Shown here: piece by piece, positions 1-64,000 of the stretch | How the letters are laid out: every line of letters begins with the position of its first letter | How positions within the stretch are numbered: position 1 is the first letter of the stretch | Assembly: GCA_023105745.1 (NCBI GenBank) | Contig: JALGQZ010000004.1 | Location: forward strand, 9,373,951-9,437,950 | Source of the DNA: Austropuccinia psidii | Lineage: Eukaryota > Basidiomycota > Pucciniomycetes > Pucciniales > Sphaerophragmiaceae | Direction of reading: 5' to 3' | Length of the DNA stretch: 64,000 nucleotides | Program-made: the position numbers and the translations under genes | The notes under the pieces: model-generated | What the model was told of the DNA's origin: nothing | Databases searched by the model: none | What the model saw: only the letters and a program-made list of their open reading frames with translations

Positions 1-552
1 ATTTTTTCATTGGAATTAAATGATATGATTTTTTTTAATGAATAAATGATGAATTTTTTCAACTTTTTTTTAAGTAATATAAGAATTAAAAAAAACCATA
101 ATATCAATATTTCTATAAATGATGATGAGTGAGTTTCCTTATTTAAAATAATGATAACAAAATTGTATATTATTTTTTTATATTGACTTGAAGATGGTAA
201 GATACACTTGATAATTAATTTAAATTGAAAATATTATTGCCAATTCATTCTGGTATAGATTTTTTTTAAAAAGAATCAATGGGCCCAAACTTTCCCAAAC
301 TTGTGCCATTTTTATTTTAATTTGAGGTGGCATAAGAGCAGATAACCACCCCTGTTTATATATATATATATTTCAATTAAATTGAGATACTTGTACATTG
401 AAAAATGACTTTTGAAGACTTCTAAATTTGTGATATTGTCTTTAATACTGATACATAGCCTGAATTTTTTTTATGATGTGAAATTTAAATTCATAACATG
501 AGGGGAAATTTTTTTATTATTCAATTTTTAGTAATATTTGTCTGAATCAGTT
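1..552. other. AT-rich stretch without recognisable genes
   Basis: This left edge is very AT-rich, with many runs of T and A and a short TA run near 356-371. I see no open frame with protein-like composition and no LTR end. If element F (minus strand, right of here) is complete, its 3' LTR should lie here or beyond the window edge. I found no match here to the candidate LTR at 6384-7880. Confidence 0.5.
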
Positions 553-1200
553 TTAGGATCTTTTTTTGAGTCTTGATATGAATCTTCCTTTTTCTTCTTT
601 AATTTTTTTAACAAATAAGTCTTCCCAAATCAATTTCCAATCATCCTTATTGATATTATAATTATGTGTCTTGAGACTAATAATTCCAGGTATAAACACC
701 TCTTCCAACAAAGAATTCCAATTGGCCTTTTCAATTACATCATTTCCATGCTTCCATAAGATTCTTCCTTCTGGTATGTCCAGTAAATCCAGAAACAGTC
801 CTCTTGAGGCTTCCACATCCCCAAAATATATTTTTCTTCTCCATTCTGCATCTGTTAATGTATCCTCTTCCCAACATATGTTTCCTAAATTTCCCTTGAT
901 ACCATGATATGTAAGTAATTCTAGAAATTCCAGTATTGAAAGAGATAATCCTGGAAGCTCTTTCCAATATTTAGATTCTTGAGTTTTCTGATGCATTTCT
1001 GGAAAATTGCACAATTCTTCAAATTCTAAGTATGTAATCCATATCTGAAATAAATCCTCTCCTTCTTCAACAAATGGTTTTCCCCAGGAATTGACTTCTT
1101 CTGTATTTCCTACAATTTTGCAATTTACGTCTGTCCATCCTTCTTCAGTCCAAACAAGATTCCATTCCAATTTATTTTCATGTGTAAGTTTGGCATCCAT
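553..1200 (-). CDS. Hypothetical protein with a GIKGNL module, 3' end of element F
   Basis: An open frame of 215 residues read leftward from an ATG at 1200. I do not recognise the family. It is acidic and rich in Trp and Glu, with a basic C-terminus (KKIKEEKGRF). Residues ~55-115 contain a block, FEEL...KYWKELPG...EFLELLT..GIKGNL.N.CW, that recurs in the neighbouring frame at 1866-2195, so the two are diverged copies of one module. No signal peptide or membrane segment is seen. It lies downstream, in the same direction, of the Gag and protease remnants at 3430-6055, so it is probably part of the same element or of cargo it carries. No catalytic motif is visible. Confidence 0.55.
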   Translation of the reverse strand: MDAKLTHENKLEWNLVWTEEGWTDVNCKIVGNTEEVNSWGKPFVEEGEDLFQIWITYLEFEELCNFPEMHQKTQESKYWKELPGLSLSILEFLELLTYHGIKGNLGNICWEEDTLTDAEWRRKIYFGDVEASRGLFLDLLDIPEGRILWKHGNDVIEKANWNSLLEEVFIPGIISLKTHNYNINKDDWKLIWEDLFVKKIKEEKGRFISRLKKRS

Positions 1201-1240
1201 GACTGTCTAGATTCTTTCTGAGTATTGAGATAAAAGACTA

Positions 1241-1645
1241 ATTCCTCTTTGATAAGGCAGGAAGGCACTGCCACTGAGTGATAAGAGTGTTTAAAAAGAT
1301 TTAAGTAAATTGAAATTCCTCTTTTTGAAGGCAGGAGGTCACTGCCTTCAAGTGATAAGAGTCTTTAAAAAGATTTAAGTAAATTGAAATTCTTCTTTAA
1401 TAAGGCAGGAGGTCACTGCCCTTGAGTGATAAGATTGTTTAAAAAGATTTAAGTAAATTGAAATTCTTCTTTGATAAGGCAGGAGGTCACTGCCCTTGAG
1501 TGATAAGAGTGTTGTAAAAGATTTAAGTAAATTGAAATTCTTCTTTGATAAGGCAGGAGGTCACTGCCCTTGAGTGATAAGAGTGCTTAAAAATATTTAT
1601 GTAAATTGAAATTCCTCTTTGATAAGGCAGGAGGTCACTGCCCTT
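1241..1645. repeat. 74-bp minisatellite, about 5.5 copies
   Basis: The phrase GATAAGGCAGGAGGTCACTG recurs with its GGCAG ending at 1260, 1334, 1408, 1482, 1556 and 1630, a spacing of exactly 74 bases each time. Each unit also carries AGTGATAAGAGTGTTTAAAA and AAGTAAATTGAAATTC. Copies differ by a few substitutions and no indels. The array separates the two related GIKGNL frames. Confidence 0.95.
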
Positions 1646-1865
1646 ATACTAATACAGATATCAAAAGAATTCTCTTTTTTAGGTCATTTTTCTATTATTT
1701 TGCTATTTATTATATGTTTTTTGTTTTTGATTGGTTATCAAAATTGGACTACTTCAGTTATTATTGAGAAATATTCAACCTTCTGTTGTGAATTACTGAA
1801 AGACATATTTCCTTCAATATTTCTCCAAATATCTTGTTTTGTTGTTCTCTTTGTGTATTTCCTTT

Positions 1866-2195
1866 TCATTCTGAGACAAAACCTTTGACTTCATGAATAA
1901 ACATGTACCCAAAATAACACCAGCAAGGAGTTCCTCCCAAGAGTCCCATACCATCTAGATTCAAGTCTTCTTGAGCCCATAACGTTTTGTGATACAGTCC
2001 TTCTATTGTCATTTGATAATATCCATAAGGCTTCTTCCAGTAAGGATTCCATAAATTTCCTTTGATTCCAATAGTGGTTAGTAATTCCAAAAAATCAACA
2101 TTTGTAAGATTGGATCCAGGTAGTTCTGCATAATATTTGGTTTGAATTATTGGTGAATATAGCTCATAATCATACAATTCTTCAAATGTTATCAT
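1866..2195 (-). pseudogene. Second GIKGNL-module fragment of element F
   Basis: This 109-residue frame is a diverged paralogue of the 553-1200 product. Residues ~4-55 read FEELYDYE...KYYAELPG...DFLELLTTIGIKGNL.NPYW, matching the neighbour in order and spacing. After the module it has a Gly/Trp/Tyr-rich tail (LLGGTPCWCYFGY). It starts at an internal ATG, and upstream sequence in the same direction is broken by stops, so this is probably a fragment of a larger product. Function unknown. The 74-bp array lies just beyond its 3' end. Confidence 0.45.
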
Positions 2196-2324
2196 TGGAA
2201 GTACTACATAATCTTCCTATCCTTCATATTCTGGTATGCCTTCCTGTATTCTATTTTGATTCTGGGAGTCATTTGTTAATCCAGATGTGATTCCTTTCTT
2301 TTGATTATATAAATCAGTTGAGCT

Positions 2325-3071
2325 TTAAAAGAAGCATATTTGATCATAGGCATCATTAAATTCTTTTAGAATGCTAAGTCCAGCTAGCCTTTGTGTATTT
2401 TCTGATAGCTCTACTTCTTCCAGGTCTTCAAATATACTTCCTTGCTGGTATGTATCTTCCAAATCTCCATTATTTTGTTTATATAACTTCAAGTCATCTT
2501 CTGATTCTACCAGTTTTCCTTCTGGCACTATTTCCATTCTTTATTTAATCCCTTTTTTAATATCTGTATCCCAAACTTGATTCATTTTGTCCTCAGTAAT
2601 TACAGCACTTTCATTTTCCAATTCTTCAAATTTTCTTTTTTCCAAGGGATTGATTATGTTGTCTTTTGGCTCTTCACTTAGTAAATGTTTGTCAGTATCA
2701 CTAATGTATCAGGTTTGCTCCTGAAGTAAATTGAGATAATCTTCTGCAATTCCTGAGTAATTTGCTTCAGGTGGCTTCAGATCCATTTTGAATTTCTTCT
2801 GTGGGCTTTCTACTTTATCTTCTTTATTCATACCACTTACCTCAAGTGCTAGCCATTTCTCTGGGTCTTCTATGACCATGTCCAAATTTCTTCCCATCTT
2901 CTTCAGTTCATATTTTATTTTTACTATTGTTTTACTATCTTTCACCTCCAGTTTATCTTCTGCCTCCTTTTCTTTAGATTTTCTATCATTTAGACAGAGA
3001 ATAATATCTTTAGATGAATGTAATATGCTAGTATTTTCTTCAACTGTTATCTGGTTGAAATTGTCAAACAC
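2325..3071 (-). pseudogene. Decayed acidic/basic coding fragments of element F
   Basis: Two open stretches on the minus strand (3071-2709, 120 residues; 2537-2325, 70 residues) have protein-like, charged composition and lie between the protease remnant and the GIKGNL modules. The first is Lys/Glu-rich and contains DMVIEDPEKWLALEV; the second is strongly acidic (EDLEEVELSENTQR). Stops between them suggest a broken longer frame. I recognise no domain. In an ordinary gypsy element reverse transcriptase would follow protease here, but no RT motif is visible in any minus-strand frame. Confidence 0.4.
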
Positions 3072-3239
3072 TTAGAAGTACACATAGGTTTTCTCTTCAT
3101 TACCAGGAGTGACTTCAAGATTTTGAATTCAACCACTTCTTTTCAAGTGTTATCTGTTGATTTTGATGTGTAAGAGCTGATGTTTAATTCTGCTTTTAGG
3201 GCTATTTCCTGAGTTATAACATTCACGTCATTTTTGCAT

Positions 3240-4082
3240 CAAAAATAGCTGAAAATGGTATTTTGTTTGGTCCAAGAAATATTTTCTTCACTCTTGTTGA
3301 AGATTGACTTTCTTTTTCCTCTATTTCTTTTCTTTTGGATGATTCAGCTTCATTTATTGACCATTTTCCAATCTCTGAAGATGCACAAAGCTCCATCCCT
3401 TTTGGTGGAGAAATTTGCCAACCAATAGCTTGAGGGTTACATATTGGTAAGCATAATCAATGTCCATCTTGCTGTGGATTACTAAATATTTCACCTTGCT
3501 TGTCTGGAAATTCCAATTTAACATTATTATCTGCTAAAAATGGTCTTCCAAGTATGGTGTGTAAAGCTCCTTTTGCTATGAATAAATGAATTTTTTTACT
3601 TCTCCTGTTATCATAGTAATTTGTGTAAATTCTGAGAGTCCAACCAAAGATTTTGTATGTCCACCAATTTCTCAGAGATTCATCTTGAGCTTTCTACTTG
3701 TAAGTGAGGCTTTAATTGCAATTTACTCTGGTTTTGTATTAATTTCTGATCCAGTATCCACCAATGCCATTGTAGGATATTCTTCTCTTCCAATAAATAC
3801 TTCCATAAATCCAAGTGGGCATGCATAATTTAATCTTGGGGTATCATAGTCCTTTAGCTTTAATGAATGTAGTCTTTCTTGAAAATTTGATGTATTGACT
3901 GATTTTATCACCTCCTTTTCCTGGGTAGTTAAATTCTGTAATTTATCAATAAAGGTTGGTGACATTGATAATATTTCTTTAAGAATATGATTTATGTTTT
4001 GTTCAAGTTTTTTATTCATCACATGTTCAATTATTAGCTTTGGGTTATTGGCTGTAGATTTGACCTTGGCTTTTAATTCCAT
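3240..4082 (-). pseudogene. Retropepsin-like aspartic protease of element F (broken)
   Basis: The frame starting at 4082 ends in the retropepsin active-site motif MALVDTGSEINT, preceded by GREEYPT, and then meets a stop at 3723. In another minus-strand frame the C-terminal half of the same fold continues as IGGHTKSLVGLSEF...AKGALHTILGRPFLADN (about 3690-3500), including the ILGRPFL strand typical of the family. The reading continues to about 3240 (GWQISPPKG...KIFLGPNK). The enzyme would cleave the element's Gag polyprotein. The catalytic Asp-Thr-Gly is intact, but the gene is split by at least one stop or frameshift. It follows the Gag remnant directly. Confidence 0.7.
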
Positions 4083-4399
4083 CTTTTGTGACTCCTGTCT
4101 TAGTCCCTCCTTATTCTTGTTCTTGGAAATTATTTCAATCTCATCATTGTCTACTTCCTTTCCTTCTTTAATTTTGTTGGAATTAGAACTCTTATTTCTT
4201 CTTCCACCTCATCTTCCTCATGATAGGCTCCTGGTATCTTCTTTTTAAAGGGTTTGTGTGTTTCATTTTTATCCTCTTGCTGAGTTTGGCTTAGACTTTC
4301 CTGTCTTGAAGCTCTTTGCCTTGTCTACCTAAGTCCAACATTTATTTAAATATTTTCATTTTCTGGTGATATTTGAGGAGGTTTCCAGTTTCCCTATTC

Positions 4400-6055
4400 T
4401 TATCTTTGATCTATAGTGGTTGCCTTCTCACCTTTTCTTTGCTCAATTATTGTTATTTCTTGCTTCTTTCGGGGTAGATTTGATTGTTCCATCATTTTTG
4501 CTCTAAAATCCTCCTGCTCTTTGGCAAATATTTTAACTGATTCTTTTGCAGATTTAGGGCCTTCTGTGGGTACTCCTTGATAATTTGGGAAAAGATAGGT
4601 TCCTCCACATTTCATAAAAATTCTTTTCTCCAAGTCTCCTGTGAGATGATTACATCTTCTTGAGGAATGTCCTTCTTCTAAGCAGTGATAACACTTCAAT
4701 GGCTGTCTTGGAGCTATTTGAGCTGGAACATATGGGTGGTGAAGGATATCTTGGCCTGAATGGCTGTGAGCTTTTTATAGTCCTCTGATCTTGATTATTT
4801 CTTGGTTGAAGTTTCTTGGGAAATTCAACTCCTACAGAAAAGTGTTTGATCTGATTCAATACTTCCTTAACTGATCCATTCCCAGTATCATTTGCTTGAT
4901 TTTCTTGTGGCTGAGGATTTTGAATTTTTTGGGTAAGATCTTTCATTTGCTTTAAGACTTCTTTTCATCTTTCCCCTTCAAACCTGGCTTTCCTCTCTTG
5001 TGACTTTGCTTGTGAAAATTCCTTCTGTTAAATTAAGACTTTGGCTTATAAATCTTGTTCAATATATAAATTTAAGATTTCCAATCTTGGAATGATATAA
5101 CCACCATTGAAAGCTTGCACCATGGCCTTATATTTAATCATTTCTTTGTAAATAGATTCTTGAACACTTGAGGAAAGACTTTCCAAAATTTCTTGATTGT
5201 GACTGATATATACTTTTATATATTGATACCTTTTGAGATAATTAATAATGGATTCACATTCACCAATGAAATTTTTATATTGGTTCATATTTCTAATCCC
5301 TCCTTCTTGTTGAAGCTTTGTAAATAATTGAGTAATTGAGGACAGCTTTCATCTTCTTTCAGGTGACACTTTCCCCCATCTCCTCTTCATATTCAATTTT
5401 AATTGCTCCCAATTGTTAGTTTCATATCCAGGCCTTCCTTCAATATGGTAGCTGATTTCTTGATCTTTAGTCCAAAATGATATCTGTCTTGCTATATCCC
5501 TTCCACTTTCTCCTTCAATTTCTGCTATATTTTCCACTCTTTTAATAAATCTTTCCACTTCCTTTCTATAAAAACATAAATTATAACCCTTTGGTCTGAT
5601 CTTGACAATGGGTGTATTTTTTGTGGGATTTCTTGTTGAAATGGGCTTGAAGCCTTTGCATAAATATTAACCCACTTTGGTAGAGTATTTGGTCTTTGTG
5701 AAGTGAGTGGAGTTAATGAGGCCATGGGCCTTGAAAATGGTTATGGTGACCCTTCTTGTCTAAAGATTCGTGGAATTCTTGTAGTTTCTTCTATTGGGCT
5801 GTTTTCTGCATTAAAACTTGATTCTTTCCTTTTCCCTTCTTTTTTAAGGAGTTCAATTAGTTCTTGTTGCATTTCCAACATTCTTTGATGAAGTCTTTCT
5901 ACATCAGAAATATCTTCTTGTCCTTGCATGGTCTCTTCATTTATAATTTCTTCTTTGAATTCATCCAGATTGTGTGGTATCTTTGATGATGATGCTGAAT
6001 CCATATTGATATATTCTTTGTTAACTTTCTGTTGTTCAATTTTTTTTAGCTTCAA
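4400..6055 (-). pseudogene. Gag-like protein with CCHC zinc knuckle, element F (broken)
   Basis: Overlapping minus-strand frames (6055-5741, 5725-5525, 5558-5349, 5288-5046, 4946-4650, 4699-4400) together look like one Gag protein cut by several frameshifts and stops. The N-terminal part is Glu/Gln-rich with coiled-coil character (QRMLEMQQELIELLKKE). The middle has capsid-like text (IARQISFWTKDQEISYHI). The C-terminal part has a CX2CX4HX4C knuckle, CYHCLEEGHSSRRC, then THLFPNYQ-like text (TYLFPNYQGVPTEGPKSAKE). I recall similar Gag-protease proteins from rust-fungus genomes. Gag would package the element RNA. Confidence 0.65.
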
Positions 6056-6364
6056 ATATTTTCTTGAGTAATTCCTGAAGATAACCCATAACTATCTTTT
6101 GATCTTTATTCTTGGTTCTGGGTGTACCAACTGGTATACTATAATCTATAGGTGATTCCTCTCCAGGTGGTGTTTCTCCTCTTTTTGGATAATAATAGCT
6201 AAATGATTTTGTTGAAGAACTTGATGGTGACTATGATCTAGATTTTTTTTAGATTGACTTGATAGGCACTTGAAATTTTTGATTGATAAAAGGCTTTTTT
6301 TTATGGACTAAATTTGAATGTTTTCTCCCATAATTGACGGATTATTGATGGTTAAGACTGTTGA

Positions 6365-6381
6365 CCACTGTTGGGACACCA
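6365..6381 (-). promoter_or_regulatory. Candidate primer-binding site of element F
   Basis: Read on the minus strand, the sequence two bases after the candidate LTR begins TGGTGTCCCAACAGTGG. A PBS should begin with TGG (complement of tRNA CCA) immediately behind the 5' LTR, and this one sits between the LTR and the Gag frame in the right orientation. The priming tRNA was not identified. Confidence 0.35.
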
Positions 6382-6984
6382 GATGTGGGATGAAACAAGG
6401 CAGTACCCTGAGGGTGAAATTATTGGTAAGTCTGTTTTGAATTTCATAATTGTCTAATAACCATGGGTTTTAAGGTGTATTATCTGCCCCTCTAGATAAT
6501 ACTGAATAGCCAGCCTACAGAGGATCACACAATAAAATAAGATTTGTGGCTTTAACAGACAGAGAAGACTTCTCAACAGTCTCTAAATCAGACCTATCAA
6601 TAACACTAAAGTAAAACTCTGATTTAAAACTAAAATTTCCGATAAAACAAACACTAAGATTTCTTCATTTTATTTTAATAAAAGTGATGATAATATTTTT
6701 TTTATTTATTTTGGTTTTCTGTTATTTTAATAAAACTGACAAGAAATGTTTTGTTTTTTTTAATAATAATTATAAACATATATATCTTTTTATGGTTTTA
6801 TGTTGATTATAATGATTTTTTTTTATATGAATATTGATAATAAGTCTACTGGATTTGATTCTTCTACAATTTTTGAATACTTAGTTTATATCACTACTAC
6901 TTTTTTACTAATGAAACTAAGCTTTTGAACAAGGATACTAAGCTTTAACTATGGCTATACTACTATTTCTTTAACAATAATAGG

Positions 6985-7125
6985 CTACTGAGCTTTTTAC
7001 TACAGTAATACTACTATTCTTCACTAATACTAAGCTACTGAGCAAGGCTACTGAGCTTTTTACTATGGTTATACTACTATTCTTCACTAATACTAAGCTA
7101 CTGAGCAAGGCTACTGAGCTTTTCA
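6985..7125. repeat. 63-bp tandem repeat, 2-3 copies
   Basis: CTACTGAGCTTTT starts at 6985, 7048 and 7111, a 63-base period. Units share ATACTACTATTCTTCACTAA and CTACTGAGCAAGG. A more diverged unit lies just upstream (about 6920-6984). The array is inside the candidate LTR of element F. Confidence 0.85.
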
Positions 7126-7676
7126 CTACTAAAACACTACTACTATTCTAGATATCCTACTAGTTCAGGGAATGGTGGTGATCCTGGATAGTGAGAACTT
7201 GTTCCATTATTTTTTTGGGAACATGAGGAAGAGAGGACCTCTATTTATAGCTTTTGGGCCTCCATAGAGCTTCTAAAAACAGGGTACTTAGAAAAAATCA
7301 TAGCTGAGAGGTTTTAGCTGGAGAAAAATTGAATTTTGGTGGAGCAATGTAATTGAGATAATTTGACTGGTGCCTGTTTGTTTACTTGGACAATAGTCCT
7401 CTGCTGGAAAATTGAGCTTCTGACAATTGAATTTCTTTCTAGTTATATGATATCCTTGAGATAATTTAACTGGTGAGGTATTTTTTTGAAGTGGGGAAAG
7501 TGAGGAAAATAAAGGTCTTTCTATTGAGTGCACTGCCATTAAATTTGAAAAAGGTGGGGAAATTGGTATTTTCAATTTTAATTGATTTTCTTCTGGTTGA
7601 ACCTCTAATCTTCTTGATTATGCCCTAGGACTTCTTTGCAGTTTGATTTACCTAGTTCAAGAGTTCTGAAATTTGA

Positions 7677-7804
7677 TTTCCACCTCTGGAGTTATTCCCT
7701 AATTCCCATTTCCATATGCGGAGCTATTCCTCAATGTCTATTTCCATTTGCAGAGCCATTCCCACAATTTTATTTCCATTTGCAGAGCCATCCCCCCAAT
7801 TTCA
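7677..7804. repeat. 32-bp tandem repeat, 4 copies
   Basis: TTTCCA(C/T)..TG(C/G)(A/G)GAG units start at 7677, 7709, 7741 and 7773, exactly 32 bases apart. The last two are nearly identical (TTTCCATTTGCAGAGCCA). It lies near the right end of the candidate LTR of element F. Confidence 0.85.
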
Positions 7805-7880
7805 TTTCATTATTATTATTAGTATTTTTTTTAGTTATTTGGTAAGCTTGAGACTGGTGTAATTGGTATGGAATACCACA

Positions 7881-8175
7881 TTGGGACAATGTTTACCCAG
7901 AGAGGGGGGAAGATTTCATCAGCAAGAATCCAATGAATTATCAAAACATAATCAAGCAAGACTAAATTCAAGCCTCAAAGTTCTTTGCAGTAAAGGTGGA
8001 ATGATTTGCAAGTTTGATTGACTCAATTCAGAAAGCATTATGGAAAGATTCTCAATATAGAAGTATCCTTCAAGATTTGGGAAAAGGTAAATCTGTCCAA
8101 GATTATTCTCTTGATTCCTCTTCTCAACTTCTCCTGTTCAAAGATCGGGTGGTGGTTCCAAATGACCCCACAATT
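7881..8175 (+). pseudogene. Element E pol: RNase H-integrase linker (interrupted by A1)
   Basis: Starting at TTGGGACAATG the plus strand reads WDNVYPERGEDF, typical of the segment after RNase H in chromoviruses (the DALSRR-WD-VYP region). After two in-frame stops it continues as DSIQKALWKDSQYRSIL and LLLFKDRVVVPND, the linker before the integrase zinc finger. The frame resumes exactly after element A1, at 18280. The upstream RT/RNase H of E is missing from the window; element F ends at 7880, which implies that F was inserted here. Confidence 0.8.
8171..8175. repeat. Target site duplication of A1, left copy (CAATT)
   Basis: CAATT precedes the LTR start TGTGAGCC and recurs at 18275-18279 directly after the other LTR. 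Removing A1 and one copy restores E's reading frame across the site. Confidence 0.95.
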
Positions 8176-10014
8176 TGTGAGCCTTAGAGGTAATTTCATA
8201 TACCCAAAAGACCACAAATATAAAAAATAACATATTAATATAAATAAAATAAATTTATTTATATTATTAAAATAAAAATCAAAATATAAATATAAAATTA
8301 TATTAAAAATAAAAAATTAATTACAATTTAAAAATAAAAAATACATTAAATTTTGTAAGTATAAAATTACTTTTATACTTGAAAAAATTAAGTAAAAATA
8401 AAATTTTAACAAAATTGTGAAAAAATAAATAAATTTGGAAAAAAGTTATATAAAAATTATCATAACTTTTTATCCAATAAATAAACACATAAAATTTATT
8501 TCACCATTGGATTCCTCATAAAAAATCAGGTGGGGTCACCTCTGAGTGAAATTCTTGTAACTCAACTCTAAATAAGCTTAAATTAAGTTTTTAGTATTTT
8601 CAATAGAAAAGTTGAAAATCCTCAAAACCTTAATTTAATTCACACCACATGTGGTGTTAACCATCAATTTTTGTGTTAAAATTGAGGTGTTGTGTTTAGT
8701 TTAGAAGTTATGAGGAATTGAAGTATTTTCAATTGAATTCAATTGAAATGTCAAAATGTGCGCGTGTATTACATAAGTGAACTTTGATTTACATATGAGG
8801 TATCAATTATTACTGTATTGTACTGTACAATTGAATTGAATCACATATATAAATTATAAGTATAATACATGATGAGGAATTAAAGGAAAAATAAATTGGA
8901 AAGATTAAATTTGGGGGGGAAAAGGAACTCCACCTCTAAGGGGGAGCTAGACCCCCAAATTCCTTGCTGACAGGCGTGGGATGTCAAAATTCACGCAAAA
9001 GTTCATCACTTTTGGCCTGGAATTGAGTTACAGGGTCTGTGAACTCAATTGATGATGAGGTTTTGATACCAACTGGGGTAGTTTTAGCTGTTGCCAAGAG
9101 GGTAAAACTACCCTTAAGATAAAACAATCATAGTAAAAACAGTTTTAACTGGCTTCTACGCCTCTGACACACATTCTGACGTGTTTTGAAGGCTCTAGGC
9201 CTGGTATTGCTATAGTAATGGCTGATTTAAGGGTCTAAAATGGCTAAAAATGGCTAAAAATGGCTTAAACCAGCCCTTTTTTGGTCTAAACCAGGGTTCA
9301 ATGATGCCATAATTGGCTTTTCTGTTGTCAGACTGTTTTTCACGACCGACAAGAGTAAATTTTACTTTTGAAGTAAGAGAATTGATGGCTATAAAAGAAT
9401 GTCTTCTTTGCCCCACTTTTCTCTTCATGTTAGAATCTTTTCCTTTTATTAATTAGTTTAAAACTGTTAAACCAATCAATAAAAGATTCCAACCACCCTT
9501 TTTAACTCATTTTGAACCTTTTAACCACGTGAAAAAATCATTATAATCATTTTTTGTAACTCTTATAATCATTTTTACCCCTGAACCACCCCAAAAGTGA
9601 ATTAAAGCATCTTTCATCACTGTAAACTTTGTCACTTTGTTTCCAAATTCACTCTGGTCACTTTTGGGCGTGTTTTTTCTTTAATATTCTTTTTAAAGAC
9701 TTTGTTCTTTAATTAATTGCTTGCAGTTCTTTGCTCAATTAATTCCAATTGAAATTGCTCTTGAAGAAATTTCTTTTGTAGCCTTAAAATATCTCTTGTA
9801 GAGTATTTTTTGGATAAATTTTTATTGTTGGTAAAACAATAAATTTTTATAATATTATTTTTTTATACTGATAAAGTTATAAACAATAAAATTGGCGTGT
9901 TTTCTCTTAAAAATAATATTTCATACTATTTTTAACTGAATTTTACCTTATACAAATTTTGAGGACAGGAAAAGTACTTGATTTTTAATCAAAGTTTCAT
10001 ATCCACACCTTACA
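8176..10014 (+). repeat. 5' LTR of A1
   Basis: 1,839 bp, from TGTGAGCCTTAGAGGTAA to CACACCTTACA. It matches 16436-18274 almost base for base. The left end holds a palindrome-like GGTA..TACC and the right end a stem-loop (9978-9992), both shared in form with families B, C and D. Confidence 0.97.
9390..9397 (+). promoter_or_regulatory. Probable TATA box of A1
   Basis: TATAAAAG lies 1,215 bp into the LTR, where a promoter between U3 and R would be expected. The same box is at 17650 in the 3' LTR and on the minus strand at 60962-60969 in A2. D has TATAAATA at a similar LTR depth. Confidence 0.55.
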
Positions 10015-10016
10015 TT

Positions 10017-10036
10017 TGGGGGCCCAGCCGTGATAT
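10017..10036 (+). promoter_or_regulatory. Primer-binding site of A1
   Basis: TGGGGGCCCAGCCGTGATA begins two bases after the LTR. B, C, D and A2 all have TGG(G/T/C)GGCC(T/C)(G/A)GCC(G/C)TGAT at the same place. Its complement fits a tRNA 3' end with discriminator C before CCA, and a T-stem/acceptor layout. Eukaryotic tRNA-Pro carries C at that position, so proline tRNA is a guess. Confidence 0.7.
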
Positions 10037-10218
10037 TTTACCTGTGACATATTTTTTTACTCTTTTTTAATCTTTTTTCTTATATTGAAAAATTTAAAAA
10101 AACATATAAAAAATACTTATAATTCAAAAAATCAATAAAAAATATTTTTTTTCATATTATAAGTGAGGCTTTAATTTTTTATTTCTTTTTTGAAATATCC
10201 TTTTTTTTACTTAATTAA

Positions 10219-11151
10219 TTGGCTTTTTCATTAATTTTAGTGTCTGACAACGTGGTAAGACAAGAAAATATTGAAACAGCCTCAACAGTAACCAGCATTA
10301 TCCTTGCCAGTACTGTTAATTCTGATCATAATAGTACTGTTATTGTGACTCAAAATAACCAACCTGAACCAATATCTTCTGAATTGATTAACTTGGACAT
10401 AAGTAATACCCTTCAGAAAGCTAAAAATTTGGCCAATAGTAAGTTTTTGACGTAAAAATACTATTTTAAGCCTTTTTAACCATAATTATGCCTTCAACCA
10501 GGTCAGGAGCCAGCTACAACCCCTCAAGCAGCTCCCAAAAAGGTAATAGACGTGATTATGGCAGAGGCCAATCAGGTACAGAAGGAAAAGGGTCAGTTGA
10601 TGACTTCCAAACAACTAAATTGGGTCATTCTGAAGCTGATAATACTATTTTACCTTCAAAAAGAGCTGACACCGCCACAAAAAGCCTCTGTGGACATATA
10701 CAAAGCCAGCCACAGTGCATACAACAATGCACTTCAATTCAAAGAGTACCAGATCCTTGCAGACCTGTGGAAGAATTGCATGAATTCTTACCTGACAGTA
10801 AGAAAATTCTTGGGCCATCCCAACACTTGCAAATTGCTCAATGGATGGCATCCATTGATGGAGAAGAAAAACATGATGCTTTTGACACTGGAATGGAGGA
10901 AAAACAACCCTCCACCACCAAAACCAGTGCCAAAAACAGCCCCAGTGGCCAGCAGCAGCAATTCCAACGTGAGAAAGCAGCCACAAACTCCAAACAAGGG
11001 CAAAGGGAAGGCACAAGCTCCAAAACCTTACAGCCAGGGCTACAGGATCCCAAAGATTCAGCAGGATGCCATGGAAAATGTATTTCAGATGGCCAGAACC
11101 ATGATGGAATTACAAAAGAAGGAGGAAGCCAGATTAAAGTTCCAGAAATGA
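10219..11151 (+). CDS. ORF-X of A1: predicted spliced protein overlapping Gag-Pol in the +1 frame
   Basis: Predicted join of 10219-10438 and 10502-11151, about 289 residues if the ATG at 10219 is used. The leader exon ends ..GCCAATA before a GTAAGT donor; the acceptor is CAACCAG at 10501. After joining, the frame runs in phase into the +1 frame over Gag-Pol and stays open to TGA at 11149-11151. Conserved parts compared with B, C and D are a DIYK..Q region, [12 protein letters not shown], a Pro/Lys-rich basic linker ([15 protein letters not shown]) and a C-terminal [21 protein letters not shown]. The basic linker suggests nucleic-acid binding; function is unknown. A2 has the same frame intact. 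An AG before TGTCTGAC (10240) may be a further acceptor, so the true start is unsure. Confidence 0.6.
10439..10501 (+). other. Predicted intron of A1 containing the Gag-Pol start codon
   Basis: 63 bases from GTAAGT to CAACCAG, a normal fungal intron size. It contains the ATG at 10488 of Gag-Pol, so splicing would remove that start and place ORF-X in frame. Introns at the matching point in B (66), C (63), D (87) and A2 (64) all have a GT..AG border and the same phase. Confidence 0.6.
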
Positions 11152-14100
11152 TTTCTGATATATTTGATTCCATCCCAGAGTTGTATGATGCTATAAAGGA
11201 CGTGAAAAAACATCTTTCTGATAAAAATGAATCCATTTGTAACAACATTAAAACAAACAACTTGAGCCTGTGCCAAATCAATGAAACACTTATGTGTTTT
11301 GAAAAGGTTTTAAGAACAATTAAAACTTCCAATAATGATACTTCTTTTGGCATTAAGATAAATGAACAATCTGCAGTTATTAAAGAATTAACAGAAAAAT
11401 ATTCTAAACTCAATATTGATGACATAATTGAGACAAGAATAAAACATGCCATTAGTACTATCAAAGAGGACAATAAAAAGACTCTGGATTATGTTTCAAA
11501 AGCATTTGCTGAAGTAAAGACAAATACAATTGCCTTGAAAAAGGATTTTGATACCTCAAAAGAGGAAATATCAAAATTAACAATGAAATTGAATGAAGTT
11601 ATATCTGATAATACTAGACAAACAGAGTTATGGAATGAGCTTACATATAAAGAGGATGAACATAAAAAGAATGTCATAAACTCTATACAAAGCTTACAAC
11701 ATGAGTTAAAAAATTCTCAAAGGTGTAACAACAGTAAAATGAATGATATTGAACAACTGCTAAACACCTTACCAAGGATGTCTACACCTCTGAACCAGAT
11801 CGAGGGTGCAAGAATTCCCAATCCACAAGTATTGGATGGAGAAAATTCACAGTTAAAAGATGAATTTTCTACCTCTTTTCATAACTTGGAACCATCAATG
11901 GGCCAAGCACTATTAAAAGAAGTTCCAAAACTTAAGGAATGGCCTCACTTCAGTGGTGAAGGAGAATATGACCATATGGAATTTATCAGAGGTATTGACA
12001 TGATCAAAGAAGATTTTGAATTACCAGACAGATTGGTGAAAGCCAGGTTTAACACCTTGTTTACCAAATCAGCTCACAGATGGTATATCAAATTGAGACA
12101 AGCACATGGACACAAGAGTTGGACTTGGTGGAAAACCCAAATTGTCAACAAATGGGCCAATGATGCATGGAGGTTTAAAGTTGAAACAGCCTTTGAATCC
12201 GCCAAATTTAATGCTGATAAAGACAAAGCCTTACCATGGTTTTGTCAACAAAAGGACAGGTTAACAGCATTATACCCTGACATGTCAGAATTTATGATTC
12301 ATAGAAAAATTCTAAGACAATGTGGAGGTGACTTAGAGCATGCTGTCAAGAGCAGGACTACTGAACAATCTTCAGCAGAAGACATTATCAATATATTAGA
12401 GGAAGTAACCACAAGAACCAGAATTGGTTCCAGTAGGGTGAATCTCAAAACAAGGTTTAATACACCTTGGAAGGATTCTGTGGACAAAAACCCCAAAGAA
12501 AACTCTAATAATATTAAAAATAAATCTGCAGATACAGTCAGAAAGTGCCATATTTGCCAAAGCACCACTCATTTAGCCAATACATGTCCAAAGAGAGGGA
12601 AAATCAATGAAATTGATGTGGAGAAAGAACCTGATGTTGAAAAAGATGACATAATTGAAGAAAATTCAGATGACAAGTCATCCATATTTTCTGAATCTTC
12701 AAAAGATATAGAAAATATCAATGCCACTTTTGACATCATGGAATCATATTCCCACTTGCCACAATTAAGCAATGGTCAACTTGATTTATCAAAAATCCAA
12801 GATGCACAACTCATGAAAACCAAACCAAACAGAGGAAAAGGTTATACAGCTGGTAACTCCTGTATAACAGAAGTGGTGATTGACAACAAACCCACTAAAC
12901 TTTTGCTTGACCCAGGAGCCTTCTGCTCTTGTGTTGGTAAATCTTTTCTTAAAACTTGTGTACCAAACTTTGAAGATCAATTATTGCCAATTGATGGCAT
13001 AAAATTCAATAGTGCAAGTAACCCAATGAAAGCATTGGGAATATTTGAGACTAGTTTCATATTTCCACATATCAATGGAAATTTAAGAATCACTGTTGAA
13101 TTTGTTGTTATTGAAAATTGCTCTAGTACCCATTTCATATTGGGAAATGATTATTTAATCATGTATGGCATAGATTTACACAACAACAAAGACAGATACT
13201 TTACTATTGGAGACAATAAGCGCCAAAAATTTGCCTTTTTACCATTTAAAAGAAAAATTACAGTAAACAAAGTATCACCAGTCAACTTAGAGTTAGAGAA
13301 ATTCAAGTCTGAACACTTAAATGAAGCTGAAATAAGCCTTCATTTGAGTGATAAACAAGAAAATGAACTCTTTTCTCTTTTATATGACCATAAAGAAGCA
13401 TTTGCCTCAGATAAAGAACCCCTAGGGGCAATCATTGGTCATGAAATTGATATTATTCTTAATATTGAGAGACCTTATCCACCACTCTTAAGAAGACCTG
13501 CATATCCAGCAAGTCCAAAATCAAGAGAAGCACTAGAAAGCCATATTAAAGAACTTTTAGACCTTGGTGTAATAAGAAAAGTAGGCCACAATGAAGAAGT
13601 AGAAATAACTACACCAGTCATAGTGGCTTGGCATAATGGAAAATCTAGAATGGTTGGGGACTTTAGAGCTCTGAACACTTATACTGTTCCAGACAGATAC
13701 CCAATTCCAAAGATCCAGATTGCCCTCACTCAAATATCTCAAGCAGTATGTATAAGCACTATGGATGCTCTTAAGGGATTTTATCAGAATGTGGTAACAC
13801 CAAGAGCAAGAAAGTATTTGAGAATCATTGTTCATTGTGGAGTTTATGAATATTTAAGAATGCCTTTTGGTATCAAAAATACACCTTCACACTTCCAAAG
13901 AATGATGAATGAAATCTTCCCTGAAGAACTTTCAGAAGGATGGTTAATCATTTACATTGATGACATTATAGTCTGCTCCAAAACTTGGGAAGAACATATA
14001 TACAGATTGTCCAGGGTTTTGACAAAAATTCAATCTGTCAATATGAAAATTTCTTTAAAGAAATGCCATTTTGGATTTAAAGAGCTTAAAGCACTAGGGC

Positions 14101-16412
14101 ATGTAGTATCTGGTTTATCTCTTGGAATTGACAAAAACAAAGTTGCAGCAGTACTGCTTAAACCCATGCCTCACAACAAAAAAGAAATTCAATCATTTTT
14201 GGGTTTTGCAGGGTATTACAGGCAACACATTAAAGATTTTGCATCCATAGCAAGACCTCTTTATAAGCTATGTGACAAAGACACAGTCTTTGAAATGACA
14301 GTTGACAGAGTAAAAGCCTTTGAATCTTTGAGACAAGCCTTGACCACTGCTCCACTCTTACTGATGCCAGACTTTAAGCTGCCCTTTAAGCTTTATATTG
14401 ATGCATCAGGAGATGGGCTAGGTGCTGCACTTCACCAAGTTCAGATTATAAATGATAAACCTGTAGAAGGACCCATATGTTTCATATCTAGGCAAATCAA
14501 ACCAACTGAAGCCAGATATGGAGCAAGTCAGATGGAGTGTTTATGCCTTGTTTGGGCTCTGGAAAAGCTAAATTACTTTCTAGAAGGATGTGTCTTTGAA
14601 GTAATAACAGATTGTACCGCTGTTAAATCACTTCTGAACATGAAAACACCCAACAGACATATGCTTAGATGGCAAATAGCCATACAAGAATATAGGGGCA
14701 ATATGACTATTGTTCACAAAGATGGCAATATTCATAAAAATGCAGATGGACTAAGCAGATGGCCATTACCAAATGATATTGATAATCCTGCTTATGTACC
14801 AGAAGAAGCCTCCCCACAAATTCCAATAGAAGGGATAAGTGTTACAGACTTAAACACCACCTTCTTTGAAGAAGTCAGAAACAGTTACACTCAAGATAAG
14901 AATTGTAGCATCTTATGCCAATTACTTAACAAGGACTGTAAGGACAACTCTCTTACACATGCCTTGGATGAAGTATGGAAAAAATCTTATGATGAAGGAA
15001 GATTTCACCTACTAGATGGTATAATTTACCACAGAACAAAACACACATGTGTTATGACAGTTGTGGACAGGTCACTAATCAATCTTGTACTGAAAGAATG
15101 CCATGATAGTCCCTTTTCAGGACATCTTTCTGAAGACAGAACAAGAGAGAAAGTGAAGACCTGCATATGGTGGCCAATGTGGCAGAAAGCTGTTGCAGAG
15201 TATTGCAAAACCTGTGACAGGTGCCAAAAGGCAAATAAATCCACTGGCAAAAGACTTGGAAATATGATGAAAATCCAAGAACCAAGCAGACCTTGGGAAA
15301 TTATCCATATGGATTGGGTAACTGGCCTACCACCAGGAGGTGACAGAAGCTATAATGCTTGCCTAGTAATTGTGGACAGATTCAGTAAAACTCCAATCTT
15401 TTTACCATGTCACAAAGATGATACAGCCATGGATACAGCTCTTCTGATATGGAATAGAGTAGTGTCATGGACTGGGATATTTACAAATATCATCAGTGAT
15501 AGAGATCCCAAATTCACTTCAGCACTATGGACAAATCTTCACCAATTATTTGGCACTAAACTGTCTTTTTCTACAGCCTACCACCCACCAACTGATGGCC
15601 TGGCTGAAAGAATGATCCAAACCTTAGAGGACATGGTAAGAAGATTTTGTGCATATGGCCTTGAATTCAAAGATTGTGATGGATTTACCCATGATTGGTG
15701 TACTCTGTTGCCAGCACTGGAATTGGCATATAAAACATCAATCCATGCCAGTACCAATCAGACTCCTGCTATTCTAGAAAAAGGATGGAACCCCAAGTTA
15801 CCCCAAGATTCCATGAGAAAAGACTTAATTGAAATACATCCCACAGCTGCTAGCTTCAAAGGAATGCTAGACAAAGCTAGAAGGCATGCAGTGAGATGCA
15901 TGGAGGACTCTTTTGCATATGCTAAAGACAAATGGGATAAATCACATGCAACTCCAGATTTCAAAGTGGGGGACCTAGTTCTTGTATCCACCACTAACTT
16001 CAATAACATCAAAGGATGTAAAAAATTGAAAGACTCCTTTGCAGGACCTTTTGTGATTAAAGCCCTCCATGGAGAAAATGCTGTTGAAGTAGAGTTATCT
16101 GAAGAGCTTAGCAATAAGCATCCTACATTTCCAGTGAGCTTGATAAAACCATATAAATCTAGTGATTCTGAGAAATTTCCCTTGAGGAATAAGGTTCCCC
16201 AAGTTATACCTCCTGTTGAGACATCTGGTACTAAGAAAATAACCAAAGTTCTTAAAGAAAGAAAATTAAGAACCAAGAAAGTAAGGGAATACCTTGTTAG
16301 GTACAGTGACCCAACTTGTGAAGATGAATGGTTAGAAGAAAAAGATATACCAGAAGCTACCAAACTCCTGAGGAGATTCAGACACACTAGAAACACCAAT
16401 ATTACAAAGTAA
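10488..16412 (+). CDS. Gag-Pol polyprotein of A1
   Basis: 1,974 residues without a stop. Residues 1-220 overlap ORF-X. Next comes a coiled-coil-like stretch (~220-440), then a Gag capsid-like domain (~480-660, [18 protein letters not shown]) and a CCHC knuckle (687-700, [14 protein letters not shown]). The protease site is at ~808 and RT at ~995-1190, with YIDD at 1156-1159. RNase H spans ~1300-1425 (YIDAS..MECL..TDC..NADGLSR). The integrase zinc finger is at ~1539-1580, and the core is D1609, D1671, E1707 (35 residues between the last two). A weak chromodomain lies at ~1930-1965 ([18 protein letters not shown]). Two oddities: the protease reads DPG instead of DTG/DSG, and the integrase reads HPPTDG where A2 and relatives have HPQTDG. 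Confidence 0.95.
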
Positions 16413-16422
16413 TATTCTTTTT

Positions 16423-16435
16423 TAGGGGGAGGGAA
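16423..16435 (+). promoter_or_regulatory. Polypurine tract of A1
   Basis: AGGGGGAGGGAA directly precedes the 3' LTR, where plus-strand DNA synthesis should be primed. D and C have GGTGGTAGGGAA and GGCGGTAGGGAA at the same place. Confidence 0.85.
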
Positions 16436-18274
16436 TGTGAGCCTTAGAGGTAATTTCATATACCCAAAAGACCAAAAATATAGAAAATAACATATTAATA
16501 TAAATAAAATAAATTTATTTATATTTTTAAAATAAAAATCAAAATATAAATATAAAATTATATTAAAAATAAAAAATTAATTACAATTTAAAAATAAAAA
16601 ATACATTAAATTTTGTAAGTATAAAATTACTTTTATACTTGAAAAAATTAAGTAAAAATAAAATTTTAACAAAATTGTGAAAAAATAAATAAATTTGGAA
16701 AAAAGTTATATAAAAATTATCATAACTTTTTATCCAATAAATAAACACATAAAATTTATTTCACCATTGGATTCCTCATAAAAAATCAGGTGGGGTCACC
16801 TCTGAGTGAAATTCTTGTAACTCAACTCTAAATAAGCTTAAATTAAGTTTTTAGTATTTTCAATAGAAAAGTTGAAAATCCTCAAAACCTTAATTTAATT
16901 CACACCACATGTGGTGTTAACCATCAATTTTTGTGTTAAAACTGAGGTGTTGTGTTTAGTTTAGAAGTTATGAGGAATTGAAGTATTTTCAATTGAATTC
17001 AATTGAAATGTCAAAATGTGCGCGTGTATTACATAAGTGAACTTTGATTTACATATGAGGTATCAATTATTACTGTATTGTACTGTACAATTGAATTGAA
17101 TCACATATATAAATTATAAGTATAATACATGATGAGGAATTAAAGGAAAAATAAATTGGAAAGATTAAATTTGGGGGGGAAAAGGAACTCCAGCTCTAAG
17201 GGGGAGCTAGACCCCCAAATTCCTTGCTGACAGGCGTGGGATGTCAAAATTCACGCAAAAGTTCATCACTTTTGGCCTGGAATTGAGTTACAGGGTCTGT
17301 GAACTCAATTGATGATGAGGTTTTGATACCAACTGGGGTAGTTTTGGCTGTTGCCAAGAGGGTAAAACTACCCTTAAGATAAAACAATCATAGTAAAAAC
17401 AGTTTTAACTGGTTTCTACGCCTCTGACACACATTCTGACGTGTTTTGAAGGCTCTAGGCCTGGTATTGCTATAGTAATGGCTGATTTAAGGGTCTAAAA
17501 TGGCTAAAAATGGCTAAAAATGGCTTAAACCAGCCCTTTTTTGGTCTAAACCAGGGTTCAATGATGCCATAATTGGCTTTTCTGTTGTCAGACTGTTTTT
17601 CACGACTGACAAGAGTAAATTTTACTTTTGGAGTAAGAGAATTGATGGCTATAAAAGAATGTCTTCTTTGCCCCACTTTTCTCTTCATGTTAGAATCTTT
17701 TCCTTTTATTAATTAGTTTAAAACTGTTAAACCAATCAATAAAAGATTCCAACCACCCTTTTCAAATCATTTTGAACCTTTTAACCACGTGAAAAAATCA
17801 TTATAATCATTTTTTGTAACTCTTATAATCATTTTTACCCCTGAACCACCCCAAAAGTGAATTAAAGCATCTTTCATCACTGTAAACTTTGTCACTTTGT
17901 TTCCAAATTCACTCTGGTCACTTTTGGGCGTGTTTTTTCTTTAATATTCTTTTGAAAGACTTTGTTCTTTAATTAATTGCTTGCAGTTCTTTGCTCAATT
18001 AATTCCAATTTAAATTGCTCTTGAAGAAATTTCTTTTGTAGCCTTAAAATATCTCTTGTAGAGTATTTTTTGGATAAATTTTTATTGTTGGTAAAACAAT
18101 AAATTTTTATAATATTATTGTTTTATACTAATAAAGTTATAAACAATAAAATTGGCGTGTTTTCTCTTAAAAATAATATTTCATACTATTTTTAACTGAA
18201 TTTTACCTTATACAAATTTTGAGGACAGGAAAAGTACTTGATTTTTAATCAAAGTTTCATATCCACACCTTACA
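16436..18274 (+). repeat. 3' LTR of A1
   Basis: 1,839 bp, same ends and length as the 5' LTR. Visible differences are scattered substitutions (for example GACCGAC to GACTGAC, and AACTCATT to AAATCATT). Confidence 0.97.
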
Positions 18275-18279
18275 CAATT
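18275..18279. repeat. Target site duplication of A1, right copy (CAATT)
   Basis: Direct copy of 8171-8175, adjoining the LTR end CCTTACA. Confidence 0.95.
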
Positions 18280-19577
18280 CAGCTCAGCATATTTCAAAAG
18301 AGGCATGACTCTCCTCTAGCTGGACACCCTGGCCAAGAGAAGACTCTCAAACCTGTCAAGTGGGATTTTCACTGGTCTGACATGACTCAATTTATCAAGA
18401 ATTATGTCTCATCCTTTCAACAGTGTTCAAGAAACAAAAACATTCATCACAAGAAGTTTGGACTCCTCAAACATCTTCCAATTCCAAGTGGTCCTTGGAT
18501 TTGTCTTTCAATGGATTTCATCACCCAATTCCTACTGTCCAATTCATTTGACTCAATCCTTGTCATAGTGGACAGACTCTCAAAAATGGAAGTTTTCATT
18601 CCAACAATTTCTTCAATAACTTCACTGGATTTGGCCCATTTCTTCATCAAGAATGTTTTCTCAAAGCATGGCCTTCCTTCAAGCATTTTTAGTGATAGAG
18701 GTTCTCTTTTTGTTGCTTCCTTTTGAAACAATCTTTGTCAGCAGCTCAACATTTCAAGAGATCTGTCAAATGCTTACCATCCAGAAACTGATGGACAGAC
18801 AGAGAGGGTAAATCAGATACTAGAACAGTACCTTTGGATGTATTTCAGTTATCATCAAGATGATTGGAACACCTGGCGCCCTCTGTCTGAATTTGCCTAC
18901 AATAACTCTGACCACTCTTCAACAAAACAATCACCATTTTTCACTGTTTATGGAGGAGATCCTCAATTTGACTCAGTTCACATTAATAAAGATACTCCCG
19001 CTGGAAAGGTATCAATAAAGATCCAATAAGGACAGCAAGATGTAAAGAGAGAACTTGAAGTTGCCAATAACAGGTCTAAGAGGTATGCAGATAAAAATAG
19101 AGTAATTCCCCCTGTTTTCAATCCTGGTGACATAGTATTGCTTTCTTCAAAAACATCAAATCAACCAGACCCACCAAAAAACTGTCTGAAAGATGGTTGG
19201 GTCCTTTTCCAATATTGAATAAAGTCAGTACTCATGCCTACCATCTCAAGCTTCCACATCAATGGAAATCCATCCACCCTGTCTTCCATACTTCCCTCCT
19301 TGAACCAGTCAAGACATCAACAATTCCCAATTGTCATCAAGAGCCTCCTCCTCCAATAATCATTGAAGAAGAAGAGTAATGGGAATTCTCTCAAATACTG
19401 GACTCAAAACTAAAGAGAGGAAAATCATGGTATCTGGTGGAATGGAAAGGTTTCAGTCAATACCCAGAAAGATCCACTTGGAAACCAGCTTCAAGCCTCA
19501 AGAATTGCCCTGGGATTGTTAAGGATCTTCATTCTTTATATCCTGAAAAGCCAGGACCCAATTCTTCAGGAGCTTGA
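18280..19577 (+). pseudogene. Element E pol: integrase and chromodomain (decayed)
   Basis: Continues the frame left at 8175. The integrase zinc finger reads HDSPLAGHPGQEKT..., but the first Cys of the CX2C pair is Phe (SSFQQC). The catalytic core shows MDF near 18512, SDRG near 18692 and HPETDGQTERVNQ near 18783-18820. A TGA at 18724-18726 and a TAA near 19027 interrupt it, and a frameshift lies near 19197. The chromodomain at about 19425-19530 (WYLVEWKGF...STWKPASSL) is closer to canonical than those of A-D. E is therefore a separate, older chromovirus family. It would have integrated E cDNA, but it cannot be functional now. Confidence 0.85.
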
Positions 19578-19589
19578 TTTTTATGGTGC

Positions 19590-20130
19590 TTGGTGGGGAG
19601 AGGAATTACCAAAAGTAAGTCCTACTCATTGTATGTACCTTTAGATGTATTCTACCCTTTTTGTTTTAAGAATCACCTTGGCCACTCTGTGAGCACTCTG
19701 CAATTTTTTCAACACAGATCTTTGGCCTGGCATTCAACATCAATTCCAAAATTATGGCCATTTTCACTTGGGAAAATGGACCATTAATTTTTTCATTTCA
19801 CTTCCAAGTCTTTGCAATTCCATGTCAATCTTAAAGCAAATTTCTTTTCTTTTCATGGCACTGGAGGGAGTGGTAATTACCAAAAGTAAGTTCCTCTCCT
19901 GGTGTGAACTTTCCTGAGGGGTCTACAATATGTCAAAACATCACCTTGGCCACTCTGCAAGCATCTGGAATCAAATCTTCCTTTCCAGGTCCTTGGCCAA
20001 TTCAAAATCAACTAACAACCTCTGTGATGAAGATTGGAACCTCCTCAAGATTCATTTCTCTTTTATTTTTTCTTTTCATAATTTAATTTTAATTTTAAAG
20101 TTTCTTTACTTACTCCAAATTGATTCATGA
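19590..20130 (+). repeat. Element E 3' untranslated region with an internal duplication
   Basis: Two related blocks occur about 270 bases apart: G(T/A)GGGAG(A/T)GG.AATTACCAAAAGTAAGT at ~19597 and ~19867. Each is followed by CACCTTGGCCACTCTG, then a TTGGCC(T/A) phrase. A weak third copy, inverted, appears at about 51700-51830. No coding frame is convincing here. Confidence 0.6.
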
Positions 20131-20333
20131 ACCAATGTCATTCATTTTAAGTTTATATCAATTGTTAAGCCAATGTCAAAAGAAGATCAAGCAAGTCGCG
20201 CATCACATTCCAGCTTTTCAATATCAGTATCAAATTATTTTTCTCTTGATAGCTCCTCTTGAATCCCTGTCTCAAATTCTTTCCAGTTGCCTCAACAGGC
20301 TTCACCTTGTGTTGATTCTCAGGAGCTCACCAT

Positions 20334-20351
20334 TCCAAGGTGGGGGGGTAC
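20334..20351 (+). promoter_or_regulatory. Polypurine tract of element E
   Basis: AAGGTGGGGGGGTA lies directly before TGTCACAAC, the presumed start of E's 3' LTR. The position after the pol gene and the G-run fit. Confidence 0.65.
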
Positions 20352-20506
20352 TGTCACAACTATGGAAATTACCCTCCTGGATTCCATATGGCATATCAGT
20401 CCCATATCACACCTATGGCAATTTGGTCATATCCATAATCACCGGCAAAATACTCCCTATCATCCTTTCTGCCTTTTTATGGTCATTTCACTCCTGGGGT
20501 CAACCT
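20352..20506 (+). repeat. Element E 3' LTR, first part (split by B)
   Basis: Starts TGTCACAAC after the polypurine tract and is cut at 20506 by element B. It continues at 47507 after the AACCT duplication. The far end, GGCCCTGTGACA at 50328, is an inverted match to the TGTCACA start. Confidence 0.65.
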
Positions 20507-22656
20507 TGTGAGCCTTGAGGTATATTTTACATACCCAAATAGGCCACAATTATCTTAAAAATAAAATTTTGAATTATGCATAACTCATAAGTCATGCATA
20601 TATCCAAAATTCATCATTTTTAATTTCAGAAAACATGAATAACTTTTTATTGAGTGGGTAAATCCATGGATTTAAGGCCAGATTTGGATTCTACACAAAA
20701 ATTCACCTAGGGTAGCTCCATAGAGTGAATAAGCTCAAATTAACTCTTTGAGGTGGTAAAATGGAAAATACTTCAATACCACATAAAAGATCCGTGAAAA
20801 TTTTTGTTTTTCTTCATTTCACACCAAAATAATGGGAATGTGAGAAATCCCATGTTACATATACACTAAGAATAGTGTTATGCATGTTTTGAGCACTTAA
20901 TATCATGGTATTCTTACATAGACTTTTGGTACACCCATAGTGGATATCTCACTTGAAGCTTAAATTTCTATTTTGACGTGAAAAATAGGCAAGGGGGACA
21001 AAAGACATCAAAGAGAGCCAGGGTACCCAATTTCTGATGCCTCAGAGGCGTGTACAGCTCCAAAGCTTGGATCCATGGTTGATCTTGGCCTAATTGGCAA
21101 GCTAAAACCCTTTGGGAACTTGGTTACCATGTTACAACTACTGTAAATCTTAAGAAAATAGCAAATAATCATGACTCCCTGGAGGAGTTGTGGGATGAAG
21201 AGGAAGCGCTAGAAGAAATAGAAACCGTGATGAAGGTTGTTCCTCCTTTCTATCACCAATACTTGGATATATTCTCCTAGGTGAACGCAGAGAAACTTCC
21301 TCCTCACCGTGCCTGTGATTATCATATTGAGCTGGAGGGGTCTCTACCTCCAGTTGGGGTGATCTACTCTTTATCCAAACAAGAGTCAGATACACTCAGG
21401 GCCTACATTTCAGAGAATGTAGAGAAAGGTTTCATCCGGCCAAGCTCCGCTTCAACAACCATGTCAATTCTTAATGATTTTTGATGGATAAACCCCAAAA
21501 GAGTAATTAAAACCCTTTTTGAACTTTTATCCATTGATTTACCTCATAGCAACCCGTGAAATACTGATATTTAAAATTCTACGTAGAAATGAGGTAAAAA
21601 CTTCAAAAATTCATTAAAAATACAATTCCTAATTAATCTTTCTGAAACTTTCAGGACTAATAAAGAACTGTATTATCTATGGTACAACCAAAAAGAATCA
21701 TTGTTTTACTAGTAAAATTAAAAGTCTTACTTACAGTGCATTTTTGACTATTCTACGTGAAACACTGAATCTTCAAAAATTCACAGTAATTACAACCTGT
21801 GATGAAATCGCAGAAAGCATTGATAACTTTGAGAAATCAATTATCATTTTGGAATAAAAGAATATTTACAGATGTTACTCCTTTTATTCTTAACCATATT
21901 GGGGTTGGTAGTCACGTAAAAGCATCGATTACGTAATTATGATAATCTTATGTGACAACAGCCGATGCAAGCAGTAATCCAAAAAGGTTTTATTGTTTTC
22001 TCACTCACTGGTTTTTCAGTTTGCTCCATGGCACGCCTCTGCGAGCTGTTGTTGACTTAAAAGAGGCCTCCTCTTGCTGTTTTTTCCACATCATCATCAT
22101 CTTATTATCATTTAAATCATTATTACCAACAAGTAAGTATTAGTTATAGCTATTCTTAAGTGTTTTAAATCTTTCAGAATAAATCAGAAAGACGTGAAAT
22201 CATAGAATCCAACTATATATTGTTGTAATACTGTTATAAATTCATTCTGATCCTTAAAATCCACAATTCTACGTCAAATCTCTCTATCGTATCTCTCAAT
22301 AAGTTCTTTGGAATATTAGTGAGTGATTTATTTTTAATTTTTAAAGTTTCTCTCTAAAATTAGTTTTCTTAAAGAATTATCATTATATTTATTCTTGCAA
22401 AAGATAATTATATATTAACATAATTTTATTATTTTAATAAAAGAAGTTTTATTATTAAAATCTTCTTGTAATTGATTCTTGTAGACAATTACTGCTCACT
22501 GTTAAAATCACTAGTAGTGTTTAACACGTGAAAGAAATAATTCTTTAATTATTTAATTGTGGTTATAATAATATTTATTATTATATTTCATAAGAATAGA
22601 CATAGTACTGTTAATTAATAGTGATATTATCATCAGTTTCATAGTCACATCTTACA
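20507..22656 (+). repeat. 5' LTR of B, with a pol fragment inside
   Basis: 2,150 bp, TGTGAGCCTTGAGGTATA to CACATCTTACA. Its left end resembles C's (ATACCCA.A.GGCCACAA). A possible TATA-like TTAAAAG lies near 22057. About 300 bp in the middle is foreign coding sequence. Confidence 0.9.
21166..21460 (+). pseudogene. Fragment of another gypsy pol (segment before RT) inside B's LTR
   Basis: The plus strand reads DSLEELWDEEEALEEIE, then PPFYHQYLDIFS, a stop, then KLPPHRACDYHIELEG, PPVGVIYSLS and ENVEKGFIRPSSAS. This is the canonical linker from protease to RT of E-type chromoviruses, where the host polyprotein approaches the first RT motif. It ends before the FV(K/D)KKD motif. It is unlike the matching segment of A-D ([13 protein letters not shown]). 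It therefore came from an E-like element and lies in non-coding LTR sequence. I found no clear target duplication around it. Confidence 0.8.
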
Positions 22657-22658
22657 TT

Positions 22659-22678
22659 TGGCGGCCCGGCCCTGATTT
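22659..22678 (+). promoter_or_regulatory. Primer-binding site of B
   Basis: TGGCGGCCCGGCCCTGAT, two bases after the LTR, is a variant of the A/C/D consensus. A better-preserved second copy with the same LTR-end context lies at 22753-22776. Confidence 0.6.
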
Positions 22679-22752
22679 TAACCATAGACTTGGCTTTAAT
22701 CATATTCTTGACTTCACTTTTTTGTTCTAAAAACTACCATACCTACCCTCAT

Positions 22753-22776
22753 CTTACATTTGGGGGCCTGGCCGTG
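22753..22776 (+). repeat. Duplicate LTR-end/PBS junction in B's leader
   Basis: CTTACA at 22753-22758 followed by TTTGGGGGCCTGGCCGTG repeats, 102 bases downstream, the junction at 22651-22676. This copy is the closer match to the PBS of D. Confidence 0.75.
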
Positions 22777-23137
22777 TTTTTTCAAACTTGTACCCTTAAT
22801 CAATATATTTTTAAGTTCTAAAATATATCAATTTAATAATTTTTTCTTTCATTTTGAAGTTAAAATAATTCTTATTTTTGAAAGTGTTTTGGAAATCTTT
22901 TTCATTGAGGAATTTGGTTTAATTTTATACTGTTTTTACACGTGGCTTTTTCACATCCAAAAACTTAAAAAATTATTCTTTGAGTTACTCTGAATTAATT
23001 TTAATTCAAAATCTTAAATTTTGATTTTTCCTTTGAAAAGAATAATTTTTTTAATATCAAAAAATATAAAACTTATAAAAAATCTTTAAAATATTTTAAA
23101 AAAAGTATAAAGAATATTTTTTTTCTCTTTTATAATT

Positions 23138-24129
23138 TTTTCTAGTGTCTTTGATCAAGTAATGTGCAGCTGGCAACAGACTCAGTAAAAGATATATCAC
23201 TAGTCCAGAATCTGAGGACATTATTGAGGTGCAAATTGCTAAAAGAGGCACCTTATTTAACTCAGAAAAGACTAAATTACCACAAAAAGGTGTGTATTTT
23301 ATCTTATATTTTTCACCTTTTATCTTTAAATTGACGTGAAGATGGTGCATACCAGAAATGGAAGCAACTATTCAGTCCAACCAGATGGATGTGGACAAGG
23401 AAGAGGCAAGACCAAATCCAGAAGTGCCAGGTCTTCCACAAGAAAGACACATTTGGAGGATACCAGAGTTTCCCCCCCATTCCCCAAGGTCTGTACCCAC
23501 AGATTTTGATGTGAATTCTGAGCCTGAACTGATTCATGACAATATTTCCAGGCCTGAACCATTTTTAAGTGGCAGCAATAGAAATATATCAATGCCAGTA
23601 CAAAAATTGGTTCAGAGCAGCCAAAGAAGAGGAGTGGGAAATATGCCCAAGCCTTTGGCGGGGGCCATGAATGTCCCACTTACACATCAAGAGCTTTCTG
23701 GGTCAGGAGAAGACCATAGAACTCTTAGGAGGATGGAGCCCCCTGTCTTGCAAAGACAAGACAAAAAAGATAAAAAATTGGTTGAAGAACCAAAGTCTTT
23801 TATCCATAGACCAGAAGAAGGAAATGGAAATGACTCCAGCTTTGGAGACAGAGGCCCCAGGGGCCTCTACCAGCTCCAAACCAGCTCCAGAAGTGTGCAA
23901 AGACAAGCCCAAAGGACCTCAGAAGAAGCAGAGGAGTCCCAAGAACCATCAAGGCAAGGGCAAAGGCAAAGCCAATTGGCACAGACCTTACCCACAGGGG
24001 TACAGGATCCCCAAATTGGAGCCTTCAGCCATGGACAGTGTATTCAACATGGCGAGAACTCTCATGGAATTTACAGCCAAGGAGCAGGAAAGGATGAACA
24101 GGACTTTTCCACGCAAACAGATCATGTAA
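23138..24129 (+). pseudogene. ORF-X of B (decayed, three predicted exons)
   Basis: Predicted exons end at 23289 and 23488 and resume at 23356 and 23552; introns are 66 and 63 bases with GTGTGT..CCAG and GTCTGT..CCAG. Exon 2 reads EATIQSNQMDVD and RHIWRIPEFPP. Exon 3 reads YQCQYKNWFRAAKEEEWE, FLGQEKTIELLGGW and, at the end, YRIPKL..SAMDSVFNMARTLMEF, then stops at 24127. Damage: a stop (TAA) near 23566, a one-base insertion in the C run near 23475, and a minus-one/plus-one pair around 23665-23673. The protein match to C, frame for frame, is better than that of the Gag-Pol frame. Start uncertain. Confidence 0.5.
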
Positions 24130-24560
24130 AAAGAAGTATCAATGTAGAAATCGGTAAACTTGATTCAAAGTTAACTAAAATAGCATTAGATATCAATGAA
24201 TTGAAAAAAAATGACAAGAAATATACTGAATGGTATGAATTGACAAATGCCAAATTTGATTCAATTATCAATTCTTGTAGCAGAATTGAGAGTACATGTC
24301 AGATTCAGAATGATGAGATGGACAATCTTTCTATTTTTGAAATGGATGATCCACTTAAAACTCTACAAGACCATGTCTTAAAGATAGTTGAAAATACCAA
24401 TCAGTTTGCTACACATTTAGCAAAAAGTGACAGTGAAAGGCAGAAGTTAAAGAATGTGATAATTGCAAATGTAGAACAAATTCAGGAGAATTATGAACCA
24501 CATATCCCAAGACATTCTACATCTTTTACTGAAGAAAAACCTTCTGTTAAAGGGAGTTTT
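23342..24560 (+). pseudogene. Gag N-terminal region of B (left of C insertion)
   Basis: The Gag-Pol frame begins at ATG 23342 (TRNGSNYSVQ, similar to C and D). After a one-base insertion near 23475 it continues in the frame starting at 23358. It is open to 24560, where element C enters. The last part is a Lys/Asp/Asn-rich coiled-coil-like stretch. The frame resumes at 46203. Confidence 0.65.
24556..24560. repeat. Target site duplication of C, left copy (GTTTT)
   Basis: GTTTT before the LTR start TGTGAGCC; repeated at 46203-46207 after the opposite LTR. Confidence 0.85.
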
Positions 24561-26711
24561 TGTGAGCCTGTGAGGTATGTATAACATACCCATAAGGCCA
24601 CAAATGATTTTATAAACAGTTAATTTTGTCTTAAACAGACTTTTTAGTTGAAATAAAAATAAAAAATAACAAAAAATAAGTATAAATTTTTTTTGGATAA
24701 ACAAAGTTATAAATATTATGTCATTTTTGGATTCTACACCAAAAATGACCTAGGGTACATCCATAAGGTGTTATACCCAAAAATACTTATTTCTTGTGTT
24801 ATTAGAAGATTTAAGAATCTCACAGTACTAATGTAACTTTCTAACATTTTTTCAAAATTGTTAAATTTAAGCTTAAATAAGCTTAAATTTAAAGTTGCAT
24901 AAGGTTAATGCAAACTTACCAAGATTTTAGTTAAAATTAAGGTGTTGTGTATATTTACTGAATTGGCTAAGGATTTGCCATACAGAATGTAAATCCTGTG
25001 TGAGCTCAATTTAAAATGTTTAAGGCCATAGTATGGCTTTAAATAAATAAAAGGGCAAAATCCACGCAAAATGGTGGGACAAAGGAAAAAGACCAAATAA
25101 AGCTGGGGTACCCAACTTTTTGGATCTGCAATGATTCAATTAAGGTTGTCCACCTGTATTGGAGGATTTTCAACCTTATTTAAACTTCAAGATTAGACTT
25201 TGATCCAACCTTAAGGTTTAAACTGGTTTTATCCCAATTTGGACAGGAATTTCAAGCTGCCAAAGGGTAAATCCCAATATGCAGGCTTGAAATAAAGGTT
25301 TTAAGAACTGCCAAAGCTTAATAAAGCTTAAAAACCTTAAATAAGCTTAAAACTTCAAGGTTAAAAGCATTAAAACCTTATCAAAAGTTAAGGTTTGGTG
25401 TGTATTGCTATTTTACATGGAAAAATAGCAATAACTTCAAAAATTCATCAAAAATCCAATTCTTAATGGATTTGCTTGAAAATTGCACACAGCTTAGAAT
25501 GTAATATTATCTAAATATAAATTAAATTTTAAGTATCTCTTATAAATAAGTTTCCTGAGTAATTAGACTGGAAATTTACTCTTTTAATTAAGCTCAAAGA
25601 AAATTATGATTTCTTTAAAAATTAATTAAAAATTGAGTTTAGGAGATTTCTGCTTGAAACTCTATTTTTAAGTTGTTCATTTGATGAACTTTAATATAAA
25701 AAAACTTATTTTATATTAAAACTTAAAATAATTAATCTAAATGAGGATTAAAGTTACTTGGAGTTAAGAATAACACTGGTAACTTTAAATTGGAATTAAA
25801 AACAAGTTGCCTTAAGTTAAGAACTTTGTTTTTAAGCATGGTTTTTCAGTTTTGGCCTGAGCACGCCCTGTATATTCATTATGAATCATGAGAGCTTCTC
25901 TGAAGACATAAAAAGAGTCTTTTCATCACTGTTTTCGTCCATCATTCATTATCAAGCCAATCATATTAGAACTTTAAACAGGTACAGTTTTATTATTTAA
26001 AAAATCTTATTATCCAAGTAATTCTTAAGTTATTTTATTCTTTATTAATTGCAAATTAAAGAATTGAAATCATAGAATTCAGATCATTGTTGTAATCATC
26101 AATAATATATTTTATATTATAAAATTATCATCTTAAATATCTTTTAAAATCCACAAATTCCTCTCAAAAACTCTTTAATCATAATTTTATTATAAAAAGT
26201 TGTTTTATCTTTGAAAATATTTATTTTTTGCGTGTTTTTAACTTATCATTATTACTTAATATAATACCTGTTGTTGTTTTACTTATTGTATTAAATAAAT
26301 ATTATAAGTAAGTTTTCTTTAAAGTTCTATATTTTTTTTATATAGAGTTTTATTCTATAAGAATTATTTCTGCACAGTGTGTGTTATAATTCTTTTATAA
26401 ATAATATTTATATTATTTATAAGTGGTTGATCTTTATATTTTCCACGTGTAATTGTCTCATTAAGAGCTTTACACTTCTTATTGTTATAACTGTCAGTGA
26501 CTATAACAATAATAGAATAATTATAATTTATTATAATTATTATTATTTTTTTTTATTATATTTTTATAATAATAATTAAATTTATTTTTTCAATAATTAT
26601 ATTTAAATTTGTGGTTATAATATTTTGTTATATTATATATTTCTACTGAGGACAGTCATAGTACTCTTGATTTCGCTACTATTATCAAGAGTTTCATAGA
26701 CAAGCCTTACC
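24561..26711 (+). repeat. 5' LTR of C
   Basis: About 2.15 kb, from TGTGAGCCTGTGAGGTATG. The last base is C where CA would be expected (CCTTACC), so the terminal dinucleotide has mutated. It contains a possible TATA-like CATAAAAAG near 25907 and a GTACTCTTGAT...ATCAAGAG stem-loop at the end. Clear matches run throughout to 44014-46202. Confidence 0.93.
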
Positions 26712-26713
26712 TT

Positions 26714-26733
26714 TGGTGGCCTGGCCGTGATTT
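26714..26733 (+). promoter_or_regulatory. Primer-binding site of C
   Basis: TGGTGGCCTGGCCGTGAT, the shared PBS with one change (G to T at the fourth base). Confidence 0.65.
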
Positions 26734-27249
26734 TAAACCAATTTTTGGGACATAAATCATATTCTAGACCTTATTTTACTATTTTTTGACGTAAAATTGC
26801 CATATTTGTCTTAATATTGGCTTTTTTGGGACTTATCCCTTATAAATAATCTTTATAATATTAATAAAGATATTTTTTTCTTAAGAATATTGTTTTAAAA
26901 AATATACTATTTAGTGACTTGGAATAAATTTCTTTTGTCTAACTAGTGGCTATTTCACATCACAGACTTGAAATTTATACTTTCAGTTATTCTAGTATAA
27001 AGTGAATAATAATACAATTTTGATTAATTAACTTGTTAATTGCATAATTATTATTTCTTTAAAGAAAATAAAAAATCAAATAAAAAATCTTTACTAAAAA
27101 CATTTTTTTCTTCTATCTTAGACATTTTTCTTTATTTTTGACCTAATTTTCCATAAAGTTACATTAAAACAACTTTATTTAATAAGTTGAGTTTATAAGT
27201 TATTTTTATTATTTGATGAAATAACTTATATTTTTAATTTTCTCTAGTG

Positions 27250-28194
27250 TCTTCCATCAAAGAAAATTCCTCAGACTCTGAAGCCTCCGAGTCCAGTATT
27301 TAAATTCAAACCAGCCCACCACCAAGGGGTTTGATAATCAAAGAGCTCTTTAACAGTCCTGCAGGTGAAATCAATTCAATTTTACCCTATTTCTTTATTA
27401 AAATTGACGTGAAATGACTCCTACTAGAAGTGGAAGTAACTACTCCATCCAATCAAATGGATCTGGACTAGGACATTCCAGCCACAAATCAAAAAGGCAA
27501 GAATGTCTTCCCAGAGGAGAGGCACAAATGGAAGATTCCAGAACTTCCACCAGTTCCCAAAGGCTAGCTAGCACCTTTAAACCTCTTATTGAGATTCCAG
27601 AAGCTGACATAACTGCTATTGCTGTTAGACCTGAACCATTTGCAACAGGCAGCTGTGGAAACTTATCAATGTCAATGGAAGAACTGGTTCTTGGCCTCAA
27701 AACAACAAGAGTGGGAACTTCTCCCAAGTCTTTGGATAGGCACCATGAACTCTTATCTTCAAGTAAAGAAGTTCATGGGACCAGAAAAGACAGAAGATCT
27801 TCTGATGGGTTGGACACCCATGTCTGTCAAAGGACAAGTCCAACAGATAAAAGCTTGGTTGAAAAACCAAAGCATGTTATCAGAGGATCAGAAGAAGAAG
27901 TTGGCCCAAGGCAAGGAAAACAGCCCAGTGGAAGCTCCCCAAGCATCCACCAGCAAAAATCCGCCTCAACAAGTGCCAAACAAGCCCAAGCAAGCCCGAA
28001 AGACCAACCAGAAGGGCAAGCAAAAGGCAAAGGGAAAGGCAAAACCCAAGTGGAACAAGCCTTACCCTCAGAATTACAGAATACCAAAGAAGGAAAAGAC
28101 AGGCATGGATAATGTGTTCAATATGGCAAGAACCTTGATGCAATTCAAAAACAAGGAGGAGGAAAGATTGAACCAATCTTTCCCAAAGAAATAG
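27250..28194 (+). pseudogene. ORF-X of C (three predicted exons, some stops)
   Basis: Predicted exon 1 ends at 27364 (CCTGCAG before GTGAAA), exon 2 is 27428-27562 and exon 3 is 27629-28194; introns are 63 and 66 bases. Both joins keep one phase. Exon 2 reads VEVTTPSNQMDLD then, after TAG, EERHKWKIPELPPVPK. Exon 3 is open for 188 codons and contains QQEWELLPSLWIGTMNSYLQ, then KKFMG and a Lys-rich linker, ending YRIPKK...MDNVFNMARTLMQF..KEEERLNQ. The second donor is GCTAGC where D has GCAAGT, so it may be dead. The leader exon also has stops. The final codons overlap TTTCCCAAAG (28179-28188). Confidence 0.5.
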
Positions 28195-31100
28195 ATCTTG
28201 TAAAACTTGTAACTCACTTTGAATCTTGTAATAAAGAAATTATGACAAAAATTAAGGAATTTGATTATGTCCAACAGAAGTTGGGTAATGAGATATTAAA
28301 AGTCAAAGAGCAGAAAAAGACCATTATTGGCCTTGAAACTTTTAATAAAGACAATATTGTGTCTTTGACGCAAATTTGTGAAAGACTTGAGTCTCAAGTT
28401 ACCTTACTCAACCAACCAGATGAGAACTCAATTTCTTTTATAACTGGACAGTTAAGGGAATTGAAAATACAAGTTCAAAACTTGGAAAATTCAACTGGTC
28501 ACAATGCAGCTCTTTTTCAAGAACAATTGGAAAAAAGTGATAAAGCAAGACTTTAATTGAAAGAAGATATTCAATCAAGTATTGATAATATATCACTAAA
28601 AAATGAATTGCCAAGGCAATCCACAACAATGCTTGACAGAAATGTTCTTAACTTGAATAATGATTTACATCATAAAATCTCAAGTCATGATGTGGAAACT
28701 TCTTGCAATTTTAAGGACCTTTCAAGATTAGAGGAATGGCCAACCTTCAGTGGTAAAGGAGAATATAATCATATGGAATTTATGAGAACAATGGATATGT
28801 TCAAAGAAGAGTTTAACAGACCAGATGAATACATAAGTGCTATATTACACTCATTATTTACCAAATCAGCAAAGAAATGGTATTACAAAATGAGACAAGA
28901 CCATGGTAAACATTCTTAGCCTTGGTGGAAAGAACAAATTATTTCCAAATGGGCAAATGATTTCTGGATATTTAGAATGGAAAATTCTTTTGAAGAAACC
29001 ATTTTTAATATTGAGAGGGACAGGCCCACGACTTGGTTTCTTAAACAGAAGGACAGATTAACTGCTCTTCATGCTGATATGTCTGAAACAATGGTACATA
29101 AAAGTATATTAAGAAAGTGTGGTGGTGACCTTGAGCATGCTATAAGAAGCAGATGTATTGAGCCTTGCTCTACAGAAGATTATATCAATGCTATGGAGGA
29201 CATCACTACTAGAACAAAAATTGGAAGAAATTGGTCCAAAACCCCAATAGACAACAAGACTAATGGGAAACCAATTTCAAAACCAAATAAACCATATGAA
29301 AAACCTCCTTTGAAATGTCATAAATGTGGAAGTACATCTCATTTGGCAATCACTTGTCCAAAAAAGACAAGATTCAATGAGATAAATGTTGAAAAAGTGG
29401 AAGACACAAAAGAAACTGATGTATCTTTACATGAAAGTGATTGTGAGCCTTCAGAAGAAGAATTATCAGAAGAACTTGGTATAAAAAATATTGATGTTTC
29501 TTTTGAAGTCACTGAGGTACATACTCACTTACCACAGTACAGTGACGAATGTATGGATCTCATACATGTGCAAGATGCCAAAATGCAAAAAACCAAACCT
29601 GCCAGAGGTAAAGGCTATACAGCTGGGTCATCTTGTATCACTAATATTGTGATAAATAACACAGAAGCCAAGATACATCTTGACTCAGGTGCGTTTTGCA
29701 CTTGTGTTGGAAAAGATTATCTTGACAAGATATATACCAATTGGCAAGACAATTTGATGCCAAATGAAGGTATAAGATTCAGCAGTTCTAGCCAGAACAT
29801 GCACCCTTTGGGTATATTTGAAGCAGAAATAATATTTCCTCATCCTTCAGGGAGTATAAGATTGAAAGCTGAATTTGTTGTTATGAATAATTGTACTTCA
29901 CAACACTTTATACTTGGAAATGATTATCTCAATATCTATGGTATTGATATTTATAATGATAAGGACAGGTATTTTACTATAGGGGAAAATAAAAGGCAAA
30001 AATTCGCTTTTCCTCTAGAAAAAAGAGAAATTACTGTCATTAAACAAGTAAAAAATGTAGATAAGGAAAAATTTGTGTCAAGTCAATTGATTGAAGCACA
30101 AATTAGTCCTGAATTAACACCAGAAATGAAGGAAGAACTTATTGAAATTTTATTTCAATATAGAGAAGCCTTTGCTTCTGATAATGAACCACTTGGGGCT
30201 ATAAAAGGCCATGAAGTGGATATCATGCTTAATGTTGCGAGACCTTATCCTCCACTATTAAGAAGACCAGCTTACCCAGCTAGCCCTAGGGCTAGGGAAG
30301 CATTAGAAATTCATATTAATGAACTAATGAAACTGGGAGTTCTTAGAAAAGTTGGACACAATGAGGAAGTAGAAGTCACAACTCCAGTGATCATTACTTG
30401 GCATAATGATAAGTCAAGGATGGTTGGGGATTTTAGAGCACTGAACACCTATACTATTCCAGACAGGTATCCAATCCCTAGAATCCATGAGACTTTGACT
30501 CAATTATCCAAAGCAAAGTTTATTACTTCCATGGATGCTCTTAAAGGCTTCCATCAGAATGCTTTAAGACCTCATGCTAGGAAATTATTGAGAATAATTG
30601 CTCATTGTGGTATTTATGAATATTTGAGGATGCCTTTTGGTATTAAAAATGCACCCTCTCATTACCAAAGAATGATGAATACTATCTTCCCACATGAATT
30701 ATCAGAGGGATGGTTAATCATTTACATTGATGACATTATCATTTGTTCAGAAACCTGAAAATTACATTTAGAGAGACTTTCATTAGCACTTATAAAATTT
30801 TACAAGTGAACATGAAAATTTCTCTTAAAAAATGTAATTTTGGGTTTCATGAGTTAAAAGCTCTAGGACATGTAGCCTCAGGAATAAGCCTTGGTGTTGA
30901 TAAGAACAAAGTGGCTGCAGCTTTACTGAAACAAATGCCCCAAAACAAAAAATAAATGATGTCTTTTTTAGGGTTTGCCAGTTATTACAGGCAACACCTT
31001 AAAGATTTTGCAATCCATGCCAGATCATTATACAGAATTTGTGATCAGCAAACTGTTTTTGAAATGACACAGGAGAGGATTCAAACATATGATAAAATCA

Positions 31101-32980
31101 AGTATGCCTTGACCAATGCACCATTATTATTAATTCCAGACTGGAAATTTCCTTTCAAGATGTATCTTGAGGCATGTGGTGAAGGTTTAGGAGCTGCTCT
31201 TCATCAAGTTCAAATTGTCAATGACAAACCTTATGATGGTCCAATTTGTTTTATTTCAAGACAAATTAAACCTACTGAGGCAAGATGTGGAGCTACCCAA
31301 ATGGAGTGCCTTTGCCTTGTTTGGGCTCTGGAAAAACTTCATTACTATCTTGATGGTAGTGTGTTTGAAGTAATTACTGATTGTAATGCAGTAAAATCAC
31401 TTCTTAACATGAAAACTCCAAACAGACACATGTTAAGATGGCAGATTGATATACAGGAGTATAGAGGCAATATGACCATAGTACATAAAGCTAGAAATAT
31501 TCACAAGAATTCTGATGGCTTAAGTAGATGGGTATTACCCAATACACCTGAAAATCCTGCCTATGTTCCTACAAGTGCAGAACCTCAAATCCCAATTGAA
31601 GGAATTAACATCACAGATGTGGGAACAGAATTCTTTGAGGAAGTTAGAGAAAGCTATAAGCAAGATAAAAATTGCCATATACTTACTACTCTACTTGACA
31701 AAGATTGCAAAGATGCAGCATTGGCTAATTCTCTGGATGATATTTGGAAAACATCATATGATAATGGAAGATTCCATTTGTTTGATGGTATACTATATCA
31801 TAGATCTAAACACACATGTGTCATGGTCCTATGTAGTAGAATGTTGATTAACACCATATTACTAGAATTCCATGATAACATATATTATGGACATCTGTCT
31901 GAAGACAGAACCATGGAAAGAATTAAGACATGTGCCTGGTGGCCATCTTGGAGAAAAGATGTCATTGAGTACTGTCACAGTTGTGATAGATTCCAGAAAG
32001 CCAATAAAGCTACTGGTAAAAGATTTGGTTTAATGATCCATATTCAAGAACCAAGTACCCCATGGGAAGTGGTTCACATGGATTGGGTAACTGAATTAAC
32101 ACCTGGAGGTGATAAAGGTTAGAATGCATGTCTTGTTATTGTAGACAGATATAGAAAAACACCAATTTTCTTACCATTCCACAAAGATGACACAGCTATG
32201 GGTACAGCTCTTTTGATTTGGAATAGAGTCATATCCCATACTGGTCTCTTTAAGAATATTATTGGTGACAGAGACCCAAAATTTACATCAGCCTTATGGA
32301 CCAATTCACATAAGCTTTTGGGTACAAAATTATCATTTTCAACAGCCTACCATCCACAAACAGATGGGCTGGCAGAAAGAATGATCCAAACCCTTGAGGA
32401 CATGATCAGAAGATTTTGTGCTTATGGCCTGGAGTTTAAAGATTCTGATGGCTTTACCCATGATTGGTGTACTCTTATACCAGCTTTGGAATTAGCCTAC
32501 AAGGACTCTATCCATGCTTCAACAGGCAAGACTCCTGCAATGTTGGAAAAAGGATGGAACCCCAAACTTGCAGTTGATACTTTGAAAAAAGATCTGGTTA
32601 ATATTCATCCAACTGCTTCAAGCTTTAAATTATTGCTTGATAAAGTAAGGCATCATGCAAATCAAAGCATGAATGATGCCTTTGAATATGCAAAACAGAA
32701 ATGGGATAAAAGTCATAAAACCGCAGAATTCAAAGTAGGGGACTTAATCCTAGTTTCAACCTTGAACTTTAATAATATTAAAGTCCCAACAAAATTGAGA
32801 GATTCCTTTGCAGGACCATTTATTATCAAAGCCCTTCATGGGACAAATGCAGTACAAGTAGAACTGTCAGGGGAGTTGAAAAACAAATATCCAACTTTTC
32901 CTGTCAGTCTTGTAAAGCCTTGCACTTCAAGTAATAAGGAATTATTTCCTTTAAGAAATGAAACACCCTTAGAGGTACCC
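27414..32980 (+). pseudogene. Gag-Pol of C, all but the C-terminus (decayed)
   Basis: Starts MTPTRSGSNYS in the predicted intron. Damage seen: TAA 28110-28112, TAA 28554-28556, TAG 28917-28919 (a Trp in D), TGA 30756-30758 (also Trp in D), a frameshift in 30760-30810, TAA 30953-30955, TAG 32120-32122. Domains: capsid-like (LEEWPTFSGKGEYNHMEF, ~28730), CCHC (CHKCGSTSHLAITC, ~29316), protease DSG (~29684), RT with YIDD (~30723), RNase H (~31170-31540), integrase finger (CX2C has become CDRF) and core (~32080-32390, [11 protein letters not shown]). It is cut at 32980 by element D and finishes at 43681-43875. Confidence 0.9.
32976..32980. repeat. Target site duplication of D, left copy (TACCC)
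   Basis: TACCC before TGTAAGG; repeated at 43676-43680. Without D and one copy, C's frame reads on through EVPPLHLSEEKK. Confidence 0.95.
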
Positions 32981-35005
32981 TGTAAGGTTTGACTATGAAA
33001 CAATAAGTAAAAATTACTAATTTTTTACTTATTGTACTCTGAATGTCCTTATAATTGAAATAAATGAGATTAAAATAATAATAATAATAAAGAATTATTA
33101 TTATTATGGTGTAAAAATATTATATTATTAAATAAATATAATAATATAATTAATATTATAAAAGATTATAATATTGAAAATAATATATTAATATAAAATA
33201 ATTAATATATTATAAAGCTCTTTATTATTGTTACAAACAAATAATAAAGGCGTAAAAAATTGTTTTTGATAAATAAAAAACAATTAATAACGATAATATT
33301 ACCAATATTAAAGTTATATATTAATATAAATAGTATTTATATTAAATAAAGATTATTAAGAACAATAATAAAAGAGAAATTATTATAATAAGATGAAATA
33401 ACCTACTTTTAACACTTAAGATAATAATTTTGAGATATTTTATGCCAAAAGAATATAATACAACTTTTTCAAATTGTATTTACAATAAAAAATAAAGAAA
33501 TTTTACTAAAATTCTTGATTTTACGTGGAAATGAGTTTATAGAGAGATTTATACCAAAAACAATTAAAAAATTGATTTAATCACGTAAAAGTGGTGATTA
33601 ATAATAAGATGGTCTTTGGTCTTTAATAATATAAGAGTTTTATATATAAAGAATAAAGAAATTACCTTTTATTTAATTGATTTAATGTTTTTGATGCGTC
33701 TGAGGGGAAAATAGAGTAAAAAGAGCTCTATTTATAGTAAATACCTCCCTCCTAGAGTCCAACAGGCTTCTAGTAGACGTGTACTGATCATATCCACTGG
33801 AATTGATCAATATTTTAAGGTTTGAGGGTGATTACATCATGATCAAACCATCTTACATCATTATTGCACCATTATTTAAAGTTATCACTGTAACTTTAAG
33901 TTTGATGACATCAGAGGCTTGGCAAAACCCCAAATTTCGTGGATTTTATTAGTTTTAATCATAAACTAATAGTATTCACCAATTTTATCACTCTTGTGAC
34001 TGTTAAACTTAATTTAAGGTTACAGTAGGTGATCATAACTGCTCAATTTAAGCTCAAACTTTGATCTTCAATAACTTTTAAGATTTACACGCTACAGCAA
34101 TTCAGAGAGTGAATTCTGATAGCCTGACATAACCCTATTATGCTGCCAAGAGCTTATCATTACATCATCAAAACTCTAATTTTGATGATTTTTCTTGTAA
34201 CTCATCTTTTCTGTCGAAATTCAATATTTTAAACTTCAAACCTTGATTTCAGGGGGTTATACCCTGAATTTAATAATAAAAATTACATCATTCTTCACGA
34301 ATGAACTAGTAGAATCCAACTGTATACTTTTTTTTAAGTTTGGACCACTTTCACAACAAAGTGGTCAACAGCTCTGTTGATTTTTATCAATATTTCATCA
34401 TAGGTTTTAACCTTGTTTACAATTTGTAAAATAAAGTTCATATCTGTGTTCTTACAGTAATTACGTGGTGACTTTATTTTTGGTTCATCATTCTATCATG
34501 TATAGCTTAGAAGATATTAGCTATGATCCTTGAATATATGCGTTGACCAAAAAAGTGCATATATTCAGGATAATTCCTTAAGTATTGACTTTGAGAATTA
34601 GCTTATTAATTGTTTTATGTGTGGATTTTTATGGGGAATCCACTGGTACAATTTATTTCACATGTTGTTTCATTGGTTTCTGAGATAAATAGGATTTTAT
34701 GGTTTTTATAAGGAATTATACCTTATAATTCATTAAATATTGACTTTACAGATATGCCATAAAAATGGTATATGTGTATTTTTCCATGAGGAATCCAATG
34801 GTAAAATTTTTTTTTACATGTTTATTCATTGGTTTTTAAGTTAAACCAATTTTTGTGTTAATTTATGGTATTTTTGTATATTTAAGTAATTAATTTTAAT
34901 GTATAATTATTCTAAGTAATTTTAGTATAATTATATTAAAGGTATAATTATTCTTAATCTTTTTGTGACCTTATTGGGTATGTGGTCATATCTCAAAGGC
35001 TCACA
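32981..35005 (-). repeat. 3' LTR of D
   Basis: TGTAAGGTTTGAC to CAAAGGCTCACA on the plus strand (read on the minus strand, TGTGAGCCTTTGAG ... CCTTACA). It has AT-only simple sequence near 33070-33320 and TATAAATA on the minus strand at 33729-33736. Confidence 0.97.
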
Positions 35006-35026
35006 TTCCCTACCACCAAAAAAGAT
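35006..35026 (-). promoter_or_regulatory. Polypurine tract of D
   Basis: On the minus strand TTTTTTGGTGGTAGGGAA abuts the 3' LTR. C shows the same GGNGGTAGGGAA before its LTR. Confidence 0.75.
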
Positions 35027-35123
35027 TGTACCACAAGCTGATATGTATGATAAGGGTATCATCCACTGTCCTACCTCTTCAATAGACTTTGTTAGTCTTG
35101 AAGCTCAATAATGCTTAACTTTT

Positions 35124-38100
35124 TTATTTTTCAGGTTTTCTTTCATGTCTGAACCTTCTTAGTAGTTTATCAGCATTTGTTATATCTTTCTCAAGTAGCC
35201 ATTCATCTTCTTGAGTTGAATTTCTATACCTTACAAGGTATTCTCTTTCTTTTTTGTTTCTTGTCCTTCTTTCTTTAAGGGCTTTTACTATTTTCTTTTC
35301 TTCTCCTTCTTCCAAGGGGGGAATCTCAAGTGGGGGTTTATTTCTTAGTGGAAATAACTCTTTGTCACTTGAACTGTAAGGTTTTATCAGACTTACAGGG
35401 AAAGTTGGGTGTTTGTTCATTAGTTCACCTGTGAGTTCCAATTGCACAGCATTGGGTCCATGAAGTGCTTTTATCATAAATGGTCCTGCAAAGGAATCTT
35501 TCAATTTCTTTGGGCCTTTTATGTTATTTAAATTAAGGGTTGATACTAAAACCAAGTCCCCTATTTTGAAATCAGGTGGCTTATGACTTTTATCCCATCT
35601 TTCTTTTGCATATTGAAAAGAATCTTGCATGCATCTTTTTGCATGGTGTCTTGCTTTGTCAAGCATTATCTTGAAGCTGCTTGCTGTTGGATGTATGTCC
35701 ACTAAGTCCTTTTTGAGGGTATCATAAGGAAGCCTTGGATTCCAACCTTTCTCTAGCATTGCTGGTGTTTTGCCAGTAGAAGAATGGATTGATGTCTTAT
35801 ATGCCAATTCAAGTGCTGGTATTAGTGTACACCAATCATGGGTAGAACCATCAGAATCTTTGAATTCTATCCCATAAGCACAGAATCTTCTGATCATATC
35901 CTCTAGGGTCTGTATCATTCTTTCTGCTAAACCATCAGTTTGAGGATGATAAGCTGTTGAGAATGATAACTTTGTCCCAAACAGGTTATGGAGATTTGTC
36001 CATAATGCTGAAGTGAACTTTGGGTCTCTGTCACTTATAATATTTTGGAATAAGCCTGTGTGGCTAATGACTTTATTCCATATCATTATGGCTGTATCCA
36101 TAGCTGTGTCATCTTTATGACATGGTAAGAACATGGGAGTTTTGCTGTATCTGTCAACTAGCACTAGGCATGCATTATAACTCCTGTCTCCTCCTGGAGG
36201 TAAGGCTGTTACCCAATCCATATGAACTATTTCCCATGGGGATTTTGGTTCTTGGATTTGGATCATCATTCCAAATTTCTTTCCTGTGGCTCTGTTGGCT
36301 TTTTGACATCTGTCACAGGTCTGGCAGTACTCTGCAACATCTTTCTTCCAATTTGGCCACCAAGAACAGGTTTTCACCCTCTCTAGTGTCCTATCTTCTG
36401 AGAGATGTCCAGATGCAACACTATCATGACACTCATGTAAAATGGTGTTTATTAGTGTTCTGTCTGTTAAGGCCATAACACATGTGTGTTTTGTTCTATG
36501 GTAAAGGATTCCATCAAGGAGGTGAAATCTTCCTTCATCATATGCCTTTTTCCATATTTCATCTAGTTTTGTTGAAAGTGATGGATCTTTGCAGTCTTTC
36601 ATTAGAAGTTGGCTTAAGATATGGCAATTTTTGTCTGTCTTATAGCTTTCTTTAACTTGGTTAAAGAATTCTGTGCCAATGTCTGTAACACATATTCCTT
36701 CTATATGGTGCTCTTCTTGTGGTACCCATTCTGGATTGTCAGGGGTATTTGCTAGAGCCCATCTGCTGAGACCATCTGCATTTTTGTGAATATTTCCAGA
36801 TTTATGAACAATAGTCATATTTCCTCTATATTCCTGGATAGCAATTTGCCATCTTAGCATATGTCTGTTTGGAGTCTTCATATTTAATATTGATTTCACA
36901 GCATTACAGTCTGTGATTACATCAAATACTGTGCCATCCAAATAATAATGCAATTTTTCTAAAGCCCACACTAGGCATAAGCATTCCATTTGGCTTGCTC
37001 CATACCTTGCTTCTGTTGGCTTTATTTGCCTTGAAATGAAACAAATTGGTCCTTCCACTGGTTTATCATTGATAATTTGTGTTTGGTGAAGTGCAGCACC
37101 TAGTCCTTCTCCACAAGCATCAATGTACAGTTTGAAGGGTTGTTTCCAATCTGGCATTAGGAGAAATGGGGCATTTGTTAAGGAATTTTTCAATTCTTCA
37201 TATGCCTTGACTCTTTCTTCTGTCATCTCATAGACTGTTTGTTGGTCACATAGCTTATACAAGGATTTAGCAATCTTTGCAAAGTCCTTTATATGCTGTC
37301 TATAGTAACCAGCAAATCCTAGAAATGATTGCATTTCTTTTTTGGTTTGAGGCATTGGTTTAAGTAGTACTGCTGCTACTTTTTTTTTGTCTATGCCTAG
37401 ACTAAGTCCAGATACCACATGTCCTAGTGCTTTTAATTCACTATATGCAAAATGACACTTTTTCAAGGAAATTTTCATATTCACTTGAACTATTTTCTGT
37501 AGTACCCTTTCTAGTCTTGTAAGGTGATTTTCCCAAGTTTCTGAGCAAACTATAATATCATCAATATAGATAATTAACCATCCTTCTGATAATTCTTCAG
37601 GAAATATGGTATTCATCATTCTTTGATAATGGGAAGGTGCATTTTTTATCCCAAATGGCATTCTTAAGTATTCAAAAATTCCACAATGGACTATTATTCT
37701 TAGTAGTTTCTTGGCATTGTCTGTTAAGACATTTTGATGAAAACCTTTAAGAGCATCCATAGCTGTGATGAACTTAGCTTTTGACAATTGGGTCAATGTC
37801 TCATGGATTCTGGGTATTGGATATCTGTCTGGAATGGTATAGGTATTCAGGGCTCTGAAGTCTCCTACCATCCTTGACTTTCCATTATGCCAAGTTATAA
37901 TGACAGGTGTAGTAACTTCTACTTGTTCATTATGTCCAACCTTTCTTAATACTCCAAGGTCCATTAATTCTTTAATGTGTACCTCTAAGGCTTCTCTAGC
38001 TCTTGGACTGGCTGGATAAGCAGGTCTTCTTAATAAAGGTGGGTAAGGCTTTTCTACATTAAGAATTATATCCACTTCATGTCCAATTATGGCACCTAGT

Positions 38101-39845
38101 GGCTCTTTGTCAGTTGCAAAGGCATTTTTATACTTAAATAAGAGGTCAATCAATTTTTCTTTCATTTTTTCTGTTAATTCTTGATTGAATTCTGCCTCTT
38201 TAAGTTGTTCAGATATAAAAATTTCTTTTTCTGGAATTTTTTCTTCCTTCTTAATAACTGTGATTTGTTTTTTGTTATTTAAGAAGCCAAACTTTTGTCT
38301 TTTGTTATCTCCTATGGTAAAATATCTGTCTTTTTGGTTGGAGATATCTATACCATAGATTGATAAGTAGTCATTCCCAAGTATGAAATGATTACTAGTA
38401 CAGTTGTCCATTACTACAAACTCTACTTTAATTCTGACACATTGTGAGGGTTGAGGAAAAATTAGTGTTAAATCAATTATTCCAAGGGGCTTCATGCTCT
38501 CACTTGCACTACTAAATTTGACACCTTGTATTGGCATAAGTTTTTCTTGCCAATTTGGGACAATGGTTTTTAAATAACTTTTGCCAACACAATGGCAATA
38601 TGCTCCTGTATCCAAGTTAACTTTTCCTTCCTGGTTATCAACCATAACAATACTTATACTTGATTTTCCAGCTGTATATCCCATTCCTCTTGCAGGTTTG
38701 GTTCTATACATTTTGGCATCTTGTATGTTTGTCAGGTTTGTGTCAGATGTTCCAACTTGTGGTAAGTTTGAATTAACATCCAGTACTTCATAAATTAAGT
38801 CAATATTATTAATTTGTGCATTAATTATATTGATTTTATCACTTTCAGAGCTTTCTGACTCTTCTGTCTCATTCTCAGAGTCAGATTCCTCTTCTTTGTC
38901 ATTGTGGCTTTCTGTTTCCAGGATTTCATTAATTTTTGCTTTTTTAAAGCAATTATTGGCTAAGTGTCCAATACCTCCACATTTATGGCATTTTCTTTGC
39001 TCATTATTGTTGGATGTATTGGGCTTAAAGGATTCTTTTGATTTATCTTTTTTGATAAATTGTTTATTTGGGCTTTTAATGTCCAATTTTTTCCAAGTCC
39101 TGCCAATTTTTGTTCTTGTCACTATATCTTCTAGTGCATTTATATACTCTTCTGTGGAGCATGGTTCTATACATCTGCTTCTTAGGGCATGTTCTAGTTC
39201 CCCTCCACATTTTTTAAGTATTTTCATATGCACCATCTTCTGTGACATTTCTGGGTATAGTGCATTAAGTCTTTCAACTTGTTTTAAGAACCAAGTTAAA
39301 GGTTTGTCTTTCTCTGGGTCAAAGAAAGAGTTTTCAAATGCATTTTCTATCTTATACCTCCAGGCATCATTTGCCCACTTGGTGATTATTTCTTGTTTCC
39401 ACCAAGACCAGGTATTTTTACCATTTGTTTGTCTTATGCCATAATACCATCTTTTTGCAGATTTCTCAAACAAAGAATGTAATCTTGCAGTGATTAATTC
39501 ATCTGGTATAGCATAATCTTCTTGTAACATGTCAATTGTTTTAATGAATGACATGTGGTCATATTCACCTTCTCCTGTGAATGTTGGCCATTCTTTCAAT
39601 TGAGGTGCTTCCTTCATTAAGACTTGGTTACTATCTTGGTGACTCAAGTCTGTTATGAAAGGATTTGACAATTCCTCTTTTGTTTTAACAGGGCTTCTTA
39701 TATGAGAAAATGGTGTTGATAACTTTGGCATATTTAAATTAGCCTCATTAATTTTATCCATTTTTTCAGTGATAAGTCTTATTTCACTCTGAATATCATC
39801 TTTCAGATGCATTCTTGCTTCATCACTTTTTTCCACATGGTCCAA
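35124..39845 (-). CDS. Gag-Pol of D, open part (1,573 residues)
   Basis: Open from an internal ATG at 39845; the true protein is longer but the upstream frame has TAA at 39861-39863. Capsid-like domain from ~83 ([18 protein letters not shown]); CCHC ~284-297 ([14 protein letters not shown]); protease ~409 ([11 protein letters not shown], active site intact); RT ~590-790 with YIDD ~758; RNase H ~905-1025 ([15 protein letters not shown]). The integrase finger is at ~1140-1180 ([15 protein letters not shown]) and the core MDW ~1209, SDRDPKF ~1271, [11 protein letters not shown] ~1305. A weak chromodomain is at ~1530-1557 ([18 protein letters not shown]). All catalytic residues I can check are present. 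Only the Gag stop(s) appear to disable it. Confidence 0.92.
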
Positions 39846-39860
39846 AAGTAATTTTTGGTG

Positions 39861-40922
39861 TTATGAAGTCTTTTCTTCAAATTTTTCTACAGAAATACTT
39901 AATTTATTCAATTTTTCTGTAAGATTGTCAATACTCACATCATAATTGATTGTCAAAGTTTTGTCTTTGATATCTTTTATGTATTTATACAATTCTTGTT
40001 GTCCTTGTATTAATTTTTGAGTATTGTCAATTAAATTCTTTGGTTTATTATTTTCAACAATAAACTTAATGTTGTCAATTTCTTTCTTGTTTTGCACAAC
40101 AATTTTTGTTAAAGAAGATAAATTGTTATTTATTTCTTGTAGTGATAATAAACTGTCTTTAATTTCTTTTAGAGGTAATATACTATTTTTAATTTCTGTT
40201 AAAGTATTTACAACATCTTTGGACAAGGTTATTTCTTTGGGAAATGAGGTTGTCTCATTCTTTGCTCTTCCTTGTCCTTGAATTCCATCAAGGTTCTGGC
40301 CATGTTGAAAACATTGTCCATGGCATCCTTTTGGATTCTTGGGATTCTGTAGCTCGGGGAATATGGTTTCCTCCAATGCTTTTTCTTATTCTTCTTCCCT
40401 TCTTGGGGAAGTGGGTTGGCTTGGGGCTTGCTGGTAGAAGCTACTGGGGCTTCTTCCTTGGTTGCCTCCCTCTTTTTGGCATGGTAATCCTTGATTTTTT
40501 TGATTTGAGGTTTGGATGACAGTGGATTCCATCCATTGGAGTATTTCACTATCTCCTCCTCTTTGAGGAACTTTTTCAGGATGTGCCAGGAGTTCATCAC
40601 TCCCTGGTGTATTTGAGGCAACATTTCCCAATCTTTGTCCTTGTACACTGTGCAATACTGTTTGTACTGGCTCATGTAGATGTCTATTTGAGCCCTCTGA
40701 ATGTGATTTGTACCTGTTTGAGTTACTCATACTTAGTTCTAATTCAGGCTCAGATATCATGGGCATTTCTGGGACTTGCCTTTGGGATAAGGCACTTCCT
40801 TGTGTGGATTCTGTTCCACTGGGGATATTGCCCTTTCTTTTCCCTTTTGAGGGATCAATTCTACCTCTGAGTCCAGCTCCATCTGATTGGATGGAGTATT
40901 GGGAACCTCTTCTGGTAGTCAT
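39861..40922 (-). pseudogene. Gag-Pol frame of D upstream of the open part
   Basis: In the same phase as the 35124-39845 frame: ATG at 40922 (MTTRRGSQYSIQ), stop TAA at 40386-40388, then open to TAA at 39861-39863. The second part has Asn/Lys/Ile-rich coiled-coil text. The first stop lies where ORF-X overlaps and would be harmless if Gag-Pol is reached by frameshift from ORF-X. The second stop would not. Confidence 0.65.
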
Positions 40923-41212
40923 AATTAAAGAATAAGAAAAAATAAAAGTATTTTAGAATAAAAATTCTTTTATGGCAATTATAAAAAGAGGTGCTCACCT
41001 TCAGAGTCTTGAATGGTGGGTCCTGGAAAGTCTAATTTCTTAGCTTTCTTTCTTTTGGTGATAACTGGTGTTGGAGAACTTTGACAAGTTTCTTCCACCA
41101 ACCTCTCAACAGTAGCTTGGTTATCTTCTGTTGGGTTATCTTCAAACACTAAAAAAGACAAATAAATATAAGTCTTTATATAAGAAGTGTTATTTTTGGC
41201 AAGATATGGCAA
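40229..41212 (-). CDS. ORF-X of D: predicted three-exon protein, intact
   Basis: Predicted join on the minus strand of 41212-40999, 40911-40780 and 40713-40229, about 276 residues if the ATG at 41212 is used. Intron 1 (87 bases) runs GTGAGC..ACCAG. Intron 2 (66 bases) runs GCAAGT..AACAG, the consensus form of a GC-AG intron. Both leave phase 1 and all three exons are open. Exon 1 is acidic then basic (KRKKAKKLDFPG, possibly nuclear-localising). Exon 2 reads EVPNTPSNQMELD. Exon 3 contains DIYMSQYKQYC, DWEMLPQIHQGVMNSW, LKKFLK, a basic linker and YRIPRIQKDAMDNVFNMART. TTTTTTAG just before GTTTGAAGAT may be another acceptor, so the true start is uncertain. No known family recognised. Confidence 0.6.
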
Positions 41213-41630
41213 TTTTCCACGTAGAAATTGCTTTATATCTTAAAAAATTGAAATAAAATAAAGAAATGAATAAAAATGAATAAAAATAACTTTTTTTATT
41301 GGTTTTTAATATTTTTTAATATTTTTTATGTATTTTTTATTTTTTTAAAGAATAAAATAAAAAAGAATATGATTCTTATAAAATTAAATCATAATAAAAT
41401 TATTTTTAATTTATAAAATATCTTTTTTAATCACTAGAGTCACTCAAAGAAAGCTCTTGCAAGTCTAAGGATGTGAAAAACCACGTGTAAGACAGTACAA
41501 TTGCTTTCCAAATGCCTCAATAGCTTTTAAAATCAATAAAATATAAAATTATTATATAATTTATGATTATAAATATAATTTATCATTGGATAAACCCAAA
41601 TAGAATCTTTTTAAAGGTCTTTTAAGTAAA

Positions 41631-41649
41631 TATCACGGCCAGGCCCCCA
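41631..41649 (-). promoter_or_regulatory. Primer-binding site of D
   Basis: Minus-strand TGGGGGCCTGGCCGTGATA two bases after the LTR, the best match to the shared PBS. Confidence 0.7.
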
Positions 41650-41651
41650 AA

Positions 41652-43675
41652 TGTAAGGTTTGACTATGAAACAATAAGTAAAAATTACTAATTTTTTACT
41701 TATTGTACTCTGAATGTCCTTATAATTGAAATAAATGAGATTAAAATAATAATAATAATAAAGAATTATTATTATTATGGCGTAAAATTATTATATTATT
41801 AAATAAATATAATAATATAATTAATATTATAAAAGATTATAATATTGAAAATAATATATTAATTTAAAATAATTAATGTATTATAAAGCTCTTTATTATT
41901 GTTACAAACAAATAATAAAGGCGTAAAAAATTGTTTTTTATAAATAAAAAACAATTAATAACAATAATATTACCAATATTAAAGTTATATATTAATATAA
42001 ATACTATTTATATTAAATAAAGATTATTAAGAACAATAATAAAAGAGAAATTATTATAATAAGATGAAATAACCTACTTTTAACACTTAAGATAATAATT
42101 TTGAGATATTTTACGCCAAAAGAATATAATACAACTTTTTCAAATTGTATTTACAATAAAAAATAAAGAAATTTTACTAAAATTCTTGATTTTACGTGGA
42201 AATGAGTTTATAGAGGGATTTATAACAAAAACAATTAAAAAATTGATTTAATCACGTAAAAGTGGTGATTAATAATAATATGGTCTTTGGTCTTTAATAA
42301 TATAAGAGTTTTATATATAAAGAATAAAGAAATTACCTTTTATTTAATTGATTTAATGTTTTTGATGCGTCTGAGGGGAAAATAGAGTAAAAAGAGCTCT
42401 ATTTATAGTAAATACCTCCCTCCTAGAGTCCAACAGGCTTCTAGTAGACGTGTACTGATCATATCCACTGGAATTGATCAATATTTTAAGGTTTGAGGGT
42501 GATTACATCATGATCAAACCATCTTACATCATTATTGCACCATTATTTAAAGTTATCACTGTAACTTTAAGTTTGATGACATCAGAGGCTTGGCAGAACC
42601 CCAAATTTCGTGGATTTTATTAGTTTTAATAATAAACTAATAGTATTCACCAATTTTATCACTCTTGTGACTGTTAAACTTAATTTAAGGTTACAGTAGG
42701 TGATCATAACTGCTCAATTTAAGCTCAAACTTTGATCTTCAATAACTTTTAAGATTTACACGCTACAGCAATTCAGAGAGTGAATTCTGATAGCCTGACA
42801 TAACCCTATTATGCTGCCAAGAGCTTATCATTACATCATCAAAACTCTAATTTTGATGATTTTTCTTGTAACTCATCTTTTCTGTCGAAATTCAATATTT
42901 TAAACTTCAAACCTTGATTTCAGGGGGTTATACCCTGAATTTAATAATAAAAATTACATCATTCTTCACGAATGAACTAGTAGAATCCAACTGTATACTT
43001 TTTTTTAAGTTTGGACCACTTTAACAACAAAGTGGTCAACAGCTCTGTTGATTTTTATCAATATTTCATCATAGGTTTTAACCTTGTTTATAATTTGTAA
43101 AATAAAGTTCATATCTGTGTTCTTACAGTAATTACGTGGTGACTTTATTTTTGGTTCATCATTCTATCATGTATAGTTTAGAAGATATTAGCTATGATCC
43201 TTGAATATATGCGTTGACCAAAAAAGTGCATATATTCAGGATAATTCCTTAAGTATTGACTTTGAGAATTAGCTTATTAATTGTTTTATGTGTGGAATTT
43301 TATGGGGAATCCACTGGTACAATTTCTTTTACATGTTGTTTCATTGGATTCTGAGATAAATAGGATTTTATGGTTTTTATAAGGAATTATACCTTATAAT
43401 TCATTAAATATTGACTTTACAGATATGCCATAAAAATGGTATATGTGTATTTTTCCATGAGGAATCCAATGGTATAATTTTTTTTGCATGTTTATTCATT
43501 GGTTTTTAAGTTAAACCAATTTTTGTGTTAATTTATGGTATTTTTGTATATTTAAGTAATTAATTTTAATGTATAATTATTCTAAGTAATTTTAGTATAA
43601 TTATATTAAAGGTATAATTATTCTTAATCTTTTTGTGACCTTATTGGGTATGTGGTCATATCTCAAAGGCTCACA
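41652..43675 (-). repeat. 5' LTR of D
   Basis: 2,024 bp, the same ends as the 3' LTR. It has a near-perfect stem-loop CAATAAGTAAAAATTAC...TTACTTATTG at 41672-41705, just inside the U5 end. Confidence 0.97.
42400..42407 (-). promoter_or_regulatory. Probable TATA box of D
   Basis: Minus-strand TATAAATA, 1,269 bases from the LTR start and duplicated in the other LTR (33729-33736). Confidence 0.55.
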
Positions 43676-43680
43676 TACCC
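43676..43680. repeat. Target site duplication of D, right copy (TACCC)
   Basis: Direct copy of 32976-32980 following the D LTR end CTCACA. Confidence 0.95.
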
Positions 43681-43875
43681 CCACTTCATCTAAGTGAGGA
43701 AAAGAAGGTACTAAAAGTCTTGAAAGAAAGAAGACTTAGGGGAAAAAATGAAAGAGAATACTTAGTCAGGTACAAAAATCCACAACATGAAGATGAATGG
43801 ATTGTAGAAAGCAAAATACCTGATTCCCAAAATGTTCTTAGAAGATTCAGACATGAGAGAAGACCTATTCCTTAA
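43681..43875 (+). pseudogene. C-terminus of C Gag-Pol (chromodomain-like)
   Basis: Continues C's frame after D: SEEKKVLKVLKERRLRG, then [20 protein letters not shown] and [12 protein letters not shown] before TAA at 43873-43875. The EYLVRY..DEW core is a weak chromodomain, equivalent to A1 residues 1930-1965. It would help direct integration to chromatin. No damage in this piece itself. Confidence 0.85.
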
Positions 43876-43989
43876 TAAGTTTGAATTGTGTGCTTTACAT
43901 ACTTGAACAGTATAGGTAGAAAGGTTGGACAGTGGATTATAACCCCCCCAAATAGCTTGGGGGTATACTACAAAAGAAAAATTGTAGTA

Positions 43990-44013
43990 CAATTTTTTTT
44001 TGGCGGTAGGGAA
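43990..44013 (+). promoter_or_regulatory. Polypurine tract of C
   Basis: TTTTTTTTTGGCGGTAGGGAA immediately before the LTR. Confidence 0.75.
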
Positions 44014-46202
44014 TGTGAGCCTTTGAGGTATGTATAACATACCCATAAGGCCACAAATGATTTTATAAACAGTTAATTTTGTCTTAAACAGACTTTTTAG
44101 TTGAAATTAAAATAAAAAATAACAAAAGATAAGTATAACTGTTTTTTGGATAAACAAAGTTATAAATATTATGTCATTTTTGGATTCTACACCAAAAATG
44201 ACCTAGGGTACATCCATAAGGTGTTATACCCAAAAATACTTATTTCTTGTGTTATTAGAAGATTTAAGAATCTCACAGTACTAATGTAACTTTCTAACAT
44301 TTTTTCAAAATTGTTAAATTTAAGCTTAAATAAGCTTAAATTTAAAGTTGCATAAGGTTAATGCAAACTTACCAAAATTTTAGTTAAAATTAAGGTGTTG
44401 TGTATATTTACTGAATTGGCTAAGGATTTGCCATACAGAATTTAAATCCTGCGTGAGCTCAATTTAAAAGGGTTTAAGACCATAGTATGGCTTTAAATAA
44501 ATAAAAGGGCAAAATCCACGCAAAATGGTGGGACAAAGGAAAAAGACCAAATAGAGCTGGGATACCCAACTTTTTGGATCTGCAATGATTCAATTAAGGT
44601 TTTCCACCTGTATTCAAGAATTTTCAACCTAATTTAAACTTTAAGATTAGACTTTGATCCAACCTTAAGGTTTAAACTGGTTTTATCCCAATTTGGACAG
44701 GAATTTCAAGCTTCCAAAGGGTAAATCCCAATATGCAGGCTTGAAATAAAGGTTTTAAGAACTGTCAAAGCTTAATAAAGCTTAAAAACCTTAAATAAGC
44801 TTAAAACTTTAAGGTTACAAGCATTAAAACCTTATCAAAAGTTAAGGTTTGGTGTGTACTGCTATTTTACGTGGAAAAATAGCAATAACTTCAAAAATTC
44901 ATTAGAAATCCAATTCTTAATGGATTTGCTTAAAAATTTCACACAGCTTAGAATTTAATATTATCTACATATAAATTAAATTTTAAGTATCTCTCCTAAA
45001 TAAATTTCCTGGGTAATTAGACTGGAATATTACTCTTTTAATTAAGCTCAAAGAAAATTATGATTTCTTTAAAAATTAATTAAGAATTGAGTTTAAGAGA
45101 TTTCTGCTTGAAACTCTATTTTTAAGTTTCTCATGTGATGAAATTTAATATAAATAAACTTATTTCATATTAAAACATAAAATAATTAATCTAAATGAGG
45201 ATCAAAGTTACTTGGAGTTAAGAATAACACTGGTAACTTTGAATTGGAATTAAAAACAAGTTGCCTTAAGTTAAGAACTTTGTTTTTAAGCATGGTTTTT
45301 CAGTTTTGACTTGAGCACGCCCTCAATATTCATTATGAATCATGAGAGCTGCTCTGAAGACATAAAAAGAGTATTTTCATCATTGTTTTTGTCCATCATT
45401 CATTATCAATCCAATCATATTAGAAATTTAAACAGGTAGAGTTTTATTATTTATAAAATCTTATTATTAAATTAATTCTTAAGTTATTTTATTCTTTATT
45501 GATTGTAAATTAAAGAATTGAAATCAAAAAATTCAGATTATTGTTGTAATCATCAATAATATATTTTTATATTATAAAATTATCATCTTAAATATCTTTT
45601 AAGATCCACAAATTCCTCTCAAAAACTCTTTAATTATAATTTTATTATAAAAATTTGTTTTATCTTTGAAAAATATTGATTTTTTGCGTGTTTTTAACTT
45701 ATAATTATTATTTAATATAATAACTGTTGTTGTTTGACTTATTGTATTCAATAAATATTATAAGTAAGTTTTCTTTCAAGTTCTATATTTTTTTATCTAG
45801 TAGTAGTTTTTTTATATAGAGTTTTATTCTATAAGAATTATTTCTGCACAGTGTGTGTTATAATTCTCTTATAAATAGTATTCATATTACTTATAAGTGG
45901 TTAATATTCATATTTTCCAGGTGTAATTGTCCCATTAAGAGATTTACACTTTTTTTTGTTATAACTGTCAGTGAATATAACAATAATAGAATAATTATAA
46001 TTTATTATAATTATTATTATTATTTTATTATTATATTTTTATAATAATAATTAAATTTATTTTTTTATATAATTATTTTTTTAATAATTATATTTAAGTT
46101 TGTGGTTATAATATTTTGTTATATTATATATTTCTACTGAGGACAGTCATAGTACTCTTGATTTCGCTACTATTATCAAGAGTTTCATAGACAAACCTTA
46201 CA
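44014..46202 (+). repeat. 3' LTR of C
   Basis: TGTGAGCCTTTGAGGTATG to CAAACCTTACA, ~2.19 kb. It differs from the 5' LTR at many more positions than in A or D, in keeping with an older insertion. Stem-loop CTCTTGAT...ATCAAGAG at 46155-46182. Confidence 0.93.
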
Positions 46203-46207
46203 GTTTT
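46203..46207. repeat. Target site duplication of C, right copy (GTTTT)
   Basis: Direct copy of 24556-24560. Confidence 0.85.
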
Positions 46208-47397
46208 ACCCCTCTTTTAGGAGAAAATGCTGTCTCTGTTAAGGATATTCCCAAATTAGAAGAATGGCCAAAATTCTCTGGTGAAGGAGAATACAACCAT
46301 ATTGAGCTCATCAGGACTATTGATATATTACAGGAAGACTTTAATATACCTGATGAAATCATAGTGGGGAAATTACACTCTCTGTTTACCAGAACTGCAA
46401 AGAAATGGTATTACAAAATGAGAATGGATCATGGAAAACATGATTGGTCTTGGTGGAAATCTGAAGTGATTACCAAATGGACCAACAATTCTTGGAGGTT
46501 TGAAATGTAAAATGATTTTTGAAAGTGCCATTTTTAACTCAGAGAAAGATAAACCACTTACTCGGTTCTTCAAGCAAAAAGACAGATTATCTGCTTTACA
46601 TCCAGATATGTCTGGCACTATGATTAATATGAAGATATTAAGAAAGTGTGGAGGAGAACTGGAACATTCTATCAAAAGCAGATGTGTATAACCCTGTTCA
46701 ACAGAGGACTACATTAATTCAATGGAAGATATCATTACCAGAACAAGAATTGGTAAAACTTTGACTAGAATCCCTATGGAATCCAAGATGGTCCCAAAGA
46801 TTCCCAGAAAGGATAAAAGACCAGAAAGACCTGTCTTGAAGTGTCATAAATGTGGAAGTACTTCACATTTAGCAAACACTTGCACCAAAAAGACAAAAAT
46901 CAATGAAGTTCAAGTCATTGAAGAAAGTCAGTGTACTGAAGAGAAAGAAGAGTCTGATCAAGATTCTGCAGTCTCTGAGGATACACCGGTGGAGGACTAT
47001 CCCATTGAAAACATTACAGCTTTCTTTGAGGTCAAAGAAGTCCATACCCACTTGCCACAGTACAGTGAGGATTGCTGCAACCTGATAAATATCCAAGATG
47101 CCAGAATGTGTAAAACAAAACCTGCTATAGGAAAAGGTTACACTGCTGGAGCATCCTGTATCACATCAGTTTTGATGAGTGATATTGAAGCCAAAGTAAA
47201 TTTGGATACAGGGGCATTTTGCCGCTGTGTGGGCAAAGATTATCTCCAAATTATACTTCCTGAATGAAAAAACAATCTATTACCAATAGAAGGTGTGCAA
47301 TTTAGTAGTGCCAGTAACAATATGTACCCCTTGGGTATATTAGACACTAAGAATGTATTTCCACACCCAGCAGGAAGTGTGAGGATGAAAAGTGAGA
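46208..47397 (+). pseudogene. Gag and protease of B, right of C (decayed, truncated)
   Basis: Resumes B's Gag: LEEWPKFSGEGEYNHIEL near 46256, then KKWYYKMRMDHGKHDWSWW, a stop (TAA) near 46508 and a one-base shift near 46515. The frame then continues FNSEKDKPLTRFFKQKDRL, with stops at 46689-46691 and 47265-47267 (the latter TGA where a Trp is expected). The knuckle CHKCGSTSHLANTC is near 46842 and protease NLDTGAFCRCVG near 47200; both are intact. The coding text stops at about 47397, where LTR sequence begins directly. RT, RNase H and integrase are absent. Confidence 0.85.
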
Positions 47398-47501
47398 TTA
47401 ATTGTGGTTATAATAATATTTATTATTATATTTCATAAGAACAGACATAGTATTGTTGATTAATAGTGATATTATCATCAGTTACATGGTCACATCTTAC
47501 A
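47398..47501 (+). repeat. Remnant of B's 3' LTR
   Basis: From TTAATTGTGG on, the sequence matches 22553-22656 of the 5' LTR with few changes and ends ATCTTACA before AACCT. The shared TTAATTG at the joint suggests deletion at a short homology. Confidence 0.88.
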
Positions 47502-50328
47502 AACCTGGTCCCTTCACTGTCATCAGGCCTTTCCAGGCCATTCTCTGATTTTGGGAACTTTCAGGTATTTTCCAGTCAACAGGGAAAATACAGCCCAAAA
47601 TTCTGTATTTGAAGTTTCAAGCGTTAAATACAGTTTTGCACATTTGGCTGTAATCAGTCCTTTTATGCCATTTTGCCATATAATATGGTAGATATCCCCA
47701 AACGGCCATATCAGCCCTTTTGGAGCTTAATTGTCAGTTTTTCCCATTTTGCGCACTTTGCACAAATATAGGTTAAAGCTGTATAAGCTGTATTTGGCCA
47801 GAAACCCAAAATTGGCAAATACACCCAGAAACACCTTGTCACCTCTGAAGTCACCCAAAACCCAATTTTCACTCTCATCCTCCTGACTTCACTCACAAAG
47901 ACCTTTGTCCAGTTTTACCCTCCAGAAACTCAAATTGTCATAAATGGTTTTATACACCATTCTGCACCTTTTTCACCAGAAATCCAATTGTGTCATTATC
48001 AGAGCAGTAATTCAACATTCCATAAGTCACCAAAGTTTTATGTCATCCAGAGGACCCATCAAGGCTCAAGTGCAGGTGTAATTTCTCAAATACCAATGGT
48101 GCCATCAGGAATTCAATGGTTATTCTCACTTCAAGTATTCCCTTCAAGGGAATACTGTCAATTCATTCCAAAGGGGTATTCAAGAGGCAGTTCCAAACAA
48201 TTTGTCAAGTGTCAATGCTTCATCAATCCAACTTGGCACCCACATTCATCTCAATACATTCTGGATTCATCAAGACCTGTATTTCAATAATAAATCATGG
48301 GAAAATCATTCAACACAGTTCATTTCCCAATCTGGCAACGTATACACTCCATCAGACAATCAATACAGCTTCCAGTATTCAAAACAGGACCATTGCTAGC
48401 CTGAAGGAGTCAAGCTCTCAACCTTTCACATATACCAGCCTCCTTTGACCCTGAGGGCTTTTCCCCCAGTTGATTAATATATTTTTGATTTTATTTTATC
48501 TTATCATTTTTTTAAGTGAATACTGATATTATCAAGTAGGTCATTTATCACCTTATCTCGTTTCTTTTTTTTTCCTGTCAATAGATATTAAGTGGTCATA
48601 TCCTTACTAATTCCATTGTTCATTTTGGCAGTTTGAAAAAGTGATTAAGGAATTACTTGGTTGGCTCTTTGGCCATTTGTCTTCTCATTTCTCTTATTGC
48701 ATTACATCTTTGTACTTTCATTCCTCTCAGAGAAATTAAATTCTTTATCTTTTTTTATTTATTCTTTTGGAGTCTTCCAAGTGAGTTCCCTGAATGCTGA
48801 GTGCCAGTCCACTCTTGTTCTTCTGTCCAAGAGCCCCTGTGACAGACCTCAACCCCCTGGCTTTCCAGTTGTTGGTATTTTACTCCAGGATTATTCAAAG
48901 GGTTTTTTAAAGAGGTTGTTGAACATAAAGACAGTTTGCAAGGCATAAAGCACTCCTTGTAAAATTCAACTATTACATACAGCATGAATTCAGGCAACCT
49001 GTATGGCATTGACCCTTTTGGGCCAATTCATACTCCACTGTGGGAATTCAAGGCTCACAGCTCAAATTTCAAGATTTCCAGATCTGTATTGAATAAATTC
49101 AGTAAATACAGTTGGGTGACTAACATTTCAGGATCAGTCGTTCAACCTTTCAGACATACTGGCCACCTTTTCATCCCTGGGGGCTTTTTCCCCAGTTAAT
49201 TCATATATTGGATTTATTTTTATTCTTATTTTCTTTTTCATTATAAAAGTAAATATTGATTATTATAAGTCAGTAATTTGCACCTTTTTCTTCACCTGTC
49301 AGTGGATATTGGTGCTCATATCCTTTACTAATTCCATTGTTCTTTCTGGCAGGTTGAAACAGTGAATTGAGGAATCATTTGGTTGGCTCTTTTGCCTTTG
49401 GCTTACTCTTATTATCTTTGGCATTTGGATTCTTTCTTCTTTTTGGCATATCTTGTATTGCTCTCTTTTTCTCTCAAATAAATACATTCTTCTTTTATTT
49501 CTTTATCCTTTTGGAGCCCTCCAAGTGAGCTCTTGATTCCTGAGTGCCAGGCCACTCTTCTTTTGCCCAAGATCCCCTGTGGCCAACAGTCATAAAGGGG
49601 TGCAAGATTTCACAAATTCTATAATATATCTATCAGTTCAGCTAGGAATATCTCCTCAAGGGGAGACTTTTCAGCTAATTCCAAGTTATCATGATAAAAA
49701 TGTTCAAGACCAACCTTAAGATGTAAAATCACAATACACCAAGGACAACACCAATTAACTCAATAAATCCTGCATTTAAAAAAGCTTTTATGACATTAAC
49801 CCTTTTGGAAAGTTTGATAAACTCAGTCAGTTTTCCAATTTTACTGTGTGCATTTCCCTCAGGCTCCCACTGCAGATTTTTAAACTCATACATCTGAGGC
49901 TCAACCTGCAAGTATTAAGTTCTCAAATTTTCAAATATACTGTATACTATTCCAACCACTGCAGGTCTTTCCCACAGATAATTAATCTAGTCAATTTATT
50001 TTAATTCTTCACTTTATTTTATCTTTTGAAAGGAGATACTGATAATTTTGAACAAGTGATTTGGAAATTTCCTTTGGCTATTAAGTGTATATTAGTGGTC
50101 ATATCCTTACTAATTCCTTCATTAATTCTGAAAAGGCTCAAGAAATGATTCAATTATTTACTTTGTTTTCTCTTTGACAATTGGCTTATTTTTTCTGATT
50201 TATTATTTTTATACTGCATCTTTTTTAAAGAGATGTATTTGTTTTATCTCTTTGATTATTTTAAGTCACCTCAATCTCTTATTCACTGAGCTCCAGGCCA
50301 CTATTTCTTCCCAAGAGGCCCTGTGACA
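47502..50328 (+). repeat. Element E 3' LTR, second part, with ~740-bp repeats
   Basis: Continues E's LTR after B (begins with the AACCT copy). From ~48100 a ~740-bp unit occurs three times: end phrases GAGCCCCTGTGACA (48844), GATCCCCTGTGGCC (49584) and GAGGCCCTGTGACA (50328), and TCATATCCTTACTAATTCC near 48596, 49316 and 50099. Only the first and third end in TGTGACA, the inverse of the LTR start. The LTR may end at 48844, with later duplication, or at 50328. Not coding. Confidence 0.6.
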
Positions 50329-52076
50329 CCCATAGAAGATGATGGCGACTAAAGAGTGCTATACACATATTCTGAAAAACACTGATGTTTTTAATTATGA
50401 ATAATATTTCTTTAAGACTCTCATTAATTTCATTAATCATGAAATATCACTGGTTGTGAAAGTAGCACTAAACTTGAAGTGGTAAGCTCCTAAAAACCTA
50501 AAGAAGGTAGCTTGGATATAAATGAAAGAATAAAAAATTGTCTAAGGAGGGAAGTACATAATTATTATTGTCCCTAAGTGGCAGGGAAAGGAAAGACAGC
50601 ACTCAAACCTTAAGGAGGAAAGAATTTAATTATCCTTGATAATAAATGAAAGGGACAGGGGAGGCCGAATTCAAACCCATAATTAAGAAATAGAGAAAAA
50701 TAAGGAGATTATTCATTTGAAATAGAGCTAAAACTGGAGTAACAATTACTATAAGCTTAAAGAGGGAAGTATGTGATTATTCTTGACCATAAGTAACAGG
50801 TAAAGGGGAGAAAGAACTCAAACCTATAAGTAAGCAATAGAGAAAACACATAAATCTCACTTTTGGAAATAAAAGGAGTAAGTGAGTCCTTTCGAAGCAA
50901 ATTATGAAAAAAATCATCTCAGGAGATGGATTCTCTAGTCTACTAACCATTATTAACTATTGACAGGCCATTTAGAAGTATATTTCATGTACAAAAGGGG
51001 AAATGATAAATCTCAATGGTGAATTTACTCTCAGATATTCAATGTTCAAGGAAGAATCCAATTGCTATATTTCATACCATTTATTGTATATAGACCTTCT
51101 GTTAGATTTCATATGGAGATAGAATGAGGATACATTTACAATTGGATTATTTTCTATCAACAAAGAAAAGTTGAAAGGGAAATTTATGGAAGGAATTATG
51201 ACTGAAAGCTCTAATTGGAATTTCATAATTGTGGGTTAAAAGAATAAAATAAGTATGTGATCCTTTTTCAACATTTTCTTCAACTTTAAACAAGGACATC
51301 AAGCTCTTAAGACAATAAACAAAGTGAGGGGAGAGCCCCACGAAGAAATGAAGCTTAATAGATAGAAAAATAAAGAAATAAAATAAAAATGAACTTCAGG
51401 AAAGGGGCTTTAAAACCTTGTACTTGTTTCTTTATTAGTTGATCCTGTGTCAAAATCAGGGAATTTGCTGCTCACAGAGTTGCATATGTGATTTTGAAAA
51501 CACAGAAACACCTTGAAAGTGGATACCAGGATAGGAACTTTGACTTTCATATAATCCACCCCTCAACAATCCCTATATGGAAATACACAAAAAACTAAAT
51601 CTCAGAACCTTTTCTTTGAAAGGTCTCTTGAAGAGAAAATTATAAAAATGAAATCCAACAAAGGTATGATTGTTGAAAATGGACACAGTTCCTTTTCAAA
51701 GAGCTTTCCAGGCTCTAATAAAGTAGCAAAGATTATTTTTAAGAAATAATTTCAAAATACTTTCTATAGGTACATACAGGGAGGGGTAACTTACTTTGAT
51801 AGAACCTTCTCTCCCCACCAGCCACTGTGGGATATTCCCTTGTGTGGGATGAATGTGGTAGAAACTGGATAGTGACATTGCAACCAAACACTTTTAACTT
51901 TCTGTAAAATCTGAAAATGATTTTTATGCTTGTGTTTTAGAATAACATAGACTTCCGTTCCTAATAAAGCTAAACTATATTTACTTCAGATGCACAATCA
52001 ATTTAACTTATTTGATTGTGGCTGGGTCAGAAAGTTATATTTCAAAGACTATTATAAGATTTTTCTTTATCATAAA
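50329..52076. other. Non-coding old repeat sequence right of E
   Basis: No convincing gene. At 50535-50900 three imperfect repeats share G(A/G)GG(A/G)AAGTA....ATTATT and GGCAGGGAAAGG-like phrases with CTCAAACC(T/C). At 51690-51830, read on the minus strand, GGTGGGGAGAGAAGG...AAAGTAAGT...TGTATGTACCT resembles E's 3' untranslated block at 19594-19650, so an inverted E-like remnant is likely. Confidence 0.5.
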
Positions 52077-52081
52077 AGAAT
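52077..52081. repeat. Target site duplication of A2, left copy (AGAAT)
   Basis: AGAAT before TGTAAGGTG, repeated at 62182-62186. Confidence 0.95.
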
Positions 52082-53921
52082 TGTAAGGTGTGGATATGAA
52101 ACTTTGATTAAAAATCAAGTACTTTTCCTGTCCTCAAAATCTGTATAAGGTAAAATTCAGTTAAAAATAGTATGAGATATTATTTTTAAGAGAAAACACG
52201 CCAATTTTATTGTTTATAACTTTATTAGTATAAAACAATAATATTATAAAAATTTATTGTTTTACCAACAATAAAAATTTATCCAAAAAATACTCTACAA
52301 GAGATATTTTAAGGCTACAAAAGAAATTTCTTCAAGAGCAATTTCAATTGGAATTAATTGAGCAAAGAACTGCAAGCAATTAATTAAAGAACAAAGTCTT
52401 TAAAAAGAATATTAAAGAAAAAACACGCCCAAAAGTGACCAGAGTGAATTTGGAAACAAAGTGACAAAGTTTACAGTGATGAAAGATGCTTTAATTCACT
52501 TTTGGGGTGGTTCAGGGGTAAAAATGATTATAAGAGTTACAAACAATGATTATAATGATTTTTTCACGTGGTTAAAAGGATTAAAATGATTTAAAAATGG
52601 TGGTTGGAATCTTTGATTGATTGGTTTAACAGTGTTTAAACTAATTAATAAAAGGAAAAAGATTCTAACATGAAGAGAAAAGTGGGGCAAAGAAGACATT
52701 CTTTTATAGCCATCAATTCTCTTACTCCAAAAGTAAAATTTACTCTTGTCAGTCGTGAAAAACAGTCTGACAACAGAAAAGCCAATTATGGCATCATTGA
52801 ACCCTGGTTTAGACCAAAAAAGGGCTGGTTTAAACCATTTTTAGCCATTTTTAGCCATTTCAGACCCTTAAATCAGCCTTTACTATAGCAATACCAGGCC
52901 TAGAGCCTTCAAAACACGTCAGAATGTGTGTCAGAGGCGTAGAAACCAGTTAAAACTGTTTTTACTATGATTGTTTTATCTTAAGGGTAGTTTTACCCTC
53001 TTGGCAACAGCTAAAACTACCCCAGTTGGTATCAAAACCTCATCATCAATTGAGTTCACAGACCCTGTAACTCAATTCCAGGCCAAAAGTGATGAACTTT
53101 TGCGTGAATTTTGACATCCCACGCCTGTCAGCAAGGATTTTGGGGGTCTAGCTCCCCCTTAGAGCTGGAGTTCCTTTCCCCCCCCCAAATTTAATCTTTC
53201 CAATTTATTTTTCCTTTAATTCCTCATCATGTATTATACTTATAATTTACATATGTAATTCAATTCAATTGTACAGTACAATACAGTAATAATTGACACC
53301 TCATATGTAAATCAAAGTTCACTTATGTAATACACGCACACATTTTGACATTTCAATTGAATTCAATTGAAAATACTTCAATTCCTCATAACTTCTAAAC
53401 TAAACACAACACCTCAATTTTAACACAAAATTTGATGGTTAACACCACATGTGGTGTGAATTAAATTAAAGTTTTGAGGATTTTCAACTTTTGTATTGAA
53501 AATACTAAAAACTTAATTTAAGCTTATTTAGAGTTGAGTTACAAGAATTTCACTTAAGGGTGACCCCACCTGATTTTTTATGAGGAATCCAATGGTGAAA
53601 TAATTTTCATGTGTTTATTTATTGGATAAAAAGTTATAATAATTTTTATTCAACTTTTTTCCAAATTTATTTATTTTTTCATAATTTTGTTAAAATTTCA
53701 TTTTTACTTAATTTTTTCAAGTATAAATGTAATTTTATACTTACAAAATTTTATGTATTTTTATTTTTAAATTGTAATTAATTTTTTATTTTTAATATAA
53801 TTTTATATTTATATTTTGATTTTTATTTTAATAGTATAAATAAATTTATTTTATTTATATTAATATGTTATTTTTGTATTTGTGGTCTTTTGGGTATATG
53901 AAATTACCTCTAAGGCTCACA
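52082..53921 (-). repeat. 3' LTR of A2
   Basis: Plus strand TGTAAGGTGTGG to TAAGGCTCACA. Followed by TTCCCTCCCCCT, the complement of the polypurine tract (53922-53934). Confidence 0.97.
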
Positions 53922-53944
53922 TTCCCTCCCCCTAAAAAAGAATA

Positions 53945-56900
53945 TTACTTTGTAACATTGGTGTTTCTAGTGTGTCTGAATCTCCTCAGGAGTTTGGTAG
54001 CTTCTGGTATATCTTTTTCTTCTAACCATTCATCTTCACAAGTTGGGTCACTGTACCTAACAAGGTATTCCCTTACTTTCTTGGTTCTTAATTTCCTTTC
54101 TTTAAGAACTTTGGTTATCTTCTTAGTACCAGATGTCTCAATAGGAGGTATAACTTGGGGAATCTTATTCCTCAAGGGAAATTTCTCAGCATCACTAGAT
54201 TTATATGGTTTTATCAAGCTCACTGGAAATGTAGGATGCTTATTGCTAAGCTCTTCAGATAACTCTACTTCAACAGCATTTTCTCCATGGAGGGCTTTAA
54301 TCACAAAAGGTCCTGCAAAGGAGTCTTTCAACTTTTTACATCCTTTGATGTTATTGAAGTTAGTGGTGGATACAAGAACTAGGTCCCCCACTTTGAAATC
54401 TGGAGTTGCATGTGATTTATCCCATTTGTCTTTAGCATATGCAAAAGAGTCCTCCATGCATCTCACTGCATGCCTTCTAGCTTTGTCTAGCATTCCTTTG
54501 ACGCTAGCAGCTGTGGGATGTATTTCAATTAAGTCTTTCCTCAAGGAATCTTGGGGTAACTTGGGGTTCCATCCTTTTTCTAGAATAGCAGGAGTCTGAT
54601 TGGTACTGGCATGGATTGATGTTTTATATGCCAATTCCAGTGCTGGCAACAGAGTACACCAATCATGGGTAAATCCATCACAATCTTTGAATTCAAGGCC
54701 ATATGCACAAAATCTTCTTACCATGTCCTCTACGGTTTGGATCATTCTTTCAGCCAGGCCATCAGTTTGTGGGTGGTAGGCTGTAGAAAAAGACAGTTTA
54801 GTGCCAAATAATTGGTGAAGATTTGTCCATAGTGCTGAAGTGAATTTGGGATCTCTATCACTGATGATATTTGTAAATATCCCAGTCCATGACACTACTC
54901 TATTCCATATCAGAAGAGCTGTATCCATGGCTGTATCATCTTTGTGACATGGTAAAAAGATTGGAGTTTTACTGAATCTGTCCACAATTACTAGGCAAGC
55001 ATTATAGCTTCTGTCACCTCCTGGTGGTAGGCCAGTTACCCAATCCATATGGATAATTTCCCAAGGTCTGCTTGGTTCTTGGATTTTCATCATATTTCCA
55101 AGTCTTTTGCCAGTGGATTTATTTGCCTTTTGGCATCTGTCACAGGTTTTGCAATACTCTGCAACATCTTTCTGCCACATTGGCCACCATATGCAGGTCT
55201 TCACTTTCTCTCTTGTTCTGTCTTCAGAAAGATGTCCTGAAAAGGGACTATCATGGCATTCTTTCAGTACAAGATTGATTAGTGACCTGTCCACAACTGT
55301 CATAACACATGTGTGTTTTGTTCTGTGGTAAATTATACCATCTAGTAGGTGAAATCTTCCTTCATCATAAGATTTTTTCCATACTTCATCCAAGGCATGT
55401 GTAGGAGAGTTGTCCTTACAGTCCTTGTTAAGTAATTGGCATAAGATGCTACAATTCTTATCTTGAGTGTAACTGTTTCTGACTTCTTCAAAGAAGGTGG
55501 TGTTTAAATCTGTAACACTTATCCCTTCTATTGGAATTTGTGGGGAGGCTTCTTCTGGTACATAAGCAGGATTATCAATATCATTTGGTAATGGCCATCT
55601 GCTTAGTCCATCTGCATTTTTATGAATATTGCCATCTTTGTGAACAATAGTCATATTGCCCCTATATTCTTGTATGGCTATTTGCCATCTAAGCATATGT
55701 CTGTTGGGTGTTTTCATGTTCAGAAGTGATTTAACAGCGGTACAATCTGTTATTACTTCAAAGACACATCCTTCTAGAAAGTAATTTAGCTTTTCTAGAG
55801 CCCAAACAAGGCATAAACACTCCATCTGACTTGCTCCATATCTGGCTTCAGTTGGTTTGATTTGCCTAGATATGAAACATATGGGTCCTTCTACAGGTTT
55901 ATCATTAATAATCTGAACTTGGTGAAGTGCAGCACCTAGCCCATCTCCTGATGCATCAATATAAAGATTAAAGGGCAGCTTAAAGTCTGGAATCAGTAAG
56001 AGTGGAGCAGTGGTCAAGGCTTGTCTCAAAGATTCAAAGGCTTTTACTCTGTCAACTGTCATTTCAAAGACTGTGTCTTTGTCACATAGCTTATAAAGAG
56101 GTCTTTCTATGGATGCAAAATCTTTAATGTGTTGCCTGTAATACCCTGCAAAACCCAAAAATGATTGAATTTCTTTTTTGTTTTGAGGCATGGGTTTAAG
56201 CAGTACTGCTGCAACTTTGTTTTTGTCAATTCCAAGAGATAAACCAGATACTACATGCCCTAGTGCTTTAAGCTCTTTAAATCCAAAATGGCATTTCTTT
56301 AAAGAAATTTTCATATTGACAGATTGAATTTTTGTCAAAACCCTGGACAATCTGTACATATGTTCTTCCCAAGTTTTGGAGCAGACTATAATGTCATCAA
56401 TGTAAATGATTAACCATCCTTCTGAGAGTTCTTCAGGGAAGATTTCATTCATCATTCTTTGGAAGTGTGAAGGTGCATTTTTGATACCAAAAGGCATTCT
56501 TAAATATTCATAAACTCCACAATGAACAATGATTCTCAAATACTTCCTTGCTCTTGGTGTTACCACATTCTGATGAAATCCCTTAAGAGCATCCATAGTG
56601 CTTATATATACTGCTTGAGATATTTGAGTGAGGGCAATCTGGATCTTTGGAATTGGGTATCTGTCTGGAACAGTATAAGTGTTCAGAGCTCTAAAGTCCC
56701 CAACCATTCTAGATTTTCCATTATGCCAAGCCACTATGACTGGTGTAGTTATTTCTACTTCTTCATTGTGGCCTACTTTTCTTATTACACCAAGGTCTAA
56801 AAGTTCTTTAATATGGCTTTCTAGTGCTTCTCTTGATTTTGGACTTGCTGGATATGCAGGTCTTCTTAAGAGTGGTGGATAAGGTCTCTCAATATTAAGA

Positions 56901-59869
56901 ATAATATCAATTTCATGACCAACAATTGCCCCTAGGGGTTCTTTATCTGAGGCAAATGCTCCTTTATGGTCATATAAAAGAGAAAAGAGTTCATTTTCTT
57001 GTTTATCACTCAAATGAAGGCTTATTTCAGCTTCATTTAAGTGTTCAGACTTGAATTTCTCTAACTCTAAGTTGACTGGTGATACTTTGTTTACTGTAAT
57101 TTGTCTTTTAAATGGTAAAAAGGCAAATTTTTGGCGCTTATTGTCTCCAATAGTAAAGTATCTGTCTTTGTTGTTGTGTAAATCTATGCCATACATGATT
57201 AAATAATCATTTCCCAATATGAAATGGGTACTAGAGCAATTTTCCATAACAACAAATTCAACAGTGATTCTTAAATTTCCATTGATATGTGGAAATATGA
57301 CACTAGTCTCAAATATTCCCAATGCTTTCATTGGGTTACTTGCACTATTGAATTTTATGCCATCAATTGGCAATAATTGATCTTCAAAGTTTGGTACACA
57401 AGTTTTAAGAAAAGATTTACCAACACAAGAGCAGAAGGCTCCTAGGTCAAGCAAAAGTTTAGTGGGTTTGTTGTCAATCACCACTTCTGTTATACAGGAG
57501 TTACCAGCTGTATAACCTTTTCCTCTGTTTGGTTTGGTTTTCATGAGTTGTGCATCTTGGATTTTTGATAAATCAAGTTGACCATTGCTTAATTGTGGCA
57601 AGTGGGAATAAGATTCCATGATGTCAAAAGTGGCATTGATATTTTCTATATCTTTTGAAGATTCAGAAAATATGGATGACTTGTCATCTGAATTTTCTTC
57701 AATTATGTCATCTTTTTCAACATCAGGTTCTTTCTCCACATCAATTTCATTGATTTTCCCTCTCTTTGGACATGTATTGGCTAAATGAGTGGTGCTTTGG
57801 CAAATATGGCACTTTCTGACTGTATCTGCAGATTTATTTTTAATATTATTAGAGTTTTCTTTGGGGTTTTTGTCCACAGAATTCTTCCAAGGTGTATTAA
57901 ACCTTGTTTTGAGATTCACCCTACTGGAACCAATTCTGGTTCTTGTGGTTACTTCCTCTAATATATTGATAATGTCTTCTGCTGAAGATTGTTCAGTAGT
58001 CCTGCTCTTGACAGCATGCTCTAAGTCACCTCCACATTGTCTTAGAATTTTTCTATGAATCATAAATTCTGACATGTCAGGGTATAATGCTGTTAACCTG
58101 TCCTTTTGTTGACAAAACCATGGTAAGGCTTTGTCTTTATCAGCATTAAATTTGGTGGATTCAAAGGCTGTTTCAACTTTAAACCTCCATGCATCATTGG
58201 CCCATTTGTTGACAATTTGGGTTTTCCACCAAGTCCAACTCTGGTGTCCATGTGCTTGTCTTAATTTGATATACCATCTGTGAGCTGATTTGGTAAACAA
58301 GGTGTTAAACCTGGCTGTCACCAATCTGTCTGGTAATTCAAAATGTTCTTTGATCATGTCAATACCTCTGATAAATTCCATATGGTCATATTCTCCTTCA
58401 CCACTGAAGTGAGGCCATTCCTTAAGTTTTGGAACTTCTTTTAATAGTGCTTGGCCCATTGATGGTTCCAAGTTATGAAAAGAGGTAGAAAATTCATCTT
58501 TTAACTGTGAATTTTCTCCATCCAATACTTGTGGATTGGGAATTCTTGCACCCTCATTCTGGTTCAGAGGTGTAGACATCCTTGGTAAGGTGTTTAGCAG
58601 TTGTTCAATATCATTCATTTTACTGTTGTTACACCTTTGAGAATTTTTTAACTCATGTTGTAAGCTTTGTATAGAGTTTATGACATTCTTTTTATGTTCA
58701 TCCTCTTTATATGTAAGCTCATTCCATAACTCTGTTTGTCTAGTATTATCAGATATAACTTCATTCAATTTCATTGTTAATTTTGATATTTCCTCTTTTG
58801 AGGTATCAAAATCCTTTTTCAAGGCAATTGTATTTGTCTTTACTTCAGCAAATGCTTTTGAAACATAATCCAGAGTCTTTTTATTGTCCTCTTTGATAGT
58901 ACTAATGGCATGTTTTATTCTTGTCTCAATTATGTCATCAATATTGAGTTTAGAATATTTTTCTGTTAATTCTTTAATAATTGCAGATTTTTCATTTATC
59001 TTAATGCCAAAAGAAGTATCATTATTGGAAGTTTTAATTGTTCTTAAAACCTTTTCAAAACACATAAGTGTTTCATTGATTTGGCACAGGCTCAAGTTGT
59101 TTGTTTTAATGTTGTTACAAATGGATTCATTTTTATCAGAAAGATGTTTTTTCACGTCCTTTATAGCATCATACAACTCTGGGATGGAATCAAATATATC
59201 AGAAATCATTTCGGGAACTTTAATCTGGCTTCCTCCTTCTTTTGTAATTCCATCATGGTTCTGGCCATCTGAAATACATTTTCCATGGCATCCTGCTGAA
59301 TCTTTGGGATCCTGTAGCCCTGGCTGTAAGGTTTTGGAGCTTGTGCCTTCCCTTTGCCCTTGTTTGGAGGTTGTGGCTGCTTTTTCACGTTGGAAATGCT
59401 GCTGCTGGCCACTGGGGCTGTTTTTGGCACTGGTTTTGGTGGTGGAGGGTTGTTTTTCCTCCATTCCAGTGTCAAAAGCATCATGTTTTTCTTCTCCATC
59501 AATGGATGCCATCCATTGAGCAATTTGCAAGTGTTGGGATGGCCCAAGAATTTTCTTACTGTCAGGTAAGAATTCATGCAATTCTTCCACAGGTCTGCAA
59601 GGATCTGGTACTCTTTGAATTGAAGTGCATTGTTGTATGCACTGTGGCTGGCTTTGTATATGTCCACAGAGGCTTGTTGTGGCGGTGTCAGCTCTTTTTG
59701 AAGGTAAAATGGTATTATCAGCTTCAGAATGACCCAATTTAGTTGTTTGGAAGTCATCAACTGACCCTTTTCCTTCTGTACCTGATTGGCCTCTGCCATA
59801 ATCACGTCTATTACCTTTTTGGGAGCTGCTTGAGGGGTTGTAGCTGGCTCCTGACCTGGTTGAAGGCAT
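53945..59869 (-). CDS. Gag-Pol polyprotein of A2
   Basis: 1,974 residues, colinear with A1 and differing at a few dozen positions at most by eye. RT (YIDD), RNase H and integrase residues are intact and, unlike A1, the integrase has the family-typical HPQTDG. The CCHC knuckle is intact. The protease site is DLG; A1 has DPG; relatives C, D and B have DSG or DTG. So neither copy has the usual catalytic triplet, although both frames are fully open. If these proteases are inactive, the copies would need protease in trans; a non-standard active site is less likely. Confidence 0.95.
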
Positions 59870-60139
59870 AATTATGGTTAAAAAAGGCTTAAAATAGTAT
59901 TTTTACGTCAAAAACTTACTATTGGCCAAATTTTTAGCTTTCTGAAGTGTATTACTTATATCCAAGTTAATTAATTCAGAAGATATTGGTTCAGGTTGAT
60001 TATTTTGAGTCACAATAACAGTACTATTATGATCAGAATTAACAGTACTGGCAGGGATAATGCTGGTTACTGTTGAGGCTGTTTCAATGTTTTCTTGTCT
60101 TACCACGTTGTCAGACACTAAAATTAATGAAAAAGCCAA
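59206..60139 (-). CDS. ORF-X of A2: predicted spliced protein
   Basis: Predicted join on the minus strand of 60139-59920 and 59855-59206. The 64-base intron again contains the Gag-Pol ATG (59869). The frame is open throughout and almost identical to A1's, ending ..RLKFPK. The codon at the end differs from A1 (TTCCCG for TTCCAG), which makes it closer to the TTTCCCAAAG of C and D. Two intact copies with both frames open over ~220 codons argue against chance. Confidence 0.6.
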
Positions 60140-60342
60140 TTAATTAAGTAAAAAAAGGTTATTTCAAAAAAGAAATAAAAATATAAGCCTCACTTATAAT
60201 ATGAAAAAAAATTATTTTTTAAGAATTTTTTGGATTATAAGTATTTTTTATATGTTTTTAAATTTTTCAATATAAGAAAAAAAGATTTAAAAAGAGTAAA
60301 AAAAATATGTCACAGGTAAAATATCACGGCTGGGCCCCCAAA

Positions 60343-62181
60343 TGTAAGGTGTGGATATGAAACTTTGATTAAAAATCAAGTACTTTTCCTGTCCTCAAAA
60401 TTTGTATAAGGTAAAATTCAGTTAAAAATAGTATGAAATATTATTTTTAAGAGAAAACACGCCAATTTTATTGTTTATAACTTTATTAGTATAAAACAAT
60501 AATATTATAAAAATTTATTGTTTTACCAACAATAAAAATTTATCCAAAAAATACTCTACAAGAGATATTTTAAGGCTACAAAAGAAATTTCTTCAAGAGC
60601 AATTTCAATTGGAATTAATTGAGCAAAGAACTGCAAGAAATTAATTAAAGAACAAATTCTTTAAAAAGAATATTAAAGAAAAAACACGCCCAAAAGTGAC
60701 CAGAGTGAATTTGGAAACAAAGTGACAAAGTTTACAGTGATGAAAGATGCTTTAATTCACTTTTGGGGTGGTTCAGGGGTAAAAATGATTATAAGAGTTA
60801 CAAACAATGATTATAATGATGTTTTCACGTGGTTAAAAGGATTAAAATGATTTAAAAATGGTGGTTGGAATCTTTGATTGATTGGTTTAACAGTGTTTAA
60901 ACTAATTAATAAAAGGAAAAAGATTCTAACATGAAGAGAAAAGTGGGGCAAAGAAGACATTCTTTTATAGCCATCAATTCTCTTACTCCAAAAGTAAAAT
61001 TTACTCTTGTCAGTCGTGAAAAACAGTCTGACAACAGAAAAGCCAATTATGGCATCATTGAACCCTGGTTTAGACCAAAAAAGGGCTGGTTTAAACCATT
61101 TTTAGCCATTTTTAGCCATTTCAGACCCTTAAATCAGCCATTACTATAGCAATACCAGGCCTAGAGCCTTCAAAACACGTCAGAATGTGTGTCAGAGGCG
61201 TAGAAACCAGTTAAAACTGTTTTTACTATGATTGTTTCATCTTAAGGGTAGTTTTACCCTCTTGGCAACAGCTAAAACTACCCCAGTTGGTATCAAAACC
61301 TCATCATCAATTGAGTTCACAGACCCTGTAACTCAATTCCAGGCCAAAAGTGATGAACTTTTGCGTGAATTTTCACATCCCACGCCTGTCAGCAAGGATT
61401 TTGGGGGTCTAGCTCCCCCTTAGAGCTGGAGTTCCTTTCCCCCCCCCAAATTTGATCTTTCCAATTTATTTTTCCTTTAATTCCTCATCATGTATTATAC
61501 TTATAATTTACATATGTAATTCAATTCAATTGTACAGTACAATACAGTAATAATTGACACCTCATATGTAAATCAAAGTTCACTTATGTAATACACGCGC
61601 ACATTTTGACATTTCAATTGAATTCAATTGAAAATACTTTAATTCCTCATAACTTCTAAACTAAACACAACACCTCAATTTTAACACAAAATTTGATGGT
61701 TAACACCACATGTGGTGTGAATTAAATTAAAGTTTTGAGGATTTTCAACTTTTGTATTGAAAATACTAAAAACTTAATTTAAGCTTATTTAGAGTTGAGT
61801 TACAAGAATTTCACTTAAGGGTGACCCCACCTGATTTTTTATGAGGAATCCAATGGTGAAATAATTTTCATGTGTTTATTTATTGGATAAAAAGTTATAA
61901 TAATTTTATTCAACTTTTTTCCAAATTTATTTATTTTTTCATAATTTTGTTAAAATTTCATTTTTACTTAATTTTTTCAAGTATAAATGTAATTTTATAC
62001 TTACAAAATTTTATGTATTTTTATTTTTAAATTGTAATTAATTTTTTATTTTTAATATAATTTTATATTTATATTTTGATTTTTATTTTAATAATATAAA
62101 TAAATTTATTTTATTTATATTAATATGTTATTTTTGTATTTGTGGTCTTTTGGGTATATGAAATTACCTCTAAGGCTCACA
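60343..62181 (-). repeat. 5' LTR of A2
   Basis: 1,839 bp, ends as in A1. The PBS complement CACGGCTGGGCCCCCA lies at 60325-60340. TATA box on the minus strand at 60962-60969. Confidence 0.97.
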
Positions 62182-62186
62182 AGAAT
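62182..62186. repeat. Target site duplication of A2, right copy (AGAAT)
   Basis: Direct copy of 52077-52081, after CTCACA. Confidence 0.95.
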
Positions 62187-63088
62187 GGTTCTATAAATAA
62201 TTGAAAAAATTGAACAGAATAAAGTCTGGATAGCTAGGAATATTCTAATAATAAGCATGGAACAAGATTGTGAAGCAATAGAAAGCTGTAAATCTGAAAT
62301 TCTATTAGAGCTAGGAGAACACTAGAATAATGATAAATAAAAACACATTGAAAGGATGTTGTGGTTCATTCTATTGTTGATTAAGACTGATGATGATCTA
62401 TCAGATTGACGGTTTATTATGATAATGATAATATGAAGAATATTTGGTAATTATGAATAATAAACTTTCAATTTGGTTATTAAGTAGTCCAATTTTAACT
62501 AGTTTTTAGTGTTGGATAACCAAATTGTGCTCCCAAGCTCTATATAACAAAACTATTTCAATATCATTATTGATATTTTTAAGATTAAACTGTGAAATAA
62601 TTTGATGATCAATGCGTTTAATCAACATAAGACTCTGCTACCAAGCTTCGATACCAAGAAGAATACTAAAAAAGTAGTGATTTGTAATTTGGATTAGGGG
62701 ATATTCATAAGAACATTGTTAAAATATTGTGGATTTTTTTTCAACCATCAAATTGGGGCTGAGGAGGATTTTCAAAGTGGAAGAAAGGACATTTATTTAT
62801 ACCTTTTTGGGGGCAGTTGAGTTCTGGAAAAAAGTGCATTTTCCTTTATGGGCCAACTTTTGGATTCAAGTTCAAGACCCAATTCCAAATCTTCCAGAAT
62901 GTTGCTCTGATGGTTTTGGGGGCTGACTTGTGGTTTTACAAATTTAAGCCTAACCATTAACATTCTAGAATTTTATGCAGAACTGGCTGTTACCAGAAAC
63001 TTAGCTTTCTGACAAATGTTCATCTACTTCCATAAATTCATTGGTTCTAAGCTTCAAAAACTGCAGGATCTCCTTCAAACTCCATGAT
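62187..63088. other. Non-coding sequence, possibly old LTR
   Basis: Continues the sequence left of A2. No gene seen. GGACATTTATTTATACCTTTTTGGG near 62786 resembles the TATA region of the F LTR (GGACCTCTATTTATAGCTTTTGGG near 7222), so a related LTR remnant is possible. Confidence 0.35.
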
Positions 63089-63758
63089 TGCGGGCCTTAG
63101 AGATATTTTCATATACCTAAAGGACCAAGAAAATAACAAAATATGTTATAATTATAAATATATCAATTTATTTTTAATACAAAAACAAAAATTGAAATAT
63201 CAGTAGAAAATTCATATACAAATTCAAAAAAAATTATTATAGTATAAAATTAAAATTACATTGAAATTTAGAATTGTGAGAACACACTTTTACTTGAAAA
63301 AATTAAGTAAATATGAATTTTCAACAAAAATATTTTTGGAAAAAAGTTAAATAAGAATTATTATAAATTTTTATCCAATAAATAAAATTATGAAAATTAT
63401 TTAACCATTGGATTCCTCATAATAAACAAGGTGGGGTCACTGCTGGGTGGAAATGCTGTAACTCAACTCTAAATAAGCTTAAATCAAAATTTTAGTATTT
63501 TCTGTATAAAAATTTAAAATCATCAAAAACTTACATTAATTAACACCACATGCAGTGGTGACTATAAATTTTTGTGTTAAAATTGAGTAGTGGTGTGTAG
63601 TTTAGAAGTCATGAGGAATCCAAGTATTTTCACTTGAAATGTCAAAATGTGCACATGTATTACATAAGTGAATTTTGATTTACATATGAGGTATCAATTA
63701 TAACAGTTGGGCACTGAAAACGCTCCATCAAATTACATATGTAAATTACAAGTATAAC
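63089..63758 (+). repeat. Diverged A-like LTR, left part
   Basis: Begins TGCGGGCCTTAGAGATATTT, matching A's TGTGAGCCTTAGAGGTAATT, and follows A's LTR (CCATTGGATTCCTCATAA, GGTGGGGTCAC, CATATGAGGTATCAATTA) with many substitutions and small indels. It stops after AAGTATAAC, about halfway through. Confidence 0.85.
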
Positions 63759-64000
63759 TGTAAGGTGTGTATATGAAACTTTGATTGAAAATTGAGTACT
63801 TTTCCTGTCCTCAAACTTTTTATAAGGTAAACATTTGATTAAAAACTAGTATGAAATAGTATTTTCAAGAGAAAACACGCCAAATTTCTTGTTAATAACT
63901 TTATAATTATGAAACAATATTATTATAAAGATTCACTGTTTTACCAACAATAAAAATTTATCCAAAAATGTTCTACAAGAGATATTTAAGGCTACAAAAG
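63759..64000 (-). repeat. Start of another A-like LTR element, reverse, cut by window end
   Basis: TGTAAGGTGTGTATATGAAACTTTGATTG is the inverse of an A-type LTR right end and continues like 60343-60585 with ~10% changes. It is inserted in the LTR that starts at 63089. The rest lies beyond the window. Confidence 0.85.

What the first reader, a model, noticed from the sequence alone, without database searches (positions are those of the whole stretch)
10219..11151. A second protein (ORF-X) encoded in the +1 frame over the 5' end of Gag-Pol, intact in A1 and A2
Seen: over 10502-11151 both the Gag-Pol frame and the +1 frame are open for ~215 codons in A1 and again in A2 (59206-59855). The +1 product matches the +1 products of B, C and D: MNS(Y/W), KKF(L/M)G, a basic Lys/Pro linker, then YRIP(K/R)...MDNVFNMARTLMEF. 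Over the same bases the Gag-Pol frame is less conserved between families and has stops in C and D. Known: overlapping accessory frames are common in retroviruses but are rarely reported in fungal gypsy elements. Inferred: ORF-X is a real protein, perhaps nucleic-acid binding.
Basis: partly seen in the sequence, partly recalled or inferred. Interest (0 to 1): 0.88.

Follow-up and report, generated by a model that had tools for sequence, protein, structure and literature searches.

The report
Spliced hidden gene inside rust retrotransposons
A very abundant kind of jumping element in a gigabase rust-fungus genome hides a second protein gene overlapping the start of its main gene, and RNA splicing appears to choose which of the two is made, much as retroviruses make their regulatory proteins.

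Summary
ORF-X is a real, selected protein, but not a simple +1 ORF: 10502-11151 contains the last two coding exons of a spliced gene. In A1, X is 258 aa, read from an AUG that splicing creates (A at 10162 joined to TG at 10241), over exons 10241-10438, 10502-10591 and 10664-11151. One A-family copy elsewhere (L076; two LTRs, 5-bp target duplication) lacks exactly these three GT-AG introns, so the spliced RNA was made and reverse-transcribed. The Gag-Pol AUG (10488) lies inside intron 1. It is the first AUG after a 1,058-nt AUG-free leader (13 expected). Splicing therefore removes the Gag-Pol start and creates the X start. Between subfamilies, X is under strong purifying selection (exon 1: 10 silent, 1 replacement). 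Over exon 2b the overlapping Gag-Pol frame is kept open (0-1 stops, about 6-8 expected), although its amino acids are nearly free. Closest known analogue: CERV of C. elegans Cer1, a spliced, partly frame-overlapping protein needed for genomic-RNA export. That X does the same job is inferred (about 0.4). Spread beyond Austropuccinia could not be tested. New variant of a known kind.

The parts
8176..10014 (+). 5' LTR of A1 (3' LTR 16436-18274; 5-bp target duplication CAATT on either side)
   Evidence: 99.2% identical pair; flanks read
9430..10487 (+). 1,058-nt leader of A1 without any AUG before the Gag-Pol AUG (transcription start not mapped; TATA-like at 9390)
   Evidence: 0 ATG observed, mean 13.2 (minimum 4) in 2,000 dinucleotide shuffles; A2 likewise 0; LTR stretch 8200-9380 has 16, itself under its shuffled mean of 25.4
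10163..10240 (+). Intron 0 (78 bp, GTGAGG...TTTTAG); its removal joins A|TG and makes the X start codon
   Evidence: precisely absent from processed copy L076; all three introns GT-AG in 31 of 31 A rows, intron 0 length 73-79
10241..10438 (+). X exon 1 (coding, X only; begins with TG of the split AUG whose A is 10162)
   Evidence: length 198 in 31 of 31 A rows; near-fixed A versus A' differences 10 silent: 1 replacement
10439..10501 (+). Intron 1 (63 bp, GTAAGT...CAG), holding the Gag-Pol start codon
   Evidence: absent from L076; spliced junction found at 1 place in the 1.015-Gb genome, 0 mismatches with 3 allowed, reversed control 0; length 63-66 in A
10488..10490 (+). Gag-Pol start codon inside intron 1, 14 nt before the exon
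   Evidence: first AUG of the unspliced leader after 9427; ATG at the matching place in B, C, D
10502..10591 (+). X exon 2a, overlapping Gag-Pol in the other frame
   Evidence: length 90 in 31 of 31 A rows
10592..10663 (+). Intron 2 of X (72 bp, GTCAGT...AAG); coding for Gag-Pol in unspliced RNA
   Evidence: absent from L076 (alignment ambiguous by one G); 72 bp in 31 of 31 A rows, 63 in 30 of 30 B rows
10664..11151 (+). X exon 2b, main domain, basic linker, C-terminal helix and TGA stop
   Evidence: 258-aa X; constraint in X frame
10488..16412 (+). Gag-Pol ORF, 1974 aa (weak CCHC-like knuckle, RT, RNase H, integrase)
11148..11151 (+). ATGA: X stop overlapping an in-frame Gag-Pol ATG (A family only)
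   Evidence: 15 of 15 copies L061-L075; no such overlap in B, C, D
59206..60117 (-). A2 X gene: exon 1 60117-59920, Gag-Pol ATG 59869, exon 2a 59855-59766, intron 2 59765-59694, exon 2b 59693-59206
23146..24129 (+). B X gene (this copy frame-damaged): exon 1 23146-23289, Gag-Pol ATG 23342, exon 2a 23356-23488, intron 2 23489-23551, exon 2b from 23552
   Evidence: intact in 16 of 30 B rows
27248..28194 (+). C X gene (2 internal stops in this copy): exon 1 27248-27364, Gag-Pol ATG 27414, exon 2a 27428-27562, intron 2 27563-27628 (GC donor), exon 2b 27629-28194
40229..41148 (-). D X gene, open over all coding exons (255 aa): exon 1 41148-40999, Gag-Pol ATG 40922, exon 2a 40911-40780, intron 2 40779-40714 (GC donor), exon 2b 40713-40229

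Best explanation
These Ty3/gypsy elements carry two genes over one 5' region, and splicing decides which is read. Unspliced RNA (also the genome that is normally copied) has no AUG for over 1 kb until 10488, inside intron 1; ribosomes start there and make Gag-Pol. When introns 0, 1 and 2 are removed, that AUG is lost and a new one is made at the exon junction A|TG; ribosomes then make X, a basic, mostly helical protein of about 255-281 aa. X is the sequence that selection conserves in exon 2b. There Gag-Pol only has to stay open, so most of its N-terminal extension is probably a tolerated tail. Shown: the splicing, the split AUG (A family), the AUG-free leader, selection on X, forced openness of Gag-Pol. 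Inferred: translation of each form, and that X acts in the nucleus on the intron-containing genomic RNA, limiting its splicing and aiding export, like Cer1 CERV or retroviral Rev (about 0.4 for this function).
For: Processed copy L076 lacks exactly 10163-10240, 10439-10501 and 10592-10663 and is otherwise colinear, with two LTRs and target duplication AGGAA. Its leader junction reads TATTATAA|TGTCTGAC, making ATG. Leader 0 ATG versus 13.2. In 31 A rows introns 0 and 1 vary in length, while exons and intron 2 are constant; Gag-Pol open in 31 of 31 and X in 27 of 31. In 30 B rows exon 1 is 144 or 159 nt (a difference of 15), intron 1 64-66, intron 2 always 63. Selection: exon 1 10 silent: 1 replacement (expected 2.6: 8.0); exon 2b in X 24: 13 (expected 8.3: 27.0), in Gag-Pol 8: 29 (expected 8.4: 26.7), no stop in either (expected 1.7 and 1.9). 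Differences concentrate at X codon position 3 in 6 of 6 family pairs. Gag-Pol openness in all four families. MF-1 gene models, pattern count over 169 proteins held (167 database hits, 2 own translations): 15 spliced at A junction 1 and 1 retained; 20 of the 26 B/C-like models that reach exon 2a spliced at junction 2.
Against: Only one processed copy was found, in family A, and its X has two stops; the B junction search did not complete. Intron 0 donors of B-D were not located, and intron 2 donors of C and D are GC, not GT. By simple pattern, 39 MF-1 A models keep intron 2 against 8 that splice it (the pattern misses at least two spliced ones). Intron 0 does not change clearly faster than exon 1 (6.4 against 5.6 per 100). 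The LTR control stretches are also short of ATG, though less (16 against 25.4, 11 against 21.6). The transcription start is not mapped; ATGs at 9385, 9399 and 9427 lie before the AUG-free stretch. No RNA-seq, ribosome or peptide data were available. Nuclear-export-like matches are not above shuffled expectation and NLS-like matches are scattered, so the function rests on analogy and gene logic.
Confidence: 0.85

Rival explanations
1. X is a structural or nucleic-acid-chaperone protein of the particle (a spliced-RNA 'extra Gag'), not a regulator.
For: Basic linker, C-terminal helix and helical domain; Gag and Pol share one ORF, so extra structural protein from another RNA could be useful (inference).
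Against: No Pfam match for X, whereas its Gag-Pol has its own weak CCHC-like knuckle match; no significant fold match at all, so none to a capsid or matrix. This is weak evidence.
Confidence: 0.3
2. Gag-Pol really starts downstream, by termination-reinitiation at ATGA 11148 in the spliced mRNA; the upstream Gag-Pol frame is fortuitous.
For: ATGA in 15 of 15 copies L061-L075; Gag-Pol amino acids over exon 2b evolve as if neutral.
Against: Fortuitous openness is rejected in all four families; 31 of 31 A rows open; the upstream ATG is the first AUG of the leader; B, C, D have no ATGA. It could still give a minor short Gag-Pol in A.
Confidence: 0.1
3. X is made from unspliced RNA by initiation at a non-AUG codon or by frameshifting (CCCAAAG near the X stop of C and D could fuse X to Gag-Pol by -1 shift).
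For: CCCAAAG can be read just before the X stop in C and D (from the sequence behind).
Against: The heptamer is absent in A and B; exon 1 lies in front of the Gag-Pol AUG and is selected in the X frame, which needs splicing or an upstream start; introns are removed in L076.
Confidence: 0.05
4. The overlap is only a by-product of low-stop composition; neither X nor the Gag-Pol extension matters.
For: The + strand is A-rich over the element, which lowers stop density.
Against: Codon-preserving shuffles and silent/replacement counts reject it.
Confidence: 0.01

Closest known systems
CERV of Cer1 (C. elegans Ty3/gypsy element; PMC10309623: abstract, sections 6 and 9, and passages read)
   Same: A non-Gag protein from a multiply spliced mRNA of an LTR element, partly in a frame different from the overlapping polyprotein; no obvious homology outside its own group; unspliced RNA is the genome and the polyprotein mRNA.
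   Different: CERV is 517 aa, and its exons 1-3 share the Gag frame; X is in another frame throughout, and its AUG is made by splicing. CERV's export role is shown; X's is not tested.
Retroviral Rev/Tat/Rex-type accessory genes (recalled)
   Same: Made from fully spliced RNA, overlapping other frames; unspliced RNA makes Gag-Pol.
   Different: X overlaps the 5' end of Gag, not env; no arginine-rich motif was seen; no known relation.
Plant LTR elements with additional ORFs, including spliced env-like ORFs such as barley Bagy2 (review PMC7264820, first of three parts read)
   Same: Conserved extra ORF in most copies; in Bagy2 a spliced message.
   Different: The review says the most frequent ones lie between pol and the 3' LTR; X lies at the 5' end and overlaps Gag-Pol in another frame.
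S. cerevisiae Gcr1, unspliced and spliced isoforms (PMC7826247, search listing with start of abstract only)
   Same: A fungal case where unspliced and spliced transcripts give different proteins.
   Different: A host gene with isoforms of one protein, not two unrelated overlapping proteins.

Membership tests
Ty3/gypsy LTR retrotransposon | LTR pair with short target duplication | tested here: met
   A1 LTRs 99.2%, CAATT duplication; L076 element LTRs 97.3%, AGGAA
Ty3/gypsy LTR retrotransposon | Pol order RT, RNase H, integrase | tested here: met
   RVT_1 830-986, RNase H 1053-1182, H2C2/rve 1306-1480, SH3_Tf2-1
CERV-type spliced accessory gene | encoded by a spliced mRNA of the element | tested here: met
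   three introns absent from processed copy; no RNA data
CERV-type spliced accessory gene | uses a frame other than the overlapping polyprotein | tested here: met
CERV-type spliced accessory gene | required for export of unspliced genomic RNA | not testable with these tools
   needs experiment
CERV-type spliced accessory gene | sequence homology with CERV | not tested
   CERV sequence not fetched; 0 non-Austropuccinia rows among the 120 listed of 1909
Rev-like RNA-export factor | nuclear export signal and basic nuclear signal | tested here: inconclusive
   export-like matches 1, 1, 1, 0 in A-D against 2.7, 2.1, 1.6, 0.6 in shuffles; basic clusters differ by family (its D sequence was misjoined by one base, so the D figures do not count)
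No apical meristem-associated C-terminal domain (UniRef name of some X proteins) | Pfam match | tested here: not met
   no such match at E up to 1 in 7 X proteins nor at E up to 0.01 in 2 more
MIT-domain three-helix bundle | fold of residues ~35-120 | tested here: inconclusive

The most novel reading that the evidence does not exclude
Rust-fungus Ty3/gypsy elements independently evolved a retrovirus-like early/late switch. A spliced early RNA, with a start codon that exists only after splicing, makes a Rev/CERV-like protein that then lets intron-containing genomic RNA leave the nucleus. Because the Gag-Pol AUG lies inside the intron, any spliced RNA that is reverse-transcribed by mistake is a dead end, which protects the intron.
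Probability: 0.35. Interest if true: 0.88.

Novelty: new variant of a known kind. Interest (0 to 1): 0.74.

Why it matters
Retrovirus-like expression by alternative splicing is known from few LTR retrotransposons (Cer1 is the clearest case I found in print; barley Bagy2 has a spliced env-like message). Here it appears in a very abundant Ty3 group of a gigabase fungal genome, with a compact logic (start codon in the intron, start codon made by splicing, AUG-free leader) that can be tested in laboratory yeast. It also bears on annotation: many 'hypothetical proteins' of Austropuccinia psidii MF-1 are this element protein (604, 1,909 and 841 database hits, overlapping sets; the 120 listed in each call are all A. 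psidii), which matters when proteins are counted or mined for effectors.

Tried and rejected

Literature: 9 search calls, 8 answered (one search was an argument error). I saw in their listings no fungal LTR element with a spliced, Gag-overlapping accessory gene; subscription journals and preprints are mostly not held, so this is weak evidence of absence. PMC12210899 on rust TE bursts: passages only; no 'splic' or 'gag' in its text.

Full report
WHERE. The window lies in a 1.015-Gb genome of 84 contigs. The 120 listed protein relatives in each are Austropuccinia psidii MF-1, so this is A. psidii or very close to it (inference). A1 and A2 are full Ty3/gypsy elements (10.1 kb, 98.3% alike; domains). 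Published work on A. [quoted passage not shown] A protein search with one X relative gave 39,971 loose first-look candidates, of which 150 were scored, so the family is very large; this is not a copy count.

OBSERVATION. Both frames are open as described, and the +1 product is shared by A, B, C and D. The openness is not chance. Shuffling synonymous codons while keeping X gives 8.5 Gag-Pol stops on average over 10504-11148, and A1 has none. For exon 2b alone, A1, B (L032), C and D have 0, 0, 1 and 1 stops against 5.7, 7.2, 7.8 and 5.7 expected, while the third frame is not depleted.

ANATOMY. Lining up the families showed X-frame stops at one place in B-D, conserved TAG|TG ahead of an upstream open stretch, and intron borders of equal phase. 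This predicted three introns. The test was to look for a genomic copy made from spliced RNA. The junction of exons 1 and 2a occurs once in the genome, with no mismatch although 3 were allowed, and its reversed control not at all. At that place (L076) all three introns are missing at their exact borders: 10163-10240, 10439-10501, 10592-10663, the last ambiguous by one G. The rest of the element is colinear, with two LTRs 97.3% alike and a target duplication AGGAA. Its own X has two stops. A separate search for the junction of exons 2a and 2b found the same locus only. The leader junction makes ATG from A and TG, so the X start codon exists only after splicing. Spliced A1 X has 258 aa, B 281 (L032; one search prints 282 including the stop), D 255; C in the window has two internal stops.

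START CHOICE. The Gag-Pol ATG 10488 lies in intron 1. From 9430 to 10487 there is no ATG in A1, nor in the matching stretch of A2, against about 13 in shuffles. LTR stretches outside it are also short of ATG, but far less (16 against 25.4 and 11 against 21.6). The transcription start is not mapped: a TATA-like site lies at 9390 and ATGs at 9385, 9399 and 9427. Of 29 A copies with the standard ATG (L001, which is A1, included; L018 differs at one base and was not counted), 16 have no leader ATG, 12 have one and one has five. Older B copies have 1-6 per 1,000 nt (24 counted, 6 without the standard ATG left out). In the spliced leader, too, the first AUG after 9428 is that of X. From exon 1 to the Gag-Pol ATG there is no ATG in A1, B (L032), C or D, although for C and D alone this would not be surprising (P 0.17, 0.14). 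Unspliced RNA thus offers Gag-Pol first, spliced RNA offers X first. A consequence (inference): a reverse-transcribed spliced RNA loses the Gag-Pol start and should be a dead end, which would explain why intron-bearing copies dominate.

SELECTION. Ten A rows (A1, A2, seven of L001-L030, L075) were set against twelve A' copies 12-17% diverged from A1. L065 and L074 were left out for frame or exon 1 damage. The 15 places fetched, of 150 listed, include 12 without stops in the match, so they lean to intact copies. Near-fixed differences (at least 80% of A rows, 70% of A' rows) are 10 silent and 1 replacing in exon 1 (expected 2.6 and 8.0). In exon 2b they are 24 and 13 for X (expected 8.3 and 27.0) and 8 and 29 for Gag-Pol (expected 8.4 and 26.7), with no stop in either. 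Intron 1 before the ATG changes at 14.3 per 100 sites, exon 1 at 5.6, but intron 0 only at 6.4. Exon 2a and intron 2 have only 6 differences each and say little. Between families, differences fall mostly at X codon position 3 in 6 of 6 pairs, and X identity is 0.40-0.56 against 0.23-0.34 for Gag-Pol. Gag-Pol similarity beyond what X imposes is small (z 0.7-2.4) and like that of the third frame (z -0.3 to 3.1). Between A1 and the L076 element, Gag-Pol further down is constrained as usual (dN/dS 0.29 just after X, then 0.09, 0.04, 0.07), against 0.93 over exon 2b, where X has 0.33. An exception is the very start of Gag-Pol, roughly M..TR.GS.YS, which is alike in A-D. Within family B, polymorphism shows no clear constraint in either frame.

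COPIES. Of 31 A rows (30 fetched loci, one of them A1, and A2), spliced X is intact in 27, Gag-Pol is open across the overlap in 31, both in 27, and all three introns are GT-AG in 31. Introns 0 and 1 vary in length; exons and intron 2 do not. Of 30 B rows: X 16, Gag-Pol 16, both 10, introns 1 and 2 GT-AG 30; L032-L034 lie near one another and may be copies of one insertion. Of the 15 copies L061-L075: X 8, Gag-Pol 7, both 5, introns 1 and 2 GT-AG 10. B exon 1 is 144 or 159 nt in 30 of 30 rows, while intron 1 is 64-66. The four intron 2 lengths (A 72, B 63, C 66, D 66) are multiples of three, as Gag-Pol needs.

GENE MODELS. MF-1 annotation, made elsewhere, uses the same junctions: 15 proteins spliced at A junction 1 and 1 retained; A junction 2 spliced in 8 and kept in 39; in B/C-like models 20 of 26 with exon 2a spliced (simple patterns over the 169 proteins then held, which miss at least two spliced A models). 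Several models begin at SDN or the like, just after the split start codon. I do not know whether RNA evidence entered those models.

PROTEIN. X of A1 has an acidic N-terminal part, a helical domain, a basic K/P/Q linker with 10 K/R and no D/E, and a C-terminal helix. The better model (C-like P0125, pLDDT 73.8, pTM 0.48) gives three-helix-bundle matches only at chance level. No Pfam family passes its cut-off.

HOW IT PROBABLY WORKS. By gene logic it resembles CERV of Cer1, from a five-exon spliced mRNA with one exon in another frame than gag, needed for genomic-RNA export (PMC10309623). I put 0.4 on X being such a regulator, 0.3 on a structural or chaperone role, and the rest on something else. 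That splicing chooses the start is much firmer (0.85).

Noticed in passing
A. psidii MF-1 protein sets: Many annotated 'hypothetical' or 'No apical meristem-associated' proteins are X proteins of these elements; the Pfam domain behind the latter name was not detected in the nine X proteins scanned.
   Followed up: partly
window 10838-11473 (-), 10645-11016 (-), 58884-59519 (+), 38830-39444 (+): Long antisense ORFs over the X/Gag region in A1 and A2, and one of 204 aa in D; perhaps only the A-rich coding strand, not tested.
   Followed up: no
window 1240-1645: Tandem array with a period of about 74 bp, copies about 91% alike (self-comparison).
   Followed up: no
window 32981-35010 and 41652-43680; 24561-26710 and 44014-46201: LTR-like pairs (98.8% and 94%) suggest that D is nested in or abuts the C and B elements.
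   Followed up: no
window 46199-47399: Fragment of a further Gag-Pol family (about 46% identical to A in protein).
   Followed up: no
L076-L080 (G000:C2:43877594 onward): A full LTR element made from spliced RNA: a rare intron-less retrocopy of a retrotransposon itself.
   Followed up: yes
C and D, just before the X stop: CCCAAAG heptamer in a frame that would allow a -1 shift from X into Gag-Pol; absent in A and B.
   Followed up: partly
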